From Streptomyces katrae (GTDB lineage: Bacteria; Actinomycetota; Actinomycetes; Streptomycetales; Streptomycetaceae), in NCBI RefSeq assembly GCF_000717655.1, contig NZ_JNZY01000001.1:310001-374000 (forward strand): 64,000 nucleotides of DNA, given 5' to 3'. Position 1 is the stretch's first letter. The number at the start of each line of letters is the position of its first letter. Positions 1-64,000 of the stretch are shown here, piece after piece. The notes beneath the pieces were generated by a model. It searched no databases. It worked only from the letters and a program-made list of their open reading frames with translations, and had not been told where the DNA came from. The position numbers were made by a program, and so were the translations under genes.

Positions 1-180
1 GGCGGCGAGCAGGCGCAGCGCGGCCCCGGTGCCCGGGGAGACGGAGCGCAGGCCCGCTTCCCTGGCCCGGTCGCGGGCCCACCGCAGAGCGTCGTCCTCG
101 GCGACAAACGCGTCGGCGAACGCCCAGCTCGTCTGCCGGTTGCCGGTAATGACCCTCTCCTGTCCCCATAGTTGGCGCAA
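1..180 (-). CDS. O-methyltransferase, N-terminal fragment
   Basis: The gene runs off the left edge of the window, so only about 60 N-terminal residues are present. They include the stretch ITGNRQTSWAFADAFVAEDD, which I recognise from the actinobacterial SAM-dependent O-methyltransferase that sits divergently from the sigma factor of this locus (Rv1220c in M. tuberculosis). The SAM-binding motif would lie outside the window. I place the start at a TTG codon at 178-180, giving MRQLWGQERV; no better ATG or GTG exists in frame nearby, so the start is uncertain. It is transcribed away from the sigma-factor gene, and the 217 bases between them must hold both promoters. The family call rests on recall of the conserved N-terminus and on synteny. 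Confidence 0.7.
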   Translation of the reverse strand, partial: MRQLWGQERVITGNRQTSWAFADAFVAEDDALRWARDRAREAGLRSVSPGTGAALRLLAA

Positions 181-397
181 CGGTGACTGTATCCGTTGAC
201 GTCGGGAACCCGCAGATGGGACCGGGCGTTGAAGAAAACGGCGGCGGAAACACCCAGCGAGGCAAAAGGGGGCGTAAGGGCGGGGCGCAGCCGGGATAGA
301 TGGGGACGGCACCGGGCAGATCGACGGCCCGGCGTGTCGAAGGCACGTGCAAAGTTAATGCAAAAATGCTTATCCGGAGCTGACGGGAGGGGTGGCT

Positions 398-1177
398 ATG
401 GTAGGGACTCCACTGGACACCACCAGAGCCGATAGGGGAGGTGCGGCTGCGCCTGTGGATCGTGGAGGCGTATTCAGACGCCTCCTCTGGTCGGCGGGTG
501 AGCCGAAATCCGTGACCAACATTGCTGACCGCTTCCACGTTGCCGCGACCGCAACCACCGCGACCTTTGCCGCCGATGCGGGCACCCAGGCGTGGACCCC
601 TCCCTCATGGGAGGAGATCGTCAGCACACACAGTGCACGGGTCTACCGCCTTGCCTACCGTCTGACGGGTAACCAGCACGACGCCGAGGACCTGACGCAG
701 GAGGTCTTCGTCCGCGTCTTCCGCTCGCTGTCCACGTACACGCCGGGCACGTTCGAGGGCTGGCTGCACCGGATCACCACCAACCTGTTCCTGGACATGG
801 TCCGCCGCAAGCAGCGGATCCGCTTCGACGCCCTCGGCGACGACGCGGCCGAGCGGCTGCCGAGCCGTGAGCCGTCCCCGCAGCAGGTCCTCCACGACAC
901 CCACTTCGACGCGGACGTGCAGCAGGCGCTGGACACCCTTGCGCCCGAGTTCCGCGCGGCCGTGGTGCTGTGCGACATCGAGGGCCTCTCGTACGAGGAG
1001 ATCGCCGCCACGCTGGGAGTGAAGCTCGGCACCGTGCGCAGCCGTATCCACCGGGGCCGTTCGCATCTGCGCAAGGCGCTCAAGCACCGGTCTCCCGAGG
1101 CCCGTGCCGAGCAGCGGGCGCTGGCGGGAGTGGCGGTGGGCGCGCCGGGCGCCGGGGGAGAGGGCGGAGCCGAGTGA
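398..1177 (+). CDS. ECF-family RNA polymerase sigma factor (SigE-like)
   Basis: This is an extracytoplasmic-function sigma factor of 259 aa that directs RNA polymerase to stress promoters. Sigma region 2 is visible around residues 75-140 ([20 protein letters not shown], then the [11 protein letters not shown] segment), and region 4 with its helix-turn-helix lies near residues 175-235 ([20 protein letters not shown]). An N-terminal extension of about 70 residues is longer than in typical ECF factors. ATG at 398 is preferred over GTG at 392 because GGGAGG near 384-390 is correctly spaced only for the ATG. The stop overlaps the start of the zinc anti-sigma gene. Followed by an HtrA-like protease and tatB, it matches the mycobacterial sigE locus, so envelope-stress control is the inferred role. 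The 217 bases upstream must hold its promoter, but I could not identify one confidently. Confidence 0.93.
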
Positions 1178-1800
1178 GCGGAGTCAGTCCGTCTCCTGCC
1201 GAACAGCACCTGGGCGACCGTCTCGCCGCGCTGGTCGACGGGGAGCTGAGCCATGACGCGCGCGAGCGGGTCCTGGCGCATCTGGCCACGTGTGCCAAGT
1301 GCAAGGCCGAGGCCGATGCGCAGCGCCGTGTGAAGAGTCTTTTCGTGGAGAGCGCGCCGCCGCCGCTGTCGGCCGGACTGCTGGCCCGGTTGCAGGGGCT
1401 GCCGGGCGACGGTCCCGACGGGCCGTCCGGTCCGCCGGGTCCGCAGAGTCCGCCGGGGGCGGAGCTCTTCGGGTACGTGCCGCCGACCGCACCGCAGCAG
1501 GGCTTCCGCATCCACGAGGTGGGGCGGCCGCGCCGCCGCTTCGCGTTCGTGGCGGCCGGGGCGGTCTCGCTGGCCGCGATCGCGCTGGGCGGTTCGCTGC
1601 CGGTCGACACCCTCGAGCCGAACGTGCGCGGCGAGGCCCCGGCGACGCGGCCCGGTCCCGCGGTGTCGGTGGCCGATGCGGTGGTCCGGGACCGGGCGCC
1701 GAGCCCCGGGTTCGTCGCCGGCCCGCGTCCCACCGGCCCGCTGCCACCGGTCCACCCCTCGATCTCCGCCTCGCCCCGCCCGGTCTCCCTGACCCGCTGA
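1174..1800 (+). CDS. zinc-binding anti-sigma factor (RseA/RsrA-like)
   Basis: A 208-aa protein expected to hold the preceding sigma factor inactive. The N-terminal domain carries the ZAS motif H-x3-C-x2-C in [10 protein letters not shown], at about residues 35-44, the hallmark of zinc anti-sigma domains that respond to redox or envelope stress. A Pro/Gly-rich linker follows, then one hydrophobic stretch ([18 protein letters not shown], near residue 125) that could be a single membrane span, and a Pro/Arg-rich outer tail. The start is GTG at 1174, overlapping the sigma stop by four bases (GTGA), which indicates translational coupling and equal production of the pair. No separate Shine-Dalgarno is needed. 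The RseA-like label comes from the locus arrangement; the ZAS motif is seen directly. Confidence 0.88.
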
Positions 1801-1820
1801 CGCCTTAGGGGGTGTCGTCG

Positions 1821-1878
1821 AAGCCCCTCCCCCAGCTACCGCTGGGAGGCACCCCAGGCCGGCGGGGTCCGGGAAGCG
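1821..1878. repeat. Streptomyces-type small interspersed palindromic repeat
   Basis: An imperfect hairpin-forming, GC-rich element (CCCAGC-tacc-GCTGGG core flanked by CCCC and GGCACCCC) lies between the anti-sigma and protease genes. I recognise this sequence type as a short repeat found many times in Streptomyces intergenic regions. It could act as an mRNA hairpin between the two cistrons. Confidence 0.6.
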
Positions 1879-1967
1879 GGGGTGTGGCCCCCGAGGGGCC
1901 GGGGACCTGGTTGAATCTGCGGCAGATGCGCCGCCCGGCGGTGCTACAGGTACCCCGGGGAGTGCCC

Positions 1968-3296
1968 ATGGCCGACCAGCAGCAGTCCGACACGGCTCCG
2001 TCGTGGTGGAGCCGCCCAGCCGGCCCCGACGCAGCGGCCGGGGCGGAGCCCGGGCCGGCGGCGGAACCGGGCGCAGGCTCCGATCCGGCGGACGGGCCCG
2101 CGCCCCAGGCGACGGTGCCGGGGCCGCGGTACGACCCGTGGGGCGAGCGGCCGCTCCAGGTCGCCGACCAGGGGAAAGCGCCCGGCGGGCGCGGCATCCG
2201 GCTCCGGCATGCCGTCGCCCTCAGCCTCGGCACGGCCCTCCTCGCCGGCGGCATCGGCGGCTGGCTCGGCGTCCTGGCCGAACGGCAGACCAGCACCCGC
2301 CTCGAACTCCCGCAGGCCGCCGTGGAGAGCAAGGGCCGGGCCCCCGACAGCGTCGCCGGGATCGCCGCCACCGCGCTGCCCGGCGTCGTGACCCTGCACG
2401 TCCGCGGCACCGGCGGCAGCGGTACCGGAACCGGGTTCGTGCTCGACCCGCAGGGCCACATCCTCACCAACAACCACGTCGTCTCCGACGCCAAGGACAT
2501 AACGGTCACCTTCAGCACCGGCGAGAGCGTCGCCGCCGAACTGGTCGGCCGGGACAGCGGCTACGACCTGGCCGTCGTGAAGGTCGAAGGCGTACGGGGC
2601 CTGCAGCCGCTCTCCCTCGGGAACTCCGAGAACGTGCAGGTCGGCGACCCGGTGGTGGCCATCGGCGCGCCCTTCGACCTCTCCAACACCGTCACCGCCG
2701 GCATCATCAGCGCCACCGGCCGGCCCATCACCGCGGGCGGCGACAAGGGCGACGGCAGCGACATCAGCTACGTCGACGCCCTCCAGACCGACGCCCCCAT
2801 CAACCCCGGCAACTCCGGCGGCCCCCTCCTCGACGCCAAGGCCCGCGTGATCGGCATCAACAGTGCGATCCGCGGGGCCGACGCAGGCGGAGACGGCGAG
2901 GAGCGCGCGAAGCAGAGCGGCAGCATCGGGCTCGGCTTCGCCATCCCGGTCAACCAGGGCAAGCGCGTCGCCGAGGAGCTCATCCGCACCGGCCGCGCCA
3001 CCCACCCCGTCATCGGCGTCACCCTCGACATGGAGTACACCGGCGACGGGGCCCGCGTCGCCACCAAGGGCGAGGGCGGCAAGCCGGCCGTCACCGCCGA
3101 CGGCCCGGGTGCCCGCGCAGGGATCCAGGGCGGCGACGTGATCACCAAGGTGGACGGCGTCCGCGTGCACGGCGGCGACGAGCTCGTCATCAAGATCCGG
3201 GCCCACCGCCCGGGTGATCCGCTCACCCTGACGGTGCTGCGCGACGGCCGGGAGCGCACCCTGGAACTCGTCCTCGGTTCGGCGAACGGATCATGA
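1968..3296 (+). CDS. HtrA/DegP-like serine protease with PDZ domain
   Basis: A 442-aa membrane-anchored trypsin-like protease that would degrade or process misfolded extracytoplasmic proteins. After a Pro/Gly/Ala-rich cytoplasmic region comes one membrane span (ALSLGTALLAGGIGGWLG, about residues 85-102). The protease domain shows a full catalytic triad: His170 in TNNHVV, Asp200 in YDLAVVKV and Ser283 in NPGNSGGPL. A single PDZ domain occupies roughly residues 345-435. ATG at 1968 is chosen because GGGGAG ends five bases upstream; the open frame extends further back only through repeat sequence. Lying behind the sigma and anti-sigma genes, it matches HtrA of the mycobacterial sigE locus, where the protease feeds back on anti-sigma stability. 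That feedback is inferred here. Confidence 0.92.
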   Translation: MADQQQSDTAPSWWSRPAGPDAAAGAEPGPAAEPGAGSDPADGPAPQATVPGPRYDPWGERPLQVADQGKAPGGRGIRLRHAVALSLGTALLAGGIGGWLGVLAERQTSTRLELPQAAVESKGRAPDSVAGIAATALPGVVTLHVRGTGGSGTGTGFVLDPQGHILTNNHVVSDAKDITVTFSTGESVAAELVGRDSGYDLAVVKVEGVRGLQPLSLGNSENVQVGDPVVAIGAPFDLSNTVTAGIISATGRPITAGGDKGDGSDISYVDALQTDAPINPGNSGGPLLDAKARVIGINSAIRGADAGGDGEERAKQSGSIGLGFAIPVNQGKRVAEELIRTGRATHPVIGVTLDMEYTGDGARVATKGEGGKPAVTADGPGARAGIQGGDVITKVDGVRVHGGDELVIKIRAHRPGDPLTLTVLRDGRERTLELVLGSANGS

Positions 3297-3402
3297 CCAT
3301 ACGGAGAATCCCAGGCCGATGGCGCACCGATGTAGGGGCCCGTCGGCAACGCCGGGTACCGTGTGTCGTGGCCCGAAGTGAAGAGAGCCGAGGAGCGGCA
3401 AG

Positions 3403-3846
3403 GTGTTCAACGACATAGGCGCACTCGAGCTGGTCACGATCGTGGTGCTCGCCATCCTCGTCTTCGGCCCGGACAAACTGCCGAAGGTGATCCAGGACGT
3501 CACCGGGGTCATCCGGAAGATCCGCGCGTTCTCCGACAGTGCGAAGCAGGACATCCGCTCCGAACTCGGTCCCGAGTTCAAGGACTTCGAGTTCGAGGAC
3601 CTGAACCCGAAGACGTTCATCCGCAAGCAGCTGAGCGAGAACGAGGACCTCAAGGAGATCCGCAGCACCTTCGATCTCCGCAAGGAGCTGAACGACGTCA
3701 CGGACGCCGTCAACAGCAGGGAGCCGGCCGCCCCGGCCGCCGCCGGCACCTCCGCCGCGCCCGCCGCCACCGGCCCGGACCTGCTGAAGAAGCCCGCCGC
3801 CCCGGCCGCCGAACAGCGCACCCCCTACGACGCCGACGCCACCTAG
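3403..3846 (+). CDS. tatB: Sec-independent protein translocase subunit TatB
   Basis: A 147-aa TatB homologue, part of the twin-arginine translocase that exports folded proteins. The N-terminus MFNDIGALELVTIVVLAILV is the single membrane helix, followed by the FGPDKLPK hinge diagnostic of TatA/TatB and an amphipathic helix. The charged middle region and the Ala/Pro-rich tail agree with TatB rather than the shorter TatA. The start is GTG at 3403, with AGGAG at 3391-3395. Its position downstream of the sigma factor and HtrA protease repeats the mycobacterial order sigE-rseA-htrA-tatB. The 106-base gap from the protease leaves room for its own promoter, so co-transcription is probable but not certain. 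Confidence 0.95.
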   Translation: MFNDIGALELVTIVVLAILVFGPDKLPKVIQDVTGVIRKIRAFSDSAKQDIRSELGPEFKDFEFEDLNPKTFIRKQLSENEDLKEIRSTFDLRKELNDVTDAVNSREPAAPAAAGTSAAPAATGPDLLKKPAAPAAEQRTPYDADAT

Positions 3847-3941
3847 GGAGTGTCCGACAAGACACCCCCTGATTCGAGCCTTCCCCGGTGATCCGGGGTC
3901 CGGTGGCTATCCTCCATGAGTCCGGACCCAGGACGCCCCAG

Positions 3942-3978
3942 GGTGGGGGTCCCCCCGACGAGATGTGGGGGAGGGCGC
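3942..3978. repeat. Streptomyces-type small interspersed palindromic repeat
   Basis: A second GC-rich element resembling the one before the protease gene: GTGGGGGTCCCCCCGAC followed by GTGGGGGAGGGC. It lies in the leader of the next gene and could form a hairpin in that transcript. Confidence 0.5.
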
Positions 3979-4011
3979 GTTCCGGACCCCACGGAACGAG
4001 AGGCCGCATCG

Positions 4012-4776
4012 ATGGAGACGACGAGCAGTAGCCGGGTAGGGGTGCAGCCCGCCGAGGCGCCCGCTCCCGCCGCCGCACCAGCAGAACCGGCGGAACCAGC
4101 CGCCGCACCGGCAGAGCCGGCGGCTGCATCACCGCAGCCCGCCGCCGCGCAGCCCCAGGAGGCCGCCGCGCCCGTCTCCACGGGCCGCCGGACGGCCGAG
4201 GGGTACCTGCGGGCCGATTTTCCCTGGTACGGGCTGGACGGAGCCTTCACCGGCCCCCGCTGGCTCATGCAGGTGGGCACCGGCGCGGACGGCAGCGTCG
4301 AGCACGGTTCCACCGGCCACGGCGACGAGCCCTCCGCGCGCGGGGAGCTCGCCACCGGCGAGAAGGAGCGCTTCGCGGTGGTCGTCACCGTCGCGAGCAA
4401 CCCGCTGCGCCGCAGCAGCGACGGCACCGGAGTCCTGGAGGCCACCTCGGTCTCCTCGGCGGCCTGGCTGGCCGGCTCCGGACTGCTGGCGTACAGCTGG
4501 CCCGGCCAGATGGACCACACCCTGCGCGACGACTGGCTCGACCAGCAGACCGAGGCCGCGTGGGAGCTCGCCGACGACCTCGACGGCGCGGACTGGTCGA
4601 CGCTCTCGCTCCCGGTCGACGGGGAGCCGACGCCGTTCCACTACCGCGAGTCGGAGTTCGGCTGGGTGCTCGCCGGTTCCACGCCGGGTGGCGTGCACCT
4701 GGGCGCGTACGGGCGGGGGATGAGCGCGTACGGGCTCGGCTTCTCGGTGATCGGCGACATCGCGTCGTACGAGTAG
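4012..4776 (+). CDS. conserved hypothetical protein with Ala/Pro-rich N-terminus
   Basis: I do not recognise a characterised family for this 254-aa protein. The first 60 residues are a low-complexity Ala-Pro-Glu repeat (blocks such as AEPAEPAAAPAEPAA). The rest is a compact, aromatic-rich domain of about 190 residues that includes RADFPWYGLDGAFTGPRWLM, LAYSWPGQMDHTLRDDWL and a Gly/Tyr-rich end. No signal peptide or membrane span is visible. ATG at 4012 is preferred because the frame upstream runs through an interspersed repeat. It follows tatB on the same strand and converges on mrp, with a strong hairpin between them. A small sensory or binding domain is possible, but no function can be assigned. 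Confidence 0.75.
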   Translation: METTSSSRVGVQPAEAPAPAAAPAEPAEPAAAPAEPAAASPQPAAAQPQEAAAPVSTGRRTAEGYLRADFPWYGLDGAFTGPRWLMQVGTGADGSVEHGSTGHGDEPSARGELATGEKERFAVVVTVASNPLRRSSDGTGVLEATSVSSAAWLAGSGLLAYSWPGQMDHTLRDDWLDQQTEAAWELADDLDGADWSTLSLPVDGEPTPFHYRESEFGWVLAGSTPGGVHLGAYGRGMSAYGLGFSVIGDIASYE

Positions 4777-4789
4777 CCCGGGTACGGGA

Positions 4790-4816
4790 AAGGGCACCGC
4801 GGCCGGCGGTGCCCTT
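4790..4816. terminator. bidirectional transcription terminator
   Basis: A perfect 11-bp stem (AAGGGCACCGC paired with GCGGTGCCCTT) with a five-base loop sits between the convergent hypothetical and mrp genes. It could stop transcription from both sides. Confidence 0.75.
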
Positions 4817-4834
4817 CACGTCGTACGGTGCGGG

Positions 4835-5995
4835 TCAGAACTTGTTGCGCGGGGTGATGCCCAGGGACATGCCGGCCAGGCCGCGGGCGCGGCCGCCCAG
4901 CTTGCCCGCGATCGAGCGCAGCGCCGCACCGGCCGGGGAGTCCGGGTCGGACAGGACGACCGGCTTGCCCTCGTCGCCGCCCTCGCGCAGCCGTACGTCG
5001 ATCGGGATGGAGCCGAGCACCGGGACCGTCGCGCCGACCGTCTTGGTGAGGCCGTCGGCGACCTTCTGGCCACCGCCCGAGCCGAACACGTCGACCATCT
5101 CGTCGCAGTGCGGGCACGGCAGCCCGGACATGTTCTCGACCACGCCGACGATCTTCTGGTGCGTCTGCACGGCGATCGAGCCGGCCCGCTCCGCGACCTC
5201 GGCCGCAGCCTGCTGCGGGGTGGTCACGACCAGGATCTCCGCGTTCGGCACCAGCTGCGCCACGGAGATCGCGATGTCACCCGTACCCGGCGGCAGATCC
5301 AGCAGCAGCACGTCCAGGTCGCCCCAGAACACGTCCGCCAGGAACTGCTGGAGGGCCCGGTGCAGCATCGGACCGCGCCACACGACCGGCGCGTTGCCCG
5401 GGGTGAACATGCCGATGGAGATGACCTTCACGCCGTTCGCGGACGGCGGCATGATCATGTTCTCGACCTGGGTCGGGCGGCCGTCCACACCGAGCATGCG
5501 CGGCACGCTGTGGCCGTAGATGTCCGCATCCACGACGCCGACCTTCAGGCCGTCCGCGGCCATCGCCGCGGCCAGGTTCACCGTCACGGACGACTTGCCC
5601 ACGCCGCCCTTGCCGGACGCGACCGCGTAGACGCGGGTCAGCGAGCCCGGCTTGGCGAACGGGACCTCGCGCTCGGCGGTCCCGCCGCGCAGCGTGGCCG
5701 CCAGCTCCTTGCGCTGCTCGTCGCTCATCACGTCCAGCGTGACGGCGACCGACGTGACGCCCGCGACCCGCTCGACGGCCTCGGTGACGTTCTTGGTGAT
5801 CGTCTCGCGCATGGGACAGCCCGACACCGTCAGGTAGACCGTGACGGCGACGTCGCCGCCGTCGCCGATCTCCACCGATTTGACCATGCCGAGCTCGGTG
5901 ATCGGCCGGTGGATCTCGGGGTCGTTCACCGTCGCCAGCGCGTCGAGGATCGCATCCTGCTCAGGCACGGCGGCGGAGCTTGTGTCGGTAGCCAT
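4835..5995 (-). CDS. mrp: Mrp/ApbC-type iron-sulfur cluster carrier ATPase
   Basis: A 386-aa P-loop ATPase of the Mrp/Nbp35 family, which assembles or delivers Fe-S clusters in the cytoplasm. The N-terminal 90 residues form a MIP18/DUF59 domain (ATVNDPEIHRPITELGMV). The deviant Walker A motif SGKGGVGKS is at about residues 127-135, with VVDADIYGHSVPRMLG after it, and the conserved cluster-ligand pair is in LPCPHCDE at about residue 285. Length and domain order are normal for actinobacterial Mrp. The ATG follows a TACCAT box by exactly six bases, so the transcript is predicted to be leaderless. In M. tuberculosis mrp (Rv1229c) lies near the same sigE-tatB genes. Confidence 0.95.
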   Translation of the reverse strand: MATDTSSAAVPEQDAILDALATVNDPEIHRPITELGMVKSVEIGDGGDVAVTVYLTVSGCPMRETITKNVTEAVERVAGVTSVAVTLDVMSDEQRKELAATLRGGTAEREVPFAKPGSLTRVYAVASGKGGVGKSSVTVNLAAAMAADGLKVGVVDADIYGHSVPRMLGVDGRPTQVENMIMPPSANGVKVISIGMFTPGNAPVVWRGPMLHRALQQFLADVFWGDLDVLLLDLPPGTGDIAISVAQLVPNAEILVVTTPQQAAAEVAERAGSIAVQTHQKIVGVVENMSGLPCPHCDEMVDVFGSGGGQKVADGLTKTVGATVPVLGSIPIDVRLREGGDEGKPVVLSDPDSPAGAALRSIAGKLGGRARGLAGMSLGITPRNKF

Positions 5996-6001
5996 GCCCC
6001 G

Positions 6002-6007
6002 ATGGTA
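6002..6007 (-). promoter_or_regulatory. predicted leaderless -10 box for mrp
   Basis: TACCAT on the minus strand ends six bases before the mrp ATG, which puts the predicted transcription start on the start codon. No convincing -35 is visible. Confidence 0.55.
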
Positions 6008-6037
6008 CGGCTCGGTAGCCTGCCTCAGGAAAGGCCG

Positions 6038-6733
6038 CTAGCGGTCGCCTTCGTCACTCTCGAGCGGGAATAGCCGCCGCTCGTCCATCTCCTTGATCAG
6101 GTCCTGGAACTCCGACCGGATCCAGTCGCGGGTCGCGACCTCGCCCAGACCCATCCGCAGCGCGGCGATCTCCCGGGTCAGGTACTCGGTGTCGGCGATG
6201 GAGCGCTCGTTCTGCTTGCGGTCCTGCTCCAGGTTCACCCGGTCCCGGTCGTCCTGCCGGTTCTGCGCGAGCAGGATCAGCGGGGCGGCGTACGAGGCCT
6301 GCAGCGACAGCATCAGCGTCAGGAAGATGAACGGGTACTGGTCGAAGCGCAGGTGGTCCGGCGCGAAGATGTTCCACAGCACCCACAGGATGATGACCAG
6401 CGTCATCCAGACGATGAACCGGCCCGTGCCGAGGAACCGCGCCACCCGCTCCGACAGCCGCCCGAACGCCTCCGGGTCGTAGACCGGCAGCAGCCTGCGC
6501 CGGTCCGTCCGGGGCTGGTCCAACCGCCCCCGGGGCGACCGGGTCAGCGCGGTCGACCCGGTCGCGGAAGCGGCCGTCCTGGCCCGCAACCGCTCGGCCA
6601 ACTCCTCCTCGCGGCCCGTGAGCCCCTGCTCGCGCGCGTGCTCGCGGGCGTGCTCGCGCGCCAGCTCGCGCCGCACGCGGATCTGCTCGCGGCGGCGTTC
6701 GCGCGCCGGCTCACCCCGTCGCTCACCGGGCAC
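6038..6733 (-). CDS. DUF1003 family membrane protein
   Basis: A 231-aa protein with the DUF1003 signature. The N-terminal 90 residues are strongly basic and contain short tandem repeats (AREHAREHAREQ). Two membrane spans lie at about residues 106-150 (FIVWMTLVIILWVLWNIFA, then YPFIFLTLMLSLQASYAAPL), followed by the family's LAQNRQDDRDR segment and a cytoplasmic coiled tail. It starts at GTG and overlaps the end of the upstream CBS-domain gene by 11 bases, so the two are translationally coupled. The pair corresponds to Rv1231c-Rv1232c of M. tuberculosis. DUF1003 proteins have no established biochemical role; linkage to Mg2+-type sensor domains and CorA suggests cation or envelope homeostasis, by inference only. 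Confidence 0.85.
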   Translation of the reverse strand: MPGERRGEPARERRREQIRVRRELAREHAREHAREQGLTGREEELAERLRARTAASATGSTALTRSPRGRLDQPRTDRRRLLPVYDPEAFGRLSERVARFLGTGRFIVWMTLVIILWVLWNIFAPDHLRFDQYPFIFLTLMLSLQASYAAPLILLAQNRQDDRDRVNLEQDRKQNERSIADTEYLTREIAALRMGLGEVATRDWIRSEFQDLIKEMDERRLFPLESDEGDR

Positions 6734-7994
6734 CCGGGACCTCCTCGGCGTGGTAGTCCGTCTCCCGCCAGTCGTCCGGCAGCAGGTGGTCCAGTACGTC
6801 GTCCACGGTCACCGCGCCCAGCAGCGAACCGCTCTCGTCGACGACCGGTACCGCCACCATGTTGTAGGCGGCGAGATAGCTCGTCACCTGGGGCAGCGAG
6901 GCGTCCGGACGCAGCGGCGGCAGGCCCGCGTCCACGATCGAGCTCACCAGCGTGAACGGAGGGTCCCGCAACAGCCGCTGGAAGTGCACCGTGCCCAGGT
7001 ACTTGCCCGTCGGCGTCTCGTCCGGCGGCCGGCACACGTAGACCTGTGCGGCCAGCGCCGGCGACAGGTCCGCCTGCCGTACGCGGGCCAGCGCGTCCGC
7101 GACCGTCGCGTCGGGGCGCAGCACGATCGGCTCGGTGGTCATCAGGCCGCCCGCGGTGTTCTCCTCGTACGACAGCAGACGGCGCACGTCGGCCGCGTCG
7201 TCCGGCTGCATCAGCGTCAGCAGCCGCTCCTTGTCGTCCTCCGGGAGCTCCGAGAGCAGGTCGGCCGCGTCGTCCGGGTCCATCGCCTCCAGGACGTCGG
7301 CGGCGCGCTCCTCCTTCAGCTTGCCGAGGATCTCCACCTGCTCGTCCTCGGGCAGCTCCTCCATGACGTCCGCGAGACGGTCGTCGTCGAGGGCGTTGGC
7401 CACCTCGGCGCGCCGCTTCGGCGTCAGGTGGTGCAGGACGTTCGCCACATCGGCCGGGCGCATCTGCTCGAAGGTGGCCACCAGGCTTTCGGCGCCCTGG
7501 CCCTCTTCCTCCAGCGAGAAACCGGTCACCGCCGACCACTCCACGGTCAGGGTCTCGCCGCGCCGGCGCAGCGCGCCGCCCTTGCCCTTGCGTACGAAGA
7601 TCTTGTCGATCTCCCAGTCGCGGCGGGCCGGCAGCTGCTGGATGGCCACGTCGAGGACGGTGACCTCCTCGCCGGTGGTGCCCAGCTTCACGCGGCGGTC
7701 CAGCAGTTCGCCGAGGACCAGCCGCTCGGTGGGCCGCTGCTCGAAGCGCCGCATGTTGACGACGCCGGTGGTGATGACCTGACCCGACTCCACGCCCGTC
7801 ACCCGGGTCATCGGGAGGAAGATCCGGCGCCGGCTGACCACCTCGACCACCAGGCCCAGCAGCCGCGGCGGACGGCCTCCGACGCGCAGCATCGCGACGA
7901 GGTCGCGGACGCGGCCGACCTGGTCGCCGTTGGGGTCGAAAACGGGCACACCCGACAGATGCGAGACGAAGATCCGCGGGGCGCCACCAGCCAT
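6723..7994 (-). CDS. MgtE-N/CBS-domain protein lacking the MgtE transporter domain
   Basis: A 423-aa soluble protein built from the regulatory half of an MgtE magnesium channel. A PRC-barrel-like N-terminus (ISVSHLSGVPVFDPNG-type fold, about residues 5-70, plus a second unit near 100-160) is followed by the MgtE-N helical repeats (residues 165-280, e.g. EELPEDEQVEILGKL and ELPEDDKERLLTLM). Two CBS domains follow, at about 285-410 (AGGLMTTEPIVLRPDATV). The five-helix MgtE pore is absent, since the protein ends about ten residues after the second CBS domain. AGGAGG precedes the ATG. It is coupled to the DUF1003 gene. It may sense Mg2+ or nucleotides and regulate a partner such as CorA, which lies 1.6 kb away. 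Confidence 0.85.
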   Translation of the reverse strand: MAGGAPRIFVSHLSGVPVFDPNGDQVGRVRDLVAMLRVGGRPPRLLGLVVEVVSRRRIFLPMTRVTGVESGQVITTGVVNMRRFEQRPTERLVLGELLDRRVKLGTTGEEVTVLDVAIQQLPARRDWEIDKIFVRKGKGGALRRRGETLTVEWSAVTGFSLEEEGQGAESLVATFEQMRPADVANVLHHLTPKRRAEVANALDDDRLADVMEELPEDEQVEILGKLKEERAADVLEAMDPDDAADLLSELPEDDKERLLTLMQPDDAADVRRLLSYEENTAGGLMTTEPIVLRPDATVADALARVRQADLSPALAAQVYVCRPPDETPTGKYLGTVHFQRLLRDPPFTLVSSIVDAGLPPLRPDASLPQVTSYLAAYNMVAVPVVDESGSLLGAVTVDDVLDHLLPDDWRETDYHAEEVPGAR

Positions 7995-8210
7995 GCGAGC
8001 GCCTCCTAGAGCGTCGATCCTCAGTCCTGCCGCCCCTCAGGCTAGCCCGTGCCGCGGGAGACCGTCCTGGTGGGGCGGTCCGCCCGTGCGCAGCCTGGGG
8101 AGGCGGGCCGGCCGGGCGTGCCCGGGTAGGCCGACCACCCGCCCGGCACGGTCGCTACGGGCGGGTACGCTGCCTGCTGCTCGAAGACGCACGACGAGAG
8201 GCACCTGCCC

Positions 8211-8999
8211 GTGACCGCCTACCTCCCCGCCGCACGGCTGCGCCGGGCGGCCTTCGCCGGTGTCCTGTTCGCGGGCCTGGCCGTCACCGGCGCGGGCTGC
8301 GGCGCGGACCCCGACGAGGGCACCAACGGGGTCGGCAAGCTCTCCGCCGACCAGATCGAGGACAAGGCCAAGGCCGCGGCCGGCGCCGCAGACTCGGTCC
8401 ACCTGTCCGGCACGCTCGTCAGCGGCGGCAAGTCCTTCACGCTCGACATGCGGCTGGGGAAGGACGGCGGCTCCGGTGAGGTGAAGTCGCAGGAGGACAC
8501 CTTCCAGGTGCTGCGGGTCGGGGAGCAGCTCTACCTCAAGGCGAGTGCCGCCTTCTGGGGCAAGTCCGACTCGGCCGGCAAGCTCGGCGACAAGTACGTG
8601 AAGGTGCCCGAGAGCGACCCCACGTACAAGCAGTTCCGCGGGTTCACCGACATGCACGTCCTGCTCGACGGGCTGCTCGGACTCGACGGCAAGCTCGCCA
8701 AGGGCGACTACACCAAGGTCGGGCCCACCCGAGCGGTCCTGGTCACGGCGGACAAGGGCAAGGGCGGCAAGCTGTCGGTCTCCCTGGAGGGGACCCCGTA
8801 CCCGCTGCGCCTGGAGCGGGCCGGCGGGGCCGGCCGGGTCGACCTCGCCGAGTGGGGCAAGGCGTTCCCGCTGGAGGCACCCGCGCAGGACCAGACGGTC
8901 GACTACGGGTCCCAGATGCCGACGACCAAGGATCAGGGCGGGGCGCCCGCCCCGGCCCCGAGCAAGGCCTCCGGCCAGGGGTCGAACCCGACGAAGTAG
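8211..8999 (+). CDS. secreted lipoprotein, LppX/LprG-like
   Basis: A 262-aa protein with a lipoprotein signal: basic LRRAAFAGVLFAGLAVTGAGC, with the lipobox VTGAGC and the modified cysteine at about residue 28. The mature region (KAAAGAADSVHLSGTLVSGG, then QEDTFQVLRVGEQLYLKASA) resembles LppX/LprAFG-type lipid-binding lipoproteins, with alternating strands and a conserved DKYVKVPES segment. The C-terminal 25 residues are a Gly/Ala/Pro/Ser linker. It starts at GTG with GAGAGG upstream, and a TACGCT box at about 8166 would give a short leader. It is divergent from the CBS-domain gene. The fold assignment is by pattern only, so specificity is unknown. Confidence 0.75.
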   Translation: MTAYLPAARLRRAAFAGVLFAGLAVTGAGCGADPDEGTNGVGKLSADQIEDKAKAAAGAADSVHLSGTLVSGGKSFTLDMRLGKDGGSGEVKSQEDTFQVLRVGEQLYLKASAAFWGKSDSAGKLGDKYVKVPESDPTYKQFRGFTDMHVLLDGLLGLDGKLAKGDYTKVGPTRAVLVTADKGKGGKLSVSLEGTPYPLRLERAGGAGRVDLAEWGKAFPLEAPAQDQTVDYGSQMPTTKDQGGAPAPAPSKASGQGSNPTK

Positions 9000-9036
9000 C
9001 CGAGCGCCCGGAAGGCCCCAAGAAATAGGACCGTCC

Positions 9037-9549
9037 CTAGCGGGCCGCCTTCTTCCGCTTGAGCAGCAGCTTCGGCAGGGCGGCCGGGATGGGGCGGCGG
9101 GTGACCGCCGGCGAGCCCAGCGGGGCCGCGGCAAGCGATCCGCCCGGGAGGTCGGTGCTCGCCGTCACCGGCTCGAGCCGCAGCAGCCGGCACTCGCGCG
9201 CCCACCGCTCGGTCATCTCCTCCGAGTCGGGCGCGTTCAGCCGCTTCCCCTTGAGCTCGGCGACGGCGGCCTGCCACTCCTCGCCGCGGGGCGCGAGCTC
9301 CCGTACGGTCGCGGTCCAGGCCACGAGCCGGCCGCCCTTGTCCTTGCTGCGTACGGTCACCTCGGCGGCCGCGCCGTCCGCGAGACCCGGGAACGGCTGC
9401 TCACCGGGGCCGTCGCCCAGCACGTGGGCCGCGCCGTCCACCCAGGCGTGCCACAGGGCCCGGTCGGCCCCGGAGCCGCGGACCCAGATCAGGCCGGACT
9501 TCTTGGTGGCCTCCTCGACGAGGGCCAGGTCGAGCGTGCTGAGAGTCAT
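9037..9549 (-). CDS. conserved hypothetical protein
   Basis: A 170-aa protein that I cannot place in a characterised family with confidence. The beginning (LSTLDLALVEEATKKSGLIW) and the central strands (ADGAAAEVTVRSKDKGGRLV, WTATVREL) suggest a compact beta-barrel such as an FMN-binding split barrel. No cofactor motif is clear, and the C-terminus is a basic tail (KLLLKRKKAAR). ATG at 9549 is preferred over GTG at 9555 because a TACTCT box ends seven bases before the ATG and would overlap the earlier start's leader entirely. It converges on the lipoprotein gene and lies downstream of corA on the same strand, after 55 bases of repeat-like DNA. Confidence 0.7.
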   Translation of the reverse strand: MTLSTLDLALVEEATKKSGLIWVRGSGADRALWHAWVDGAAHVLGDGPGEQPFPGLADGAAAEVTVRSKDKGGRLVAWTATVRELAPRGEEWQAAVAELKGKRLNAPDSEEMTERWARECRLLRLEPVTASTDLPGGSLAAAPLGSPAVTRRPIPAALPKLLLKRKKAAR

Positions 9550-9556
9550 GCGCACC

Positions 9557-9562
9557 AGAGTA
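9557..9562 (-). promoter_or_regulatory. predicted leaderless -10 box
   Basis: TACTCT on the minus strand ends seven bases before ATG 9549 and supports that start. Confidence 0.45.
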
Positions 9563-9604
9563 GGGGGTGCCCCCGGAGCCGACGGCGAAGCCTCAAGGCA
9601 CCCT

Positions 9605-10720
9605 CTAAAGCCAGCCGTGGCGGCGCAGGGCGCGGTGGATGGTGAAGCAGATGCCGACGATCGTCGCCATCACCATCGGATAGCCGTAGCGCCACTGGAG
9701 CTCCGGCATGTGCTCGAAGTTCATCCCGTAGACCCCGCAGATCATCGTCGGGACGGCGATGATCGCCGCCCAGGAGGTGATCTTGCGCATGTCCTCGTTC
9801 TGGGCGACCGTCGCCTGGGCCAGGTTGGCCTGGAGGATCGAGTTCAGCAGCTCGTCGAAGCCGACGACCTGCTCGTGCACCCGCGCCAGGTGGTCGGCGA
9901 CGTCGCGGAAGTACTTCTGGATGGCCGGGTCCACCAGCCGCATCGGGCGCTCGCTCAGCAGCTCCATCGGCCGCAGCAGCGGGGCGACGGCCCGCTTGAA
10001 CTCCAGTACCTCGCGCTTGAGCTGGTAGATGCGACCCGCGTCGCCGCCGCGCGCACCGCCCTTTGCGGGTGCGGCGAAGACCGCGCTCTCCACCTCGTCG
10101 ATGTCGTCCTGGACGGCCGCCGCGACCGCGATGTACCCGTCGACGACGTGGTCGGCGATGGAGTGCAGGACCGAGGAAGGGCCCACGGCCAGCAGCCCGG
10201 GGTCGTCCTGGAGCCGGTGGCGCAGCCCCTTGAGGGAGCCCTGGCCGCCGTGCCGGACCGTGATGACGAAGTCCGGGCCGGTGAAGCACATCACCTCGCC
10301 GGTCTCCACCACCTCGCTGGTGGCGGTCAGTTCGGCGTGCTCCACGTAGTGGATGGTCTTGAAGACGGTGAAGAGCGTGTCGTCGTAGCGCTCCAGCTTC
10401 GGCCGCTGGTGCGCGTGCACCGCGTCCTCCACGGCGAGCGGGTGCAGCCCGAACGTGGCGGCGATCCCCGCGAACTCCGCCTCGGTCGGCTCGTGCAGGC
10501 CGATCCACGCGAAGCCACCGCCCTCGCGCACCCGGGCCATGGCCTCACGCGGCGTCAGACGGGCCGATCCCAGGGCGCGTCGGCCGTCGCGGTACACGGC
10601 GCAGTCGACGACCGCACTGCTCGCGGACGGGTCGCGGGTGGTGTCGTAGCCGGGCTGGGCCGGGGTGGACCTGCGCAGGGCCGGACGTACGGCGGCACGC
10701 AGGTAGGGCAGCATCGACAT
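9605..10720 (-). CDS. corA: CorA-family magnesium/cobalt transporter
   Basis: A 371-aa CorA channel for Mg2+ or Co2+ uptake. The large N-terminal cytoplasmic domain (residues 1-300) includes the HPLAVEDAVHAHQRPKLERY segment typical of CorA. Two C-terminal membrane helices follow, with the signature YGMNF closing the first one (about residue 335), and a short basic tail ends the protein. ATG at 10720 follows GGAGCC at good spacing; the frame stays open far upstream, but that part has no CorA similarity. The 377-base gap upstream gives a long predicted 5' leader of about 300 nt if the GATAAT-like box near 11032 is used. It forms a cation-homeostasis neighbourhood with the MgtE-N/CBS protein. 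Confidence 0.93.
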   Translation of the reverse strand: MSMLPYLRAAVRPALRRSTPAQPGYDTTRDPSASSAVVDCAVYRDGRRALGSARLTPREAMARVREGGGFAWIGLHEPTEAEFAGIAATFGLHPLAVEDAVHAHQRPKLERYDDTLFTVFKTIHYVEHAELTATSEVVETGEVMCFTGPDFVITVRHGGQGSLKGLRHRLQDDPGLLAVGPSSVLHSIADHVVDGYIAVAAAVQDDIDEVESAVFAAPAKGGARGGDAGRIYQLKREVLEFKRAVAPLLRPMELLSERPMRLVDPAIQKYFRDVADHLARVHEQVVGFDELLNSILQANLAQATVAQNEDMRKITSWAAIIAVPTMICGVYGMNFEHMPELQWRYGYPMVMATIVGICFTIHRALRRHGWL

Positions 10721-11097
10721 GGCAGGCTCCTTCGCACGCACGGCTGCGGACCGTACGGGTGGGAGGCCTTCCGCCGCCGCCGGCGGGCAGGGCCGGGCAG
10801 ACGGAAGGAACAGGACGGGAGGACAAAGTTCTGCCGTCGCTCTTCGACTGATCAGATGATCAAACGGGCTGGAACGTGCCCGTACCGGGAGTGGAAGAGC
10901 GGTTGGTACTGCACGATCGACTTCGATCCATTGCAGCCCCACCTCCTCCGGCCGGTCCCCCGTGGAGGACGTCCTGTCGTCGGACGCCCCGAAACAACTC
11001 CTCAGGAGTGTGGCCCCGACCAGCGGTCAACATTATCAGCCGACGGATGGTCAAGACCCGCCCTTTACCCGCCTCATACGAGTTCTATGCTCGCTTC
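10721..11097. other. 377-bp divergent intergenic region (corA leader)
   Basis: No gene is supported here. The minus strand carries an AT-rich GATAAT (11032-11037), the only candidate corA -10 I can see, which would give a leader of about 300 nt. I looked for an M-box (ykoK) magnesium riboswitch and could not recognise one. On the plus strand a -10 box abuts the next gene. Confidence 0.5.
11086..11091 (+). promoter_or_regulatory. predicted leaderless -10 box
   Basis: TATGCT is followed by six bases and then the ATG at 11098. A possible -35 (TTTACC) lies about 16 bases upstream. No ribosome-binding site is present. Confidence 0.55.
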
Positions 11098-11682
11098 ATG
11101 GCAGAAATTCTGGCTCTCGTCGAAGCCCGGCTCCGCAGCGCACTCGGCGAACCCGACGCCCGCGCCGCCGTCACCTTCCTCGGCACCGACCGCATCGAAG
11201 TACTCCGCTTCGCCGAGGGCGACCTCGTGCGGTACGCGACCCTCGGCATGTCCGCGCACCCGATGGCCGACCCGACCGCCGTGGTCGCCGACCCGCTGCG
11301 CGGACCGCGCGCCGAGCTCGTGCTGACCGTACGGGCGGGCCTGGCGCCCACCGACAAGCTGCTGCGGCCCCTGGCGGTGCTGGGCGCCTCGCCGCAGGTG
11401 GAGGGGCTGGTCGTGGCCCCCGGCGCCTCGCTCGACGTCGGCGGCCCGCTGTGGGACGGGGCGCCCTTCACCTCCGTACTCGTCGCGGAGCCGGGCGGAC
11501 TGGTCGAAGACCTGGAACTCGACGCGCCCATGGACCCGGTGCACTTCCTCCCCCTCCTGCCGATGACGGCGAACGAGGCCGCGTGGAAGCGCGTGCACGG
11601 CGCGGCGGCGCTGCAGGAACGCTGGCTGTCGCACGGCACGGATCTGCGGGATCCTCTTCGTACCGCCGTGGCGCTGGACTGA
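11098..11682 (+). CDS. suppressor-of-fused (SUFU) domain protein
   Basis: A 194-aa cytoplasmic protein resembling the bacterial SUFU-domain family. Supporting segments are the central ADPLRGPRAELVLTVRAGL, the VAPGASLDVGGPLWDGAPFT stretch, and the C-terminal VHFLPLLPMTANEAAWKRVH, which matches the conserved 'lLPlt..E' region of SUFU domains. No signal peptide, membrane span or enzyme motif is seen. Bacterial SUFU proteins have no settled function, although many sit in stress or immunity neighbourhoods. The ATG is directly behind a TATGCT box with no Shine-Dalgarno, so translation is probably leaderless. It is divergent from corA. Confidence 0.75.
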   Translation: MAEILALVEARLRSALGEPDARAAVTFLGTDRIEVLRFAEGDLVRYATLGMSAHPMADPTAVVADPLRGPRAELVLTVRAGLAPTDKLLRPLAVLGASPQVEGLVVAPGASLDVGGPLWDGAPFTSVLVAEPGGLVEDLELDAPMDPVHFLPLLPMTANEAAWKRVHGAAALQERWLSHGTDLRDPLRTAVALD

Positions 11683-11743
11683 GACATCCGGACGGGTGAT
11701 CGTGTCTTGACGGGGCGCCGGGCGGGGAGGAGCGTGGCTTCTT

Positions 11744-12385
11744 ATGAGGGGCGAACCAAGTTGCCCGAAGTGCGGTGGCCGGGTCAGGGCGCCCGGGCTT
11801 TTCTCCGACTCGTGGCAGTGTGCGGTGCATGGCACGGTGCACCCCCTGCAGCCCGTCATCCCACCCAGCGTCGAGGGCCTGGGCGTCGTGGTGAACCGGG
11901 CGGAGGTGCCGGTGTGGATGCCGTGGCCGCTGCCGGTGGGGTGGCTGTTCACCGGGGTGGCGGCGGCCGGTGACGACCGCAGCGGGGGCCGCGCGACGGC
12001 GGTGGCCTGCTCGGGTCCCGGACCGCTCGGCGGGATCGGGGAGCTGCTGCTGGTCGCCGAGGAGTTGGGGGTCGGCCTCGGCGCGCGCTACGCGGGGATC
12101 GACGGGCCCGACCCCGGTACGTACATCGACGTCTCGGCCCCTCCGCACGCCAAGGTCGTCGCGGCGGGCCGCCCGACGCCGCTGTGGCACGTGAAGGGAG
12201 CCCCGGAGGACCGGGCCGTGTTCGCCGGCGAGGCGCGCGGGCTGTGGCTGTGGGCCGTGGTCTGGCCGGAGCAGTCGGGCCTGCTGATGTACGACGAACT
12301 GGTGCTGACGGACCTGCGGGACGCGGGCGCCGAGGTCGAACTCCTCCCGTGCGGCGCCCTGAGCCCGCGCGTCCTGGGTCCGTAG
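11744..12385 (+). CDS. DUF6758-type protein with N-terminal zinc ribbon
   Basis: A 213-aa conserved actinobacterial protein of unknown function. The N-terminus MRGEPSCPKCGGRVRAPG carries a CxxC pair, and a further Cys/His pair follows in WQCAVHGTVHPL, so a small zinc ribbon over residues 7-33 is likely. The rest is a hydrophobic, Gly-rich globular domain (VPVWMPWPLPVGWLFTGVAA, LLLVAEELGVGLGARYAG) with no catalytic motif I can identify. It starts at ATG 11744, with GGGAGG 13 bases upstream. It follows the SUFU gene by 61 bases on the same strand, which suggests a two-gene unit, and a weak hairpin lies 15 bases after the stop. Confidence 0.75.
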   Translation: MRGEPSCPKCGGRVRAPGLFSDSWQCAVHGTVHPLQPVIPPSVEGLGVVVNRAEVPVWMPWPLPVGWLFTGVAAAGDDRSGGRATAVACSGPGPLGGIGELLLVAEELGVGLGARYAGIDGPDPGTYIDVSAPPHAKVVAAGRPTPLWHVKGAPEDRAVFAGEARGLWLWAVVWPEQSGLLMYDELVLTDLRDAGAEVELLPCGALSPRVLGP

Positions 12386-12399
12386 CCGGACATCCCCAA

Positions 12400-12415
12400 G
12401 GCCCCTGCCGGGGCC
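12400..12415 (+). terminator. weak hairpin terminator
   Basis: A six-base-pair stem (GGCCCC-tgcc-GGGGCC) just after the DUF6758 gene, with no T-run. It may be a weak stop or a pause site. Confidence 0.35.
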
Positions 12416-12503
12416 GGGCGTCGGGTGGCGTGGCGCCCGCGCGGCAGGCGGGCGGTATCCTGGGGTGTCCCCCCGTACCCGCGAGACCCCTGGAGCCCCG
12501 GCC

Positions 12504-13370
12504 GTGCGCATCGATCTGCACGCCCACTCCACGGCCTCCGACGGGACCGACACCCCCGCCGAGCTGGTCCGCAATGCGGCCGCCGCCGGGCTGGACGTGG
12601 TCGCCATCACCGATCACGACACCGTCGGGGGATACGCCGAAGCCCTCGCCGCGGTGCCGCACGGGCTCACCCTCGTCACCGGCATGGAGCTGTCCTGCCG
12701 GCTCGACGGCATCGGGATGCACATGCTCGCGTACCTCTTCGACCCCGAGGAGCCCGCACTGGCGCGGGAGCGGGAGCTCGTCCGCGACGACCGCACCCCG
12801 CGCGCCCACGCCATGATCGGCAAGCTCCGGGAGCTCGGCGTCGGCGTCACCTGGGAGCAGGTGTCCCGGATCGCCGGCGAAGGCTCCGTCGGGCGGCCGC
12901 ACATCGCCACCGCGCTCGTCGAGCTGGGCGTCGTACCCACCGTGTCCGACGCGTTCACGCCGGACTGGCTGGCCGACGGCGGCCGCGCGTACGCCGAGAA
13001 GCACGAGCTGGACCCGTTCGAGGCCGTCCGCCTCGTCAAGGCGGCCGGCGGGGTCACCGTCTTCGCGCACCCCGCAGCCGTCAAGCGCGGCCGGTGCGTG
13101 CCCGAGTCCGCGATAGCCGAGCTCGCGTCCGCAGGCCTGGACGGGATCGAGGTGGACCACATGGACCACGACCCCGACACGCGCGCGCGGCTGCGCGCCC
13201 TGGCCGGCAACCTCGGACTCCTCGCGACCGGGTCCAGCGACTACCACGGCAGCCGCAAGACCTGCCGCCTCGGGGAGTACACGACCGACCCCGAGATCTA
13301 CGGCGAGATCACGCGCCGCGCGACGGGGGCCTTCCCCGTTCCGGGCGCCGGCGGAGCGAACGGCGCGTAA
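12504..13370 (+). CDS. PHP-domain phosphoesterase (RNase AM / nucleoside 3',5'-bisphosphate phosphatase-like)
   Basis: A 288-aa metal-dependent phosphoesterase of the PHP family. Metal-binding motifs are in order: DLHAHSTASDGT (motif I, residues 4-15), ITDHDT (motif II, about 36-41), the GMELSC region, FAHPAA (about 192) and the final SSDYHG near residue 247. Domain order and length match YciV/TrpH-type enzymes, which act on nucleoside 3',5'-bisphosphates and 5'-ends of short RNAs. GTG at 12504 is chosen because TGGAGCC lies seven bases upstream. A TATCCT box at about 12456 would give a leader of about 40 nt. The RNase AM label follows the family; the specific substrate is not shown by the sequence. 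Confidence 0.85.
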   Translation: MRIDLHAHSTASDGTDTPAELVRNAAAAGLDVVAITDHDTVGGYAEALAAVPHGLTLVTGMELSCRLDGIGMHMLAYLFDPEEPALARERELVRDDRTPRAHAMIGKLRELGVGVTWEQVSRIAGEGSVGRPHIATALVELGVVPTVSDAFTPDWLADGGRAYAEKHELDPFEAVRLVKAAGGVTVFAHPAAVKRGRCVPESAIAELASAGLDGIEVDHMDHDPDTRARLRALAGNLGLLATGSSDYHGSRKTCRLGEYTTDPEIYGEITRRATGAFPVPGAGGANGA

Positions 13371-13431
13371 CCGCGTCTCGCCGCCCCTTCTTCTTTCTTC
13401 GTGACACCCCTCTCTCCTGCAAGGCATCACT

Positions 13432-14037
13432 GTGTTCGACTTCGCCGTCTTCGGATCCCTATTTCTCACGCTTTTTGTGATTATGGACCCCCCGGGGATC
13501 ACGCCGATCTTCCTCGCCCTGACCTCCGGCCGCCCCGCCAAGGTGCAGCGCCGCATGGCCTGGCAGGCCGTCTGCGTGGCCTTCGGCGTCATCGCCGTCT
13601 TCGGTGTCTGCGGCCAGCAGATCCTGGACTACCTGCACGTCTCCGTCCCCGCGCTGATGATCGCGGGCGGTCTGCTGCTCCTGCTCATCGCGCTCGACCT
13701 GCTCACCGGCAAGACCGACGAGCCCAAGCAGACCAAGGACGTGAACGTCGCCCTCGTCCCGCTCGGCATGCCGCTGCTGGCCGGTCCCGGTGCGATCGTG
13801 TCCGTCATCCTCGCCGTGCAGAAGGCGGACGGCGTCACCGGCCAGGTCTCGGTCTGGCTGGCGATCATCGCCATGCACGTCGTGCTGTGGCTCACGATGC
13901 GCTATTCGCTCGTGATCATCCGGGTCATCAAGGACGGCGGCGTCGTCCTCGTGACACGGCTCGCCGGCATGATGCTCTCCGCGATCGCCGTCCAGCAGAT
14001 CATCAACGGCGTGCTCCAGGTCGTGCACGGCGCCTGA
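13432..14037 (+). CDS. MarC-family integral membrane protein
   Basis: A 201-aa membrane protein of the MarC family, with about six membrane helices. It opens with FGSLFLTLFVIMDPPGITPI, the conserved N-terminal helix and MDP motif, and the helices ALMIAGGLLLLLIALDLL and VWLAIIAMHVVLWL follow. The paired PLGMPLLAGPGAI motif in the middle is diagnostic. MarC was once linked to antibiotic resistance, but that role has been withdrawn and no transport activity is established. The start is GTG 13432 with a weak AAGG upstream. It is followed by a perfect 13-bp terminator facing a small gene on the other strand. Confidence 0.88.
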   Translation: MFDFAVFGSLFLTLFVIMDPPGITPIFLALTSGRPAKVQRRMAWQAVCVAFGVIAVFGVCGQQILDYLHVSVPALMIAGGLLLLLIALDLLTGKTDEPKQTKDVNVALVPLGMPLLAGPGAIVSVILAVQKADGVTGQVSVWLAIIAMHVVLWLTMRYSLVIIRVIKDGGVVLVTRLAGMMLSAIAVQQIINGVLQVVHGA

Positions 14038-14067
14038 CCGGCGCCCGGCCGGCTCCGCGTACGCGAA

Positions 14068-14096
14068 CGCCCCCGCACCGGATCGGTGCGGGGGCG
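14068..14096. terminator. strong bidirectional terminator
   Basis: A perfect 13-bp stem (CGCCCCCGCACCG / CGGTGCGGGGGCG) with a three-base loop, between the MarC gene and the convergent 50-aa gene. Confidence 0.85.
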
Positions 14097-14118
14097 TCGA
14101 CGTCTTTGTGCGGAGGTG

Positions 14119-14271
14119 TCAGGAGGACGCACTCTCGGCCGGTCGGATCAGAATGCGCTGGCCTACGGCGGCCGCCTGCTGCACGATCCGGTTGACGGAG
14201 GCCGCGTCCACGACGGTGCTGTCCACGGCGGATCCGTCGACATCGTCCAGGCGCAGAATCTCGAAGCGCAT
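14119..14271 (-). CDS. small conserved hypothetical protein
   Basis: A 50-aa protein beginning MRFEILRLDDVDGSAVDSTV and ending in RILIRPAESASS. It has no Cys, no signal peptide and no membrane span; the composition suits a small folded alpha-beta unit. GGGAGAAG sits seven bases before ATG 14271, so it is very probably translated, and the frame stays open upstream without a better start. The stop faces the MarC terminator. I recall a similar short protein at this position in other Streptomyces but know no function. The adjacent 96-base gap to the hydrolase gene is AT-rich for this genome and may hold a promoter. Confidence 0.65.
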   Translation of the reverse strand: MRFEILRLDDVDGSAVDSTVVDAASVNRIVQQAAAVGQRILIRPAESASS

Positions 14272-14367
14272 GGGGCTTCTCCCTTCGTCAGTGTTCTCCT
14301 TGCACTGTTCCAACGAAGTGTAAGAGGCAAACATTCCCTACGCTAAGGAAATTTTTTCATTCGCTAA

Positions 14368-15225
14368 CTAAACCTGGGGGTGGGCATCCCAGAACGTGGC
14401 CAGCGCACCCGCTGTGACCTGTGGGTTCTCCGCATTGGGGGAGTGCTCGGTACCCCGTACGACAACCCGCTCGGCGCCCAGTCGATGTGTCATGTCGTCC
14501 ATCAGCGGGACCGGCCATGCCGAGTCGACCTCGCCGGACAGCACCAGCTTGGGCAGGTCCACGCCACGCAGTCCGTCCACCCGGTCCGGCTCGGAGACCA
14601 GGATCCGGCCCGTGGCGATCAGCTGCTCGGGCACCGTGGCCAGCCACCGCCCGCGCAGGAACTCCGCGAGCTCGGGGGTGTCGGGCACCGCGTCCTCGGG
14701 GTCGAACGACCGCATCGCCGTCCAGACGCCCGCCATGTCTTCGCGCATCGCCTCCAGCGCGGCGACCAGCAGCTTCGTGCGCTCCTGCTGCGCCTCCGAG
14801 ATCGCGGCGGGCCCGCTGCTCATCAGGGTGAGGGAGGCGAAGGGCGCCGCGTCGCGCAGTACGGCGGCCCGCGCGATCAGCCCGCCCAGCGAGTGGCCGA
14901 CCAGGTGGACCGGACCCCCGCCCAGCGCGGCGGCCTGGGCGAGGACGTCCAGCGCCAGCTCCTCCAGCGCGTACGCCGATTCCTCGCGCGGTCCGGGGCT
15001 CTCGTGCTGGCCACGCCCGTCGACCGCGACCACCCGGTACCCGGCGCAGGCCAGCGGCTCGAGGAGGCCGATGAAGTCCTCCTTGCTGCCGGTGAAACCG
15101 GGGACCAGCAGGGCGGTGCCGCGGACCGGCTCGCCGGCCTCGTGCACGGCGAACCCGCCGCGGGCGGTGGACAGGACGTGCGCGCGGGCACCGGACGGCA
15201 GCGTGAGGCGGGGCGGCTTGCTCAT
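14368..15225 (-). CDS. alpha/beta-hydrolase fold protein
   Basis: A 285-aa cytoplasmic serine hydrolase or related enzyme. The oxyanion region is LLVPGFTGSKEDF (about residue 40) and the nucleophile elbow is VGHSLGG (Ser near residue 112). The acid is in VLSGEVDSAWP (Asp near residue 235) and the catalytic His in RGTEHSPN (near 262). The small cap resembles lipases and esterases, with no clear substrate clue. A TAACCT box ends exactly six bases before the ATG and no Shine-Dalgarno is seen, so the transcript is predicted to be leaderless. It lies downstream of and parallel to the DEAD-box helicase gene, separated by a terminator hairpin, so it is probably independent. Confidence 0.85.
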   Translation of the reverse strand: MSKPPRLTLPSGARAHVLSTARGGFAVHEAGEPVRGTALLVPGFTGSKEDFIGLLEPLACAGYRVVAVDGRGQHESPGPREESAYALEELALDVLAQAAALGGGPVHLVGHSLGGLIARAAVLRDAAPFASLTLMSSGPAAISEAQQERTKLLVAALEAMREDMAGVWTAMRSFDPEDAVPDTPELAEFLRGRWLATVPEQLIATGRILVSEPDRVDGLRGVDLPKLVLSGEVDSAWPVPLMDDMTHRLGAERVVVRGTEHSPNAENPQVTAGALATFWDAHPQV

Positions 15226-15231
15226 GGCCAG

Positions 15232-15237
15232 AGGTTA
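15232..15237 (-). promoter_or_regulatory. predicted leaderless -10 box
   Basis: TAACCT on the minus strand is followed by six bases and then the hydrolase ATG. Confidence 0.55.
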
Positions 15238-15274
15238 CCGGCCCGTAAGGGCCTGTCCAGCCCGGGTACGCCGA

Positions 15275-15308
15275 TGGCCCCGGCCCCCTGGGAAGGGGAC
15301 CGGGGCCA
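15275..15308 (-). terminator. terminator of the DEAD-box helicase gene
   Basis: A nine-base-pair outer stem (TGGCCCCGG / CCGGGGCCA) encloses an inner CCCC/GGGG stem, 21 bases after the helicase stop. Confidence 0.7.
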
Positions 15309-15328
15309 CCGGACGGCGGAGCGGGGGA

Positions 15329-17482
15329 TCAGGCCTCCGCGGTCTCCGCGACGGCCTTGCGGGTCCGGGTGCGCTTCGGCTTGGCCGGGGCCTCCTCGGC
15401 GGCCGGCGCGGCCGCAGCCTCGACGACGGCAGCGGCGGCCTTGCGGGTCCGGGTGCGCTTCGGCTTGGCCGGGGCCTCCTCGGCCACCGCGGCGGCCTCG
15501 GCGACCGGAGCGGCCTCCGCGACCTTGCGGGTCCGGGTGGTGGCGGTGCGGCGGGCCTTCACCGGGGGCTCCACCGGCGGGGCCACCTGGAAGTCCGGCT
15601 CCGGGGCCGCGTCGACGACCTTGCGGGTCCGGGTCCGGCGGGCCTTGACCACCGTCTCCGCGGCCGGAGCCTCGGCGATCGGGGTCACCTGGGCGAGGAC
15701 CGGCTTCTGGGTCGGGACCCGGCGGGCCCTGACCGGTTCGGCCTTGACGGGCTCGGCGTTGACCGGCTCGGCCGGCGGAAGCTGCTGGGCCTCCGGCTCG
15801 GCTGCGGCCGGCGCCTCGGCGGCCTTGCGGGTCCGGGTCCGGCGCGCCTTGACCGGGGCCTCCTCGGCGGGAGCCTCGACGACGACCGGGGCCACCGGGG
15901 CGGCCTCGACGACCGTCGCGGCCGGGGCCGCCTCGGCCACGGCAGCCGCAGCGGCGACAGCCGTCGTCACGGAACGCGTCCGGCGGCGCCGCGGCTTGCG
16001 CGGCTCGTCGCCGGCCGGAGCCTCGGGGGCCTCGGCCTCGACCACGGGGGTGACGGCAGCGTCCTCGGCACCGAGCTCGGCCCCGCCGCGCGTACGGCGG
16101 CGCTGGCGCGGGGTGCGCGTACGGGCGGGACGGTCCTCGACCACTGCAGCAGCAGCAGCGGCGGCGGCCGGGCCACGGCCACCGCGGCCACCGCGGCCGC
16201 CGGTCTCGCCCAGGTCCTCGAGGTCCTCGGCCTTCAGGCCGGCCCGCGTGCGCTCGGCGCGCGGCAGGATGCCCTTGGTGCCGGCCGGGATGTTCATCTC
16301 CTCGAACAGGTGCGGAGACGTGGAGTACGTCTCGACCGGGTCGTGGAAGTCCAGCTCGAGCGCCTTGTTGATCAGCTGCCAGCGCGGGATGTCGTCCCAG
16401 TCGACCAGGGTGACGGCGATGCCCTTGTTGCCCGCGCGGCCGGTGCGGCCCACGCGGTGCAGGAAGGTCTTCTCGTCCTCCGGCGTCTGGTAGTTGATGA
16501 CGTGGGTGACGCCCTCGACATCGATGCCGCGCGCGGCGACGTCGGTGCACACCAGCACGTCGACCTTGCCGTTGCGGAACGCGCGCAGCGCCTGCTCGCG
16601 GGCGCCCTGGCCCAGGTCGCCGTGGACGGCTCCGGACGCGAAGCCGCGCTTCTCCAGCTGCTCGGCGATGTCGGCCGCGGTGCGCTTGGTACGGCAGAAG
16701 ATCATGGCCAGCCCGCGGCCCTCGGCCTGCAGGATGCGGGAGACGAGCTCCGGCTTGTCCATGTTGTGCGCACGGAAGACGTGCTGCTTGATGTTGGCGA
16801 CGGTCACGCCCTCACCCTCGGGCGAGGTGGCGCGGATGTGCGTCGGCTGCGTCATGTACCGGCGGGCCAGGCCGATGACCGCGCCCGGCATGGTCGCCGA
16901 GAACAGCATCGTCTGACGCTTGGCCGGCAGGTAGTTGATGATCTTCTCGACGTCGGGCAGGAAGCCCAGGTCGAGCATCTCGTCGGCCTCGTCCAGGACG
17001 AGGGCCTTGACGTGCGACAGGTCGAGCTTGCGCTGACCGGCCAGGTCGAGCAGGCGGCCCGGGGTGCCGACGATCACGTCGACGCCCTTCTTGAGCGCCT
17101 CGACCTGGGGCTCGTACGCGCGGCCGCCGTATATGGCGAGGACGCGGACGTTGCGGACCTTGCCCGCGGTCAGCAGGTCGTTGGTGACCTGGGTGCACAG
17201 CTCGCGCGTCGGGACGACGACGAGGGCCTGCGGGGAGTCGGTGAGCTGCGCGGGCGTGGCCCGGCCGGCCTCGACGTCCGCGGGGACGACGACCCGCTCC
17301 AGCAGCGGAAGGCCGAAACCGAGCGTCTTGCCGGTTCCGGTCTTCGCCTGGCCGATGACGTCCGTGCCGGAAAGGGCGACGGGGAGGGTCATCTCCTGGA
17401 TCGGGAAGGGGGACACGATGCCGACGGCCTCAAGGGCTTCGGCCGTCTCGGGAAAGATCCCGAGGTCTCGGAACGTAGTCAG
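15329..17482 (-). CDS. DEAD-box RNA helicase with repetitive basic C-terminal tail
   Basis: An ATP-dependent RNA helicase of 717 aa. The core (residues 1-380) shows the Q motif FPIQEMTLPVALSG, Walker A in AKTGTGKT, LVLDEADEML, motif III FSATMP and motif VI HRVGRTGRAG. The last 230 residues are an Ala/Glu/Pro-rich tail in which a basic block (KARRTRTRK or KPKRTRTRK, with variants) recurs about seven times; such tails bind RNA. No ATG, GTG or TTG start gives the natural N-terminus: the protein must begin at CTG 17482 (LTTFRDLGIF), with AGAGG upstream. In M. tuberculosis the equivalent is rhlE (Rv3211), beside the same ferritin-like gene. Confidence 0.93.
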   Translation of the reverse strand: MTTFRDLGIFPETAEALEAVGIVSPFPIQEMTLPVALSGTDVIGQAKTGTGKTLGFGLPLLERVVVPADVEAGRATPAQLTDSPQALVVVPTRELCTQVTNDLLTAGKVRNVRVLAIYGGRAYEPQVEALKKGVDVIVGTPGRLLDLAGQRKLDLSHVKALVLDEADEMLDLGFLPDVEKIINYLPAKRQTMLFSATMPGAVIGLARRYMTQPTHIRATSPEGEGVTVANIKQHVFRAHNMDKPELVSRILQAEGRGLAMIFCRTKRTAADIAEQLEKRGFASGAVHGDLGQGAREQALRAFRNGKVDVLVCTDVAARGIDVEGVTHVINYQTPEDEKTFLHRVGRTGRAGNKGIAVTLVDWDDIPRWQLINKALELDFHDPVETYSTSPHLFEEMNIPAGTKGILPRAERTRAGLKAEDLEDLGETGGRGGRGGRGPAAAAAAAAVVEDRPARTRTPRQRRRTRGGAELGAEDAAVTPVVEAEAPEAPAGDEPRKPRRRRTRSVTTAVAAAAAVAEAAPAATVVEAAPVAPVVVEAPAEEAPVKARRTRTRKAAEAPAAAEPEAQQLPPAEPVNAEPVKAEPVRARRVPTQKPVLAQVTPIAEAPAAETVVKARRTRTRKVVDAAPEPDFQVAPPVEPPVKARRTATTRTRKVAEAAPVAEAAAVAEEAPAKPKRTRTRKAAAAVVEAAAAPAAEEAPAKPKRTRTRKAVAETAEA

Positions 17483-17543
17483 GGTGCTGCCTCTTCTGTG
17501 AGACGCGGCGCGAGGCGGCGAGGGGGGTCGTACCGTGCCTGGC

Positions 17544-17557
17544 TTGCAGTACTGCAA
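17544..17557. promoter_or_regulatory. perfect palindrome, possible operator
   Basis: TTGCAGTACTGCAA is a perfect 14-bp inverted repeat about 60 bases upstream of the helicase start. Its symmetry and location suggest a dimeric regulator site; the regulator is unknown. Confidence 0.45.
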
Positions 17558-17855
17558 CGTACATACGAAGCTGCGCGGGACCACTAGCCTTCGCTCAAGC
17601 GCTTGTGCCGCTGAGGGGGCCCCTCGTGGAGAGGCGGTACGCATGGACGTACGCATCACGCCGAGGGCGGTCGGGTGGAGCCGATCGGGCCACCGACCGG
17701 GCATCCTCATTCGGATGGCCCGCCGAGTATCCGGCAGGCGCATTACCACTGTACCCCGGAATCGCGCAGCTGTGTCGGGTGAATTCACCTGGTAGCCGCG
17801 TTTGGGCGGACCGCTGGTGACCGCATGCGGTGCCTTGCAGGGCGTTCCGGCGGGC

Positions 17856-17861
17856 TATTGT
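17856..17861 (+). promoter_or_regulatory. predicted leaderless promoter
   Basis: TATTGT is followed by seven bases and then ATG 17869. TTGCAG at 17835-17840 could be the -35, with a 15-base spacer. Confidence 0.5.
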
Positions 17862-17868
17862 GCGGAGC

Positions 17869-18627
17869 ATGTCGACCGTTGAAAACGCATCGCCCTCCGA
17901 CGACGGCGCCGCCGCCCAGGCGACCGGGATCGCTGCCCAGGACTGGGCGACCGCCTCCGCCTCGCCGCAGTACCGGGCCGCCGTCGTGGACCTGCTGGGC
18001 GCACTCGCGTACGGAGAACTCGCGGCCTTCGAGCGCCTCGCGGAGGACGCGAAGCTCGCACCCACCCTCGACGACAAGGCCGAGCTCGCGAAGATGGCCT
18101 CCGCGGAGTTCCACCACTTCGAGCGGCTGCGCGACCGGCTGGCGGCTATCGACGCCGAGCCCACCGCCGCCATGGAGCCCTTCGCCAAGGGCGTCGACGA
18201 CTTCCACCGTCAGACCGCACCGTCGGACTGGCTGGAGGGCCTGGTCAAGGCCTACGTCGGCGACTCGATCGCCAGCGACTTCTACCGCGAGGTCGCCAGC
18301 CACCTGGACACCGACACCCGCGCCCTGGTCGTGAGCGTGCTGGACGACACCGGCCACGGCGGCTTCGCCGTCGAGAAGGTGCGCGCCGCCATCGAGGCCG
18401 ACCCGCGTTGCGGCGGCCGGCTCGCACTGTGGGCCCGCCGGCTGATGGGCGAGGCGCTCTCGCAGGCGCAGCGCGTGGTCGCCGAGCGCGACGCGCTCTC
18501 CACGATGCTGGTCGGCGGCGTGGACGGGATGGCGGCCGGCTTCGACCTGGCGGCCGTCGGCGAGATGTTCACCCGGATCACCAAGGCGCACACGAAGCGG
18601 ATGGCCGCACTGGGCCTCGCCGCCTGA
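17869..18627 (+). CDS. ferritin-like (MiaE_2-type) protein
   Basis: A 252-aa helical protein of the ferritin-like superfamily, resembling the actinobacterial MiaE-like group (PF13794). Likely di-metal ligand regions are in AYGELAAFERLAEDA (about residues 48-62) and SAEFHHFERL (about 80-89). A second pair falls near FYREVASHLD and DDTGHGGFAVEK in the C-terminal half. Classical MiaE hydroxylates a tRNA base, but this branch has no proven activity. It begins at ATG 17869 behind a TATTGT box, with GGAG too close to act as a normal ribosome site. It is divergent from the DEAD-box helicase, as Rv3210c is next to rhlE in M. tuberculosis. A 15-bp terminator follows. Confidence 0.8.
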   Translation: MSTVENASPSDDGAAAQATGIAAQDWATASASPQYRAAVVDLLGALAYGELAAFERLAEDAKLAPTLDDKAELAKMASAEFHHFERLRDRLAAIDAEPTAAMEPFAKGVDDFHRQTAPSDWLEGLVKAYVGDSIASDFYREVASHLDTDTRALVVSVLDDTGHGGFAVEKVRAAIEADPRCGGRLALWARRLMGEALSQAQRVVAERDALSTMLVGGVDGMAAGFDLAAVGEMFTRITKAHTKRMAALGLAA

Positions 18628-18654
18628 TCGTTTACCTGCTCGTCCCCACGTGCC

Positions 18655-18700
18655 CGTACGTCGGCCCCGGCGCGGAATCCCGCGACGGGGCCGACGTACG
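18655..18700. terminator. strong bidirectional terminator
   Basis: A perfect 15-bp stem (CGTACGTCGGCCCCG with its complement) with a partly paired loop, between the convergent ferritin-like and membrane-protein genes. Confidence 0.85.
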
Positions 18701-18761
18701 TGGTCACTGAGAGGAGTCCGAGTCCGAGGAGTCCGAGGGGCCAGAGGAGTCCGGGGACCGG

Positions 18762-19064
18762 TCAGCCCTGCGACGGGAGCGAAAACGGAGCCCGGTGGGA
18801 TGAGCGCCGGGGCCCTCCGCCGGGACGCAGCAGCAGCGACAGCACCACCGCGGACACCAGCACCGAGCCGATGAGGGTCGCGGTCAGCGTGTTGTGCCCC
18901 GGGCCGAGCGCGAACTGCGTGAGATAGGCCCCGAACAGCGCTCCCAGCATCCCGCTGACCAGCACCACTCTCGGGGACGGCAGCCGCTGTGCCAGCACCC
19001 GCACGGCCACTCCGGCCAGGGCGAGGCCCAGGAGGGCAGAGCCGAGCGCTTCCATCAGCAGCAT
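18762..19064 (-). CDS. small integral membrane protein
   Basis: A 100-aa protein with three predicted membrane helices: EALGSALLGLALAGVAVRVL, VVLVSGMLGALFGAYL and TATLIGSVLVSAVVLSLLLR. A short basic cytoplasmic tail follows. The Gly-rich pattern resembles transglycosylase-associated-type small membrane proteins, but the match is not strong enough for a family name. ATG 19064 is chosen because GGGAGG lies seven bases upstream; 12 more residues are open before it without a ribosome site. It is convergent with the ferritin-like gene and lies downstream of DUF3107 behind a terminator, so it is likely its own transcription unit. Confidence 0.7.
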   Translation of the reverse strand: MLLMEALGSALLGLALAGVAVRVLAQRLPSPRVVLVSGMLGALFGAYLTQFALGPGHNTLTATLIGSVLVSAVVLSLLLRPGGGPRRSSHRAPFSLPSQG

Positions 19065-19130
19065 GTGGGCCTCCCGCAGGTCAGGGGCAAACCGGTTCAC
19101 TGCGGTCCTACCCGAAGCGGAAGAAAGGGA

Positions 19131-19162
19131 AACGGCCCGGTGGGATCAACCACCGGGCCGTT
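19131..19162 (-). terminator. terminator after the DUF3107 gene
   Basis: A perfect 13-bp stem (AACGGCCCGGTGG / CCACCGGGCCGTT) with loop GATCAA, 33 bases past the DUF3107 stop. Confidence 0.85.
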
Positions 19163-19194
19163 CCACCCAGTTCTCGGACGCCGGTCGCGCTGCG

Positions 19195-19422
19195 TCAGAG
19201 CGCGCCGAAACCGACCTTGCGCACGCTCGGCTCGCCCAGGTCGACGTACGACAGGCGGTCGGACGGCACCAGGACCTTGCGGCCCTTGTTGTCGGTGAGG
19301 CTCAGCAGCGGCTCCGAACCGGTCAGCGCGGCGGTGACGATGCGCTCCAGCTCCTCGGCGCTCAAGTCGCTCTCCAGCACGATCTCCCGGGGTGCGTGCT
19401 GCACGCCGATCTTGACCTCCAC
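19195..19422 (-). CDS. DUF3107 family protein
   Basis: A 75-aa protein of the actinobacteria-specific DUF3107 family (TB9.4/Rv3208A type). It starts VEVKIGVQHAPREIVLESDL, followed by an acidic helix SAEELERIVTAALTG and a beta-rich end with the conserved GRKVLVPSDRLSYVDLG. The length is normal for the family. GTG 19422 has GGAGG eight bases upstream. It lies downstream of the TetR gene on the same strand, 167 bases apart, the same adjacency as Rv3208-Rv3208A. No biochemical role is known. The small size and strict actinobacterial conservation suggest a structural or regulatory part. Confidence 0.88.
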   Translation of the reverse strand: MEVKIGVQHAPREIVLESDLSAEELERIVTAALTGSEPLLSLTDNKGRKVLVPSDRLSYVDLGEPSVRKVGFGAL

Positions 19423-19589
19423 GGCTTTGTCCCTCCGATGGTCGGTTGTGCGCGATCAGCCGCGCCGTACCGGTCCACATTAGCCCGGAGAGGGGACGCG
19501 AATGCGGCGGTCCGGACACGCTCGCAGCGAACAGCGGCCACGTCAGACCGCGTCGGGCCGACGGGGCGGGCCGGCCCGACGGGACGAGG

Positions 19590-20246
19590 TCAGGCCTGCG
19601 CCGCCTGCCCGCCCTCCGTGCCGTGCAGCGGGAAGCCGGCGATGCCGCGCCAGGCCAGGGAGGTCAGCAGACCCACCGCCGTGTCGCGGGCGACCGGGCT
19701 CTCGCTGGAGAGCCAGTAACGGGCCACGACCTGCGAGACCCCGCCCAGGCCCACGGCGAGCAGCATCGACTCGTCCTTGGACAGGCCGGTGTCCTCGGCG
19801 ATCACGTCGGAGATGGCCTCGGCGCACTGCAGCGAGACACGGTCGACGCGCTCGCGCACCGCCGGCTCGTTGGTCAGGTCGGACTCGAAGACCAGCCGGA
19901 ACGCGCCGCCCTCGTCCTCCACGTACGCGAAATAGGCGTCCATGGTCGCGGCCACGCGCAGCTTGTTGTCCGTCGTCGACGCGAGCGCCGTGCGCACGGC
20001 GAGCAGCAGGGCCTCGCAGTGCTGGTCCAGCAGCGCCAGGTAGAGGTCGAGCTTGCCCGGGAAGTGCTGGTACAGCACCGGCTTGCTGACTCCGGCACGC
20101 TCGGCGATGTCGTCCATCGCCGCCGCGTGGTAGCCCTGCGCGACGAAGACCTCCTGGGCCGCGCCCAGGAGCTGGTTGCGTCGGGCTCGGCGCGGCAGTC
20201 GCGTGCCCCGGGGCCGCGCTGCCTCCGTCTGCTCGATGGCTGTCAC
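19590..20246 (-). CDS. TetR-family transcriptional regulator
   Basis: A 218-aa one-component repressor. The N-terminal helix-turn-helix spans about residues 25-65 (QLLGAAQEVFVAQGYHAAAM, DDIAERAGVSKPVLYQHFPG), and the rest is a helical ligand-binding and dimer domain. GTG 20246 is chosen because GGGAGG lies six bases upstream; the longer frame would include that ribosome site. A 13-bp palindrome (20306-20318) lies between candidate promoter boxes upstream, consistent with autorepression. It is equivalent by position to Rv3208 of M. tuberculosis. The inducer is unknown; the adjacent acidic small protein and alpha/beta-hydrolase gene could be targets. Confidence 0.88.
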   Translation of the reverse strand: MTAIEQTEAARPRGTRLPRRARRNQLLGAAQEVFVAQGYHAAAMDDIAERAGVSKPVLYQHFPGKLDLYLALLDQHCEALLLAVRTALASTTDNKLRVAATMDAYFAYVEDEGGAFRLVFESDLTNEPAVRERVDRVSLQCAEAISDVIAEDTGLSKDESMLLAVGLGGVSQVVARYWLSSESPVARDTAVGLLTSLAWRGIAGFPLHGTEGGQAAQA

Positions 20247-20305
20247 GCCGCCTCCCACTTTCTCTAAGAACACAGTGCGCTCTGCGCCGCGCCGCCATCG
20301 TACTT

Positions 20306-20318
20306 TTCGGTAACCGAA
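20306..20318. promoter_or_regulatory. predicted TetR operator in its own promoter
   Basis: TTCGGT-A-ACCGAA is a perfect inverted repeat. On the minus strand it sits between TACAGA (possible -35) and TACGAT (possible -10, 20295-20300), the ideal place for autorepression. Confidence 0.6.
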
Positions 20319-20449
20319 TCTGTAGGGTCGAAGCCGAGTTTTCTCGCTGTTCGGACCGCCCGGAGGCGCTGGTCAGCGGTGCTCGGCACGGGTACCGCGC
20401 GGTAGCTTCGAGCTGGGGCCGCCTCCGGGGCCGCCGGGCCCCGGGGGAG

Positions 20450-20665
20450 TCAGCGGTAGTCGTCCTCGTCCAGGGTCACCACCCGCGCCTGCTCGACGGC
20501 GTCCCCGTCCGCAGCCTCGTCGCGGTCCACCCCGGTGACCCGGTCGTCGTCATCGGGCTGCAACTCGGCCAGCTGCTCCGCCGCATCGGCCTCGGGCGCC
20601 TCGGCATCGAGGGTTTCCCGGAATCGTTCCTGGAAGGTTTCCGGCTCTGCGGGGTCGACGGTCAT
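20450..20665 (-). CDS. small acidic hypothetical protein
   Basis: A 71-aa, strongly acidic protein (MTVDPAEPETFQERFRETLD..., ending VVTLDEDDYR) with about a third of its residues Asp or Glu. It is probably largely disordered, with one short amphipathic helix near FQERFRETLDAE. GGGGAG lies six bases before ATG 20665, so expression is likely. No homologous function is known to me. It is divergent from the following alpha/beta-hydrolase gene. The 200 bases between it and TetR are GC-rich, with the TetR promoter at the far end. The tail pattern EDDYR hints at a peptide interaction motif, which is speculation. Confidence 0.65.
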   Translation of the reverse strand: MTVDPAEPETFQERFRETLDAEAPEADAAEQLAELQPDDDDRVTGVDRDEAADGDAVEQARVVTLDEDDYR

Positions 20666-20797
20666 GTGGCTCCCCTTCTTCCCTCACCCCTCGTGGGCCT
20701 GCCCTATGTACGAGCCTAGGAGGATCGCGAATACCCCGCTACGCGGATCCCATGCATCTGTGACGCCGAACACAAGAGTCCGGACGTGATCGTCTCG

Positions 20798-20803
20798 TAA
20801 CAT
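20798..20803 (+). promoter_or_regulatory. predicted leaderless -10 box
   Basis: TAACAT is followed by seven bases and then ATG 20811. There is no Shine-Dalgarno. Confidence 0.5.
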
Positions 20804-20810
20804 TGGCCGC

Positions 20811-21797
20811 ATGTCTTCGACCGAGCTGCCGGGTGTGCGATCCACATCCGAGCCGTCCCCCCAGGTGGGAGCCGTCCACGTCGCCGAGGGGGAGCAGCTG
20901 CGCACCGCCGTGCTGCCCGGACTGGAGCTCGCCGTCCGGTCGCGGCCCCCGCGGCGCACGGATCTGCCCCCCGCGCTGTTCGTACACGGACTCGGCGGTT
21001 CGTCGACGAACTGGTCGGACCTCATGCTGCAGTTGGCGGACACCGTCGACGGCGAGGCCCTCGACCTGCCCGGTTTCGGCTGGTCCCCGCCGCCCGCCGA
21101 CCGGGACTACTCGGTCACGGCGCTGGCCCGCGCGGTCATCCGGCACCTCGACGCCGCCGGCCGGGGCCCCGTGCACCTCTTCGGCAACTCCCTCGGCGGC
21201 GCCGTCTCCACCCGGGTCGCGGCCGTCCGCCCCGACCTGGTGCGCACGCTCACGCTGGTCTCGCCCGCGCTGCCCGAGCTGCGGGTGCAGAGGTCGGCCG
21301 TGCCGACCGCGCTGCTCGCCGTTCCCGGGATGGCTTCCCTGTTCGGCCGGCTGACCCGCGGGCTGACGGCCGAGGAACGCACCCGGGGGGTGACCGTCCT
21401 CTGTTACGGGGACCCCTCACGGGTGACGCCGGAGGGCTTCGGGCACGCCGTCGCGGAGATGGAGCGGCGGATGGCCCTGCCGTACTTCTGGGACGCGATG
21501 ACCCGGTCCTCGCGCGGCATCGTCGACGCCTACACCCTCGGCGGGCAGCACGGGCTGTGGCGCCAGGCACAGCGGGTACTCGCGCCGACCCTGCTGGTCT
21601 ACGGTGGCCGGGACCAGCTGGTCTCGTACCGTATGGCGCAGAAGGCGGCGGCGTCCTTCCGGGGTTCACGGCTGCTGACCCTGCCCGAGGCCGGCCACGT
21701 GGCGATGATGGAATACCCAGAGGTCGTGGCGAACGCCTTCCGGGAGCTGCTGCACGACACCGACCGGGATACCGAAACCGAAGACGGCAGAGGCTGA
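20811..21797 (+). CDS. alpha/beta-hydrolase fold protein
   Basis: A 328-aa hydrolase. It has the oxyanion motif FVHGLGGSSTNWSDL (about residue 62), the nucleophile elbow FGNSLGGAVS (Ser near 127), the acid in VYGGRDQLVS (Asp near 272) and the catalytic His in EAGHVAMMEYP (near 300). The N-terminal 40 residues are extra relative to the minimal fold and look disordered. It resembles the LipV/MhpC-like group, but no substrate is evident. It begins at an ATG behind a TAACAT box, so it is likely leaderless. The stop is five bases before the DUF3152 start, so the two genes form an operon. Confidence 0.85.
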   Translation: MSSTELPGVRSTSEPSPQVGAVHVAEGEQLRTAVLPGLELAVRSRPPRRTDLPPALFVHGLGGSSTNWSDLMLQLADTVDGEALDLPGFGWSPPPADRDYSVTALARAVIRHLDAAGRGPVHLFGNSLGGAVSTRVAAVRPDLVRTLTLVSPALPELRVQRSAVPTALLAVPGMASLFGRLTRGLTAEERTRGVTVLCYGDPSRVTPEGFGHAVAEMERRMALPYFWDAMTRSSRGIVDAYTLGGQHGLWRQAQRVLAPTLLVYGGRDQLVSYRMAQKAAASFRGSRLLTLPEAGHVAMMEYPEVVANAFRELLHDTDRDTETEDGRG

Positions 21798-21802
21798 GGA
21801 CC

Positions 21803-23284
21803 GTGGGACGACATAGTCGCAAGGGGCCCGCTCCGGCCCCCGCCCCTGTCCGCCCGGCACCGGTGGCGGAACCCGCAGCGGATTTCCCGTCCGGGGAGCA
21901 CGTGGCGTACGGGGAGCAGCCGCCGTACACCGAGTACCCGCCGTATAGGGAGCAGCACCCTCCGTACGAGGAGCGCCTTCCGCACCAGGAGCACACTCCG
22001 TACCAGGGGTACGGGTACCCGCCACACCAGGGGCACCAGGAGGCCCCGGGACACCAGGAGGCCCTCCCGCACGAGGAGCAGTTCCCGTACGAGGAACCGC
22101 GCGGCGGCCACCCCGAGCAGCGCGAGCCCGGCGGCGCCTGGGGCGTGGGGCCCGACGCGGTCTACGGGGACTGGCACGGCGTACCGCGGGCGCGCCGTTC
22201 GGCCGCCGCCGTCATGGACAGCGACACGCCGGCCTTCGGCACCCCCGCGGTCGGCTTCCCGCAGGTGACCCTCCCGCAGCCCCCGGCCGACCCCTTCACC
22301 TCCACCGGCACGCACGGCCTGGTGCCGGGACCCCGTGCGCCGATGACCGCGGCTGCTGCGGCGCCGCCGGTGGCGCCTGCAGAGCCCCTGGCTCCGGCCG
22401 CGCCCGCCGCCCCCGCCGAACCCGGCGAGGAGCAGACCGGGACCGGTCGCGGGCGAAAGGTGCGTGCGTACACCGGAATGGCCGCCGCGGCCGTCACCAC
22501 CGTGCTCGCCGTCGTCGTCGCCGTGCAGATGGCCACCGACGGCGACAGCGGCTCCTCGCCCACCGCCCGGGCCGCCGGCGACAACCCGAAGCGCGCCGAG
22601 CCCGGCCGGTCCCCGGCCTCCCGCTCCGACGGCAGGGCGACCCCGGCCGCACCCGCCGCGTCGGCCGCACCCGCCGTGGAGCTCTCGTACGAGCAGAAGA
22701 TGGCCCAGCAGCTGCCCATCGACGAGAAGCTGAAGGGACCCGGGACCTTCGACACCGTCCCCGGTGTGGCTCCGGCGCCCGGCAAGGGCAAGAAGATCCG
22801 CTACCGGGTCGACGTCGAGCAGGGGCTCGGCCTGGACGCGCAGCTGTTCGCCGAGGCCGTCCACCGCACCCTCAACGACGACCGCAGCTGGGGCCACGGC
22901 GGGACGAAGACCTTCGAGCGGGTGCCCGGCGGCGAGGCCGACTTCGTCATCACGCTGGCCAGCCCCGGCACCACCGGCGTGTGGTGCGAGAAGTCCGGTC
23001 TGGACACCACCGTCGACAACGTCAGCTGTGACTCCGCTTCCACCGAGCGGGTCATGATCAACGCGTTCCGCTGGGCGCAGGGCTCGCCGACGTACGGCGC
23101 GGACCAGATGTTCGCGTACCGGCAGATGCTCATCAACCACGAGGTCGGACACCGGCTCGGGCACGGGCACGTGAACTGTCAGACTCCGGGCTCGCTCGCG
23201 CCGATCATGCAGCAGCAGACCAAGTCGCTGGACATCGGCGGCATCCAGTGCAAGCCCAACCCCTGGGTGTTCCCCGGCAATTGA
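21803..23284 (+). CDS. DUF3152 putative zinc metalloprotease, membrane-anchored
   Basis: A 493-aa protein. The N-terminal 220 residues are a low-complexity Pro/Tyr/Glu/His cytoplasmic region (repeats like PPYTEYPPYREQHPPYEE). One membrane helix follows (MAAAAVTTVLAVVVAVQMA, about residues 228-246), then a linker and an extracellular DUF3152 domain over about residues 290-493. That domain contains INHEVGHRLGHGHVNC, an HExxHxxGHxH arrangement like the metzincin zinc site. Four cysteines (WCEK, SCDS, HVNC, IQCK) suggest two disulfides. The GTG start is five bases after the hydrolase stop, with TGAGGA overlapping that stop, so translation is coupled. It corresponds to Rv3207c. Proteolysis is inferred from the motif only. 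Confidence 0.82.
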   Translation: MGRHSRKGPAPAPAPVRPAPVAEPAADFPSGEHVAYGEQPPYTEYPPYREQHPPYEERLPHQEHTPYQGYGYPPHQGHQEAPGHQEALPHEEQFPYEEPRGGHPEQREPGGAWGVGPDAVYGDWHGVPRARRSAAAVMDSDTPAFGTPAVGFPQVTLPQPPADPFTSTGTHGLVPGPRAPMTAAAAAPPVAPAEPLAPAAPAAPAEPGEEQTGTGRGRKVRAYTGMAAAAVTTVLAVVVAVQMATDGDSGSSPTARAAGDNPKRAEPGRSPASRSDGRATPAAPAASAAPAVELSYEQKMAQQLPIDEKLKGPGTFDTVPGVAPAPGKGKKIRYRVDVEQGLGLDAQLFAEAVHRTLNDDRSWGHGGTKTFERVPGGEADFVITLASPGTTGVWCEKSGLDTTVDNVSCDSASTERVMINAFRWAQGSPTYGADQMFAYRQMLINHEVGHRLGHGHVNCQTPGSLAPIMQQQTKSLDIGGIQCKPNPWVFPGN

Positions 23285-23548
23285 CCACCGGGGGCGGCGA
23301 GCTGCCGCCGTGTCGGGCCCGGCCCGTCCGCTCCGCGCCGAGCGGGAGAGCCGTGAGGGGCGCGAGAGGTACGAGGGCCGCAGGCCCTTTGTAGCGCGCT
23401 CGAACGCGGGCCGCAGGCGAAAGTTACGACTCTTCACCCCTTCCGGTGGCGCGACGGACAACCGTCCGTCGCGTCATCGGCATATCCGCTTGAGTTTCCC
23501 GCGGCGGGTCACCGGACAGACGGCGACCGCCTGGACGGGAGATCGGGG

Positions 23549-25306
23549 GTGCCACTCGTGCGGATCGGACTGCTCACGGAAGGTGGTTATCCGTATGCGA
23601 CGGGAGAGGCGAGGCTGTGGTGCGACCGGCTGGTCCGCGGGCTGCCGCAGCACGAGTTCGAGCTCTACGCACTGAGCCGCAGCGCCGAGCAGGAGGAGCG
23701 CGGCCGGGTCGTCCTCCCCGAGCACGTCACCCGCGTCTGGACCGCCCCGCTCTGGGCCCCGGCGGACGACGGCCGCACGTACTCCCGGCGTGAGCGCCGG
23801 CGTTTCGCCGAGTGCTTCAAGGACCTGGTCCGCGGGATCTGCGCGGGCGAGCCCGAGCGCTTCGCCGCCGGCCTGTACGGGCTCGCCGAACTCGCCCGGG
23901 AACAGGGCGGGTTGTACGCGGCCCTGCGCTCCGAGACCGCGGTCCGGACGGTGGAGTCGGCCTGCCGGGCCCCCGGCGCGCTGCGCTCCGTCCAGCGCGC
24001 CCAGGTGGCCGACCTGCTGGACTTCGTCGACGAACTGGAGCGGCTGCTGCGGCCGTTGTCCCTCGACTGGTACGAGGACCTGCGCGAGGTCGACGTCTGC
24101 CACGCGGCCGCGGGCGGGGTGGCCGCGCTCCCCGGCCTGCTGGCCAAACGCTTCTTCGGGGTCCCGCTGCTGGTCACCGAGTACGGGGTCCAGCTGCGGG
24201 CCCACTACCTGGAGCACTCGGCGGACGCTTCCCCCGGGCAGGGAGGCCCCGGGGGCACGGGAGCGGGCCGAGGCGCCCCCCGGCCCGCCGTCCGGGCCCT
24301 GCTCGCGGCCTTCCACATGCGGCTGGCGGCCGAGATCTACGCCCGGGCCGACCTCCTGACCCCCGGCAACGCGCACGCCCGGCGCTGGCAGGAGCGCTGC
24401 GGCGCCACACGGGACCGGCTGCAGACGGTGTACCCGGGGATGGAGGCGGACCGATTCGCCGCCGTCGGCGAGGACCCGGACTGCGGGGACCCGGACACCC
24501 TGGTCTGGGTCGGCCGGATGGAGCCCGCCAAGGACCTGATCGCGCTGCTGCACGCCTTCGCCGAAGTGCGCAGGGCCGCCCCGGACACCCGGCTGCGGAT
24601 CTTCGCGACCGCCGTGGTCCCCGGCTACCTCGCCGACTGCCGCTCGCTCGCCGCGCAGCTCTTCCCCGACGAGGCCGCCGACGCCGTCACGGCCGGGGAG
24701 AACCCCGTCACCTTCGAGGAGATCGGCGGGCCCGAGGCCCCCTCGCCGGCCGACGCCTACGGCTGCGGGCGGGTGGTCGTGCTGTCCTCGGTGATCGAGG
24801 GCTTCCCGATCAACCTCGCCGAAGCGATGCTCTGCGGCCGGGCCACCGTGTCCACCGACGTCGGCGGCGTGTGCGAGGTCATCGGCGGCACCGGCCTCGT
24901 CGTCCCGCCGCGCAATCCGCGGGCGCTGGCCGACGCCTGCCTGTCGCTGCTGAGGGACCCCGAGCGGGCCCAACGGCTCGGCGCGGCCGCCCGGGCCCGG
25001 GCCCTGGAGCTGTTCACCGTCGAGCAGAACGTGGCCGCCTTCAAGGAGATCTACCTGCGGCTGCTGGCCCGCGGACCGGCACGGCCCGACGGCGGGATCC
25101 CCTTCGAGCAGCCCCCCGAGGCCCGGGTCCCGGGCCACTGGACGAGCCCCACCTGGGCCGCTGCGGCCGCGGCTGCGGACCGGGCACCGGCGGCCCCGGC
25201 CGGCGCGCCGGGCGCGGGTCCGGGCGCGGGCGAGGCTCCGGGCGGCGCCGGCCCGGCTCAGGCCCGGACCCCGGCCACCACCACGACCACGGAGGCGACG
25301 GTATGA
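23549..25306 (+). CDS. PelF-like glycosyltransferase (DUF3492 + GT4)
   Basis: A 585-aa cytoplasmic glycosyltransferase. The N-terminus RIGLLTEGGYPYATGEARLW matches the DUF3492 domain of PelF, the enzyme that polymerises the GalNAc-rich Pel polysaccharide from UDP-sugars. The GT4 donor-binding domain is C-terminal, with VWVGRMEPAKDLIALLHAF (about residue 318) and SSVIEGFPINLAEAMLCGR (about 415). The E-x7-E type motif is in EGFPINLAE. The last 75 residues are a Pro/Ala/Gly/Thr-rich tail absent from typical PelF. A Gly-rich insert lies near residue 230. GTG 23549 or GTG 23558 could be the start; both have G-rich leaders. The ATGA overlap with the next gene shows tight coupling. Substrate choice is inferred from the family. 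Confidence 0.8.
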   Translation: MPLVRIGLLTEGGYPYATGEARLWCDRLVRGLPQHEFELYALSRSAEQEERGRVVLPEHVTRVWTAPLWAPADDGRTYSRRERRRFAECFKDLVRGICAGEPERFAAGLYGLAELAREQGGLYAALRSETAVRTVESACRAPGALRSVQRAQVADLLDFVDELERLLRPLSLDWYEDLREVDVCHAAAGGVAALPGLLAKRFFGVPLLVTEYGVQLRAHYLEHSADASPGQGGPGGTGAGRGAPRPAVRALLAAFHMRLAAEIYARADLLTPGNAHARRWQERCGATRDRLQTVYPGMEADRFAAVGEDPDCGDPDTLVWVGRMEPAKDLIALLHAFAEVRRAAPDTRLRIFATAVVPGYLADCRSLAAQLFPDEAADAVTAGENPVTFEEIGGPEAPSPADAYGCGRVVVLSSVIEGFPINLAEAMLCGRATVSTDVGGVCEVIGGTGLVVPPRNPRALADACLSLLRDPERAQRLGAAARARALELFTVEQNVAAFKEIYLRLLARGPARPDGGIPFEQPPEARVPGHWTSPTWAAAAAAADRAPAAPAGAPGAGPGAGEAPGGAGPAQARTPATTTTTEATV

Positions 25307-26199
25307 CCCTGGACGAAGCCGCCCCCGTCGCCCCGGCCCCCCGCCGCAGGGCCGGCGGGGATCCCGTCAAGACACTGCTGCACCGGCACCGGGCGCTCTG
25401 CGAGCGGGCCGTGGACCCGCTGGAGATCGCCGCCGGGCTGGAGGTGCAGGGCATCACCGACCGCACCGCCGCGCGCTTCCGGCACCGGGACGTGTTCTCG
25501 CTGGCCGAGGAGCTCTACGCCCGCACCCCGCGCGGGGACGAGCCGGCCGCGCCCCGTGCCGTCCGCCCGTCCGACGCCCGGGCGTTACGCGGCTTCGGGT
25601 ACGCCCTGCTCCCCGGGGCCCTCGCGCTCGGGGCGGCTGCCGCCGGGGTTCCGTACGCCGGGCCCGTCGCCGTACTCGCCACCGTCGCCGCCCTGGTGTG
25701 GCCCCGGCGGACGGGGCGGGCCGCCGCGGGGCGGTTCCCGTACGCCGCGCTGCTGCTCGCCGCGGCCGTCGTCGGCTGGGCGGTGCACCGCCACGGGACG
25801 CCCCTCGGAGTCGGACTCGCACTGGCCGCGGCCCCCGGCCACCTGGTCGGCGCCGCGTACGCCGCCCGCGCCCGGAGCCGGCTCGCCGCCAGCCGCGCCC
25901 TGGAGGACTTCGCCGACCGGGCCCGGCCGCTGCTGGTCGCGACCGCCCTGGCCTTCGCCGCGACCGCCGCGGGGGCGGCCGCGCTCGCCGGGACCCCGCC
26001 GGGCGTGGCCGTACCGCTCGCCGTACTGCTCTTCCTGACCCGGCTGCTGCTCGTGCACGGCGCCCCGCGCGGGCCCGTCGCCGCAGCCCTGGCCCTCGCC
26101 CTGGTCCCGACCCCGCCGGCGGTGACCGCCGCCGCCGCGGGGCTCCTCGTACACGCCGTCCTCGTGCTGTCCCGCGCGTCCGCGCACGCCCGGTCCTGA
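25303..26199 (+). CDS. polytopic membrane protein with a TTA codon
   Basis: A 298-aa protein with an N-terminal cytoplasmic segment of about 95 residues (including DPLEIAAGLEVQGITDRTAA) and about eight hydrophobic helices (for example YAALLLAAAVVGWAVH, PLLVATALAFAATAAGAAAL, GVAVPLAVLLFLTRLLLV). I recognise no family; by context it may be the export or assembly component of the polysaccharide cluster, a role PelG fills elsewhere. ATG overlaps the glycosyltransferase stop (ATGA). Codon 95 is TTA (25585-25587), a very rare leucine codon in Streptomyces that needs the bldA tRNA, so production may be limited to late development. I saw no other in-frame TTA in this cluster, though my scan was by eye. 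Confidence 0.75.
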   Translation: MTLDEAAPVAPAPRRRAGGDPVKTLLHRHRALCERAVDPLEIAAGLEVQGITDRTAARFRHRDVFSLAEELYARTPRGDEPAAPRAVRPSDARALRGFGYALLPGALALGAAAAGVPYAGPVAVLATVAALVWPRRTGRAAAGRFPYAALLLAAAVVGWAVHRHGTPLGVGLALAAAPGHLVGAAYAARARSRLAASRALEDFADRARPLLVATALAFAATAAGAAALAGTPPGVAVPLAVLLFLTRLLLVHGAPRGPVAAALALALVPTPPAVTAAAAGLLVHAVLVLSRASAHARS

Positions 26200-26288
26200 G
26201 CCGGAGCGTCCCCTTACCGCCGCCGCTTTCCGGAGCCGTACCCACCCCTACCCCCGACCCCCCTGCCCATCGACCAAGGAGACACAGG

Positions 26289-26327
26289 ATGACCGGCCAG
26301 CCAACCAACCGAGGGACCGCGCGATGA
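26289..26327 (+). CDS. 12-codon leader ORF before the epimerase gene
   Basis: A short ORF encodes MTGQPTNRGTAR. It has the best Shine-Dalgarno of the region (AAGGAGA, seven bases upstream), and its stop overlaps the epimerase ATG as ATGA. The arrangement suggests that translation of the leader delivers ribosomes to the epimerase start, or that leader translation regulates it. The peptide contains no run of a single regulated amino acid, so classical attenuation is unlikely. An alternative is that the ATG here is a fossil start. Confidence 0.6.
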   Translation: MTGQPTNRGTAR

Positions 26328-27379
26328 GGGTGCTGCTGATCGGAGCCAACGGATACCTCGGTCGCTACGTCGCCGACCGGCTGCTCGCCGACCCCGCCGT
26401 CCAGCTCACCGCCCTCGGCCGCGGCGACGACGCGGACGTCCGCTTCGACCTCGCCACCGGCAGCCCCGGCGCCCTCACCCGGTTCCTCGACGCCGTCCAT
26501 CCGGGCGTCGTCATCAACTGCGCCGGCGCCACCCGCGGCGGGGCCCGGGAGCTGACCCGGCACAACACCGTCGCCGTGGCCACCATCTGTGAATCCCTGC
26601 GCCGCAGCGGCTGCGGGGCCCGCCTCGTCCAGCTCGGCTGCGCTGCCGAGTACGGTCCCAGCCAGCCCGGATCGTCCACGGCCGAGGACGCCGTGCCGAG
26701 ACCGGGCGGACCGTACGGCGTGAGCAAGCTCGCCGCCACCGAGCTGGTGCTCGGCTCGGGGCTGGACGCGGTCGTCCTGCGGATCTTCTCGCCCGTCGGA
26801 CCCGGCACACCCGCCGGATCCCCGCTCGGCCGGCTCGCCGAGGCCATGCGGCGCGCGATGCAGAACGGGGACGGCGAGCTCAAGCTCAGCGGGCTCGGGG
26901 TCCAGCGCGACTTCGTGGACGTACGGGACGTGGCGCGGGCCGTGCACGCCGCCTCGCTCTCCGCCGCCCAGGGCGTCGTCAACATCGGCACCGGGCGCGC
27001 GGTCCGGTTGCGCGACGCGGCGGCGGTACTGGCCCGGGTCGCCGGGTACGGAGGCGCCCTGCACGAGCTCGACGTACCGCAGCACGGGCAGGGACACGGC
27101 CACGGACCCGGTCACGGCGCCGGGCACGGCGTCGGCCACGGGCTCGGGCCCCAGGGCCGCTCGCCCGGGCTCGCCGCCATCGGCGCCCCGCGCTCCGAGG
27201 CGACGGCCGAACAGCTCGCCGCCGGCGGCGCGGCGCCGGCGTACCCGTACCCCGACGGCTGCGGCGCCTGGCAGCAGGCCGACGTGCGCACGGCCCGGGA
27301 CCGGCTCGGCTGGCGGCCCCGGATCAACCTGGAGGAGTCCCTCGCGGACATCTGGATGGAGGCGGCGTGCCGCATCTGA
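26324..27379 (+). CDS. NAD-dependent nucleotide-sugar epimerase/dehydratase
   Basis: A 351-aa extended SDR enzyme. The Rossmann motif LLIGANGYLGRYVADRL is at residues 4-20. The catalytic Tyr-x3-Lys is in GGPYGVSKLAATEL (about residue 132), and the conserved RDFVDVRDVARAVH segment is near 200. These suit a UDP-sugar 4-epimerase or related enzyme, which could supply GalNAc-type precursors to the neighbouring glycosyltransferase. A His-Gly tract (QHGQGHGHGPGHGAGHGVGH, about residues 252-271) interrupts the C-terminal domain and is not part of the family fold. ATG 26324 overlaps the stop of a 12-codon leader ORF. The end overlaps the spherulin-like gene by 13 bases. Confidence 0.85.
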   Translation: MRVLLIGANGYLGRYVADRLLADPAVQLTALGRGDDADVRFDLATGSPGALTRFLDAVHPGVVINCAGATRGGARELTRHNTVAVATICESLRRSGCGARLVQLGCAAEYGPSQPGSSTAEDAVPRPGGPYGVSKLAATELVLGSGLDAVVLRIFSPVGPGTPAGSPLGRLAEAMRRAMQNGDGELKLSGLGVQRDFVDVRDVARAVHAASLSAAQGVVNIGTGRAVRLRDAAAVLARVAGYGGALHELDVPQHGQGHGHGPGHGAGHGVGHGLGPQGRSPGLAAIGAPRSEATAEQLAAGGAAPAYPYPDGCGAWQQADVRTARDRLGWRPRINLEESLADIWMEAACRI

Positions 27380-28116
27380 CGACGGCAGCCACGGCGGCCG
27401 CCGCGACCGGGGCGGGCCGCCTCGGCCTCGGCGCCCCCGGCTACGCCCACCCGCTGCTCGCCCCGGTCGAATGGGCCGAGCTGACCCGGCCCGGGACCCC
27501 GCTGCACTGGACGGTGCTCAATGTCACGGACGGGCCGGGCGGCCGGCCCGACCCGCACTGCACGGAGGCTGCCGCCAAGCTCCGGGAGGCCGGCGGCACC
27601 GTGCTCGGTCATCTCGCGATGCGAGACGGGACGCGGTCGTTCGGCGAGCTCGTCTCCGACGCCCACCGCTTCCTCGACTGGTACCGGGTGGGCGGCTTCT
27701 ACCTGGCCGACGCCCCGGCGGACGAGGCCGAACTGGCCGAGGTGCGCCGGGTCGCCGACACCCTGCGCGGGCTCGGCGACGGCCTCCGTATCGTGCTGGG
27801 ACACGGCACGCACCCGCACCAGGGCTATGCGGAGGCGGCCGACCAGCTGGTCACCTTCTCCGGGGCCTGGGCGGACTACCGCTGGTCGCAGGTGGCGGAG
27901 TGGACCGCCGAGTACCCGCCCGAGCGCTTCTGCCACCTGGTCCACGGGGTGCCGCGGACGCACCTGGAGGAGGCCGTCCGGATCGCCCGCTGGCAGGGCG
28001 CCGGCACGGTCTGGTTCACGGACCGGGGAGGCGCCGCCGGGCGCGATCCGTGGGCCTCGATGCCCGCGTACTGGGACGAAATCGTCTCGCGGATCGGGAC
28101 GGGTGTCTCGGAATGA
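27367..28116 (+). CDS. spherulation-specific family 4 (GH135-like) protein
   Basis: A 249-aa protein of the spherulin-4 family (PF12138). Supporting segments are LHWTVLNVTDGPGGRPDPHC, the GTVLGHLAMRDGTRSFGELV strand-loop-helix, VGGFYLADAPADEAELAEV and FCHLVHGVPRTHLEEAV. The fungal member Sph3 (GH135) cleaves galactosaminogalactan, which fits a cluster making an amino-sugar polymer. The acidic catalytic position, usually FFDE in the family, reads LADA here, so activity is uncertain. No signal peptide is visible, so it may act inside the cell. GTG 27367 lies within the end of the epimerase gene, so the two are coupled. Confidence 0.78.
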   Translation: MPHLTTAATAAAATGAGRLGLGAPGYAHPLLAPVEWAELTRPGTPLHWTVLNVTDGPGGRPDPHCTEAAAKLREAGGTVLGHLAMRDGTRSFGELVSDAHRFLDWYRVGGFYLADAPADEAELAEVRRVADTLRGLGDGLRIVLGHGTHPHQGYAEAADQLVTFSGAWADYRWSQVAEWTAEYPPERFCHLVHGVPRTHLEEAVRIARWQGAGTVWFTDRGGAAGRDPWASMPAYWDEIVSRIGTGVSE

Positions 28117-28156
28117 AAAGGGGCGTGGCAGTGTTACGCGACAGAACAACCTACAA

Positions 28157-28184
28157 ATGCTCCCCGCGCCCGCGGGGATGACCC
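28157..28184 (+). repeat. solitary type I-E CRISPR-repeat-like hairpin
   Basis: A 28-base stretch beginning ATGCTCCCCGCG and ending GCGGGGATGACCC matches the form of type I-E CRISPR repeats of actinobacteria: a CCCCGCG-CC-CGCGGGG palindrome followed by ATGACCC. Only one copy exists here and no cas genes are in the window, so it is not an array. It lies in the moeZ leader, with the GGAG ribosome site starting one base after it. Confidence 0.45.
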
Positions 28185-28194
28185 TGGAGTCCCC

Positions 28195-29373
28195 GTGTCG
28201 CTGCCACCCCTGGTCGAGCCAGCTGCTGAGCTCACCGTTGACGAGGTCCGCCGGTACTCGCGTCACCTGATCATCCCCGACGTCGGGATGGACGGCCAGA
28301 AGCGCCTGAAGAACGCCAAGGTGCTGGCCGTGGGTGCGGGCGGACTCGGCTCCCCCGCCCTCATGTACCTGGCCGCGGCCGGTGTGGGCACGCTGGGCAT
28401 CGTGGAGTTCGACGAGGTCGACGAGTCGAACCTGCAGCGCCAGATCATCCACAGCCAGTCGGACATCGGCCGCTCCAAGGCCGAGTCCGCCCGTGACAGC
28501 GTGCTGGGCATCAACCCGTACGTGAACGTGGTCCTTCACGAAGAGCGGCTCGAGGCCGAGAACGTGATGGAGATCTTCAGCCAGTACGACCTCATCGTCG
28601 ACGGCACGGACAACTTCGCCACGCGCTACCTCGTCAACGACGCGTGCGTACTGCTGAACAAGCCGTACGTGTGGGGCTCGATCTACCGCTTCGACGGCCA
28701 GGCCTCGGTCTTCTGGTCCGAGCACGGGCCGTGCTACCGCTGCCTGTACCCGGAGCCCCCGCCGCCGGGCATGGTCCCGAGCTGCGCCGAGGGCGGCGTG
28801 CTGGGCGTGCTCTGCGCCTCCATCGGGTCCATCCAGGTGACGGAGGCCATCAAGGTCCTCACCGGCGTCGGCGAGCCGCTGGTCGGCCGCCTGATGATCT
28901 ACGACGCCCTGGAGATGCAGTACCGCCAGGTCAAGGTCCGCAAGGACCCCGACTGCGCGGTGTGCGGCCCGAACGCGACGGTCACCGAGCTCATCGACTA
29001 CGAGGCCTTCTGCGGCGTCGTGTCGGAGGAGGCGCAGGAGGCGGCGCTCGGCTCCACGATCACTCCGAAGCAGCTCAAGGAGTGGATCGACAACGACGAG
29101 CCGATCGAGATCATCGACGTCCGCGAGATCAACGAGTACGAGATCGTGTCGATCCCCGGCGCGAAGCTGATCCCCAAGGGCGAGTTCCTGATGGGCACCG
29201 CCCTCCAGGACCTCCCGCAGGACAAGCGCATCGTCTTGCACTGCAAGACGGGTGTCCGCAGTGCGGAAGTCCTCGCGGTCCTGAAGTCGGCGGGCTTCGC
29301 GGACGCGGTCCACGTCGGCGGCGGCGTGATCGGCTGGGTCCACCAGATCGAGCCCGAGAAGCCGGTCTACTAG
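28195..29373 (+). CDS. moeZ: adenylyltransferase/sulfurtransferase MoeZ
   Basis: A 392-aa two-domain enzyme that adenylates and then sulfurates ubiquitin-like sulfur carriers (MoaD, ThiS, CysO) for molybdopterin, thiamine and thioamide products. The E1-like ThiF domain spans residues 1-250, with the nucleotide loop GAGGLGSPALMYLAAAGVG (about 45-63) and R-rich LQRQIIHSQSDIG. Its structural zinc pairs are CYRCLYP and CAVCGP. A rhodanese domain (residues 290-390) carries the sulfur-accepting Cys350 in LHCKTGVRS. Length and domain order match actinobacterial MoeZ (Rv3206c). The start is GTG 28195, with GGAG six bases upstream. The CRISPR-repeat-like hairpin in its leader might affect mRNA structure. 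A 14-bp terminator follows. Confidence 0.95.
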   Translation: MSLPPLVEPAAELTVDEVRRYSRHLIIPDVGMDGQKRLKNAKVLAVGAGGLGSPALMYLAAAGVGTLGIVEFDEVDESNLQRQIIHSQSDIGRSKAESARDSVLGINPYVNVVLHEERLEAENVMEIFSQYDLIVDGTDNFATRYLVNDACVLLNKPYVWGSIYRFDGQASVFWSEHGPCYRCLYPEPPPPGMVPSCAEGGVLGVLCASIGSIQVTEAIKVLTGVGEPLVGRLMIYDALEMQYRQVKVRKDPDCAVCGPNATVTELIDYEAFCGVVSEEAQEAALGSTITPKQLKEWIDNDEPIEIIDVREINEYEIVSIPGAKLIPKGEFLMGTALQDLPQDKRIVLHCKTGVRSAEVLAVLKSAGFADAVHVGGGVIGWVHQIEPEKPVY

Positions 29374-29385
29374 TCACGTCCCGGA

Positions 29386-29417
29386 GGGGCCGTTCCGCGC
29401 AGCCGCGGAACGGCCCC
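29386..29417. terminator. strong bidirectional terminator
   Basis: A perfect 14-bp stem (GGGGCCGTTCCGCG / CGCGGAACGGCCCC) with a four-base loop, between moeZ and the convergent lipoprotein gene. Confidence 0.88.
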
Positions 29418-29425
29418 CCGGTGCG

Positions 29426-31021
29426 TCAGGCGCCCTGTGACCGGGGCTCCGGTGCGACGGGAGTCCCGGAGGGGTTCGGCGAAGCGGTGCAGACCGTGTC
29501 GGCGGCGGGGACCTTCCCGTCCAGCAGGTAGGAGTTCACCGCCTGCTGCACGCACTTGTCGCCGCTGTTGTACGCCCCGTGCCCCTCGCCCTTGTACGTG
29601 AGCTCCACACCGACGCCGGGGCCGAGCCGCTCCACCATCTTGCGGGCGCCCTCGTACGGGGTGGCCGGGTCGCCGGTGTTGCCGATCACCAGGACGGGCG
29701 CGGCGCCGGGGGCCGAGACGTCCGGGGTCTCCCAGGCGCCCGGGACCGGCCAGTCGGTGCAGCTCATCAGGGCCCAGCCGAGGAAGTCCCCGAAGACGGG
29801 GGAGGCGGCGCGGAAGGCGGGCAGCTTCGCCTTCGTCTGCTCGAGCGTGAACCGGTCCCTGAAGTCGGCGCAGTTGATCGCCGTGTTGGCGGCGCCGATG
29901 TTGCTGTAGTGCCCCTGCTGGTCACGGCCGTTGAGCGCGTCGGACAGTGCCATCAGCAGCTGCCCCTGCCCGCCGTCGGCCTCGTCCAGCCCCTGCTCCA
30001 GCAGCGGCCACAGTTCCTGGGAGTACAGGGCCTGCGCGATGCCGTTGGTCGCGGCGGAGTCGGTGAGCATCCGCGTGCCGATGCCGGGGATGGGCTTGTC
30101 GGCCAGGCTCTTCTGCAGCTTGATGATGTTGTCCTCGATCTCCTTGGCGGTGCTGCCCTGGAGCCGGCACTCGTCGCCGCGGTTCACGCAGTCCTGCGCG
30201 AAGTTGCCGAGGGCCAGCTGGAACCCCTTGGCCTGACCCAGTGCCCCCTCTTCGGAGGTCTTGGTCGGATCGACGACGGCGTCGAAGACGGCCCGGCCGA
30301 CGTTCTTCGGGAAGAGGTGGGCGTAGACCCCGCCGAGCTCGGTCCCGTAGGAGATCCCGAAGTAGTTCAGCTTGTCGTCGCCGAGGGCCTGGCGGATCCG
30401 GTCGAGGTCGCGGGCGGCGTTCTCGGTGCCGACGTACGGCAGCAGGCGGCCGGAGTTGTCCTTGCAGGCCTGCTGGTACTTGTCGATGTTGCCGACGAAG
30501 GCCTTCTCCTCGGCCGGTGTCTCGGGACTCGAGTCCTGGGCGTAGTAGGCGTCGAGCTGCTTGTCGTCCTCGCACCGGACGGGGGCGCTGCGGCCGACGC
30601 CGCGCGGGTCGAAGCTCACGAGGTCGTACCGCGAGCGGAGTGCCTCGTACTCCTTGGCGGCGCCCGGCAGCGTACTGATCCCGGACCCCCCGGGTCCGCC
30701 GAAGTTGAACACGAGCGAGCCGAGCCGCTTGCCCTTGTCCCGCGCCTTGGCCCGGATCAGCGCGAGCGGAATGGTCTCGCCCTCGGGCTTGGCGTAGTCG
30801 AGGGGCACCTGGAGCGTGGCGCACTCCCAGTCCTTGGGCGGCGCCTGGCCCCCGCCTTGGGCGACGGTGGGCGCCTCGCACTCCCCCCACTTCAGCGGGG
30901 CGGCCCCGGGCGTCCCGCCGGCCTCGGGCTTGCCGGAACCGCTGTCGGAACAGCCACTGACCCCGGCCAGCCCAAGGGCAGCCACAACGGCAACGGCACC
31001 CCGCACCACGTTTCGACCCAT
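29426..31021 (-). CDS. secreted alpha/beta-hydrolase lipoprotein (tripeptidyl-aminopeptidase-like)
   Basis: A 531-aa exported hydrolase. The signal AVVAALGLAGVSGC ends in lipobox GVSGC (Cys near residue 24). The TAP-type alpha/beta fold shows NFGGPGGSG (oxyanion loop, about 109), DPRGVGRS, the nucleophile in FGISYGTELGG (Ser near 222), the acid in IGNTGDPATP (Asp near 445) and His in GEGHGAYNSG (near 480). Cysteines in the cap probably form disulfides. Relatives such as SlpD/SlpE and Tap release tripeptides from secreted proteins in Streptomyces. A CAGGAT box ends six bases before the ATG, so it may be leaderless. It converges on moeZ. Peptidase activity is a family inference. Confidence 0.87.
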   Translation of the reverse strand: MGRNVVRGAVAVVAALGLAGVSGCSDSGSGKPEAGGTPGAAPLKWGECEAPTVAQGGGQAPPKDWECATLQVPLDYAKPEGETIPLALIRAKARDKGKRLGSLVFNFGGPGGSGISTLPGAAKEYEALRSRYDLVSFDPRGVGRSAPVRCEDDKQLDAYYAQDSSPETPAEEKAFVGNIDKYQQACKDNSGRLLPYVGTENAARDLDRIRQALGDDKLNYFGISYGTELGGVYAHLFPKNVGRAVFDAVVDPTKTSEEGALGQAKGFQLALGNFAQDCVNRGDECRLQGSTAKEIEDNIIKLQKSLADKPIPGIGTRMLTDSAATNGIAQALYSQELWPLLEQGLDEADGGQGQLLMALSDALNGRDQQGHYSNIGAANTAINCADFRDRFTLEQTKAKLPAFRAASPVFGDFLGWALMSCTDWPVPGAWETPDVSAPGAAPVLVIGNTGDPATPYEGARKMVERLGPGVGVELTYKGEGHGAYNSGDKCVQQAVNSYLLDGKVPAADTVCTASPNPSGTPVAPEPRSQGA

Positions 31022-31104
31022 GCCCCCATCCTGCGTGCCCCCCGCACCCCTCGCCCCCGCGCTGACCCATTCGGGTCGCCGTGGTCAGAGACGACCTGGC
31101 GGCT

Positions 31105-31773
31105 TCAGCGGCCGGGAACGCTGACGAGCAGTTCCTTGAGGCCGATCCGACCTGCTCCGCTGCCGACGAGGGCGACTTTGGCCAGCGGGCCGCGCCTCCT
31201 GGTTTCCGGCCGGGGCGGGTACCAGCGGAGCGCTGTCAGCAGAACCTCGACGCCGGGCACACCGACGGCTCGGAACACCATGCCGACCTGTGCCTCACCG
31301 GTGAGGCTTTCCGCCACGCACAGCAGCTCCTCGGCGGAGCTCTTCGCGAGCTGGGTCACGTACAGCCGCGCCGCGGTCGGCGGTGCGGGCTGCACGGCGA
31401 TCGCCTGAATGATGAGTTCGATGTCCTCGGACGCGGCGACACAGAACTCCTGGTCGTGCTGGCTGATGGCCGTTGCGAGATCGTTGATGCCCGCTCCGTC
31501 CGGACCGGACTCGTTGACCAGCCTCGTCGGCATAATCAACGAGTTCTTCCTTTCGTCGAAGAACCAGGCGATGTTTCGCGGTGCATCTCGCACGATAGAA
31601 GCGAACATTCCCTTCAGCTCTGGGTGTGGCTCGCTGAAACGCCAACCGAGCGTAGGTGCCTGGACGAGCCCGGTGGCGTGATTGAATTCGCTGGTGGACT
31701 TGAGCCAGACCACAGGTGCGAATCGCTCAAGGGCCGCCCTGGCACGCTGGAAGCGCGACAGTGGTTCCTCCAT
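31105..31773 (-). CDS. hypothetical protein, probable immunity partner of the Rhs toxin
   Basis: A 222-aa protein of no recognised family, starting MEEPLSRFQRARAALERFAP and ending in a basic segment followed by LKELLVSVPGR. It has no signal peptide or membrane span. ATG 31773 is chosen because GGAGG, formed by the last codons of the Rhs gene, lies five bases upstream; GTG 31779, which overlaps the Rhs stop, is an alternative. Base composition is visibly less GC-rich than its neighbours (about 31510-31640), as usual for exchanged toxin-immunity cassettes. Position immediately behind a polymorphic-toxin C-terminus is the main reason for the immunity call. It could instead be an unrelated cargo gene. 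Confidence 0.55.
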   Translation of the reverse strand: MEEPLSRFQRARAALERFAPVVWLKSTSEFNHATGLVQAPTLGWRFSEPHPELKGMFASIVRDAPRNIAWFFDERKNSLIMPTRLVNESGPDGAGINDLATAISQHDQEFCVAASEDIELIIQAIAVQPAPPTAARLYVTQLAKSSAEELLCVAESLTGEAQVGMVFRAVGVPGVEVLLTALRWYPPRPETRRRGPLAKVALVGSGAGRIGLKELLVSVPGR

Positions 31774-31775
31774 GG

Positions 31776-33735
31776 TCACCTCCACTGCGTGTTCCTACGT
31801 AGCTGCCGCAGCGCGTTCAGGTCGGCCGGGCCTTCCAATCGTATGACTCGCTCGGGGTTCTGCGAGCGCAGAGCCCGCTCGTAGTCTCCTCGGGGTACTG
31901 GATCCAGACTCAGGGTCGGGTCGTAGACGTATCGACCGTCGGTGTATACCTGGTGGAATTCATATTCGACATTTCTGATTCCGTTGGCTTCGGCCTCAGG
32001 TGTCCTGAGTGTCCCGGAGGGGGTGATGTAGTGGACGACCTTTCCTTCGCCCCCTGCCTGCCTCATGATGAATTCAGATATTTCGGTGCAATCGACGTAT
32101 TCGCCCCTGGGGGCTGCTCGCATGGCGTCGATCAAATTCTGTTTCGGCGGGTGGGCGGGGTTCGGCTCTCTGAAGTCAAAGGGGTCGCGCTCAGGGCACC
32201 CATCTGGTGCAAGACCGTGGGCGTCCGACCAGGTGTGGGGGTTGTGGACGTACGTGGCCGGATTCGGGGCCGGGGTGAGGCCCAGGGGGTCCGGGGAGAG
32301 GTAGCGGGCCGTTTCGGGGTCGTACGTGCGGAAGTAGTTGTGGTGGAGACCGGACTCCGGGTCGTAGTACTGGCCCGGGAAGCGGAGCGGGGTGTACGCC
32401 GTCGCGTCGCGGTTCCAGGTTGTGGTGCCCCACAGGGTGCTGCGGGTGCGCCACGCCGTCGTGCCGTCTTCGGCGAGGAGCTGGGTCGGGGTGCCGATCA
32501 GATCGGTGACGATCGCGAAGAAGCGGTCGTCCACCTCCGCCTCGTCGAGGCGTTCCGTTTGGGTGAGGGGGTGCAGGCCTTGGTGGGTCCAGGTGAGGGT
32601 GACACCGCCGGCGGTCTGCTCGCAGAGGGTCGTGCCGTCCCAGGTGAAGAGCGTTTCCTCGACGACCGTGCCCGTATCCGAGAGGCGCTGTTTGGCCGTG
32701 CGGCGGCCCAGGGGGTCGTACGTGTACCGCCACCGCGTGCCGTCCGGGGTGGTGACCGCCGTGAGCCGGTCTTCCGCGTTCCATTCGTAGCGCCACGTGT
32801 CCGGCTTGCGGGACAGGCGGGTCTTCTGCCGGAGCACCACGCGGCCCAGCGCGTCGTGTTCGTAGCGGATCGAGCCCGCGCGGGTGATGCGGGTGCCCGT
32901 GTACGTGCGCTCGCCCTGGGCCTCCGCGCCCGGGTGGCGGGTCGGCCAGGAAGCGTGCGTCTGGTTTCCGGCCTCGTCGTATGCGTACCGTTCCGACCAG
33001 GACGTCGCCTCCACCGCCGTGACGCGGGCGGCGGAGTCGAGGGTGAACGTGCGGGGGCCGGTGAGGGAGTCGTCGATGCCGGTGAGGTAGCCGTCGGCCC
33101 GGTAGCTGTAGCCGCGGCGCTGGAGGGTCCGTCCGTCCTGGCCGACGACCGACTGCGCGGCCCGGCGGCCCATGTCGTCGTACTCGTGGGTGAGGGAGAG
33201 CGACGGGTTCAGCGTGCGGGTCAGTTCCTGCCCCGCTGCGTCCCGGTCGAAGCTCAACGTGCGACCCGCCGTGGTCAGCGTCGAGCGCCTGCCCACCGCG
33301 TCGTACGTCCACGAGGACTCCGACCCCGTGGGGGTGATGCGGCTCGTGCGGCGGCCCAGGGCGTCGTACCCGTACGTGAGGGTGCGGCCGTCGACCGTCT
33401 CCGCGAGCAGCCGGGCTGCCTCGTCGCGCAGCCAGGTGACCGTTGCGTCCGGGGACACCGCACTCGAGAGGGCGTCGAAGACGTCGCACGCGTACGTCGT
33501 GACCAGACCGGCCGGTGGTGTGGCCGAGCGGGTCCGTGCGGGAGAGCAGGCGGTTGTACGCGTCGTGGGTGAAGTGGGTGGTCGCGCCCGTGGGGCCGAT
33601 CTCCGCGGTGATCTGCGCGAGGTCGTTGACCAGGAACTGGGTCCGGTGGCCCAGGGAGTCGATCAGGGTGGTGCGGCCCGGCTCGTACGTGAAGCGGACG
33701 TCGAGGTGGCCGTTGGTGCCGGACTGGGCGACGCA
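31776..33735 (-). pseudogene. truncated, frameshifted Rhs/YD-repeat protein with C-terminal toxin domain
   Basis: YD repeats (YDALGRRTSR, YDDMGRRAAQ, YTYDPLGRRTAK) and the Rhs core end (RYLSPDPLGLTPAPNPATYV) are clear. Full-length Rhs proteins have 1,500 or more residues; only about 650 remain here. Repeat homology starts near 33720 (GHLDVRFTYEPGRTTLIDSL) in one frame, then shifts frame at 33508-33515, where CCGG is duplicated in tandem. Removing four bases restores PLGHTTGLVTTYACDVF. The intact 560-codon remainder from GTG 33458 ends in about 143 residues that look like a papain-fold toxin: Cys in YVDCTEISEF, His in YEFHQVYTDG and Asp in YVYDPTLS. The remnant may be silent, or the C-terminus may be kept as a reservoir. 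Confidence 0.8.
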
Positions 33736-33906
33736 CCGGTGCCGGTCGTCGCAGTCGCGGCTGCCGGTGAGCCGGGCGTGGTGGCCCACGTCGTCCGGGG
33801 GGCCGCCTGCCTGTCGCCCTGGCTGGCGCCCCGCCCGTGCGGCCGGCCTTCTTCCGTTCACCGGGCCCTGCCCGGACCCGTCGCTCGGACGCCGGGATGG
33901 TCCGGC

Positions 33907-33958
33907 CCCGCCGGCGTTTGAGGCGCGGGCGCCGGGGCGGAGCCCGGCGCAGCCGGGG
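33907..33958. repeat. Streptomyces-type dispersed GC-rich repeat
   Basis: CCGCCGGCGTTTGAGGCG followed by CGCCGGGGCGGAGCCCGGCG matches a dispersed element I recognise from Streptomyces intergenic regions ('CCGGCGTTTGAGG' family). It lies in the 290-base spacer between the Rhs remnant and the next gene, near the point where the Rhs coding region was truncated. Confidence 0.6.
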
Positions 33959-34022
33959 CTGTGCGACGGCGCCGCAGCCGCAGCCCTGCTGCCGCGGCCC
34001 GGCACCCCCGACCCCAGCGGAG

Positions 34023-36848
34023 CTAGATGGCTTCCTTGCGGGTCAGGTAGTTGAACGAGATCCAGCCCGGCAGCACCGGCAGCCAGAACGTCATCAGGCG
34101 GAACAGCAGCACCGCCGAGATGGCGACCTCCTTGTCCAGCCCGGCGGCGATCAGGCCCAGCGTCAGGGTCGTCTCCACCGCGCCGATACCGCCCGGCGTC
34201 GGCGCCGCCGAGCCCAGGGCGTTGCCCGCCAGGAAGACCACCGCGATGCTCGCGTAGCTGAGGGCCTGGCCGCCTCCGAACGCCCGGATCGACGCGTCCA
34301 GGCACATCACGAAGCAGCCGGTCAGCAGCAGCATGCCGCCGATGCCCGTCATGAGCTTCTGCGGCCGCTGGAGCACGTCCAGCATGCGCGGCACGACACC
34401 CGCGAACAGCGCCCGTACCCGCGTCGCCACGAACTTCCGCAGGAACGGGACCGCCGTCACCACCAGCACCAGCACCGCCACCGTGAGCAGACCCGCGATG
34501 ACCGTCCGGGACGGGGTCATCTCCGGGGTCTTCTCGGTGCCCGTCAGGTATCCGAAGGCCAGCAGCAGCAGGATGTGGCTCGCCAGCCCGAACAGCTGCG
34601 AGGCTCCCACGCTCGCCACCGCCAGACCCGGCCGGATCCCCGCCCGCTGCAGGAACCGCGTGTTCAGCGCGACACCGCCGACCGCCGCCGGCGCCACCAG
34701 CTTCACGAAGGACCCCGCCACCTGCGCGACCACCGTCCGCAGGAACGAGACCCGCTCCGGCACGAAGCCCAGCAGGCTCATCGCCGCCGCGAAGTACGTC
34801 AGCGCCGAGAAGGCCAGCGCGGCCCCCACCCAGCCCCACTCCGCCTCGCCGACGATCGTCGCGAAGTCCACGTGCGCCAGCTGCGTGAGCAGGAAGTACG
34901 CACCGAACGCGCCCGCGATGAACGACACCAGCGTGCGCGGCCGGATCCGCTCCAGGCGGGCCGGCTCCACCGGCGCCTGCGGGCGGATCAGCAGCACCTG
35001 CTGGCGGATCTGGCTCAGCAGGTCCTCCTCGCGGGCCCCGTCGAGCGCGTCGTCCAGCGCCTTCTTCTCGGCCTTCTTCTCCGCGGCCGTGACCGCCGCC
35101 GACTTGGCCCCGGGCTTCCCCGCCTTGCCCGCCTTCCGGTCCGGCTTCGCCTCCTCCGCAGCCGCCTCGCGCGCCGACTTCGCCGCCCGCGAGGACTCCA
35201 GTACGGCCTCCCGCTGCCGGTCGGCCCGCTCGCGGGCCAGCCTGCGCAGCGTCGCCCGGGTGGAGCGGCTCAGTGCGATCGGCTGGAGCAGCGGCAGGCA
35301 GTCCGCCACCGCGTCCGGGCCGAGCACCGACACCGCCGAGGCCACCGCGCGCTCCGCGCCGATCCGCAGGCCGAGCGTGGTCAGCAGCTGCGCGATGTCC
35401 ATCCGGAGCACCAGGTCGCCGGCCGCGATCTCGCCGCCGCGCAGGTCGGTGAGGACGACATTGCCGGAACGATCCACCACGAGCGCGTCGCCGGTGAGCC
35501 GCCGGTGCGCGATCCGCCGCGACTGGAGCGCCCGTACCTGCTTCCACGTGCTGCGGGTCAGGTCGTCGGTGATCTCCTCGTCGGCGAGCGCGTCGAGGGG
35601 CCGGCCGTCCAGGTGCTCGTACACGAGCATGACGGCGTCCGGGCCCAGTTCGGAGGTGGCGATCAGCTTCGGCGCGTTGGCCCCGGCCGCGATGGCCGCG
35701 TACGCGAGGAGCGCCTCCTGTTCCAGTGCCTGGCGCAGCGACTGGAGGCTGCGCCGGGTCGTGATGCCGCGCAGGGTGAGCCGGCGCCAGACCCGGTAGA
35801 AGAACCCGTGCGCCTGCTGCTCGCGGTCGACGACGGTGACGTCGAGCGGCGGGCCGTCCTCCAGAGTGACGTGGTACCGGCGGCCCCGGTCGCTCACCTC
35901 CGAGGCGTCGGCGCCGTCCGGGAGCTCCGCGCGCATGGCGCTGACCGGCTTGAAGCCGACCCGGCGCAGGCCGGCGAGGAGGGTCTGCCCGGTGGGGCGG
36001 ACGTTCGGCGAGCCGACGGCGTACAGGGTCCCGTACGCGACGCTCCAGCCGATCAGCACGGTCAGGATGATCGAGAACGGAGTGGTGTACCCGCTGACCA
36101 GCATCGCGAAGGCGTCCAGCAGCAGCACCACCCACAGCGCGACCCGCCAGCGCGGCCTGCGGGTCATGCCGACGGCGGTCATGTACGCGATGACGGGCGC
36201 GAGGTAGCCGTGCACCGGGTCGGTGAGGGGGCCGCCGAAGCTGGTGGGACGGGTGAGGGCTTCCTGGATGGTGTCGGAGGCGGCCTGGGAGACCCACAGG
36301 TCGGTGGCCAGGGTGACGCCGTGCGCGAGGACCGCGGCGAGCACGCCGTCGGCGATGCGCAGCCCGTCCCGCTTGATCAGCCGCTCGATGGCGAAGGCCA
36401 CGGGTACGAGCAGCACGGCGATGCTGGACACCAGCCCGGCGACCTTGATCAGCAGATCGGGTGCGGCACCGGTGCCCTGGGAGATGTCGGCTTCGAGGCC
36501 GGCGGTGGTGCGGTGGGCGAAGGCGGCGATGGCGAGGACGACGGCGATGCCGAGGACACCGACGAGCAGGCGTACGAGGTCGGAGGGGCGGTGGACGCGG
36601 GCGGCGAGCAGCGGCTCGTCGACCTCGACGTGGTCGGCGGACGCGGAGGCGCGCCCGTGCGGCCCGTCGGCGCCGGGCTCGTCCCCAGATCCGGCTCCGG
36701 CTCCGGCTCCGGTTCCGGTTCCGGCGTTGGCCCGGGCCCGGGGTCCGGGCGCGGTCCGGCCGGGTGGCTCGTCGGGGAGCTTCCCGGGCCCGGGGTGCGG
36801 GTCCGGGCGCGTGCCGTCGTCCTCAGCCGCGCCGTCCGGAGGGCTCAC
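34023..36848 (-). CDS. kinase-like/lysylphosphatidylglycerol-synthase-type flippase fusion membrane protein
   Basis: A 941-aa multi-domain membrane protein. After an acidic, Gly/Pro-rich tail come six or so helices (residues 80-260). A cytoplasmic kinase-like domain spans about 280-570 (ELGPDAVMLVYEHLDGRPLD, SRRIAHRRLTGDALVV, GNVVLTDLRGGEI). A basic Lys/Ala linker follows (EEAKPDRKAGKAGKPGAKSA), then the flippase-like TIGR00374/DUF2156-linked transmembrane domain at about 640-935, with APTPGGIGAVETTLTLGL as its signature. The likely role is lipid or glycan-lipid transfer under control of the kinase-like part; the HRRLTGDALVV and LTDLRGG lines resemble HxD and DFG. GTG 36848 is chosen for AAGGAG seven bases upstream. 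It is divergent from the alkyltransferase-like gene. Confidence 0.82.
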   Translation of the reverse strand: MSPPDGAAEDDGTRPDPHPGPGKLPDEPPGRTAPGPRARANAGTGTGAGAGAGSGDEPGADGPHGRASASADHVEVDEPLLAARVHRPSDLVRLLVGVLGIAVVLAIAAFAHRTTAGLEADISQGTGAAPDLLIKVAGLVSSIAVLLVPVAFAIERLIKRDGLRIADGVLAAVLAHGVTLATDLWVSQAASDTIQEALTRPTSFGGPLTDPVHGYLAPVIAYMTAVGMTRRPRWRVALWVVLLLDAFAMLVSGYTTPFSIILTVLIGWSVAYGTLYAVGSPNVRPTGQTLLAGLRRVGFKPVSAMRAELPDGADASEVSDRGRRYHVTLEDGPPLDVTVVDREQQAHGFFYRVWRRLTLRGITTRRSLQSLRQALEQEALLAYAAIAAGANAPKLIATSELGPDAVMLVYEHLDGRPLDALADEEITDDLTRSTWKQVRALQSRRIAHRRLTGDALVVDRSGNVVLTDLRGGEIAAGDLVLRMDIAQLLTTLGLRIGAERAVASAVSVLGPDAVADCLPLLQPIALSRSTRATLRRLARERADRQREAVLESSRAAKSAREAAAEEAKPDRKAGKAGKPGAKSAAVTAAEKKAEKKALDDALDGAREEDLLSQIRQQVLLIRPQAPVEPARLERIRPRTLVSFIAGAFGAYFLLTQLAHVDFATIVGEAEWGWVGAALAFSALTYFAAAMSLLGFVPERVSFLRTVVAQVAGSFVKLVAPAAVGGVALNTRFLQRAGIRPGLAVASVGASQLFGLASHILLLLAFGYLTGTEKTPEMTPSRTVIAGLLTVAVLVLVVTAVPFLRKFVATRVRALFAGVVPRMLDVLQRPQKLMTGIGGMLLLTGCFVMCLDASIRAFGGGQALSYASIAVVFLAGNALGSAAPTPGGIGAVETTLTLGLIAAGLDKEVAISAVLLFRLMTFWLPVLPGWISFNYLTRKEAI

Positions 36849-37015
36849 ACCCTGCTCCTTCGTCGTCACTTCCGTCTCTTCTTGATCGCGTATCACCAGT
36901 CACCGCCCGGAAGATGGTGGCACGGACCGACCGGCGGGCGGGTCATCAGGGTGCGCGCCGGTACGGAAGGAAACCTTCCGGGAACCGGTCCGTGATGTAC
37001 GGCACCATGGGCGCA

Positions 37016-37363
37016 ATGAGCGAAGAGCTGCCCGCGTACGCGGAGCGGGTGCTGGAGGCGGCCGAGCGGATTCCGCCCGGCCGGGTGATGACGTACGGGG
37101 ACGTCGCCGAATGGCTCGGCGAGGGCGGGCCGCGCCAAGTCGGGCGCGTGATGGCCCTGTACGGGGGAGCCGTGCCCTGGTGGCGGGTGGTCCGGTCGGA
37201 CGGGCGACCGCTGCCCGGCAGCGAGCACCGGGCCCTGGAGCGCTACCGCGCGGAGGCCACCCCGCTGCGGCTGACCGCCGACGGCGAGGCCCGGCTGAAC
37301 ATGCCGCGGGCGCGCTGGGACGGGCTGGAGGAGCACGCCGCACGGGACGAGGGTCACATCTGA
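37016..37363 (+). CDS. alkyltransferase-like (ATL) DNA-repair protein
   Basis: A 115-aa protein with the fold of O6-alkylguanine-DNA alkyltransferase but no reactive cysteine. The normal PCHRV motif reads VPWWRVVRSDG, with Trp55 in the Cys position and Trp56 replacing His. The DNA-binding helix-turn-helix (GRVMTYGDVAEWLG and RQVGRVMALY) is intact. ATL proteins bind alkylated bases, flip them out and pass the lesion to nucleotide-excision repair. ATG 37016 is chosen, with ATG 37007 and 36995 possible in frame. A CACCAT hexamer seven bases upstream may serve as -10. It leads a repair island with adnA, adnB and uvrD2; Rv3204 has the same position in M. tuberculosis. Confidence 0.88.
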   Translation: MSEELPAYAERVLEAAERIPPGRVMTYGDVAEWLGEGGPRQVGRVMALYGGAVPWWRVVRSDGRPLPGSEHRALERYRAEATPLRLTADGEARLNMPRARWDGLEEHAARDEGHI

Positions 37364-37597
37364 CAGCTTGGTCCATGCGCGGCCCGGGCGGGCGGTCGAG
37401 CGCCCGTACGGGCGACGGTACGGGGGACCGGCGAGGGTTGCTGCGGCCCCCCTGCCCGTGCCCCGGGGAACTGCGCGGGACCCGCCGGTTGCCGTAGCGT
37501 TGCCTCTTCGGCAAGCGCGGCCGCGGCCGCGGAGCCCGCTGCGAGCGCAGCAACCGCAGTAACCGCAGACCCACCAGGACCTGGACCGGCACCCCAC

Positions 37598-40500
37598 GTG
37601 ATCACCTCTCCATCCGACCGCTCCGAGCGGCGGCGTACGCGGACCCCTGACGCGTACCGCCTCGTGCGCACCGGGCCGCAGCGGGTGGATCCCCCTGTTC
37701 TGGACGCAGCGCAGCAGGCGGTGGTTGATCACGCCCACGGACCGCTTCTCGTCCTGGCCGGACCGGGCACCGGTAAGACGACCACGCTGGTCGAGGCGGC
37801 CGCGGCCCGGGTCGAAGCCGGGACGGACCCCGCCCGGATCCTGATCCTCACCTTCAGCCGCAAGGCGGCGGTGGAGCTGCGCGACCGGGCCGCCCTGCGG
37901 CTCGGCGGGGCGCGGGCTCCGCAGGCCACCACGTTCCACTCCTTCTGCTACGGGCTGGTCCGCGCCCACCAGGACACCGACCTGTTCGCGGATCCGCTGC
38001 GCCTGCTGTCCGGTCCGGAGCAGGACGTGACCGTCCGCACCCTGCTGGAGGGCCAGCGGCACATCCGGTCCATCCGCTGGCCGGACGACCTGCGGGCCGC
38101 GCTGACCACGCGCGGCTTCGCGGACGAGGTCCGCGCGGTGCTCGCCCGCGCCCGCGAGCTGGGCCTCGGCCCGACGGCGCTGGACGCGTTCGCGACCCGG
38201 CTGGGCCGCCCGGACTGGAAGGCGGCGGCCGCGTTCCTCTCCGAGTACCTGGACGTCCTCGACCTGCAGGGCACGCTGGACTACGCGGAGCTGGTCCACC
38301 GGGCGGTCCTGCTGGCGGAACGCACCCCGTCCCTCACCGGCGCCTACGACGTGATCTACGTGGACGAGTACCAGGACACGGACGCCTCCCAGATGCGCCT
38401 GCTGCGGGCCCTGGCCGGGCCGGCGGGCACGCTGGTGGCGTTCGGCGACCCGGACCAGTCGATCTACGCCTTCCGCGGCGCCGACATCAACAACGTCCTG
38501 GACTTCGAGGGCTCCTTCCCGGGCGCGTCGGTGCACGCCCTGACGGTGGCCCGGCGCTCGGGCGCCAACCTCCTGGCGGCGACCCGCCTCCTGACCACCC
38601 GTATGCCGGTCCCGCGCCTCCCCTCGGCGGCGGTCCGCGCCCACCGCGCCCTGACCCCCGTCCGGGAGGGCGGCGCGGTGGAGGTGTTCACGTACCCCAC
38701 GGCCGGGGCCGAGCTGGACAACATCGCCGACATCCTGCGCCGCGCGCACCTGGAGGACGGCGTTCCGTGGCAGGACATGGCCGTCCTGGTCCGCGCCGGC
38801 GGCCGCACCCTCCCGGCAATGCGCCGCGCCCTGATCTCGGCGGGGGTCCCGGCGGAAACGGACGGCTCGGACACCCCCCTCCGCCACGAACCGGCGATCA
38901 CCCCCCTCCTCACGGCCCTCCGCACGGCCGCCACCCCGGCCGCGGCCGACCGCCACCCCGCCCCGGCCCCGGCCTCCGCCACCCCGGCCCCGGCCTCCGC
39001 CGCCGCGGGCACGGCCGACCCCGGCCTGCCCGGCCCCGGCACCGCACCGGACCCCGAGCCTGCCGCCGGCGACGACGGTGCCCCCGAGCCTTCCGCAGGC
39101 GACGGCGGCGAAGCCGAGCGTTCCGGCGGCGAAGGCGCCGGGTCCGAGCACGCCGCGGGCGAGGGCGAAGGGTGGGTCGGGGTCGAGGCGGCGCTCGCGC
39201 TGCTGAGTTCGCCCCTCGGCGGGATGGACGCCGCCGATCTGCGGCGGCTCGGGCGGGCCCTGCGCGACGAGGAGCGGGCCGCCGGCATCAAGGTGCCGGC
39301 CCCCTCCGACGTCCTGCTCGCCCGCGCCCTTGCCGAGCCCGAACGGCTCACCGCCCACGACCCCGCCTACGCCCGCGGAGCGCAGCGCCTCGGCCTGCTG
39401 CTGCGCAAGACCCGCGAGCTCCTCCAGGGCGGCGGCACCGCCGAGGAGGCCCTGTGGACCCTCTGGGAGGGCACCCCCTGGCCCCAGCGCCTTGAGCGGG
39501 GCGCCCGCCGCGGCGGCGCGGCCGGCCGCAACGCCGACCGCGATCTCGACGCCGTCTGCGCGCTCTTCGACACCGCCGCCCGCGCCGAGGAGCGCACCGG
39601 CGGCCGCGGCGCCCTCAACTTCCTCGAACAGCTCGAGGCCGAGGACATCGCCGCCGACACCCTCACCACCCGCGCCACCCGCTCCGAGGCCGTCCGCCTC
39701 ATGACCGCCCACCGTTCCAAGGGCCTGGAGTGGCGGCTCGTCGTCGTGGCCGGCGTACAGGAAGGGCTCTGGCCCGACCTGCGCCGCCGCGGCTCCCTCC
39801 TCGAAGCCGACCGCATCGGCCGGGACGGCCTCGCCGAGCCCCTCACCCCCGGCGCGCTGCTCGCCGAGGAGCGCCGCCTCTTCTACGTCGCCGCCACCCG
39901 CGCCCGCGACCGCCTCGTCGTCACCGCCGTCAAGGCCCCCGCAGAGGACGGCGACCAGCCCTCCCGCTTCCTCACCGAGCTCGGCGTCACCCCCAAGGAC
40001 GTCACCGGCCGACCCCGCCGGCCCCTCGCCGTCCCCGCGCTCGTCGCCGAGCTGCGCGCCACCACCGTCGACCCCGATGCCTCGCCCGCGCTGCGCGACG
40101 CCGCCGCCCGCCGCCTCGCCCGCCTCGCCGCGCTCACCGACGAGGACGACCGCCCGCTGGTCCCCGCAGCGCACCCGCAGCGCTGGTGGGGGCTGTACGA
40201 GCCCACCCGCAGCAGCGTCCCGCTGCGCGACCGGGACCGGCCCGTCACGCTCTCCGGCAGCGCCCTGGACCAGCTCGCCAACACCTGTTCCCTCCAGTGG
40301 TTCCTCGGCCGCGAGGTCAAGGCCGACGCCCCCTCCACCGCCGCCCAGGGCTTCGGCAACGTCGTCCACGTCCTCGCCGACGAGGTCGCCTCCGGCCGCA
40401 CCCCCGCCGACCTCGCCGTCTTGATGGAACGCCTCGACTCCGTCTGGGACGCCCTCGCCTTCGACGCCCCCTGGAAATCCCGCCAGGAGAAGGACAACGC

Positions 40501-41044
40501 TCGCGCCGCCCTGGAGCGCTTCCTGCGCTGGCACACCACCGACCGCGCGGGCAGGGCGGCCGTGGCCACGGAGCACGCGTTCGACGTCACGCTCGAAGCG
40601 GGCGACCACACCGTCCGGATCCGGGGCTCCATGGACAGGGTCGAATCGGACCCCCTGGGGCGTGCGTACGTCGTGGACTTCAAGACCGGCAAGGCCGCGC
40701 CCACGAAGGACGAGGTCGCGCGGCACCCCCAGCTCGCCGTGTACCAGCTCGCCGTACGCGAAGGCGCCGTCGACGAGGTCTTCGACGGGCTGCGCCCCGA
40801 AGCGGGCGGTGCCGAGCTGGTGCAGTTGCGCCAGGGCGCCGCCCAGCGCGACGGCGGCGACGCGGTGCCCAGGATCCAGGCGCAGCAGCCGCTGAACGGC
40901 GAATGGGTCGGCGACCTGCTCGCCACCGCCGCCGGCCGGGTCCTGGACGAGCGCTTCGCGCCCGCCACCGGCAAGCACTGCGACCACTGCTCCTTCCGCA
41001 GCTCGTGCAGCGCCCGCCCGGAGGGCCGGCAGACGGTGGAGTGA
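37598..41044 (+). CDS. adnA: AdnA-like helicase-nuclease subunit
   Basis: An 1148-aa subunit of an AdnAB-type double-strand-break resection motor. UvrD-type helicase motifs: Walker A GPGTGKTT (about residue 54), motif Ia LTFSRKAA, motif II VDEYQDTD (about 255), motif III GDPDQSIYAFRG, motif V TAHRSKGLEWRL, motif VI YVAATRARDR. The C-terminal RecB-like nuclease has GSMDRVE and VVDFKTGK. Four cysteines (TCSLQW near 895, and HCDHCSFRSSC near 1127-1137) fit the AddB-type Fe-S ring. A Pro/Ala/Gly/Glu-rich insert of about 85 residues (443-527) splits the helicase. GTG 37598 is the start. AdnB follows after 102 bases, the order found in M. tuberculosis Rv3202c-Rv3201c. Confidence 0.92.
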   Translation: MITSPSDRSERRRTRTPDAYRLVRTGPQRVDPPVLDAAQQAVVDHAHGPLLVLAGPGTGKTTTLVEAAAARVEAGTDPARILILTFSRKAAVELRDRAALRLGGARAPQATTFHSFCYGLVRAHQDTDLFADPLRLLSGPEQDVTVRTLLEGQRHIRSIRWPDDLRAALTTRGFADEVRAVLARARELGLGPTALDAFATRLGRPDWKAAAAFLSEYLDVLDLQGTLDYAELVHRAVLLAERTPSLTGAYDVIYVDEYQDTDASQMRLLRALAGPAGTLVAFGDPDQSIYAFRGADINNVLDFEGSFPGASVHALTVARRSGANLLAATRLLTTRMPVPRLPSAAVRAHRALTPVREGGAVEVFTYPTAGAELDNIADILRRAHLEDGVPWQDMAVLVRAGGRTLPAMRRALISAGVPAETDGSDTPLRHEPAITPLLTALRTAATPAAADRHPAPAPASATPAPASAAAGTADPGLPGPGTAPDPEPAAGDDGAPEPSAGDGGEAERSGGEGAGSEHAAGEGEGWVGVEAALALLSSPLGGMDAADLRRLGRALRDEERAAGIKVPAPSDVLLARALAEPERLTAHDPAYARGAQRLGLLLRKTRELLQGGGTAEEALWTLWEGTPWPQRLERGARRGGAAGRNADRDLDAVCALFDTAARAEERTGGRGALNFLEQLEAEDIAADTLTTRATRSEAVRLMTAHRSKGLEWRLVVVAGVQEGLWPDLRRRGSLLEADRIGRDGLAEPLTPGALLAEERRLFYVAATRARDRLVVTAVKAPAEDGDQPSRFLTELGVTPKDVTGRPRRPLAVPALVAELRATTVDPDASPALRDAAARRLARLAALTDEDDRPLVPAAHPQRWWGLYEPTRSSVPLRDRDRPVTLSGSALDQLANTCSLQWFLGREVKADAPSTAAQGFGNVVHVLADEVASGRTPADLAVLMERLDSVWDALAFDAPWKSRQEKDNARAALERFLRWHTTDRAGRAAVATEHAFDVTLEAGDHTVRIRGSMDRVESDPLGRAYVVDFKTGKAAPTKDEVARHPQLAVYQLAVREGAVDEVFDGLRPEAGGAELVQLRQGAAQRDGGDAVPRIQAQQPLNGEWVGDLLATAAGRVLDERFAPATGKHCDHCSFRSSCSARPEGRQTVE

Positions 41045-41134
41045 GTCACACGGCCGCAACCTCGGGGCAACCAGCGGCTGGCCGTCGGCCGACCGGCCGG
41101 TGAGACGGCGGCCGGGAGTGTCCGTGGGTCCGGC

Positions 41135-41140
41135 TAGCCT
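41135..41140 (+). promoter_or_regulatory. predicted leaderless -10 box for adnB
   Basis: TAGCCT is followed by six bases and then GTG 41147, with no Shine-Dalgarno. It implies an internal promoter between adnA and adnB. Confidence 0.55.
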
Positions 41141-41146
41141 CTTCAC

Positions 41147-44100
41147 GTGTCCGCGCGTCCGTCCGTCCTCACCGGCCCCGAGCAGCTCAAGGAGCTCCTC
41201 GGCATCCCCTTCACGCCCGAACAGCTGGCCTGCATCACCGCCCCTGCCGCCCCTCAGGTCATCGTGGCCGGCGCCGGCTCCGGCAAGACCACGGTCATGG
41301 CCGCCCGCGTGGTCTGGCTGGTCGGCACCGGAGCCGTCGCGCCCGAGCAGGTCCTCGGCCTGACCTTCACCAACAAGGCCGCCGGCGAGCTCGCCGAGCG
41401 CGTGCGCAAGGCCCTCGCGCGGGCCGGCATCACCGACCCGGACCCTCCCCCCGGCTTCGCCGGGGGGACCCCCACCGCCGCCGGGCCCGACGCGGCCGGC
41501 GGCGAGCCGCGCATCTCCACGTACCACGCCTTCGCCGGCCAGCTCCTCAAGGACCACGGCCTGCGCATCGGCCTGGAGCCCAGCGCCCGCCTCCTCGCCG
41601 ACGCCACCCGCTTCCAGCTCGCCGCGCGCGTGCTCCGCGAGGCGCCCGGCCCGTACCCGGCGCTCACCAAATCCGTCCCCGACCTGGTCAGCGACCTGCT
41701 CGCGCTGGACGGCGAACTCTCCGAGCACCTGGTCACCCCGGCCGAGCTGCGCGCGTACGACACGGAGCTCCTCGACGCCCTCGCCGGCGCCAAGCTCACC
41801 AACGACGACCTGCGCAAGGTCCCCGAGGCCGTGCGCGGCCGCCTCGAGCTGCTGGAGCTGACCGAGCGCTACCGCACCGCCAAACGCTCCCGCGACCTGC
41901 TCGACTTCAGCGACCAGATAGCCCTCTCCGCGCAGCTCGCCACCACCCGGCCCGAGGTCGGGGCGCTGCTGCGCGAGGAGTTCCGGGTGGTCCTCCTCGA
42001 CGAGTACCAGGACACGTCCGTGGCCCAGCGCCTCCTGCTGTCCGGCCTGTTCGGCGGAGGCAGCGGACACGCCGTGACCGCCGTCGGCGACCCCTGCCAG
42101 GCGATCTACGGCTGGCGCGGAGCGTCCGTGGCCAACCTGGACGACTTCCCCGAGCACTTCCCGCACGCCGACGGCAGCCCCGCGACCCGGTTCTCGCTGA
42201 GCGAGAACCGGCGCAGCGGCGGCCGCCTCCTCGACCTGGCCAACGAGCTGGCCGCCCCGCTGCGGTCCATGCACGAGGGCGTCGAAGCGCTGCGCGCGGC
42301 GCCGGGGGAGGAGCAGGCCGGCACCGTCCGCTGCGCCCTGCTGAACACGCACGCCGAGGAGATGGAGTGGCTCGCGGACTCGGTCGCGCACCTGGTCCGC
42401 ACGGGGACGGAGCCGCGCGAGATCGCGGTGCTGTGCCGGTCCGCGCGGGACTTCGCGCAGATCCAGGCCGTACTGGTGGCCCGGGACGTGCCGGTGGAGG
42501 TCGTCGGGCTCTCCGGGCTGCTGCACCTGCCGGAGGTCGCGGACCTGGTCGCGGTGTGCGAGGTGCTCCAGGACCCGGGGGCCAACGCCTCCCTGGTCCG
42601 GCTCCTCATCGGCCCGCGCTGGCGGATCGGCGCCCGCGACCTGGCGCTGCTGGGCCGCCGGGCACGGCAGCTGGTCGGCCGCGCGGCGGGTGAGGTGGAC
42701 CCGGACGAGCGCCTCGCGGCGGCGGTGGAGGGCGTGGACCCGGCGGAGATCGTGTCGCTGGCGGACGCGCTGGAGACGTTCCTCGACGGCTCCGGCTCTG
42801 TTGCGGACGACCTGCCGTTCTCTGCCGCAGCCCGGGTCCGTTTCGCGCACCTGGCCCAGGAGCTGCGTGACCTGCGGCGTTCGCTCTCCGACCCGCTGAT
42901 GGACGTACTGCACCGGGTGCTGGCCGCGACCGGCCTCGACGTGGAGCTGTCGGCGTCGCCGCACGCGCTGGCGGCCCGGCGCCGCGAGTCGCTGTCCGGC
43001 TTCCTGGACGTGGCGGCCGGCTTCGCGTCGCTGGACGGCGAGGCGTCCCTGCTGGCCTTCCTCGGCTTCCTCCGCACGGCGGTCCAGTACGAGAAGGGCC
43101 TGGACCACGCCCTGCCCGGCGGGGAGAACACGGTGAAGGTGCTCACCGCCCACAAGTCCAAGGGGCTGGAGTGGGACGTGGTGGTGGTCCCGGACCTCTG
43201 CGCGGGCTCGTTCCCGAAGGAGAAGGCCCCGGAGCCGTGGACCTCGTACGCCAAGGTCCTGCCGTACGGTCTGCGCGGCGACGCGGCCACCCTCCCGGCC
43301 GATCCGGCGTGGACCTCGGCAGGCCTGAAGTCCTTCAAGGCCGCCCTGAAGGAGCACAAGGCGGTGGAGGAACTCCGCCTGGGCTACGTGACGTTCACCC
43401 GCCCGCGCTCGCTCCTCCTGGCCTCGGCGCACTGGTGGGGCCCCACGCAGAAGAAGCGCCGCGGCCCGTCCCCGTTCCTGTCCTCCCTCCACGACCACTG
43501 CGTGGCGGGCCACGGCGAGATCGAAGCCTGGGCGGAGGAACCGGATCCGGACGCGGAGAACCCGTCCCTGGCCACGGAGTCCACCCCGGACCGGTCCTGG
43601 CCGCTGCCCCTGGACCCGGATTCCCTCAGGCTCCGCCGCGAGGCAGCAGCCCTGGTCGAGTCCCACCTGGCGGCCCCGGCCCCGGACCCGGCCCCGGACC
43701 CGGACCCGGCCCTGGCCCCGGCGGACCCCTTCGTCTGGCCCCCGCACTGCGAGGACCCGTCGTACGCGGACGAACCCGCCTCTGCCGACGCCGACCTGTG
43801 GGCGGCAGACGCCCCCTGGGCCGCCCCGGCCACCGCCCCGCAGGTCCCGCACGCGCGTGCCGAGGCGGGCGCCGGCCTCTGGGCCGGAGACGACGCCCTG
43901 CCCGCGCCGGACGACGCCGACCTCTGGGCGGCGGACGCGGCCTTCGCCGCTTCCGCCCCGAGCGACGGCGCGGCGGTGCCGCCCGCCCGCGCCGAGGCCG
44001 GCTCCGGTGTGCCGGGCTCCGAGGAGCCGTGGGCCGCAGACCCGCCTCCCGGCGTCACAGCCGCGCCCGGGGTCCGGGGCACCGCACGGCTCACGCCCGA

Positions 44101-44812
44101 GGAGGCCCGGGCCATCGCATCCTGGGACCGGGATCTCGACGCCCTCGAGGGCGAGCTCCGGCGTGCCCGCGCCGCCGTGCGCGACGTCGAGCTGCCGGCC
44201 GCCCTCTCCGCCAGCCAGCTCCTCCGCCTCGCCGCGGACGAGCAGGGCTTCGCCCGCGACCTCGCCCGCCCCATGCCCAAGCCCCCGCAGCCCGCGGCCC
44301 GCCAGGGCACGCGCTTCCACGCCTGGGTCGAGTCCCGGTTCGACGAGCTCCCGCTGCCGCTCCTCGACGTCCTCGACCCCGCCACCGAGCTGCCCGGCTC
44401 CGACCAGGAGATCGCCGACGAGGCCGACCTCGACTCCCTCAAGGCCGCCTTCGAGCGGAGCGAGTACGCCGAGCGCACCCCCCACCGCATGGAGGTCCCG
44501 GTCCAGCTCACCCTCGCCGGCCGCGTCGTCCGCGGCCGGATCGATGCCGTGTACCGCAACCACGACGGCTCGTACGAGATCGTCGACTGGAAAACCGGCC
44601 GCACCACCGAGGCCGACCCCCTCCAGCTCGCCGTCTACCGCCTGGCCTGGGCGGAAGCCACCGGCACGCCCCTCGACCGGGTCACCGCCGCCTTCCTCCA
44701 CGTCCGCAGCGGCCGCGTGATCAGGCCCCGCAACCTCCCCGACCGGGCCGGTCTTGAGCGGATCCTCCAAGGCGAACCGGCCACGGACAGTGACCGGCAA
44801 CCCGGCGGTTAG
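41147..44812 (+). CDS. adnB: AdnB-like helicase-nuclease subunit
   Basis: A 1221-aa partner of AdnA. It has Walker A GAGSGKTT (about residue 44), motif Ia LTFTNKAA, motif II LDEYQDTS (about 284), motif III GDPCQAIYGWRG, motif V TAHKSKGLEWDV (about 665), motif VI LGYVTFTRPRSL (with Thr-Phe-Thr-Arg) and a C-terminal RecB-type nuclease with GRIDAVYRNHDG and EIVDWKTGR (about 1145). Between them a 130-residue low-complexity insert (about 844-971) carries near-repeats DADLWAADAPW and DADLWAADAAF. Near residue 103 the coding sequence absorbs a palindromic repeat. Its stop codon TAG forms the start of the -10 box of the next gene. Confidence 0.92.
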   Translation: MSARPSVLTGPEQLKELLGIPFTPEQLACITAPAAPQVIVAGAGSGKTTVMAARVVWLVGTGAVAPEQVLGLTFTNKAAGELAERVRKALARAGITDPDPPPGFAGGTPTAAGPDAAGGEPRISTYHAFAGQLLKDHGLRIGLEPSARLLADATRFQLAARVLREAPGPYPALTKSVPDLVSDLLALDGELSEHLVTPAELRAYDTELLDALAGAKLTNDDLRKVPEAVRGRLELLELTERYRTAKRSRDLLDFSDQIALSAQLATTRPEVGALLREEFRVVLLDEYQDTSVAQRLLLSGLFGGGSGHAVTAVGDPCQAIYGWRGASVANLDDFPEHFPHADGSPATRFSLSENRRSGGRLLDLANELAAPLRSMHEGVEALRAAPGEEQAGTVRCALLNTHAEEMEWLADSVAHLVRTGTEPREIAVLCRSARDFAQIQAVLVARDVPVEVVGLSGLLHLPEVADLVAVCEVLQDPGANASLVRLLIGPRWRIGARDLALLGRRARQLVGRAAGEVDPDERLAAAVEGVDPAEIVSLADALETFLDGSGSVADDLPFSAAARVRFAHLAQELRDLRRSLSDPLMDVLHRVLAATGLDVELSASPHALAARRRESLSGFLDVAAGFASLDGEASLLAFLGFLRTAVQYEKGLDHALPGGENTVKVLTAHKSKGLEWDVVVVPDLCAGSFPKEKAPEPWTSYAKVLPYGLRGDAATLPADPAWTSAGLKSFKAALKEHKAVEELRLGYVTFTRPRSLLLASAHWWGPTQKKRRGPSPFLSSLHDHCVAGHGEIEAWAEEPDPDAENPSLATESTPDRSWPLPLDPDSLRLRREAAALVESHLAAPAPDPAPDPDPALAPADPFVWPPHCEDPSYADEPASADADLWAADAPWAAPATAPQVPHARAEAGAGLWAGDDALPAPDDADLWAADAAFAASAPSDGAAVPPARAEAGSGVPGSEEPWAADPPPGVTAAPGVRGTARLTPEEARAIASWDRDLDALEGELRRARAAVRDVELPAALSASQLLRLAADEQGFARDLARPMPKPPQPAARQGTRFHAWVESRFDELPLPLLDVLDPATELPGSDQEIADEADLDSLKAAFERSEYAERTPHRMEVPVQLTLAGRVVRGRIDAVYRNHDGSYEIVDWKTGRTTEADPLQLAVYRLAWAEATGTPLDRVTAAFLHVRSGRVIRPRNLPDRAGLERILQGEPATDSDRQPGG
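41447..41467. repeat. palindromic repeat inside adnB
   Basis: A perfect nine-base-pair stem (CCCCCCGGC / GCCGGGGGG) with a three-base loop. The surrounding sequence matches Streptomyces dispersed repeats and encodes the insert DPPPGFAGGTPT in domain 1A. Confidence 0.6.
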
Positions 44813-44815
44813 GCT
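44810..44815 (+). promoter_or_regulatory. leaderless -10 box overlapping the adnB stop codon
   Basis: TAGGCT begins with the TAG stop of adnB and ends six bases before ATG 44822. One sequence thus ends one gene and drives the next. Confidence 0.55.
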
Positions 44816-44821
44816 CAGGGC

Positions 44822-46228
44822 ATGAGCGAAACCCCGGCGGACAACGTCGTCCGCACGTACATCGAGACCCACCGCGGCGCCTTCCTCGACGACCTCGCCG
44901 AGTGGCTCCGCATTCCCTCCGTCTCGGCCCAGCCCGAGCACGCGGACGACGTACGTCGCAGCGCCGAATGGCTCGCCGCCAAGCTCAAGGAGACCGGCTT
45001 CCCGGTCACGGAGATCTGGCCGACCCCCGGCGCGCCCGCCGTCTTCGCCGAGTGGCCGAGCGCCGACCCGGACGCCCCGACCGTCCTCGTGTACGGGCAC
45101 CACGACGTGCAGCCCGCCGCCGTCGCCGACGGCTGGCACACCGACCCGTTCGAGCCGGTGATCCGCGACGGCCGGATGTACGCGCGCGGCGCCGCCGACG
45201 ACAAGGGCCAGGTCTTCTTCCACACCCTCGGCGTACGGGCCCACCTGGCCGCGACCGGCGCCGAGGCCCCGGCCGTGCACCTCAAGCTGATCGTCGAGGG
45301 TGAGGAGGAGTCGGGCTCCCCGCACTTCCGCGCCCTGGTCGAGCGCGAGGCGGAGCGCCTCGCGGCCGACGTCGTGATCGTCTCCGACACCGGCATGTGG
45401 TCCGAGACCACCCCCACCGTCTGCACCGGCATGCGCGGCGTCGCCGACTGCGAGATCGACCTCCACGGGCCCGACCAGGACATCCACTCCGGCGCCTTCG
45501 GCGGGGCCGTGCCCAACCCGGCCACCGTCGCCGCCCGCCTGGTCGCAGCGCTGCACGACGCCGACGAGCGGGTCACGATCCCCGGTTTCTACGACAACAT
45601 CGCCGAGCTCACGGACGAGGAGCGGGCGCTGATCGCCGAGCTGCCGTTCGACGAGTCCGAGTGGCTGCGTACGGCCAAGTCGCACGCCACCGCGGGCGAG
45701 AAGGGCTACTCCACCCTGGAGCGGGTCTGGGCCCGCCCGACCGCCGAGGTCAACGGCATCGGCGGCGGCTACCAGGGCCCCGGCGGCAAGACCATCGTGC
45801 CCGCCTCCGCGCACCTGAAGCTGTCGTTCCGCCTGGTGTCCGGGCAGGACCCGTACGAGGTCGAGGCGGCCGTCCGGGACTGGGTCGCGGCGCGCATCCC
45901 GGAGGGGATCCGCCACTCCATCGTCTTCGGCGCCCCCACCCGGCCGTGCCTGACGCCGCTGGACCATCCGGCGCTGCAGTCCGTCGTGCGGGCCATGGGC
46001 CGCGCCTTCGGCGAGAAGGTCCGCTTCACCCGCGAGGGCGGCTCCGGACCGGCGGCGGACCTCCAGGACGTCCTGGACGCGCCCGTCCTGTTCCTCGGCA
46101 TCTCCGTGCCGTCGGACGGCTGGCACTCGCCGAACGAGAAGGTCGAGCTGGACCTGCTCCTCAAGGGCGTCGAAACGGCCGCCCACCTGTGGGGCGACCT
46201 GGCCGCCCACCACGGGAAGCCCGCCTGA
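44822..46228 (+). CDS. M20-family metallopeptidase (dipeptidase)
   Basis: A 468-aa cytoplasmic zinc dipeptidase of the M20 (PepV/CNDP-like) family. Metal and catalytic residues are in LVYGHHDVQPA (His near 96, with the catalytic Asp two residues on), YARGAADDKGQ (Asp near 130) and IVEGEEESGSP (catalytic Glu-Glu near 163). The dimer-domain segment DQDIHSGAFGGAVPNP supplies the in-trans His, and the last His is in SDGWHSPNEK. Length is normal. A TAGGCT box lies exactly six bases before ATG 44822 and no Shine-Dalgarno is seen. It sits between adnB and nudC, where M. tuberculosis has the potassium channel Rv3200c instead. Confidence 0.9.
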   Translation: MSETPADNVVRTYIETHRGAFLDDLAEWLRIPSVSAQPEHADDVRRSAEWLAAKLKETGFPVTEIWPTPGAPAVFAEWPSADPDAPTVLVYGHHDVQPAAVADGWHTDPFEPVIRDGRMYARGAADDKGQVFFHTLGVRAHLAATGAEAPAVHLKLIVEGEEESGSPHFRALVEREAERLAADVVIVSDTGMWSETTPTVCTGMRGVADCEIDLHGPDQDIHSGAFGGAVPNPATVAARLVAALHDADERVTIPGFYDNIAELTDEERALIAELPFDESEWLRTAKSHATAGEKGYSTLERVWARPTAEVNGIGGGYQGPGGKTIVPASAHLKLSFRLVSGQDPYEVEAAVRDWVAARIPEGIRHSIVFGAPTRPCLTPLDHPALQSVVRAMGRAFGEKVRFTREGGSGPAADLQDVLDAPVLFLGISVPSDGWHSPNEKVELDLLLKGVETAAHLWGDLAAHHGKPA

Positions 46229-46331
46229 CGCACGCACCCGCCACCGCACCGCACGTACCGAGACGTACCGAGTCAAGAGTCACGAGTCGCCGAGCCTGCC
46301 TGTCCCACCACCGGGGGAGTTGGAAGTACCT

Positions 46332-47261
46332 GTGAGCACCCATACCGAGCAGCCGATCTCGCTCACCGCGCCCAGCGGAATCGACCGCGCCGCGCACCAC
46401 CGCCTCGACGAGGCCTGGCTCGCCGCCGCCTGGAGCCACCCGACGACCCGCGTGTTCGTGGTCTCCGGCGGCCAGGTCCTGATCGACGACACCCCCGACG
46501 GGGAGACCGGGATCGTGATGACCCCGGCCTTCGAGGCCCCGGTCACCGAGACGCACCGCTACTTCCTCGGCACCGACGAGGACGGCGTACGGTACTTCGC
46601 GCTCCAGAAGGACGCGCTGCCCGGCCGGATGGACCAGTCGGCCCGCGCGGCCGGCCTGCGCGAGGCCGGACTGCTGCTGTCCCCGCGCGACGCCGGGCTG
46701 ATGGTGCACGCGGTGGCCCTGGAGAACTGGCAGCGGATGCACCGGTTCTGCTCCCGCTGCGGCGAGCGGACGGTGGTCGCGGCCGCCGGGCACATCCGGC
46801 GCTGCCCGGGCTGCGGAGCCGAGCACTACCCGCGCACCGACCCGGCGGTGATCATGCTGGTCACCGACGAGCACGACCGTGCGCTGCTGGGCCGGCAGGT
46901 GCACTGGCCGGAGGGGCGCTTCTCGACGCTGGCCGGGTTCGTGGAGCCGGGCGAGTCGATCGAGCAGTCGGTCGTGCGCGAGGTGTGGGAGGAGGCGGGC
47001 GTCAGGGTCGGCGAGGTCGAGTACGTCGCCAGCCAGCCCTGGCCGTTCCCGTACAGCCTGATGCTGGGCTTCACGGCGCGCGCCACCACCACGGAGATCA
47101 CGGTCGACGGCGAGGAGATCCAGGAGGCCCGCTGGTTCTCCCGCGAGGAGCTGCGCGCGGCGTTCGAGTCGGGTGCGATGGTGCCCCCGTCGGGGATCTC
47201 CATTGCGGCCCGCCTGGTCGAGCGCTGGTACGGAGAGCCGCTGCCGCGCCCGCTCGCGTAG
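46332..47261 (+). CDS. nudC: NAD(+) diphosphatase NudC
   Basis: A 309-aa NudC that hydrolyses NADH/NAD and can remove NAD caps from RNA. The zinc finger is C-x2-C in FCSRCGER (about residue 140) paired with RRCPGCGAEHYPR (about 155). The Nudix box begins GFVEPGESIEQSVVREVWEE (about 195), and the diagnostic SQPWPFPYSLMLGF motif is near 231. The N-terminal domain covers residues 1-130. GTG 46332 is chosen because GGAAG is six bases upstream; an alternative TTG start at 46320 would have no proper ribosome site. A palindromic terminator with T-run follows. It is adjacent to mycoredoxin and uvrD2, as in M. tuberculosis Rv3199c. Confidence 0.95.
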   Translation: MSTHTEQPISLTAPSGIDRAAHHRLDEAWLAAAWSHPTTRVFVVSGGQVLIDDTPDGETGIVMTPAFEAPVTETHRYFLGTDEDGVRYFALQKDALPGRMDQSARAAGLREAGLLLSPRDAGLMVHAVALENWQRMHRFCSRCGERTVVAAAGHIRRCPGCGAEHYPRTDPAVIMLVTDEHDRALLGRQVHWPEGRFSTLAGFVEPGESIEQSVVREVWEEAGVRVGEVEYVASQPWPFPYSLMLGFTARATTTEITVDGEEIQEARWFSREELRAAFESGAMVPPSGISIAARLVERWYGEPLPRPLA

Positions 47262-47299
47262 GGCGCGGGACGGACGGCGTAAGGCTTCTCACACGGCAG

Positions 47300-47325
47300 A
47301 AGGCCCCCGCCGCGGCGGGGGCCTT
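47300..47325. terminator. strong terminator after nudC
   Basis: A fully palindromic sequence with arms AAGGCCCCCGCCG / CGGCGGGGGCCTT, followed by TTTCTGTT. It lies between convergent nudC and mrx1. Confidence 0.88.
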
Positions 47326-47384
47326 TCTGTTCACGCAGCTCTGCGTTCACGCAGCTCTGTCCACACAGCGCGCTGAGCTGCGGT

Positions 47385-47645
47385 TCAGACGGCGAGGGCC
47401 TGCTTGACCTGGGCCAGGCTCGGGTTCGTCATGACGGCCTCGGTGCCGGCCGGGGACACCACGAGGACGGTCGGGACCGTCTGGTTGCCGCCGTTCGCCT
47501 TCTCGACGAACGCCGCGGACTCGGGGTCCAGCTCGATGTTGATCTCGTTGTACGCGATGCCTTCCCGGTCCAGCTGGGTCTTCAGCCGGCGGCAGTAGCC
47601 GCACCAGGTCGTGCTGTACATCGTGACGGAACCCGTGTCCTGCAT
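47385..47645 (-). CDS. mrx1: mycoredoxin (glutaredoxin-like)
   Basis: An 86-aa glutaredoxin-fold oxidoreductase. The active site is TTWCGYCRRL (Cys15-Cys18). The cis-Pro is in QTVPTVLVV (about 60), and the family-typical NGGNQTVPT segment precedes it. Mycoredoxins reduce mycothiol-mixed disulfides in actinobacteria, the counterpart of glutathione-linked glutaredoxins. ATG 47645 is chosen because GAGGAGAG lies seven bases upstream; the longer frame is non-homologous. It is divergent from uvrD2, with about 190 bases for both promoters. A direct repeat (tcacgcagctctg, twice) sits between it and the nudC terminator. Confidence 0.93.
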   Translation of the reverse strand: MQDTGSVTMYSTTWCGYCRRLKTQLDREGIAYNEINIELDPESAAFVEKANGGNQTVPTVLVVSPAGTEAVMTNPSLAQVKQALAV

Positions 47646-47836
47646 GCTGCGCTCTCCTCTGTGGGGTCTGGGTGGTCCGAGTACTCGAACGTACGGGACC
47701 GCGGGGCCATTCCCGCACCCGCGGTACGGCTGGTACGTCAAGTACGTCACGTCCGTCAAGGACGCCGGTACGAAGAATGCCCACACCCTGTGGACAAGTT
47801 TCCCGTGCGCCTCTGCAGACCTGGCAGCATGGCGGG

Positions 47837-50011
47837 GTGACATCAGCAACGCACCTCTCATCCTTCCCTGCCGGAGCCGACTCGGCCGACGCGGTGCTCC
47901 TGGGCCTGGACCCGGAGCAGCGCGAGGTCGCGACGACCCTGCGCGGGCCGGTGTGCGTGCTGGCGGGCGCGGGGACGGGCAAGACCCGGGCGATCACCCA
48001 CCGCATCGCCTACGGGGTCCGCTCCGGCCAGCTGATGCCGGCGAGCGTGCTGGCCGTCACGTTCACCAACCGCGCCGCCGGCGAGATGCGCGGCCGCCTG
48101 CGCTCCCTCGGCGCCGGCGGGGTGCAGGCGAGGACGTTCCACTCCGCCGCCCTGCGCCAGCTCCAGTACTTCTGGCCCAGGGCGATCGGCGGCGAGGTGC
48201 CCCGGCTCGTCGAGCGCAAGGTCCAGCTGGTCGCCGAGGCGGGCGCGCGCTGCCGCATCCGGCTCGACCGGGGCGAGCTGCGCGATGTCACCGGCGAGAT
48301 CGAGTGGGCGAAGGTCACCCAGACCGTGCCCTCCGACTATCCGGCGGCCGCCCTCAAGGCGGGCCGCGATGCCCCCCGGGACATGGCGGAGATCGCCCAG
48401 ATCTACGGGACGTACGAGCAGCTCAAGCGCGACCGCGGCATGATCGACTTCGAGGACGTGCTGCTGCTCACGGTCGGCATCCTCCAGGACCGGCACGACA
48501 TCGCGGAACAGATCCGCACCCAGTACCAGCACTTCGTGGTGGACGAGTACCAGGACGTCAGCCCGCTCCAGCAGCGGCTGCTCGACCTGTGGCTCGGCGA
48601 GCGCGACAGCCTCTGCGTCGTCGGTGACGCCAGCCAGACGATCTACTCCTTCACCGGGGCCACCCCGGACCACCTGCTGAACTTCCGCACCCGCTACCCG
48701 CAGGCCACCCTGGTCAAGCTGGTCCGGGACTACCGTTCCACCCCCCAGGTGGTCCACCTCGCCAACGGGCTCCTCGCCCAGGCCAAGGGCCGCGCCGCCG
48801 AACACCGCCTCGAGCTGGTCTCCCAGCGCGAGCCCGGCCCCGACCCGGTCTACGCCGAGTACCCCGACGAGCCCGCCGAGGCCGAGGGCGTCGCCATCCG
48901 GATCCGGGACCTGATCGCGGCGGGCGTCCCGGCCGGCGAGATCGCCGTGCTCTACCGCATCAACGCCCAGTCCGAGGTCTACGAGCAGGCCCTCGCCGAC
49001 GCCGGGGTCCCGTACCAGCTGCGCGGCGCCGAGCGCTTCTTCGAGCGGGGCGAGGTGCAGAAGGCGATCCTCGCCCTGCGCGGCGCCGCCCGCTCCGGCG
49101 GGAACGACCCGCTGCTCGACGACGTCGTCGAGCTCGGCTCCCAGGTGCGGGCCGTGCTCAGCTCCACCGGCTGGACCAGCGAGCCGCCCGCCGGTTCCGG
49201 CGCGGTCCGCGACCAGTGGGAGTCCGTGGCCGCCCTGGTCCGGCTCGCGGAGGACTTCGCCCGGAGCCGTCCCGGGGCCACCCTGGCGGACCTGACCGTC
49301 GAGCTGGACGAGCGCCGGGCCGCCCAGCACGCCCCGACCGTCCAGGGCGTCACCCTCGCCTCGCTGCACGCGGCGAAGGGCCTGGAGTGGGACGCGGTGT
49401 TCCTGGCCGGCCTGACCGACGGCATGCTGCCGATCACGTACGCCAAGACCGACGAGCAGGTGGAGGAGGAGCGCCGGCTGCTCTACGTCGGCGTCACGCG
49501 GGCGCGGCTGCACCTGACGCTGTCCTGGGCGCTCTCCCGGGCTCCGGGCGGCCGTGCCTCCCGACGCCCCAGCCGCTTCCTGAACGGGCTGCGGCCGGGC
49601 TCTGCGGCCCCGGGCGGCAGGGCGGGCGCCGGAGACGCCACGGCCGAGCGGGGTGTCCGCAAGCGGGGCCGCCGCGGCCCGGCGCTGTGCCGGGTGTGCG
49701 GCAAGACCCTGACCGAGGCCGGCGAGCTGAAACTGATGCGCTGCGACGACTGCCCGTCCGACATGGACGAAGGCCTCTACGAGCGGCTGCGCGAGTGGCG
49801 CGCGGGGCAGGCGAAGGAGCAGGGGCTGCCCGCGTACTGCGTGTTCACGGACCGGACGCTCGTCGCGATCGCCGAGGCCGCGCCGTCCGAGGAGGGCGAG
49901 CTCTCGATGATCTCTGGAGTCGGCGGCCGCAAGCTCGACCGGTACGGGGCCGACGTCCTGGCCATCTGTGCAGGTCAGGAGCCTGGGGACGCGGATTCTG
50001 ACGACGCGTAG
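47837..50011 (+). CDS. uvrD2: ATP-dependent DNA helicase UvrD2
   Basis: A 724-aa SF1 helicase. Walker A GAGTGKTR (about residue 41), motif Ia VTFTNRAA, motif II VVDEYQDVS (about 235), motif III GDASQTIYSFTG, motif V SLHAAKGLEWDA (about 513), motif VI YVGVTRARLHL. The C-terminus has a four-Cys zinc element (LCRVCGKTLT and LMRCDDC, about 617-640), then an HRDC-like domain (AYCVFTDRTLVAIAEA, SGVGGRKLDRYG). This exact arrangement defines actinobacterial UvrD2. GTG 47837 is used; a CAGCAT box six bases upstream may give a leaderless transcript. It is followed by the whiB7 promoter. In mycobacteria uvrD2 is essential. Confidence 0.95.
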   Translation: MTSATHLSSFPAGADSADAVLLGLDPEQREVATTLRGPVCVLAGAGTGKTRAITHRIAYGVRSGQLMPASVLAVTFTNRAAGEMRGRLRSLGAGGVQARTFHSAALRQLQYFWPRAIGGEVPRLVERKVQLVAEAGARCRIRLDRGELRDVTGEIEWAKVTQTVPSDYPAAALKAGRDAPRDMAEIAQIYGTYEQLKRDRGMIDFEDVLLLTVGILQDRHDIAEQIRTQYQHFVVDEYQDVSPLQQRLLDLWLGERDSLCVVGDASQTIYSFTGATPDHLLNFRTRYPQATLVKLVRDYRSTPQVVHLANGLLAQAKGRAAEHRLELVSQREPGPDPVYAEYPDEPAEAEGVAIRIRDLIAAGVPAGEIAVLYRINAQSEVYEQALADAGVPYQLRGAERFFERGEVQKAILALRGAARSGGNDPLLDDVVELGSQVRAVLSSTGWTSEPPAGSGAVRDQWESVAALVRLAEDFARSRPGATLADLTVELDERRAAQHAPTVQGVTLASLHAAKGLEWDAVFLAGLTDGMLPITYAKTDEQVEEERRLLYVGVTRARLHLTLSWALSRAPGGRASRRPSRFLNGLRPGSAAPGGRAGAGDATAERGVRKRGRRGPALCRVCGKTLTEAGELKLMRCDDCPSDMDEGLYERLREWRAGQAKEQGLPAYCVFTDRTLVAIAEAAPSEEGELSMISGVGGRKLDRYGADVLAICAGQEPGDADSDDA

Positions 50012-50020
50012 AAACTCGTC

Positions 50021-50061
50021 GGAAAAATAGTTTGCACATGCCCAGCGAATCCCCATAGGTT
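50021..50061 (+). promoter_or_regulatory. predicted WhiB7-autoregulated promoter
   Basis: An AT block GGAAAAATAG lies directly before the -35 TTGCAC (50032-50037), and the -10 TAGGTT is at 50056-50061 with an 18-base spacer. An AT-rich patch just upstream of a sigma-A -35 is the known WhiB7 site. The predicted start near 50068 gives a leader of about 660 nt. Confidence 0.75.
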
Positions 50062-50178
50062 CTTAGCAACGGAAACGGTGGCTTCTCCGAAGCTCCGGAT
50101 CCGTGCTGTACTTATCCGAATACGTATGGGACAGGCCCCCGGGCCCCGTCCCCGAGACGCCGAGAGGAGGCGAGACCA

Positions 50179-50532
50179 GTGGCCAGCTTCATCACCAGCA
50201 CCAAAATGACCGATCGCTCGGTCGCCGCTTCCTGCACGCTCGGCTCCTCCTCGCTCCTCCCGCTCCTGGGTACCGGTCTGTCTGCGATTTGCGCTGACAG
50301 CCGCGCCCTGCTGGCCGCGCCCGCCGCGCGCCTTGCGAGCGAGCGGAATGAGCGACCGACCCAGGCACCGGTGGCAGTACTGGAAGCCCAGGCGCATGGC
50401 GCCTATGGGTTTGCGGCCGCAGCCGGTGCCGCCAGTGCCGGATTCAAGACGCAGCAGACGAAGCAGACGAAGCAGCAGCACCACCTGATGTGGGCCTTCC
50501 GCGGGCTCGAACCCTGGAGTGATCCAGCCTGA
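50179..50532 (+). CDS. upstream ORF in the whiB7 leader (117 codons)
   Basis: A translated-looking leader ORF. GTG 50179 has a strong GAGGAGG eight bases upstream. The 117-aa product has no recognisable domain: MASFITSTKMTDRSVAASCT..., a TQQTKQTKQQHH stretch, and the end WAFRGLEPWSDPA. Its stop codon lies inside a small hairpin (50527-50546) and 25 bases before the terminator stem of the attenuator. Ribosome progress here would decide which hairpin forms, so antibiotics that stall ribosomes could relieve termination and induce whiB7. Such leader control is known for whiB7/wblC; the details for this sequence are inferred. The same ORF is annotated as a hypothetical gene in some genomes. Confidence 0.7.
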   Translation: MASFITSTKMTDRSVAASCTLGSSSLLPLLGTGLSAICADSRALLAAPAARLASERNERPTQAPVAVLEAQAHGAYGFAAAAGAASAGFKTQQTKQTKQQHHLMWAFRGLEPWSDPA

Positions 50533-50546
50533 TTCCAAGATCAGGC
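50527..50546 (+). promoter_or_regulatory. leader hairpin over the upstream-ORF stop codon
   Basis: GCCTGAT-tccaag-ATCAGGC is a perfect seven-base-pair stem containing the TGA stop of the leader ORF. A terminating ribosome would melt it and could influence the terminator downstream. Confidence 0.55.
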
Positions 50547-50557
50547 CGGCGCCTTCA

Positions 50558-50604
50558 GGGCCGCGGAACCCCACCCGGGATCCGCGGCCCTTCTGTTTGT
50601 CCCC
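50558..50604 (+). terminator. whiB7 leader attenuator terminator
   Basis: A perfect ten-base-pair stem (GGGCCGCGGA / TCCGCGGCCC, arms 50558-50567 and 50581-50590) is followed by TTCTGTTTG, a T-rich tract rare in this genome. It lies 130 bases before the whiB7 start. Confidence 0.8.
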
Positions 50605-50730
50605 GAACGGGGACGACGGCACGAAGGAGCCTCGGGACTGGCAAGACCAGTCGGTGTGAGAGGTAGCCCAGCCGCCCCCGGCCGGACCCGGCCGGAACGA
50701 CTAGCCAACCAAGACGAGGAAGAAAACACC

Positions 50731-51102
50731 GTGCAACTCGAAGCGCACGCCCCGTCCGTACCGCAGACCCAGACGATCTCCCCGCCCGCAGTCCCGGAGG
50801 ACTCCACCTTGACTCCCCTCACCGCGCTCACCGCGCTCGACGACGCCATCGAGAACCTCGGCGTACCCGTCGCCTGCCGTACCTACGACCCCGAGGTCTT
50901 CTTCGCCGAGTCCCCGGCGGACGTCGAGTACGCCAAGTCCCTGTGCGCCACCTGCCCGCTGGTCGAGGCCTGCCTCGCCGGTGCGGTCGAGCGCCGCGAG
51001 CCCTGGGGTGTCTGGGGTGGCGAGCTGTTCGTCCAGGGTGTCGTCGTAGCCCGGAAGCGCCCCCGTGGCCGTCCGCGCAAGAACCCGGTTGTTGCGGCAT
51101 GA
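50731..51102 (+). CDS. whiB7: WhiB7/WblC transcription factor
   Basis: A 123-aa iron-sulfur regulator that activates intrinsic antibiotic-resistance genes with sigma-A RNA polymerase. The four cluster ligands are Cys49, Cys72, Cys75 and Cys81 (VACRTYD, SLCATCPLVEAC). The GVWGG turn is at 93-97, and an AT-hook, KRPRGRPRKN (109-118), identifies it as WhiB7 rather than another WhiB. GTG 50731 has GAGGA ten bases upstream. Expression is set by its own promoter and a leader with an upstream ORF and terminator. The stop overlaps the next ORF as ATGA. It sits directly after uvrD2, as Rv3197A does. Confidence 0.96.
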   Translation: MQLEAHAPSVPQTQTISPPAVPEDSTLTPLTALTALDDAIENLGVPVACRTYDPEVFFAESPADVEYAKSLCATCPLVEACLAGAVERREPWGVWGGELFVQGVVVARKRPRGRPRKNPVVAA

Positions 51103-51428
51103 CCGCCATCGGAACCATCGACCGCCCCGTGACGCACGACCCCTTGAAGCAGGCCTCCATGACCGCCCACACGCCGAGCGAGCAGCCGTACGGCTCCGCC
51201 ACCGCAGACTTCATCACCGCCGGCGCGATCACCTCGCGTCAGAACAGGACCCGTGAAATGCAACTCATCCCAGAAGCCCTGGCTCGTGCCCATATGGACG
51301 ACCGCATGCGTGAGGTCGACGCCGAGCGTCAGGCCCTGCGCCTGGTCGCCGCACGCCGCATGCAGCGGCGAGCCGAGCGCGTCTCGCTGCGCGCCCGGCG
51401 TGCACTCGCCATGGCGGTCATGCACTGA
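51099..51428 (+). CDS. hypothetical protein coupled to whiB7
   Basis: A 109-aa protein whose ATG overlaps the whiB7 stop. The second half is a long basic amphipathic helix (ALARAHMDDRMREVDAERQA, RRMQRRAERVSLRARR), which might bind nucleic acid. The first half is low in structure. An alternative start at ATG 51258 (MQLIPEALARAHMDD) has its own AGGAC seven bases upstream and would give a 56-aa protein that is entirely the helical part. That shorter form may be the conserved one. No family is recognised. Co-translation with WhiB7 suggests a resistance-related role, by context only. A 14-bp terminator follows 43 bases later. Confidence 0.6.
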   Translation: MTAIGTIDRPVTHDPLKQASMTAHTPSEQPYGSATADFITAGAITSRQNRTREMQLIPEALARAHMDDRMREVDAERQALRLVAARRMQRRAERVSLRARRALAMAVMH

Positions 51429-51470
51429 TCAGCCGCTGAACTGCCGCTGACCAGCGGCGCAGCAGCGTAC

Positions 51471-51502
51471 GGGGGGACCGGTCCGAACGGACCGGTCCCC
51501 CC
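51471..51502 (+). terminator. terminator of the whiB7 operon
   Basis: A perfect 14-bp stem (GGGGGGACCGGTCC / GGACCGGTCCCCCC) with loop GAAC. Confidence 0.85.
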
Positions 51503-51538
51503 GGTGCGTTGCGGACGGTTCTCCACCCCTTGCGGAGA

Positions 51539-51544
51539 TATCGT
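51539..51544 (+). promoter_or_regulatory. predicted leaderless -10 box
   Basis: TATCGT is followed by six bases and then GTG 51551. Confidence 0.5.
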
Positions 51545-51550
51545 CTGGAG

Positions 51551-51757
51551 GTGGACCAGCCGACTCCCCACCCCGCCCCGTCGGGACCCGAGGCCCAGCC
51601 CGTCGTCTGCGCGCGCTGCGGCAAGAAGGCACCCGACGGCGCCCCGCCCACCTGGACCTGCTCGGTGGAGAACGGGAGCAGACAGTACTTCTGCGTCGAC
51701 TGCGCGCGCGCCAACCTCAGGGCGATCGAGGGCCGCCTCGATTCGTCCTGGTGGTGA
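51551..51757 (+). CDS. small zinc-ribbon protein
   Basis: A 68-aa protein starting VDQPTPHPAPSG. It has two CxxC pairs, VVCARCGKKAP and FCVDCARANL, plus a third Cys in WTCSVENGS, so it should form a single zinc ribbon. The C-terminus RAIEGRLDSSWW is acidic-aromatic. No domain beyond the ribbon is present, and the function is unknown; similar small ribbons act as nucleic-acid or protein adaptors. A TATCGT box six bases before GTG 51551 sets the start and predicts a leaderless message; the longer upstream frame is not needed. It is convergent with the ABC1 kinase gene, with only nine bases between stops. A comparable small protein may be present at this position in M. tuberculosis (Rv3196A). 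Confidence 0.7.
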   Translation: MDQPTPHPAPSGPEAQPVVCARCGKKAPDGAPPTWTCSVENGSRQYFCVDCARANLRAIEGRLDSSWW

Positions 51758-51766
51758 CCTGGGCCC

Positions 51767-53098
51767 TCAGGCTTCCTCGGGCAGGAACCCCGGTAGCCAG
51801 GACTCCAGTTCGCTGCGCAGCCGTACCGTCGCGCCCAGCTGACAGAGCACGCCGATGGTGCTCAGCGTCACCCGGTGGATCAGCAGGTACGAGGGCGGCA
51901 GATTGATCTGCCGGCCCAACTGGTGTGCGGGGGAACGGGGATCGGCGATCCGGGCCGCCTGACCGCGCAGCCACGGCCGCGTGAAGGTGAACTCCTCTGC
52001 CTGGGCCGGCTCGATGATGGGCAACAGGTAGTCCAGCACCGCCTCCGGGTCCAGTTCGATGGTCTCCTTCACGAACCCTTCGGCGCACAGGTGCCCGTAT
52101 ATCCCCTCGGCATCGCCCTCGAGCGTCATCCGCAGCGACGTGCCGATGGGCTTGGGCCAGCCGCCGGGCAGGCGGTCGACGGTGCCGAAGTCCAGCACGC
52201 CGAGGCGCATCCGGCCGTCCGCCCCCGTCAGCAGTCGGAAGTTGCCCGGGTGCGGGTCGGCGTGCAGCAGCCCGGTGCGGGCAGGCCCCGAGAAGAGGAA
52301 CCGGGCCAGCAGCTGACCGGCGCCGTCGCGCTCCTCCTCGGTGCCGTCCGCTATCACCTCCGACAGCGGGGTCCCTTCCATCCACTCGGTCACCAGCACC
52401 TGGTCGCCCTGGTGCACCACGTCCGGTACGACGACGTCCTCGTCGCCCTGGAACGCGTCCGCGTGGATCCGCTGGGCCTCGGCCTCGAGCTCGTAGTCCA
52501 GCTCCTCCGCGACCCGGTCCCGCAACTCCTTGATCAGCGGCTTGACGTCCATACCGGGAATCAGCGGCCCCAGCAGCCCGGCGAACCGCCCCAGTTGCCT
52601 GAGGTCCGACAGCAGCGCCTCGCCGGCCCCCGGGTACTGGACCTTCACCGCGACCTGCCGGCCGTCGTGCCACACCGCCCGGTGCACCTGCCCGATCGAG
52701 GCGGCCGCGGCCGGCTTGTCCTCGAACTCCTCGAACAGGTCCCGCCAGTCGGCGCCCAGCCGCTCCGCCAGCACCTGGTGCACCGTCTCGGCCGGCAGCG
52801 GCGGGGCCGCCTCCTGGAGCTTGGTGAGCGCAGCCCGGTACGGCCCGGCGACCTCCTCGGGCAGGGCCGACTCGAAGACCGAGAGCGCCTGCCCGAACTT
52901 CATGGCGCCGCCCTTCAACTCCCCGAGCGTGCGGAACAGCTGCTCGGCGGTCCGCTGCTGGAGCTCGCGCGCCACGATCTCCGCGGACTTGCCCCCGATC
53001 CGCTTCCCCAGCCCCCAGGTGACCCGGCCCGCGAAGCCGAGCGGCAGCGCGGCCAGCTTGACGGTACGGGTGACCGCCTTCCGGGGAAGATCAGACAT
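51767..53098 (-). CDS. ABC1/AarF (UbiB-like) atypical kinase
   Basis: A 443-aa ABC1-family protein kinase-like ATPase. It has the family KxGQ motif in GGAMKFGQALSVF (about residue 68), the alanine-rich AAAASIGQVHRAVW loop with VAVKVQYPG Lys (about 150), the catalytic HADPHPGNFRLL (about 283) and DFGTVDRLPGG (about 305). UbiB relatives aid quinone synthesis or lipid homeostasis; in M. tuberculosis the neighbour of whiB7 (Rv3197/MABP-1) is of this family and was reported as a macrolide-binding ATPase. ATG 53098 follows GGAGGGG. Its stop meets the zinc-ribbon gene. The position after whiB7 suggests a link to antibiotic response. Confidence 0.9.
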   Translation of the reverse strand: MSDLPRKAVTRTVKLAALPLGFAGRVTWGLGKRIGGKSAEIVARELQQRTAEQLFRTLGELKGGAMKFGQALSVFESALPEEVAGPYRAALTKLQEAAPPLPAETVHQVLAERLGADWRDLFEEFEDKPAAAASIGQVHRAVWHDGRQVAVKVQYPGAGEALLSDLRQLGRFAGLLGPLIPGMDVKPLIKELRDRVAEELDYELEAEAQRIHADAFQGDEDVVVPDVVHQGDQVLVTEWMEGTPLSEVIADGTEEERDGAGQLLARFLFSGPARTGLLHADPHPGNFRLLTGADGRMRLGVLDFGTVDRLPGGWPKPIGTSLRMTLEGDAEGIYGHLCAEGFVKETIELDPEAVLDYLLPIIEPAQAEEFTFTRPWLRGQAARIADPRSPAHQLGRQINLPPSYLLIHRVTLSTIGVLCQLGATVRLRSELESWLPGFLPEEA

Positions 53099-53257
53099 AT
53101 GCCCCTCCAGTTCCCAGACTGCTGTGCCGCAAGCGGCGGTTCAGGATGACCCCTCGGCCACCCGCATCCTGTCATGGCGCCCCCACCCCACCCCGCCCGA
53201 GGCACCCGCCCCGGACCGGACACCGATCCAGCCATCGCCGGACAGCGGGTCGAGCCT

Positions 53258-54364
53258 TCACGACCCCGCCGCCTGCTCCGCCGGGACCCGGGCCGCCGCG
53301 CAGGGGCAGGCGGCCTGGGGGTGCAGTGGGGTCCGGTCCCAGTGGAGGGCCGGGAGGGCGGCTTCCCAGCGGGCGGCCGTGGAGGCGGGGATTTCGCCGT
53401 CGAGGAAGGACAGGGCGTGGGCCGCGGCGAGGCCGGCCACCGCCGTGGCCAGGCCCAGGTCGCAGGCCGCGGTGGAGCGGCGGCGGTGGGCCGAGCGCCA
53501 TTGGACCAGCATCCGGGGCCACGCCGGGTCCGCCTCGACCCGGTCGCGTTCCATGCAGCCCGCGCACGCCGTGGCGCCCGGCAGCACCAGCGGCCCCACC
53601 AGGCCCGTGCCCTCCAGAACACCGGCATACAGGTGCGGCGTGCCGGTGGCGATCCAGTCGGCCGCGAGGCCGGGATCCGGGGCCCATGCCTGCAGGCCGT
53701 CCCGGGGCGCGACCACCACCAGGGACACCCCCGGCTCGGGTCCCTCGTGCTCGGCGGTCCGCGGCGCGCGCCCCGGGGCCGATGCGCGGACCAGCCCGGC
53801 CGCCGCCTCGGCCCGCAATCGGCCGATGCTGCCGGGCCCCAGTCCGCCCGGAGCCACATCCGCCGGCTCCACGCGGCCGCCGTCGAGGACCTCGACGCGG
53901 CCCACGCCGGCTCCTGCCAGGACCCCGGCGATCAACCCGCCCACGCGGCCGCTCCCGCGCACCTGGACCCGTATGGCCCGGCGGGCGGCGACCCCGCGCA
54001 AGTCCCCTCCCGGGTCGCGGTGGACCAGCGAGAGCGAGCCCAGATCGGGTCCGAGCCGCTCCAGGGTCTCCGGCCGCTTGCGCACCGCCTGGGCCCGCGC
54101 CCCGCCCGCGGTGGCATCGTCCAGCAGCCCGGCCGCCGCCAGCCTTTGCACCAGCGCGTCCACCTGACCCTCGGGCAGTCCCACGGCCGCCGCCTCCGCG
54201 CGCAGCAGTTCCATGCCCCGCGTCCCGTCGATCCGGTCGAGAAGCGATCCCGTCGCCGTGTCCACCGGGCCGAGCACCACCGCATGCGCGGGCGTCACCC
54301 CGAACTGCACCGTCTGCAGATCCCGCCAGGCCCTCGCCAGCGCCGGCTTCACCTTCGGATACAT
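53258..54364 (-). CDS. E1-like (ThiF-fold) protein with N-terminal winged-helix-like domain
   Basis: A 368-aa protein. Residues 1-90 (MYPKVKPALARAWRDLQTVQ, then an acidic helix and DALVQRLAAAGLLDD) look like the small N-terminal domains of E1-like proteins that bind peptides in RiPP systems. Residues 120-340 are Rossmann-like with VQVRGSGRVGGLIAGVLAGA, VEVLDGGRVEPADV and CAGCMERDRV, the expected CxxC. A second short Cys pair (CPCAA) is at the C-terminus. Classical E1 arginines that contact ATP are not obvious, so it may not adenylate. GGGGGGAAAG precedes ATG 54364. No partner RiPP genes are in the window. It lies parallel to the ABC1 kinase. Confidence 0.7.
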   Translation of the reverse strand: MYPKVKPALARAWRDLQTVQFGVTPAHAVVLGPVDTATGSLLDRIDGTRGMELLRAEAAAVGLPEGQVDALVQRLAAAGLLDDATAGGARAQAVRKRPETLERLGPDLGSLSLVHRDPGGDLRGVAARRAIRVQVRGSGRVGGLIAGVLAGAGVGRVEVLDGGRVEPADVAPGGLGPGSIGRLRAEAAAGLVRASAPGRAPRTAEHEGPEPGVSLVVVAPRDGLQAWAPDPGLAADWIATGTPHLYAGVLEGTGLVGPLVLPGATACAGCMERDRVEADPAWPRMLVQWRSAHRRRSTAACDLGLATAVAGLAAAHALSFLDGEIPASTAARWEAALPALHWDRTPLHPQAACPCAAARVPAEQAAGS

Positions 54365-54562
54365 GGCTTTCCCCCCTCGTATGAACTCCGCCTCTTTCCC
54401 TTCTCCCGCAGAGTGCCCGCCCGCCGCATTCCGTGCGCGCATTTGTCCACAGGCAAGGGTTATTAGGCATATGAGATGGAGAAAAAGGGTGTTTCCTGTA
54501 CCGGCTCAGAATCGATCATGTTCGAACCGTGGAGCAGGGCGACTTCCGCCACGGCGAGCGGG

Positions 54563-54568
54563 TACGGT
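54563..54568 (+). promoter_or_regulatory. predicted leaderless -10 box
   Basis: TACGGT is followed by seven bases and then GTG 54576. Confidence 0.45.
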
Positions 54569-54575
54569 CTTGGGC

Positions 54576-55115
54576 GTGTCCGCCGACCCACAGCAGCGCG
54601 CCGTCGAAGTCCGCCGGAGCGCGCGCCGCCGCAGGACCGTATCCGCCTACCGCGAGGGTGACCGTACGGTGGTCCTCATTCCTGCCCGGATGTCCGAGGC
54701 CGAGGAACGGCGATGGGTGGGGGTCATGCTCGACAAGCTGGCCGCGCAGGAGAGCAAGCGCACCCTCGGGGACGCGGAACTCACCGAGCGCGCCGAGCGT
54801 TTGTCCGAGCAGTACTTCAGCGCCCGTGCCCGCCCCCGCTCCGTGCGCTGGGTCACCAACCAGAACACCCGCTGGGGCTCCTGCACCCCGGCCGAAGGCA
54901 GCATCCGGCTCTCGCACCGCCTCCAGGGGATGCCGGAGTACGTCGTCGACTACGTGCTGCTCCACGAACTCGCCCACCTCCTCGTGCCCGGCCACGGCCC
55001 CCGCTTCTGGGAACTGCTCGAGGCCTACCCCCGCACCGAGCGGGCCCGCGGCTACCTCGAGGGAGTGGTCGCCGCCGAGCGCCTCCCCAAGGTCCCGGCG
55101 GCCCGCGAGGAATGA
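54576..55115 (+). CDS. YgjP-type M48 metalloprotease
   Basis: A 179-aa cytoplasmic zinc peptidase of the YgjP/DUF45 group. The zinc motif is LLHELAHLLVPGHGPRFWEL (HELAH near residue 131, with the third ligand in GHG), and the family's WGSCTPAEGSIRLSH lies just upstream. The N-terminal region is a mixed beta sheet (RTVVLIPARM). Length is somewhat shorter than Gram-negative YgjP, as usual in actinobacteria. GTG 54576 is set by a TACGGT box seven bases upstream; no Shine-Dalgarno is visible. It is divergent from the E1-like gene, with the divergent promoter in the 211-base gap. Its substrate is unknown. Confidence 0.85.
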   Translation: MSADPQQRAVEVRRSARRRRTVSAYREGDRTVVLIPARMSEAEERRWVGVMLDKLAAQESKRTLGDAELTERAERLSEQYFSARARPRSVRWVTNQNTRWGSCTPAEGSIRLSHRLQGMPEYVVDYVLLHELAHLLVPGHGPRFWELLEAYPRTERARGYLEGVVAAERLPKVPAAREE

Positions 55116-55196
55116 CCCGCCCGCGCACCGTCGGGCGCGTACGTATCGATATGTACCGGGTCGGTACCGGCTTGGCCGGATGTCGGCAGATGCGGC

Positions 55197-55202
55197 TAGC
55201 CT
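55197..55202 (+). promoter_or_regulatory. predicted -10 box of the TerD-AIM24 operon
   Basis: TAGCCT about 45 bases upstream of ATG 55248, giving a leader of about 40 nt with a G-rich ribosome site. Confidence 0.4.
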
Positions 55203-55247
55203 GAGCGGCACGCATTTCACTGTCGGGATGGGGGACGGTCGTTACGT

Positions 55248-56984
55248 ATGGCCAGGGAATTCCAACGCGGTCACAAGGCCAAGATCAGCGATCTGACGGC
55301 AGGCACCGATCTGTACGTGGGTGTCCAGATCGCCGGTCCCGGACTCGCCTTCGACATCAGCTGCTTCGGGCTAGACGCCAACGAGCAGTTGTCGGACGAC
55401 CGCTACTTCGTCTTCTACAACCAGCCGAAGTCGCCTGAGGAGTCCATTCAGCAGCTGGGCACGCAGGCCGGCGACACCGAGTCCTTCCGGGTGACGCTCG
55501 ACCGCGTTCCGGCGAGCATCCACAAGCTGTCCTTCACCGCCACGATCGACGGCGCCGGACAGATGTCGCAGATCGGCCCGGGTTACATCCGGATCGTGGC
55601 CGGCGGCGAGGAAGTCGTCCGGTATTCCTTCACGGGCGCGGAGTTCAGCACCGAGCGCGCGGTGATGCTCGGCGACTTCTACCTCAAGGACGTGTGGCGC
55701 TTCGCCGCCGTCGGCCAGGGCTTCGACGGCGGACTCGCCGCCCTGCTCAAGAACTTCGGCGGCGAGGTCGCCGAGGAGGACGAGGCGCCGGCTCAGCAGC
55801 AGCCGCAGGCCCAGGCCCAGGCCCAGGCCCAGGCCGGTGCCGCCCCGGGCTTCGCCCCGCCGCCACAGGCAGCGGCTCCGGCGCCGTCCTTCGGCGCCCC
55901 GGTCCAAGCCCCGCAGGCACCCCAGGCACCCCAGGCACCCCAGGCACCTCAGCCCCCGCACGTCCCGCAGCCGGCCCCGGCCCCCGCCCCGCAGTACCAG
56001 CAGCCGGCCGCTCCCGCCCCGGTGCACTCGGCCCCGACCATGGTCGGCCCGATCACCACCCCGCCGGCCCCCGCGCCGTACGGCCAGCCGCCCCACGCCC
56101 CGCAGCCGCCCGGCCCGCCGCCGTACGGACAGCAGCCGCAGCCCTCGTACGGCCAGATGCCCGGCCAGGGCCAGGCCCCGCCACCGGCCCCCGCCCCGTA
56201 CGGCCAGCAGCCCCCCGGCTACGGCCAGGTCCCCGGCCAGCAGCCGCCCCCGTACGGCCAGGCGCCCGGGCAGGTGCCCGGCCAGCAGCCCGGCTACGGC
56301 CAGGGCGCCCCGCAGGCCGCCGGCGCCGGTCTGGCCGCCGCCCTCCAGCCGTACAAGGAAGTCCCCACCGGCACCCGCTGGACCGCGCAGAACCAGCAGC
56401 TCATGCGGGTCGACCTGGCGATGGGCGGCCAGCCCGTCCTCGCCCGCCAGGGCAGCATGGTCCTCTACCAGGGCAAGGTCGACTTCAGCTACAAGGGCGC
56501 GGGCTTCGCCGGCCGCATCGTCGGCAACGCCACCGGCCAGGAGATGCAGCTGATGCGCTGCAGCGGCCGGGGCCAGGTCTTCCTCGCCGAGAACGGTGCG
56601 CACCTGCACGCCATCGAGCTCCAGGGCGACGGGATCTGCGTCTCCGCCGAGAGCGTCCTCGCCTTCGACGAGTCCCTCCAGCACGAGGTCCGCCGCATCG
56701 AGGGCCACGGCATCCCCGGCGGAGCCCTGTTCACCATGCTGTTCCAGGGCTCCGGCACGGTGATCGTCAAGACGCACGGCACGCCGGTCGTGCTGCCCGT
56801 CACCCCGACCACCTTCGCCGACAGCAACGCCATCGTCGCGTGGTCCGCGGCCTCCCAGGTGATCGTCTCCAGCCAGGTCCGGCTGCGGCGCAACGCCTAC
56901 CCCGGCCACAGCGGGGAGACCGTGAACCTCCAGTTCCGCGGCGCTCCCGGCAACTTCATCGTCGTCCAGCCGTACGAGGTCTGA
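55248..56984 (+). CDS. TerD-AIM24 fusion protein
   Basis: A 578-aa cytoplasmic fusion. Residues 1-175 are a TerD domain (GTDLYVGVQIAGPGLAFDIS, SDDRYFVFYNQPKSPEESIQ, DRVPASIHKLSFTATIDG), with Asp residues that bind Ca2+ in this family. Residues 185-365 are a low-complexity linker of AQ, APQ and PYGQ/PGQ repeats. Residues 366-578 are an AIM24 domain (LARQGSMVLYQGKVDFSYKG, GIPGGALFTMLFQGSGTVIV, VAWSAASQVIVSSQV). Two stand-alone AIM24 genes follow, 11 and 17 bases apart, clearly one operon. TerD proteins are linked to tellurite, stress and phage response; AIM24-type proteins have no defined bacterial role. Confidence 0.87.
   Translation: MAREFQRGHKAKISDLTAGTDLYVGVQIAGPGLAFDISCFGLDANEQLSDDRYFVFYNQPKSPEESIQQLGTQAGDTESFRVTLDRVPASIHKLSFTATIDGAGQMSQIGPGYIRIVAGGEEVVRYSFTGAEFSTERAVMLGDFYLKDVWRFAAVGQGFDGGLAALLKNFGGEVAEEDEAPAQQQPQAQAQAQAQAGAAPGFAPPPQAAAPAPSFGAPVQAPQAPQAPQAPQAPQPPHVPQPAPAPAPQYQQPAAPAPVHSAPTMVGPITTPPAPAPYGQPPHAPQPPGPPPYGQQPQPSYGQMPGQGQAPPPAPAPYGQQPPGYGQVPGQQPPPYGQAPGQVPGQQPGYGQGAPQAAGAGLAAALQPYKEVPTGTRWTAQNQQLMRVDLAMGGQPVLARQGSMVLYQGKVDFSYKGAGFAGRIVGNATGQEMQLMRCSGRGQVFLAENGAHLHAIELQGDGICVSAESVLAFDESLQHEVRRIEGHGIPGGALFTMLFQGSGTVIVKTHGTPVVLPVTPTTFADSNAIVAWSAASQVIVSSQVRLRRNAYPGHSGETVNLQFRGAPGNFIVVQPYEV
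55795..56330 (+). repeat. low-complexity PQ/PYGQ coding repeat
   Basis: Tandem imperfect units (CAGGCC, CAGGCACCC, CCGTACGGCCAG) encode AQAQ, APQAPQ and PYGQ/PGQQ runs linking the TerD and AIM24 domains. Slippage in this region could vary its length between strains. Confidence 0.75.
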
Positions 56985-56995
56985 GGGAGCCCGTC

Positions 56996-57685
56996 ATGAA
57001 CGCAATGAACCAGCAGCTCGCGGGCTACGCCCCCACCCCCGTCACGGCCCGCATGGAGAACCACGGCCGGGCCATGCTCAAGGTCGCCATGCAGAGCGGC
57101 CAGGACCTCTTCGCGCGCACCGGATCGATGGTCGCGTACGAGGGCTTCGTCCAGTACGAGCCCAATCCGCCGGCCCTGCGCCAGATGGCCTCGCAGTGGC
57201 TCACGGGCGAGGGCGCCCCGCTGATGAAGTGCACCGGCGACGGCCTGCTCTATCTCGCCGACTACGGCGCCGACGTCGTCGTGATCAACCTCAACAACGA
57301 CGCGCTGTCGGTCAACGGCACCAACCTGCTCGCCTTCGACGCCCACCTCCAGTGGGGCGTCGAACGGGTCAAGGGCATGGCCAAGTTCGCCGGCCAGGGC
57401 CTGTTCAACGTGCAGGTCGCCGGCACCGGCTGGGTCGCGATCACCTCCCGCGGCACCCCGATCGTCGTCGACTGCGGCCGCGGCGAGGACGAGACGTACG
57501 TCGACCCCGACGCGCTCGTCGCCTGGTCCCCGAACCTCAAGGTGAAGGGCAAGCGCAGCTTCAAGGCCTCGTCGATGATCGGCCGGGGCAGCGGGGAGGC
57601 CTACCAGATGGCCTTCTCCGGCCAGGGCATCGTCGTCGTACAGCCCAGCGAGGACAGCACCGACCGGCTCCGGACCCGGGGCTGA
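56996..57685 (+). CDS. AIM24-family protein
   Basis: A 229-aa protein made of one AIM24 domain. Typical segments are LFARTGSMVAYEGFVQYEPN (about 42-61), KCTGDGLLYLADYGADVVVI, FAGQGLFNVQVAGTGWVAIT and DALVAWSPNLKVKGKRSFK. No signal peptide is present. ATG 56996 is 11 bases after the TerD-AIM24 stop, with GAGGGAGC between, so it is co-translated. It is the second AIM24 unit of three in tandem; the sequences differ enough (for example ARTGSMVAYEGF against ARQGSMVLYQGK) that they are old paralogues rather than a recent duplication. Function is unknown; AIM24 in yeast mitochondria supports membrane-complex assembly. Confidence 0.88.
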   Translation: MNAMNQQLAGYAPTPVTARMENHGRAMLKVAMQSGQDLFARTGSMVAYEGFVQYEPNPPALRQMASQWLTGEGAPLMKCTGDGLLYLADYGADVVVINLNNDALSVNGTNLLAFDAHLQWGVERVKGMAKFAGQGLFNVQVAGTGWVAITSRGTPIVVDCGRGEDETYVDPDALVAWSPNLKVKGKRSFKASSMIGRGSGEAYQMAFSGQGIVVVQPSEDSTDRLRTRG

Positions 57686-57702
57686 GGGGGAGCGGACACA
57701 TC

Positions 57703-58458
57703 ATGCAGAGCGCACTTTTCGCCCACGCCGAGGCGCAGTCCCAGGAGCGGTACGCCGTCCAGAACCCGCAGCTGCTGCGGGTCACCCTGACCGGCTCCGA
57801 CGACGTACTCGCCCGCAAGGGCGCGATGGTCGCCTACCAGGGGATCATCGACTTCGACGGCGAGTACCAGAGCAGCAACCAGCGCAACGCCCGCCGCCGC
57901 ACCGGCGAGGGCCTCGACCTGATGCGCTGCTCCGGGCAGGGCACGGTCTACTTCGCCAACCTCGCCCAGTACGTGCACGTCGTGGACGTCGACCACGACG
58001 GGCTCACCGTCGACAGCAGCTACGTCCTGGCCATGGACTCCACCCTGCACACCGAGGTCATCGCGGTGGACAGCCAGTACGGGATCTCCGGCTCCGGCAA
58101 GTACCAGCTCAACATCTCCGGCCGCGGCAAGGTCGCGCTGATGACCTCCGGGCAGCCGCTGATGATGCAGGTCACGCCCGACAAGTACGTCAACGCCGAC
58201 GCGGACGCGATCGTCGCCTGGTCCACCTCGCTGCGCGTGCAGATGCAGGCCCAGACGCACTCCACCGGCGTCTGGCGGCGGCGCGGCAACACCGGCGAGG
58301 GCTGGGAGCTCAGCTTCCTCGGCACCGGCTTCGCGCTGGTGCAGCCGAGCGAGGTGCTGCCGCCGCAGAACGCCCAGCTCGGGCAGGGCATCGCCGCGCA
58401 GTACGGCATGGGTCAGCACGGCGCCCACGCCCAGAACCAGAACAACGCCTGGAACTGA
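57703..58458 (+). CDS. AIM24-family protein
   Basis: A 251-aa third AIM24 protein of the operon. Its core includes VLARKGAMVAYQGIIDFDGE (about 36-55), LMRCSGQGTVYFANLAQYVH, YGISGSGKYQLNISGRGKVA and DAIVAWSTSLRVQMQAQTHS. An Asn/Gln-rich end (QNQNNAWN) follows, unlike the other two. An ATG is 17 bases after the previous stop, with GGGGGAGCGG upstream. A hairpin terminator ends the operon about 13 bases beyond the stop. Tandem triplets of AIM24 genes with TerD are conserved in Streptomyces as I recall, suggesting the three proteins form one assembly; this is inference. Confidence 0.88.
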   Translation: MQSALFAHAEAQSQERYAVQNPQLLRVTLTGSDDVLARKGAMVAYQGIIDFDGEYQSSNQRNARRRTGEGLDLMRCSGQGTVYFANLAQYVHVVDVDHDGLTVDSSYVLAMDSTLHTEVIAVDSQYGISGSGKYQLNISGRGKVALMTSGQPLMMQVTPDKYVNADADAIVAWSTSLRVQMQAQTHSTGVWRRRGNTGEGWELSFLGTGFALVQPSEVLPPQNAQLGQGIAAQYGMGQHGAHAQNQNNAWN

Positions 58459-58470
58459 GCGGCCACACAC

Positions 58471-58508
58471 GGAAGGGGCGGCTCCGCGGATGCGGGGCTG
58501 CCCCTTCC
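58471..58508. terminator. terminator after the AIM24 operon
   Basis: A stem of GGAAGGGGC paired with GCCCCTTCC (nine bp) with a 20-base loop containing further pairing, between convergent AIM24 and Nudix genes. Confidence 0.7.
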
Positions 58509-58525
58509 GGGCTGTTCAGAGCACG

Positions 58526-59050
58526 TCAGAGCCGCGCTCGGGTCGCCTCCATCAGCCGGACGACCGAGGTGTCGGCCACCGCCGCCACCTCCTCGTACGG
58601 GAACCAGCGCACGTCCAGCGACTCCTCGCTGATCTCCGCCACCGCGCCGGCCGGCGCCAGCGCCGCGTACTGCACGTCCAGGTGCCAGTTGCACGGCGCC
58701 GGGATCGGGTGCCGGTCCAGGCGCACCGGGCCGCCCGGCAGCAGGGTCAGCCCGGACGCGATGCCCGACTCCTCGACGGCCTCGCGCAGCGCGGCCCCGG
58801 CGAGGGTGGTGTCCTCGGGCTCGCAGTGGCCGCCCATCTGGAGCCAGATGCCGAGCTTCTTGTGCAGGGTCAGCAGGACGCGCCCGCCCGCCGGGTCGAC
58901 GACCAGCGCGCTGCCGGTGATGTGCCCGGCCTGGCAGGGCTTGTAGACCCCGTCGGGGTGAGCGGCCAGGTGCTCCAGATAGAGGTCCCGCAGTTCGGGC
59001 TGGCCCTCGTAGTCCTTGAGGACCAGTACCGCGTCGTCGTACAGGCTCAC
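58526..59050 (-). CDS. Nudix hydrolase
   Basis: A 174-aa Nudix-fold hydrolase. The Nudix box starts GGHCEPEDTTLAGAALREAV and ends EESGI (about residues 72-96), though it deviates at the start (HCEPED for the usual GGxxEx5). A preceding VLLTLHKKLGIWLQMGG strand and the later HPIPAPCNWHLDVQYAA segment match the NUDT-type group with a Cys near the active site. Substrate is unknown. It starts at GTG, overlapping the stop of the upstream Zincin_2 gene (GTGA), so they are coupled. The length is normal. Confidence 0.83.
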   Translation of the reverse strand: MSLYDDAVLVLKDYEGQPELRDLYLEHLAAHPDGVYKPCQAGHITGSALVVDPAGGRVLLTLHKKLGIWLQMGGHCEPEDTTLAGAALREAVEESGIASGLTLLPGGPVRLDRHPIPAPCNWHLDVQYAALAPAGAVAEISEESLDVRWFPYEEVAAVADTSVVRLMEATRARL

Positions 59051-60504
59051 TTCTTCGCTTCACCCTCGCCGTCGGAGTCACCGTCGCCCTGATCGCCCTG
59101 CTTGCCCTGGTCGGCGGCCTGATCGCGCTTCTGCGCCGCCTCGCCGAGCATCTTGTCGATCTCGGAGAAGTCCAGCTGCTCGCGGTGCACGAACCCGTCC
59201 GGGTCGTCCAGGTCGGAGGCCGTCGGCAGCATGTCCGGGTGCTCCCACAGCCCGTCGCGGCCGTCCACGCCGCGCGCGTCGGTCAGCGAGGCCCACAGCC
59301 GCGAGGCGTCCCGCAGCCGGCGCGGGCGCAGCTCCAGCCCGATCAGCGTCGCGAAGGTCTGCTCCGCGGGGCCGCCCGAGGCGCGCCGCCGGCGCATGGT
59401 CTCGCGCATGGCGTCCGCCGAGGTCAGCCGGGGCTTGGCCGCCTCGTGCACGACCGCGTCCACCCAGCCCTCGACCAGCGCGAGCGCCGTCTCCAGGCGG
59501 GCCAGCGCGGCCTTCTGCTCGGGGGTGTCCTGCGGCTGGAACATGCCGCCCTGCAGGGCTTCCTGCAGCTGCTCCGGGTTCGACGGGTCGAGCTGGCCGA
59601 CCACGTCCTCCAGCTTCGAGGTGTCGACCTTGATGCCTCGCGCGTACCCCTCGACCGCGCCGAACAGGTGCGAGCGCAGCCACGGCACGTGGGCGAAGAG
59701 CCGGGCGTGGGCCGCCTCCCGCAGCGCCAGGTACAGCCGCACCTCCTCGGCGGGGACGCCCAGGTCCTTGCCGAAGCTCTCGATGTTCAGCGGCAGCAGG
59801 GCGGCCTTGCCGGCCGGCCCCAGCGGCAGGCCGATGTCGGTCGAGCCGACGACCTCGCCCGCGAGCACGCCCACGGCCTGGCCGATCTGCTGGCCGAACA
59901 TGGCCCCGCCCATCGAGCGCATCATGCCGAGCAGCGGGCCCGCCATGGCCTGCATCTCCTCGGGCAGGACGCTGCCCATGGCCGCGCCGACGCGCTCGGC
60001 GACCGGGTCGACGAGCTCCTTCCACACCGGGAGGGTCGCCTCGACCCACTCGGCGCGGCTCCACGCGACGGACGTGGTGGCGCCCGAGGGCAGCGAGGTC
60101 ACCCCGTCCAGCCAGTGGTCGGCCAGGCGCACGGCCTCCTCGACGGCGGACTTCTCGGCGACGCCGACGCTGGTGTCCTTCACGCCGTCCGCCGTGCCCT
60201 GGGCGACGGTCTGGCGGGCGATGTCCTTGGCCATGTCCCAGTTCACGGGACCGCCCTCGTAGCTGAGCATCTGGCCGAGCTGCTGGAAGGCCGCGCCCAG
60301 GTCGTTCGGGTTCATCGAACCGAACATCGCGGCGAACGGATTGTCCGCGCCGCCGGGGCCGCCGGCGCCGCCCGGCAGGCCCATGCCCGGGAACCCGAAC
60401 GGATTCGGGCCGCCCTGACCGCCCTGATTGCCCTTCTTCTCGCCCTCGTCGCCGTTCTCCGGCTCCTCCGGCGGAAGGCCGAATCCGAATGGGGTGTCGC
60501 TCAC
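59047..60504 (-). CDS. Zincin_2 (DUF2342) zinc-dependent metalloprotease family protein
   Basis: A 485-aa protein of the PF10103 family (TIGR03624, 'F420-associated' by old label). The N-terminal 75 residues are Gly/Pro-rich and disordered (GQGGPNPFGFPGMGLPGGAG). The zincin core spans about 90-430, with metal-site candidates in LALREAAHARLFAHVPWLRS (about 255-275) and the VEGWVDAVVHEAAK segment (about 345). Its tail is acidic and Gln/Asp-rich. GTG 60504 follows GAGGAAA. The equivalent in M. tuberculosis is Rv3195, just upstream of the Lon-like Rv3194c, which is also the case in this window. No substrate is known. Confidence 0.85.
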   Translation of the reverse strand: MSDTPFGFGLPPEEPENGDEGEKKGNQGGQGGPNPFGFPGMGLPGGAGGPGGADNPFAAMFGSMNPNDLGAAFQQLGQMLSYEGGPVNWDMAKDIARQTVAQGTADGVKDTSVGVAEKSAVEEAVRLADHWLDGVTSLPSGATTSVAWSRAEWVEATLPVWKELVDPVAERVGAAMGSVLPEEMQAMAGPLLGMMRSMGGAMFGQQIGQAVGVLAGEVVGSTDIGLPLGPAGKAALLPLNIESFGKDLGVPAEEVRLYLALREAAHARLFAHVPWLRSHLFGAVEGYARGIKVDTSKLEDVVGQLDPSNPEQLQEALQGGMFQPQDTPEQKAALARLETALALVEGWVDAVVHEAAKPRLTSADAMRETMRRRRASGGPAEQTFATLIGLELRPRRLRDASRLWASLTDARGVDGRDGLWEHPDMLPTASDLDDPDGFVHREQLDFSEIDKMLGEAAQKRDQAADQGKQGDQGDGDSDGEGEAKK

Positions 60505-60696
60505 GGGTTTCCTCGGCTCGTAGGGCCGCCGGCAGGGCCGACGGGAAATGGTCCGACAACACCACCCAGCGTAGACACCCCGCCCGCTTCCCGGGCTCGG
60601 TGCTCCGCCGGCTCCTGGGCTGCGGCAGGATGGACATCACCTGGTAGGTACGCGTCACGGCGCGTCCCTACTGAAGACAACCGCTGGAGACGCCTG

Positions 60697-61851
60697 GTGA
60701 GTTCCCCAGATCCGCAGGTTCGCGCGCCGCACGACGCCGAAAACCGCCCTGAGCACGGTGAAAGCGCCGACGGCGTTCGCCGGCCGCGAAACCAGGCAGC
60801 GCGAGGTCCGGTGATCGCCGTGACCGGCGCCGCCGCCGGGGTCGGGGCGGCCCTGGTGGCGCGCCTGGCCGCCTCCGACGAGGTCAAGCAGGTCGTGGCG
60901 ATCGACGAGCGGCGCGGCGAGTGCGCGGCCGCGCAGTGGCACGTCCTGGACGTACGGGACCCCGCGATCGCCGAGAAGCTGCGCGGCGCCGACGTGGTCG
61001 TCCACCTGGCGCTGGACCTCGACCTCGAGACGGACCCGGCGGCCCGTACGGCGTACAACGTGCGCGGGACCCAGACCGTCCTGACGGCCGCCGCGGCGGC
61101 CGGGGTGCACCGGGTCGTGCTGTGCACCTCGGCGATGGTCTACGGGGCCCTGCCGGACAACGACATCCCGCTGTCGGAGGACTCCGAGCTGCGGGCCACG
61201 GCCGAGGCGACCGGCGTCGGCGACCTGCTGGAGATCGAGCGGCTGGGCCGCCGGGCGCCCCGGGCGCACCCCGGCCTGAACGTCACGGTGGTCCGCCCCG
61301 CGGTCCTGGTCGGCGGCACGGACACCGCCCTGACCCGCTATTTCGAGTCCCCGCGCCTGCTGGTGGTGGCCGGATCGAGGCCGACCTGGCAGTTCTGCCA
61401 CGTCGAGGACCTGGTCAGCGCGCTGGAGTACGCCGCCCTGGAGAAGGTCGAGGGCGAGCTCGCGGTGGGCTGCGAGGGCTGGCTGGAGCAGGAGGAGGTC
61501 GAGGAGCTGAGCGGCATCCGCCGCATGGAGCTCCCTTCGGCGGTCGCGCTGGGCGCGGCGGCCCGGCTGCACCGGATCGGCCTGACGCCGTCCCCGGCCG
61601 GCGACCTGGCGTACACGATGCACCCGTGGGTGGTCAGCGTCAGCGGGCTGCACGCGGCGGGCTGGCGGCCGCGCTGGACCAACGAGGAGGTGCTGGCCGA
61701 GCTCCTCCAGGAGGCCGCGGGCCGGCATACCGTCGCGGGCCGCCGCCTGGGCCGCAAGGACGCCACCGCCGCGGGCGCCGCGGGTGCGACGGTGGCCCTG
61801 CTGGGCGCCGCCGCTGTGGTCCGGGCCGCCCGCCGCCGCCGGGGCCTCTGA
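60697..61851 (+). CDS. NAD-dependent epimerase/dehydratase-like SDR protein
   Basis: A 384-aa extended SDR protein. The nucleotide loop is VIAVTGAAAGVGAALVARL (about residues 36-54), with the downstream VVHLALDLDLETDP. The region where Tyr-x3-Lys is expected reads CTSAMVYGALPDNDIP followed by a variant stretch, so catalysis by the usual triad is doubtful. The C-terminal 60 residues end in a hydrophobic segment (AAGATVALLGAAAVVRAAR), likely a membrane anchor, with basic residues last. GTG 60697 has GGAG eight bases upstream. It is divergent from the Zincin_2 gene and precedes moaE by 149 bases of GC-rich spacer. The substrate is unknown. Confidence 0.82.
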   Translation: MSSPDPQVRAPHDAENRPEHGESADGVRRPRNQAARGPVIAVTGAAAGVGAALVARLAASDEVKQVVAIDERRGECAAAQWHVLDVRDPAIAEKLRGADVVVHLALDLDLETDPAARTAYNVRGTQTVLTAAAAAGVHRVVLCTSAMVYGALPDNDIPLSEDSELRATAEATGVGDLLEIERLGRRAPRAHPGLNVTVVRPAVLVGGTDTALTRYFESPRLLVVAGSRPTWQFCHVEDLVSALEYAALEKVEGELAVGCEGWLEQEEVEELSGIRRMELPSAVALGAAARLHRIGLTPSPAGDLAYTMHPWVVSVSGLHAAGWRPRWTNEEVLAELLQEAAGRHTVAGRRLGRKDATAAGAAGATVALLGAAAVVRAARRRRGL

Positions 61852-62000
61852 CCCCCGCCCCGCCTGATCCGTGCCGGGCCCCGGCCCGGGCCCGGCCCCG
61901 GATCGGGCGGGGGTTCTGTAGGACGCTCCATATCCGCAGGTCGTACAGCCGGTCGAATCGGCTATTCCTGGATGTGAGAGCGGTGGTGCACGATGGCTTC

Positions 62001-62462
62001 ATGGCACCGCACTTCGACCACCCCGGCGAGCAGGCCGCTTCGGACCCGATCCGGCTGCTCGAGATCCGCGAGACCCCGCTCTCGCTCGACGAGGTCTTCA
62101 CGGCCGTCGGCGACGACGCGACGGGCGGTACGACGCTCTTCGTCGGCACGGTGCGCAACCACGACGCCGGGGCGGACGTCGAGGCGCTCGGCTACTCCTG
62201 CCACCCGACGGCCGAGGCCGAGATGCGGCGCATCGCCGAGCGCGTGGTGGCCAAGTACCCGGTCCGAGCCCTGGCCGCCGTCCACCGCGTCGGCGACCTG
62301 TCCGTCGGCGATCTCGCGGTGATCGTGGCCGTGTCCTGCCCGCACCGCGGCGAGGCCTTCGAGGCCTGCCGGATGCTGATCGACGACCTGAAGCACGAGG
62401 TCCCGATCTGGAAGCACCAGACCTTCTCGGACGGCACGGAGGAATGGGTCGGCGCCTGCTGA
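62001..62462 (+). CDS. moaE: molybdopterin synthase catalytic subunit MoaE
   Basis: A 153-aa MoaE, the large subunit of molybdopterin synthase, which with thiocarboxylated MoaD inserts sulfur into precursor Z. Characteristic segments are TTLFVGTVRNHDAG (about 49-62), AVHRVGDLSVGDLAVIVAVS and the catalytic DLKHEVPIWKHQTFSDG (Lys pair near 134-140). ATG 62001 is used, with CACGAT seven bases upstream as a weak -10. MoeZ, which recharges MoaD, is encoded in the same window about 33 kb earlier. No moaD was seen here. The function is secure from sequence. Confidence 0.93.
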   Translation: MAPHFDHPGEQAASDPIRLLEIRETPLSLDEVFTAVGDDATGGTTLFVGTVRNHDAGADVEALGYSCHPTAEAEMRRIAERVVAKYPVRALAAVHRVGDLSVGDLAVIVAVSCPHRGEAFEACRMLIDDLKHEVPIWKHQTFSDGTEEWVGAC

Positions 62463-62618
62463 TCAGACAGGGGCCCCCGGGCGCGGGGTGGTTTTCGCGT
62501 ACCGGTACTGTCCCACCCGTTCGGCCGCGCAACACGCCCTCGATTTGCGTAACCCCCTCCCGGGCACGAGCGTTGAAGCCACCAACGACACGTACTTTCG
62601 GGGCAGGGAGGCACGTCC

Positions 62619-62816
62619 ATGGCGTCATTGGCGTGGTTGCTGATTCCGCTGTTCGCCGCCATCGGAGCGGCGATATGGGGCAGCTGGGCGGCGCGCGACC
62701 GCACTCAAGGTGACATATCCGAACTCGCGGGTTACGCGAGGTTCCGTGAAGCGATGGACAAGGCCGATCCGGCCAGGGCGAAGGCAGCGGCCCATTCCGG
62801 TTCCGACGCGGTGTGA
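62619..62816 (+). CDS. small membrane protein
   Basis: A 65-aa protein with an N-terminal membrane helix (SLAWLLIPLFAAIGAAIWGS, residues 3-22) and a basic-acidic cytoplasmic part ending KADPARAKAAAHSGSDAV. GGGAGG lies six to seven bases before ATG 62619, so translation is likely. It is not a recognised family, but the pattern (short helix, conserved Tyr-Ala-Arg-Phe-Arg after the span) is shared by a small protein in front of the Lon-like protease gene in related genomes as I recall. It may be an accessory subunit of that protease, which is inference. Confidence 0.7.
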   Translation: MASLAWLLIPLFAAIGAAIWGSWAARDRTQGDISELAGYARFREAMDKADPARAKAAAHSGSDAV

Positions 62817-62920
62817 CGCGTCCCGGGCGAGGCCCCCGGGTTCCCTGAGAATCCGCTGAGAGTTTCCGTACGTGCCCTATACGGACCGGGCCCCGGCGGC
62901 CGCCCGTCAGGGCCGTCCCG

Positions 62921-62926
62921 TACTGT
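62921..62926 (+). promoter_or_regulatory. predicted leaderless -10 box
   Basis: TACTGT is followed by six bases and then ATG 62933. Confidence 0.55.
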
Positions 62927-62932
62927 CGATCC

Positions 62933-64000
62933 ATGCCACGCCGCACTGCGACGATGCTCGCCTCCACCCTCATGCTGTTCGCGCTGCTCTGCGCAGGGGT
63001 GTTCATCAAGGTCCCGTACTCGGAAATGAGCCCGGGCCCGACGGTGAACACGCTCGGGGACTCGCGCGGCGAGCCCGTCATCAGCATCGCGGACCACAAG
63101 ACGTACCCGACCAGCGGGCACCTCAACATGACGACGGTCCGCGTCACGGGCGCCGACTACGACATGAACCTGCTCGAAGCGGTCTACGGCTGGCTGTCCG
63201 ACGACAACATCGTCGTCCCGCACGAGAACCTCTACCCGGACGGGAAGACGGAGGAGCAGTCCACCCAGGAGAACGCGGAGGAGTTCAGCCAGTCGCAGGA
63301 GAGCGCCAAGGTGGCGGCCCTCAAGCAGCTGGGCACTCCGGGGGTCACCTCCCGCGTCGTGGTCTCCACCGTCGTCAAGGGCAGCCCCGCCGAGGGCGAA
63401 CTGCACGCCGGTGACGTGATCCGGGCGGTCGACGGCAACCCGGTCAACGCCCCCGAGGACGTGGCCAAGCTCGTCACCAAGCACAAGGCCGGCGAGCCGG
63501 TCGAGTTCACCATCGTGCCCACGGCCGAGGCGGCCGAGGCCGAGAAGGCGCACCGCGAGCCCACCGGGTCGGCCAAGGTCGTGATCACCACCGCCAGGGC
63601 GGAGGGCGACGGGCACGCCATCGTCGGCATCCGGGCGGGCACCGACCACACCTTCCCGTTCGGGATCGACATCAAGCTCGCCGACGTCGGCGGACCGAGC
63701 GCGGGCCTGATGTTCGCCCTCGGCATCGTCGACAAGCTCACCCCGGGCGATCTGACCAGCGGCAAGTTCGTCGCGGGCACCGGCACCATCGACGACGCGG
63801 GCAAGGTCGGCCCCATCGGCGGCATCCAGATGAAGACGATCGGGGCCCGCCAGGCCGGCGCCGAGTACTTCCTGACGCCCGCCGAGAACTGCCCCTCCGC
63901 CGTCCAGCACGTACCCGACGGCCTGACCCTCGTGAAGGTCTCCACCATCGACGACGCCACGAAGGCGCTGGAGAAGATCAGCAAGGGGGACACGGCCGGG
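62933..64000 (+). CDS. PDZ domain Lon-like serine protease (partial)
   Basis: The first 356 residues of a membrane-anchored Lon-like protease; the gene continues past the right edge. A signal anchor (MLASTLMLFALLCAGVFIKV) comes first. A PDZ domain lies at about 140-215 (VVSTVVKGSPAEGELHAGDV). The Lon-type catalytic domain has Ser256 in VGGPSAGLMFALG and Lys301 in GIQMKTIGARQAGAEYF, a Ser-Lys dyad. No AAA+ ATPase is present, so it belongs to the ATP-independent branch (Rv3194c type). ATG 62933 is behind a TACTGT box with six-base spacing, so it is predicted to be leaderless. It is next to the Zincin_2 protease and SDR genes, as in mycobacteria. Confidence 0.9.
   Translation, partial: MPRRTATMLASTLMLFALLCAGVFIKVPYSEMSPGPTVNTLGDSRGEPVISIADHKTYPTSGHLNMTTVRVTGADYDMNLLEAVYGWLSDDNIVVPHENLYPDGKTEEQSTQENAEEFSQSQESAKVAALKQLGTPGVTSRVVVSTVVKGSPAEGELHAGDVIRAVDGNPVNAPEDVAKLVTKHKAGEPVEFTIVPTAEAAEAEKAHREPTGSAKVVITTARAEGDGHAIVGIRAGTDHTFPFGIDIKLADVGGPSAGLMFALGIVDKLTPGDLTSGKFVAGTGTIDDAGKVGPIGGIQMKTIGARQAGAEYFLTPAENCPSAVQHVPDGLTLVKVSTIDDATKALEKISKGDTAG

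Follow-up and report, generated by a model that had tools for sequence, protein, structure and literature searches.

The four-gene cluster at positions 23,549 to 28,116 of the 64,000-nucleotide stretch of Streptomyces katrae DNA analysed here (the window) is, on balance, probably a reduced streptomycete form of an actinobacterial exopolysaccharide operon of the galactosaminogalactan (GAG)/Pel type, working by the mechanism proposed below. The link to GAG/Pel machinery on which the original prediction rested is real. As far as sequences and trees show, with one full intermediate, the window lineage differs from a fuller relative in that two secreted enzymes are gone, the spherulin-4 protein (SPH) has lost its catalytic residues and the catalytic serine of the short-chain dehydrogenase/reductase (SDR) is mostly cysteine, with the glycosyltransferase (GT), the membrane protein (MEM) and the SDR kept.

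All four open reading frames lie on the forward strand where they had been placed: a PelF-like GT4 glycosyltransferase with a DUF3492 domain (GT, 23549..25306; ORF call, Pfam and NCBIfam), a membrane protein of several helices whose N-terminal domain, at about residues 20-80, is conserved (MEM, 25303..26199; alignment), an extended SDR of the NAD-dependent epimerase/dehydratase family (26324..27379; Pfam and alignment) and a protein of the spherulin-4/GH135 fold (SPH, 27367..28116). The GT-MEM overlap is 4 nt and the SDR-SPH overlap 13 nt, and MEM and SDR lie 124 nt apart; the MEM start is a chosen ATG inside a longer ORF (23812-26199), and GT may start at either of two neighbouring GTGs. The forward-strand moeZ gene (adenylyltransferase/sulfurtransferase, 28195..29373; NCBIfam MoeZ 752.5 bits) is a syntenic anchor outside the system. 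Gene order is the same in 75/75 loci that reach it, so the genes do stay together in related genomes; this and a DUF3492/PelF-like GT were the two points on which the original prediction had staked itself, and both hold.

Two short sites flank the cluster. Upstream of GT an inverted repeat (23450..23473), its 10-nt arms flanking AACC, may be an operator or a hairpin. Its 20-nt core pattern recurs in 71/80 loci, 97-110 nt ahead of the GT match, and at three mismatches or fewer it has a single place in the 8.58-Mb genome, matched once per strand. The arms co-vary in five loci, and 41 of the 80 have one to two more broken pairs than the best 39. An Rfam scan of 23200-28300 returned no riboswitch or RNA family, none at the inverted repeat, its one weak match lying within the genes (22.5 bits vs a gathering score of 39). 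Downstream, a promoter-like GGAAT-N18-GTT site on the forward strand (28110..28135), which we liken to the SigR promoter consensus, overlaps the SPH stop codon ahead of moeZ. The pattern is found within 150 nt of moeZ in 75/75 loci; the window as a whole has one copy on the forward strand, which is this site, and three on the reverse. It also turned up in 3/1277 control stretches, all three being the site itself.

GT is PelF-like as claimed, with DUF3492 (3.5e-33) and GT4 domains and an NCBIfam PelF match (NF038011) that spans model positions 2-489 of 489 at 101.6 bits, marginal against a cut-off of 100. For g1, the genus code to which the window belongs and which is presumed to be Streptomyces, the class-scan listing was read as giving a GT match in the window range in 28/28 genomes. 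MEM has no Pfam domain above cut-off. The eight helices ascribed to it are plausible but soft: an AlphaFold model (mean pLDDT 65) places eight between residues 91 and 295, and simple hydropathy scanning shows four strong peaks. Foldseek found nothing for this model in the PDB at E <= 0.001, and we claim no fold for it. Among 7994 scored sequences 3050 were MEM homologues at E <= 0.001, the best 120 of which lack Pfam domains and, where named, are hypothetical, membrane or integral membrane proteins. The predicted TTA codon is present as codon 95 of the gene (25585..25587, forward strand). Any TTA at all was found in 8/73 MEM orthologues, so it is not conserved, and for this reason bldA control through it was dropped as a general feature.

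The fuller relative carries genes for an agd3-like deacetylase, a PelF-like GT, MEM, a dehydratase, SDR, spherulin-4 and GH114 beside moeZ. This complete set next to moeZ was seen in one genome only (G309). There the agd3-like ORF is matched by tblastn (50%) but by no Pfam model at E 0.001, and GH114 is separated from moeZ by a radical-SAM gene. An origin of GT, SPH and SDR in an agd3-type operon is indicated by the GT and SPH trees, with locus L173 as sister, and by an SDR tree that carries a long-branch warning and does not place L173. In the GT tree a single clade (100/100) unites L173 with 27 window-type rows, and within it the 27 separate from L173 (100/100); in the SPH tree L173 groups with 16 window-type rows (98/98) and lies outside them (91/87). 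Neither agd3/CE18 nor GH114 genes occur in the window locus, the genome's one Agd3-like match and one PF03537 match both being on another contig (C2), outside the window. An Agd3 match is absent from 15/28 g1 genomes, all 15 of which carry the window GT. GH114 genes occur in 25/28, which would allow trimming in trans. The loss of agd3 is not by itself enough to explain SPH inactivation, since two loci with no agd3 match in the fetched stretch (L156 and L188) keep both the catalytic pair and GH114. Nor is the order of changes clean, because W_L181 has kept Glu in SPH and Ser in SDR, whereas W_L177, on a long branch outside it in the GT tree, has the SDR Cys. A further locus (L172) has SDR and SPH with no GT match within 12 kb. 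The gaps in the proposed minimal machinery are better read as losses from a fuller operon than as the mark of an originally minimal machine. No PelG was found (PF16933, 0 matches in this one genome), and domain scans without dedicated Pel models gave no match to other Pel proteins, PelA included, among the locus neighbours.

What SPH does bears directly on the original idea that the four genes build and trim a GalNAc polymer, with SPH an active GH135 hydrolase. Its membership of the spherulin-4 family is confirmed (PF12138, 6.3e-21), it has the Sph3 fold, and it is co-located with a PelF-family GT; the residues of a hydrolase, however, are missing. We take the Sph3 catalytic residues to be Asp166/Glu167/Glu222. 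In the alignment to 5c5g the Asp of the FFDE motif falls 56 residues ahead of Glu222, i.e. at 166; the pair is printed as Asp196/Glu222 in one account (PMC12054363). At these columns the window protein has A114 (for Asp) and S165 (for Glu), and across 76 alignment rows the acid/base Glu is missing in all and the nucleophile Asp in 29. In a comparison with other loci both residues are present in 19/19 bacterial rows not of the window type, and the Glu in 1/14 window-type rows. A strongly hydrophobic stretch within the first 45 residues was found by hydropathy, used in place of a signal-peptide predictor, in 0/75 orthologues; SPH is probably cytoplasmic. Moreover, window-type SPH is absent from 5/63 g1 genomes that still have GT, a MEM match, SDR and moeZ; absence was judged in six frames with the A1 model, the family search having missed the window's own SPH, which hmmscan detects. 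A trimming role for SPH is therefore not borne out, and we regard the build-and-trim reading as very unlikely. The conserved SPH C-terminus ('VSE' plus stop) was rejected as a sign of function because it is shared with the moeZ promoter-like site (75/75) and persists where SPH has gone.

The SDR was correctly assigned to its family (PF01370, 8.5e-37) and less securely called a C4-epimerase: among its closest solved relatives are both GDP-6-deoxy-hexulose reductases and UDP-glucose 4-epimerases, it scores 33.4 bits against a GalE cut-off of 262.3, and it lacks the Ser/Thr-Tyr-Lys triad, having Cys at the Ser position. This Cys106 is found in 77/77 rows, as are intact Tyr131 and Lys135; at the same position 9/9 GAG-type rows have Ser and 21/23 window-type rows Cys. 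The substitution might still leave a functional enzyme. By analogy, it could instead make the protein a sensor or scaffold with no part in sugar supply, as the degenerate SDR domain of PelD might be in other Gram-positives; one paper describes PelD's N-terminal epimerase domains as likely inactive in streptococci, clostridia and actinobacteria (PMC7112168). We consider this unlikely, as the NAD-binding glycines are intact in 77/77 rows along with Tyr and Lys, in contrast to the altered cofactor sites of PelD.

Gene order alone, with no sequence comparison, is consistent with the S. coelicolor counterparts being SCO5174 (GT), SCO5175 (MEM), SCO5176 (SDR) and SCO5177 (SPH). A mapping to SCO5179-5182 was rejected because SCO5178 is moeB (PMC4340878), SCO5183/5184 are helicases (PMC6637917) and the window's helicases lie on the opposite side of moeZ from the cluster. 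SCO5174, 5175 and 5177, listed merely as transferase or hypothetical, are reported as up by log2 2.2-3.8 in the second mycelium (MII) in a paper whose main text does not mention SCO5176 (PMC3610822). SCO5174 mutants are reported to make less actinorhodin, and SCO5174 appears in the same list of actinorhodin up-modulators as cslA, cslA/glxA being named (PMC6585502).

Two other readings concern the locus as a whole. GT may have been repurposed to glycosylate an envelope lipid, teichoic acid, protein or small molecule, with no polymer made, which we hold to be possible though not probable. The long stem branch of the window-type GTs (0.49), the marginal PelF score beside the 163.5 bits of the GT at the genome's second locus, the lack of any polymer-modifying enzyme still active in the locus and the shorter MEM of the window species and of those closely related to it would all fit. 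Yet GT keeps its active-site motifs (EX7E and G-R-x-E/D-P-x-K in 81/81 rows), and its membrane partner comes from the family that polymer operons use, MEM being a homologue of the membrane protein in the genome's second, fuller operon (35%, E 2e-11). That the locus as a whole is a functionless relic in decay could be argued from the loss of agd3, GH114 and SPH catalysis, from at least six changes in SPH presence or absence on the GT tree, and from SPH 3'-end remnants ahead of moeZ in SPH-less loci (by eye; in L186 also by tblastn). It is most improbable, however, given a GT match in 63/63 g1 genomes (family scan), a mean SDR column identity of 79%, the dN/dS values over 10 pairs (SDR 0.00-0.17, GT 0.12-0.26, SPH 0.15-0.35; 0.00-0.49 across all pairs computed) and the published induction and mutant phenotype (PMC3610822, PMC6585502).

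Under the favoured reading of a reduced GAG/Pel-type operon, GT would polymerise (or transfer) an amino sugar, probably of GalNAc type, at the inner membrane face, from a nucleotide sugar that SDR would make or interconvert; MEM would anchor GT at the membrane, possibly docking it through the N-terminal domain, and pass the glycan outward. The product would undergo neither deacetylation nor trimming, S. coelicolor would make it in the second mycelium, and inactive SPH would be a dispensable intracellular glycan-binding or regulatory protein. The loss of catalytic residues from SPH suggests an untrimmed surface sugar that may be linked to colony development. More speculatively, and we give this little credence, a secreted system for a deacetylated GalNAc polymer could have become a minimal developmental machine of GT, one membrane protein and one SDR, its former hydrolase now a pseudo-glycosidase of the cytoplasm, sensing or steering the growing chain and controlling the synthase, and its glycan core to the second-mycelium surface genus-wide. 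Our analysis provides a candidate function for four neighbouring genes that are widespread in the sampled genus; if the gene-order mapping is right, S. coelicolor strongly induces three of them in its second mycelium. For GAG/Pel biology the cluster amounts to a natural experiment on what stays necessary once the deacetylase and hydrolases have gone, the predicted glycan being neutral (acetylated) whereas those of known systems are cationic.

In a literature search that left most subscription journals outside its reach we recognised no description of this locus as a GAG/Pel derivative. Like the window locus on this reading, Streptomyces cslA/glxA and matAB, the latter presumably a surface glycan locus, are envelope glycan genes tied to development, and we take their synthases to belong to families unrelated to GT. 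The fungal galactosaminogalactan cluster encodes a synthase, a UDP-glucose 4-epimerase, a deacetylase, Sph3 and GH114, of which the window locus lacks the deacetylase and GH114. Fungal Sph3 is described as an active membrane-bound hydrolase required for GAG synthesis (PMC12054363, PMC11356417), in contrast to the probably cytoplasmic and inactive SPH. Gram-positive pelDEA(DA)FG operons (Whitfield et al., 2020; PMC7112168) likewise have a PelF-like GT beside a membrane protein, with epimerase genes or domains nearby, but include the PelG for which this genome has no match. Actinobacterial agd3-containing operons are reported to encode a cytoplasmic GT and a multi-spanning membrane protein, joined in some actinobacteria by a spherulin-4 protein (Bamford et al., 2020; PMC7229062), a description that the genome's second locus (L005) fits. 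The window locus differs from these operons in having neither agd3 nor GH114 and a spherulin-4 protein without catalytic residues, but shares with them the GT, the multi-spanning membrane protein and the spherulin-4 gene.

All four open reading frames of the original prediction are present at the predicted coordinates on the forward strand, between a DUF3152 gene (21557-23284) on the glycosyltransferase side and moeZ (28195-29373) on the other. The glycosyltransferase (GT, 23549-25306) is PelF-like as proposed, with a DUF3492 match (3.5e-33), GT4 domains and a PelF-model score of 101.6 bits (cut-off 100 bits), and the third and fourth products were correctly assigned as an SDR (26324-27379), here an extended SDR, and a spherulin-4 family protein (SPH, 27367-28116; profile match 6.3e-21). 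A Pfam search with the membrane protein (MEM, 25303-26199) gave no family above cut-off. Upstream of GT, a conserved non-coding block contains an inverted repeat (23450-23473), found at this single place in the genome, which might serve the operon as an operator or as an RNA hairpin. Beyond moeZ, a reverse-strand gene for an RHS/YD-repeat protein (31776-33458) lies in a lower-GC stretch (0.63-0.72) and is adjoined by one for an LPG_synthase_TM protein (34023-36896).

A contig scan confirmed 258 related loci, of which the best 80 (titled Streptomyces in 79 cases and 'Actinobacteria bacterium' in one) were taken forward. The genes stay together in relatives as anticipated, GT, SDR, SPH and moeZ following in this order in all 75 loci that reach moeZ; the remaining five (L007, L012, L031, L035 and L072) stop before it on their contigs. 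The 13-nt SDR/SPH overlap recurs in 75/75 when starts closest to the window's own are picked, and 71/75 loci carry a MEM match between GT and SDR; it was looked for and not found in L046, L061, L065 and L075. DUF3492 was detected in 33 of 296 genomes of the class sample, 28 of them from the window's own genus (g1, taken to be Streptomyces), and on our reading each of these 28 has a match scoring within the range of the window type. The window GT model matches 188/200 family-sample genomes, paralogues counted too, with a GT match in 63/63 g1 genomes. Window-type SPH (E <= 1e-90) is present in 58 of these 63 and was not found at this threshold in G153, G234, G277, G422 and G440, where GT, a MEM match, SDR and moeZ are still at the locus (L165, L166, L167, L186 and L187).

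The unvarying C-terminus of SPH is better explained by the promoter of its neighbour than by SPH function, because a SigR-like candidate promoter site of moeZ, GGAAT-N18-GTT (28110-28135), spans the SPH stop codon and persists where SPH is lost. Such a site (N17-19) precedes moeZ by no more than 150 nt in 75/75 loci and in 9/9 SPH-less loci tested; it was not found upstream of moeZ in L172, a locus of G304 with SDR, SPH and moeZ, where the 12 kb retrieved gave no match to GT. The 64-kb window holds one site on the forward strand, that at 28110, which we take to match the SigR consensus, and three on the reverse.

Pairwise dN/dS was 0.00-0.17 for SDR, 0.12-0.26 for GT and 0.15-0.35 for SPH (10 pairs), and 0.27-0.49 for MEM (9 pairs). 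Mean column identity, in alignments of 21-25 rows each, is highest for SDR (79%), the most conserved of the four, followed by SPH (68%), GT (58%) and MEM (38%). By gene order the S. coelicolor counterparts are SCO5174-5177; SCO5174, SCO5175 and SCO5177 are listed among the conserved, function-unknown genes with the strongest induction in the second mycelium (log2 2.2-3.8; PMC3610822 Table 3), and SCO5176 was not found in the main text of that paper.

The SDR retains its Tyr, Lys and NAD glycines, with Cys replacing the usual Ser in 77/77 rows. Galactosaminogalactan (GAG)-type SDRs have Ser in 9/9, whereas window-type rows have Cys in 21/23, a count excluding three rows of a different SDR from these operons, with Thr. 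The two window-type rows with Ser are L172, where Phe replaces Tyr, and L181, the one window-type locus whose SPH retains the catalytic Glu. Since this SDR adjoins a nucleotidyltransferase gene in L157 and L163 and lies near a LegB-like dehydratase gene in L173, it may act on another nucleotide sugar, as a reductase or an epimerase. It is 351 aa long in the window species and 319 aa in 29/76 orthologues; a His/Gly-rich stretch occupies about codons 251-290 in the window species.

DUF3492 and PF12138 searches of the window's own genome revealed a second operon, L005 (G000:C2:264000-283000, locus 4616-11455, forward strand), encoding an Agd3-like (deacetylase-like) protein (8.7e-05, under Pfam's cut-off), PelF (163.5 bits, stronger than the window GT), a membrane protein, a spherulin-4 protein with intact catalytic pair (2.6e-30) and GH114 (5.9e-84). 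Judged by these sequence matches, it is a fuller operon than the window locus. Window MEM is homologous to its membrane protein, chiefly in the N-terminal domain (35%, 2e-11). Genes for a histidine kinase and an LPG_synthase_C protein adjoin L005, and a third spherulin-4 gene with both active-site Asp and Glu lies elsewhere (L006, G000:C12:15428-16159, reverse strand). In the class sample, an Agd3-like match (E <= 1e-10) occurs in 13/28 g1 genomes, exactly those with a high-scoring second DUF3492 locus; it was not found in the other 15, all of which have the window-type GT. GH114 is present in 25/28.

An intermediate arrangement is found in L173, a stretch of G309 from another genus of the same family, which encodes in order an Agd3-like protein (50% by tblastn; no Pfam match at E 0.001), a PelF-like GT, a MEM match, a LegB-like 4,6-dehydratase (450 bits vs a cut-off of 475), SDR (55% identical to the window protein), spherulin-4 (53%) and GH114, then an opposite-strand radical-SAM gene and the moeZ start. 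The GT tree unites L173 with 27 window-type rows (support 100/100), which split from it at 100/100 on a stem of 0.49. In the SPH tree L173 groups with 16 window-type rows (98/98) and is outermost (91/87), and the SDR tree recovers the same group at 98 (quick method, with a long-branch warning), without fixing the position of L173 inside it.

Operons of the L005 kind are known in actinobacteria from a general description that accompanied the Agd3 structure (PMC7229062). We consider it an even call that the window locus still makes a GalNAc-type surface glycan, and lean slightly towards the combination of such a product with a reduced GAG/Pel-type operon. As an evolutionary reading, the locus is very probably a GAG/Pel-type operon that has been reduced and whose hydrolase has been disabled.
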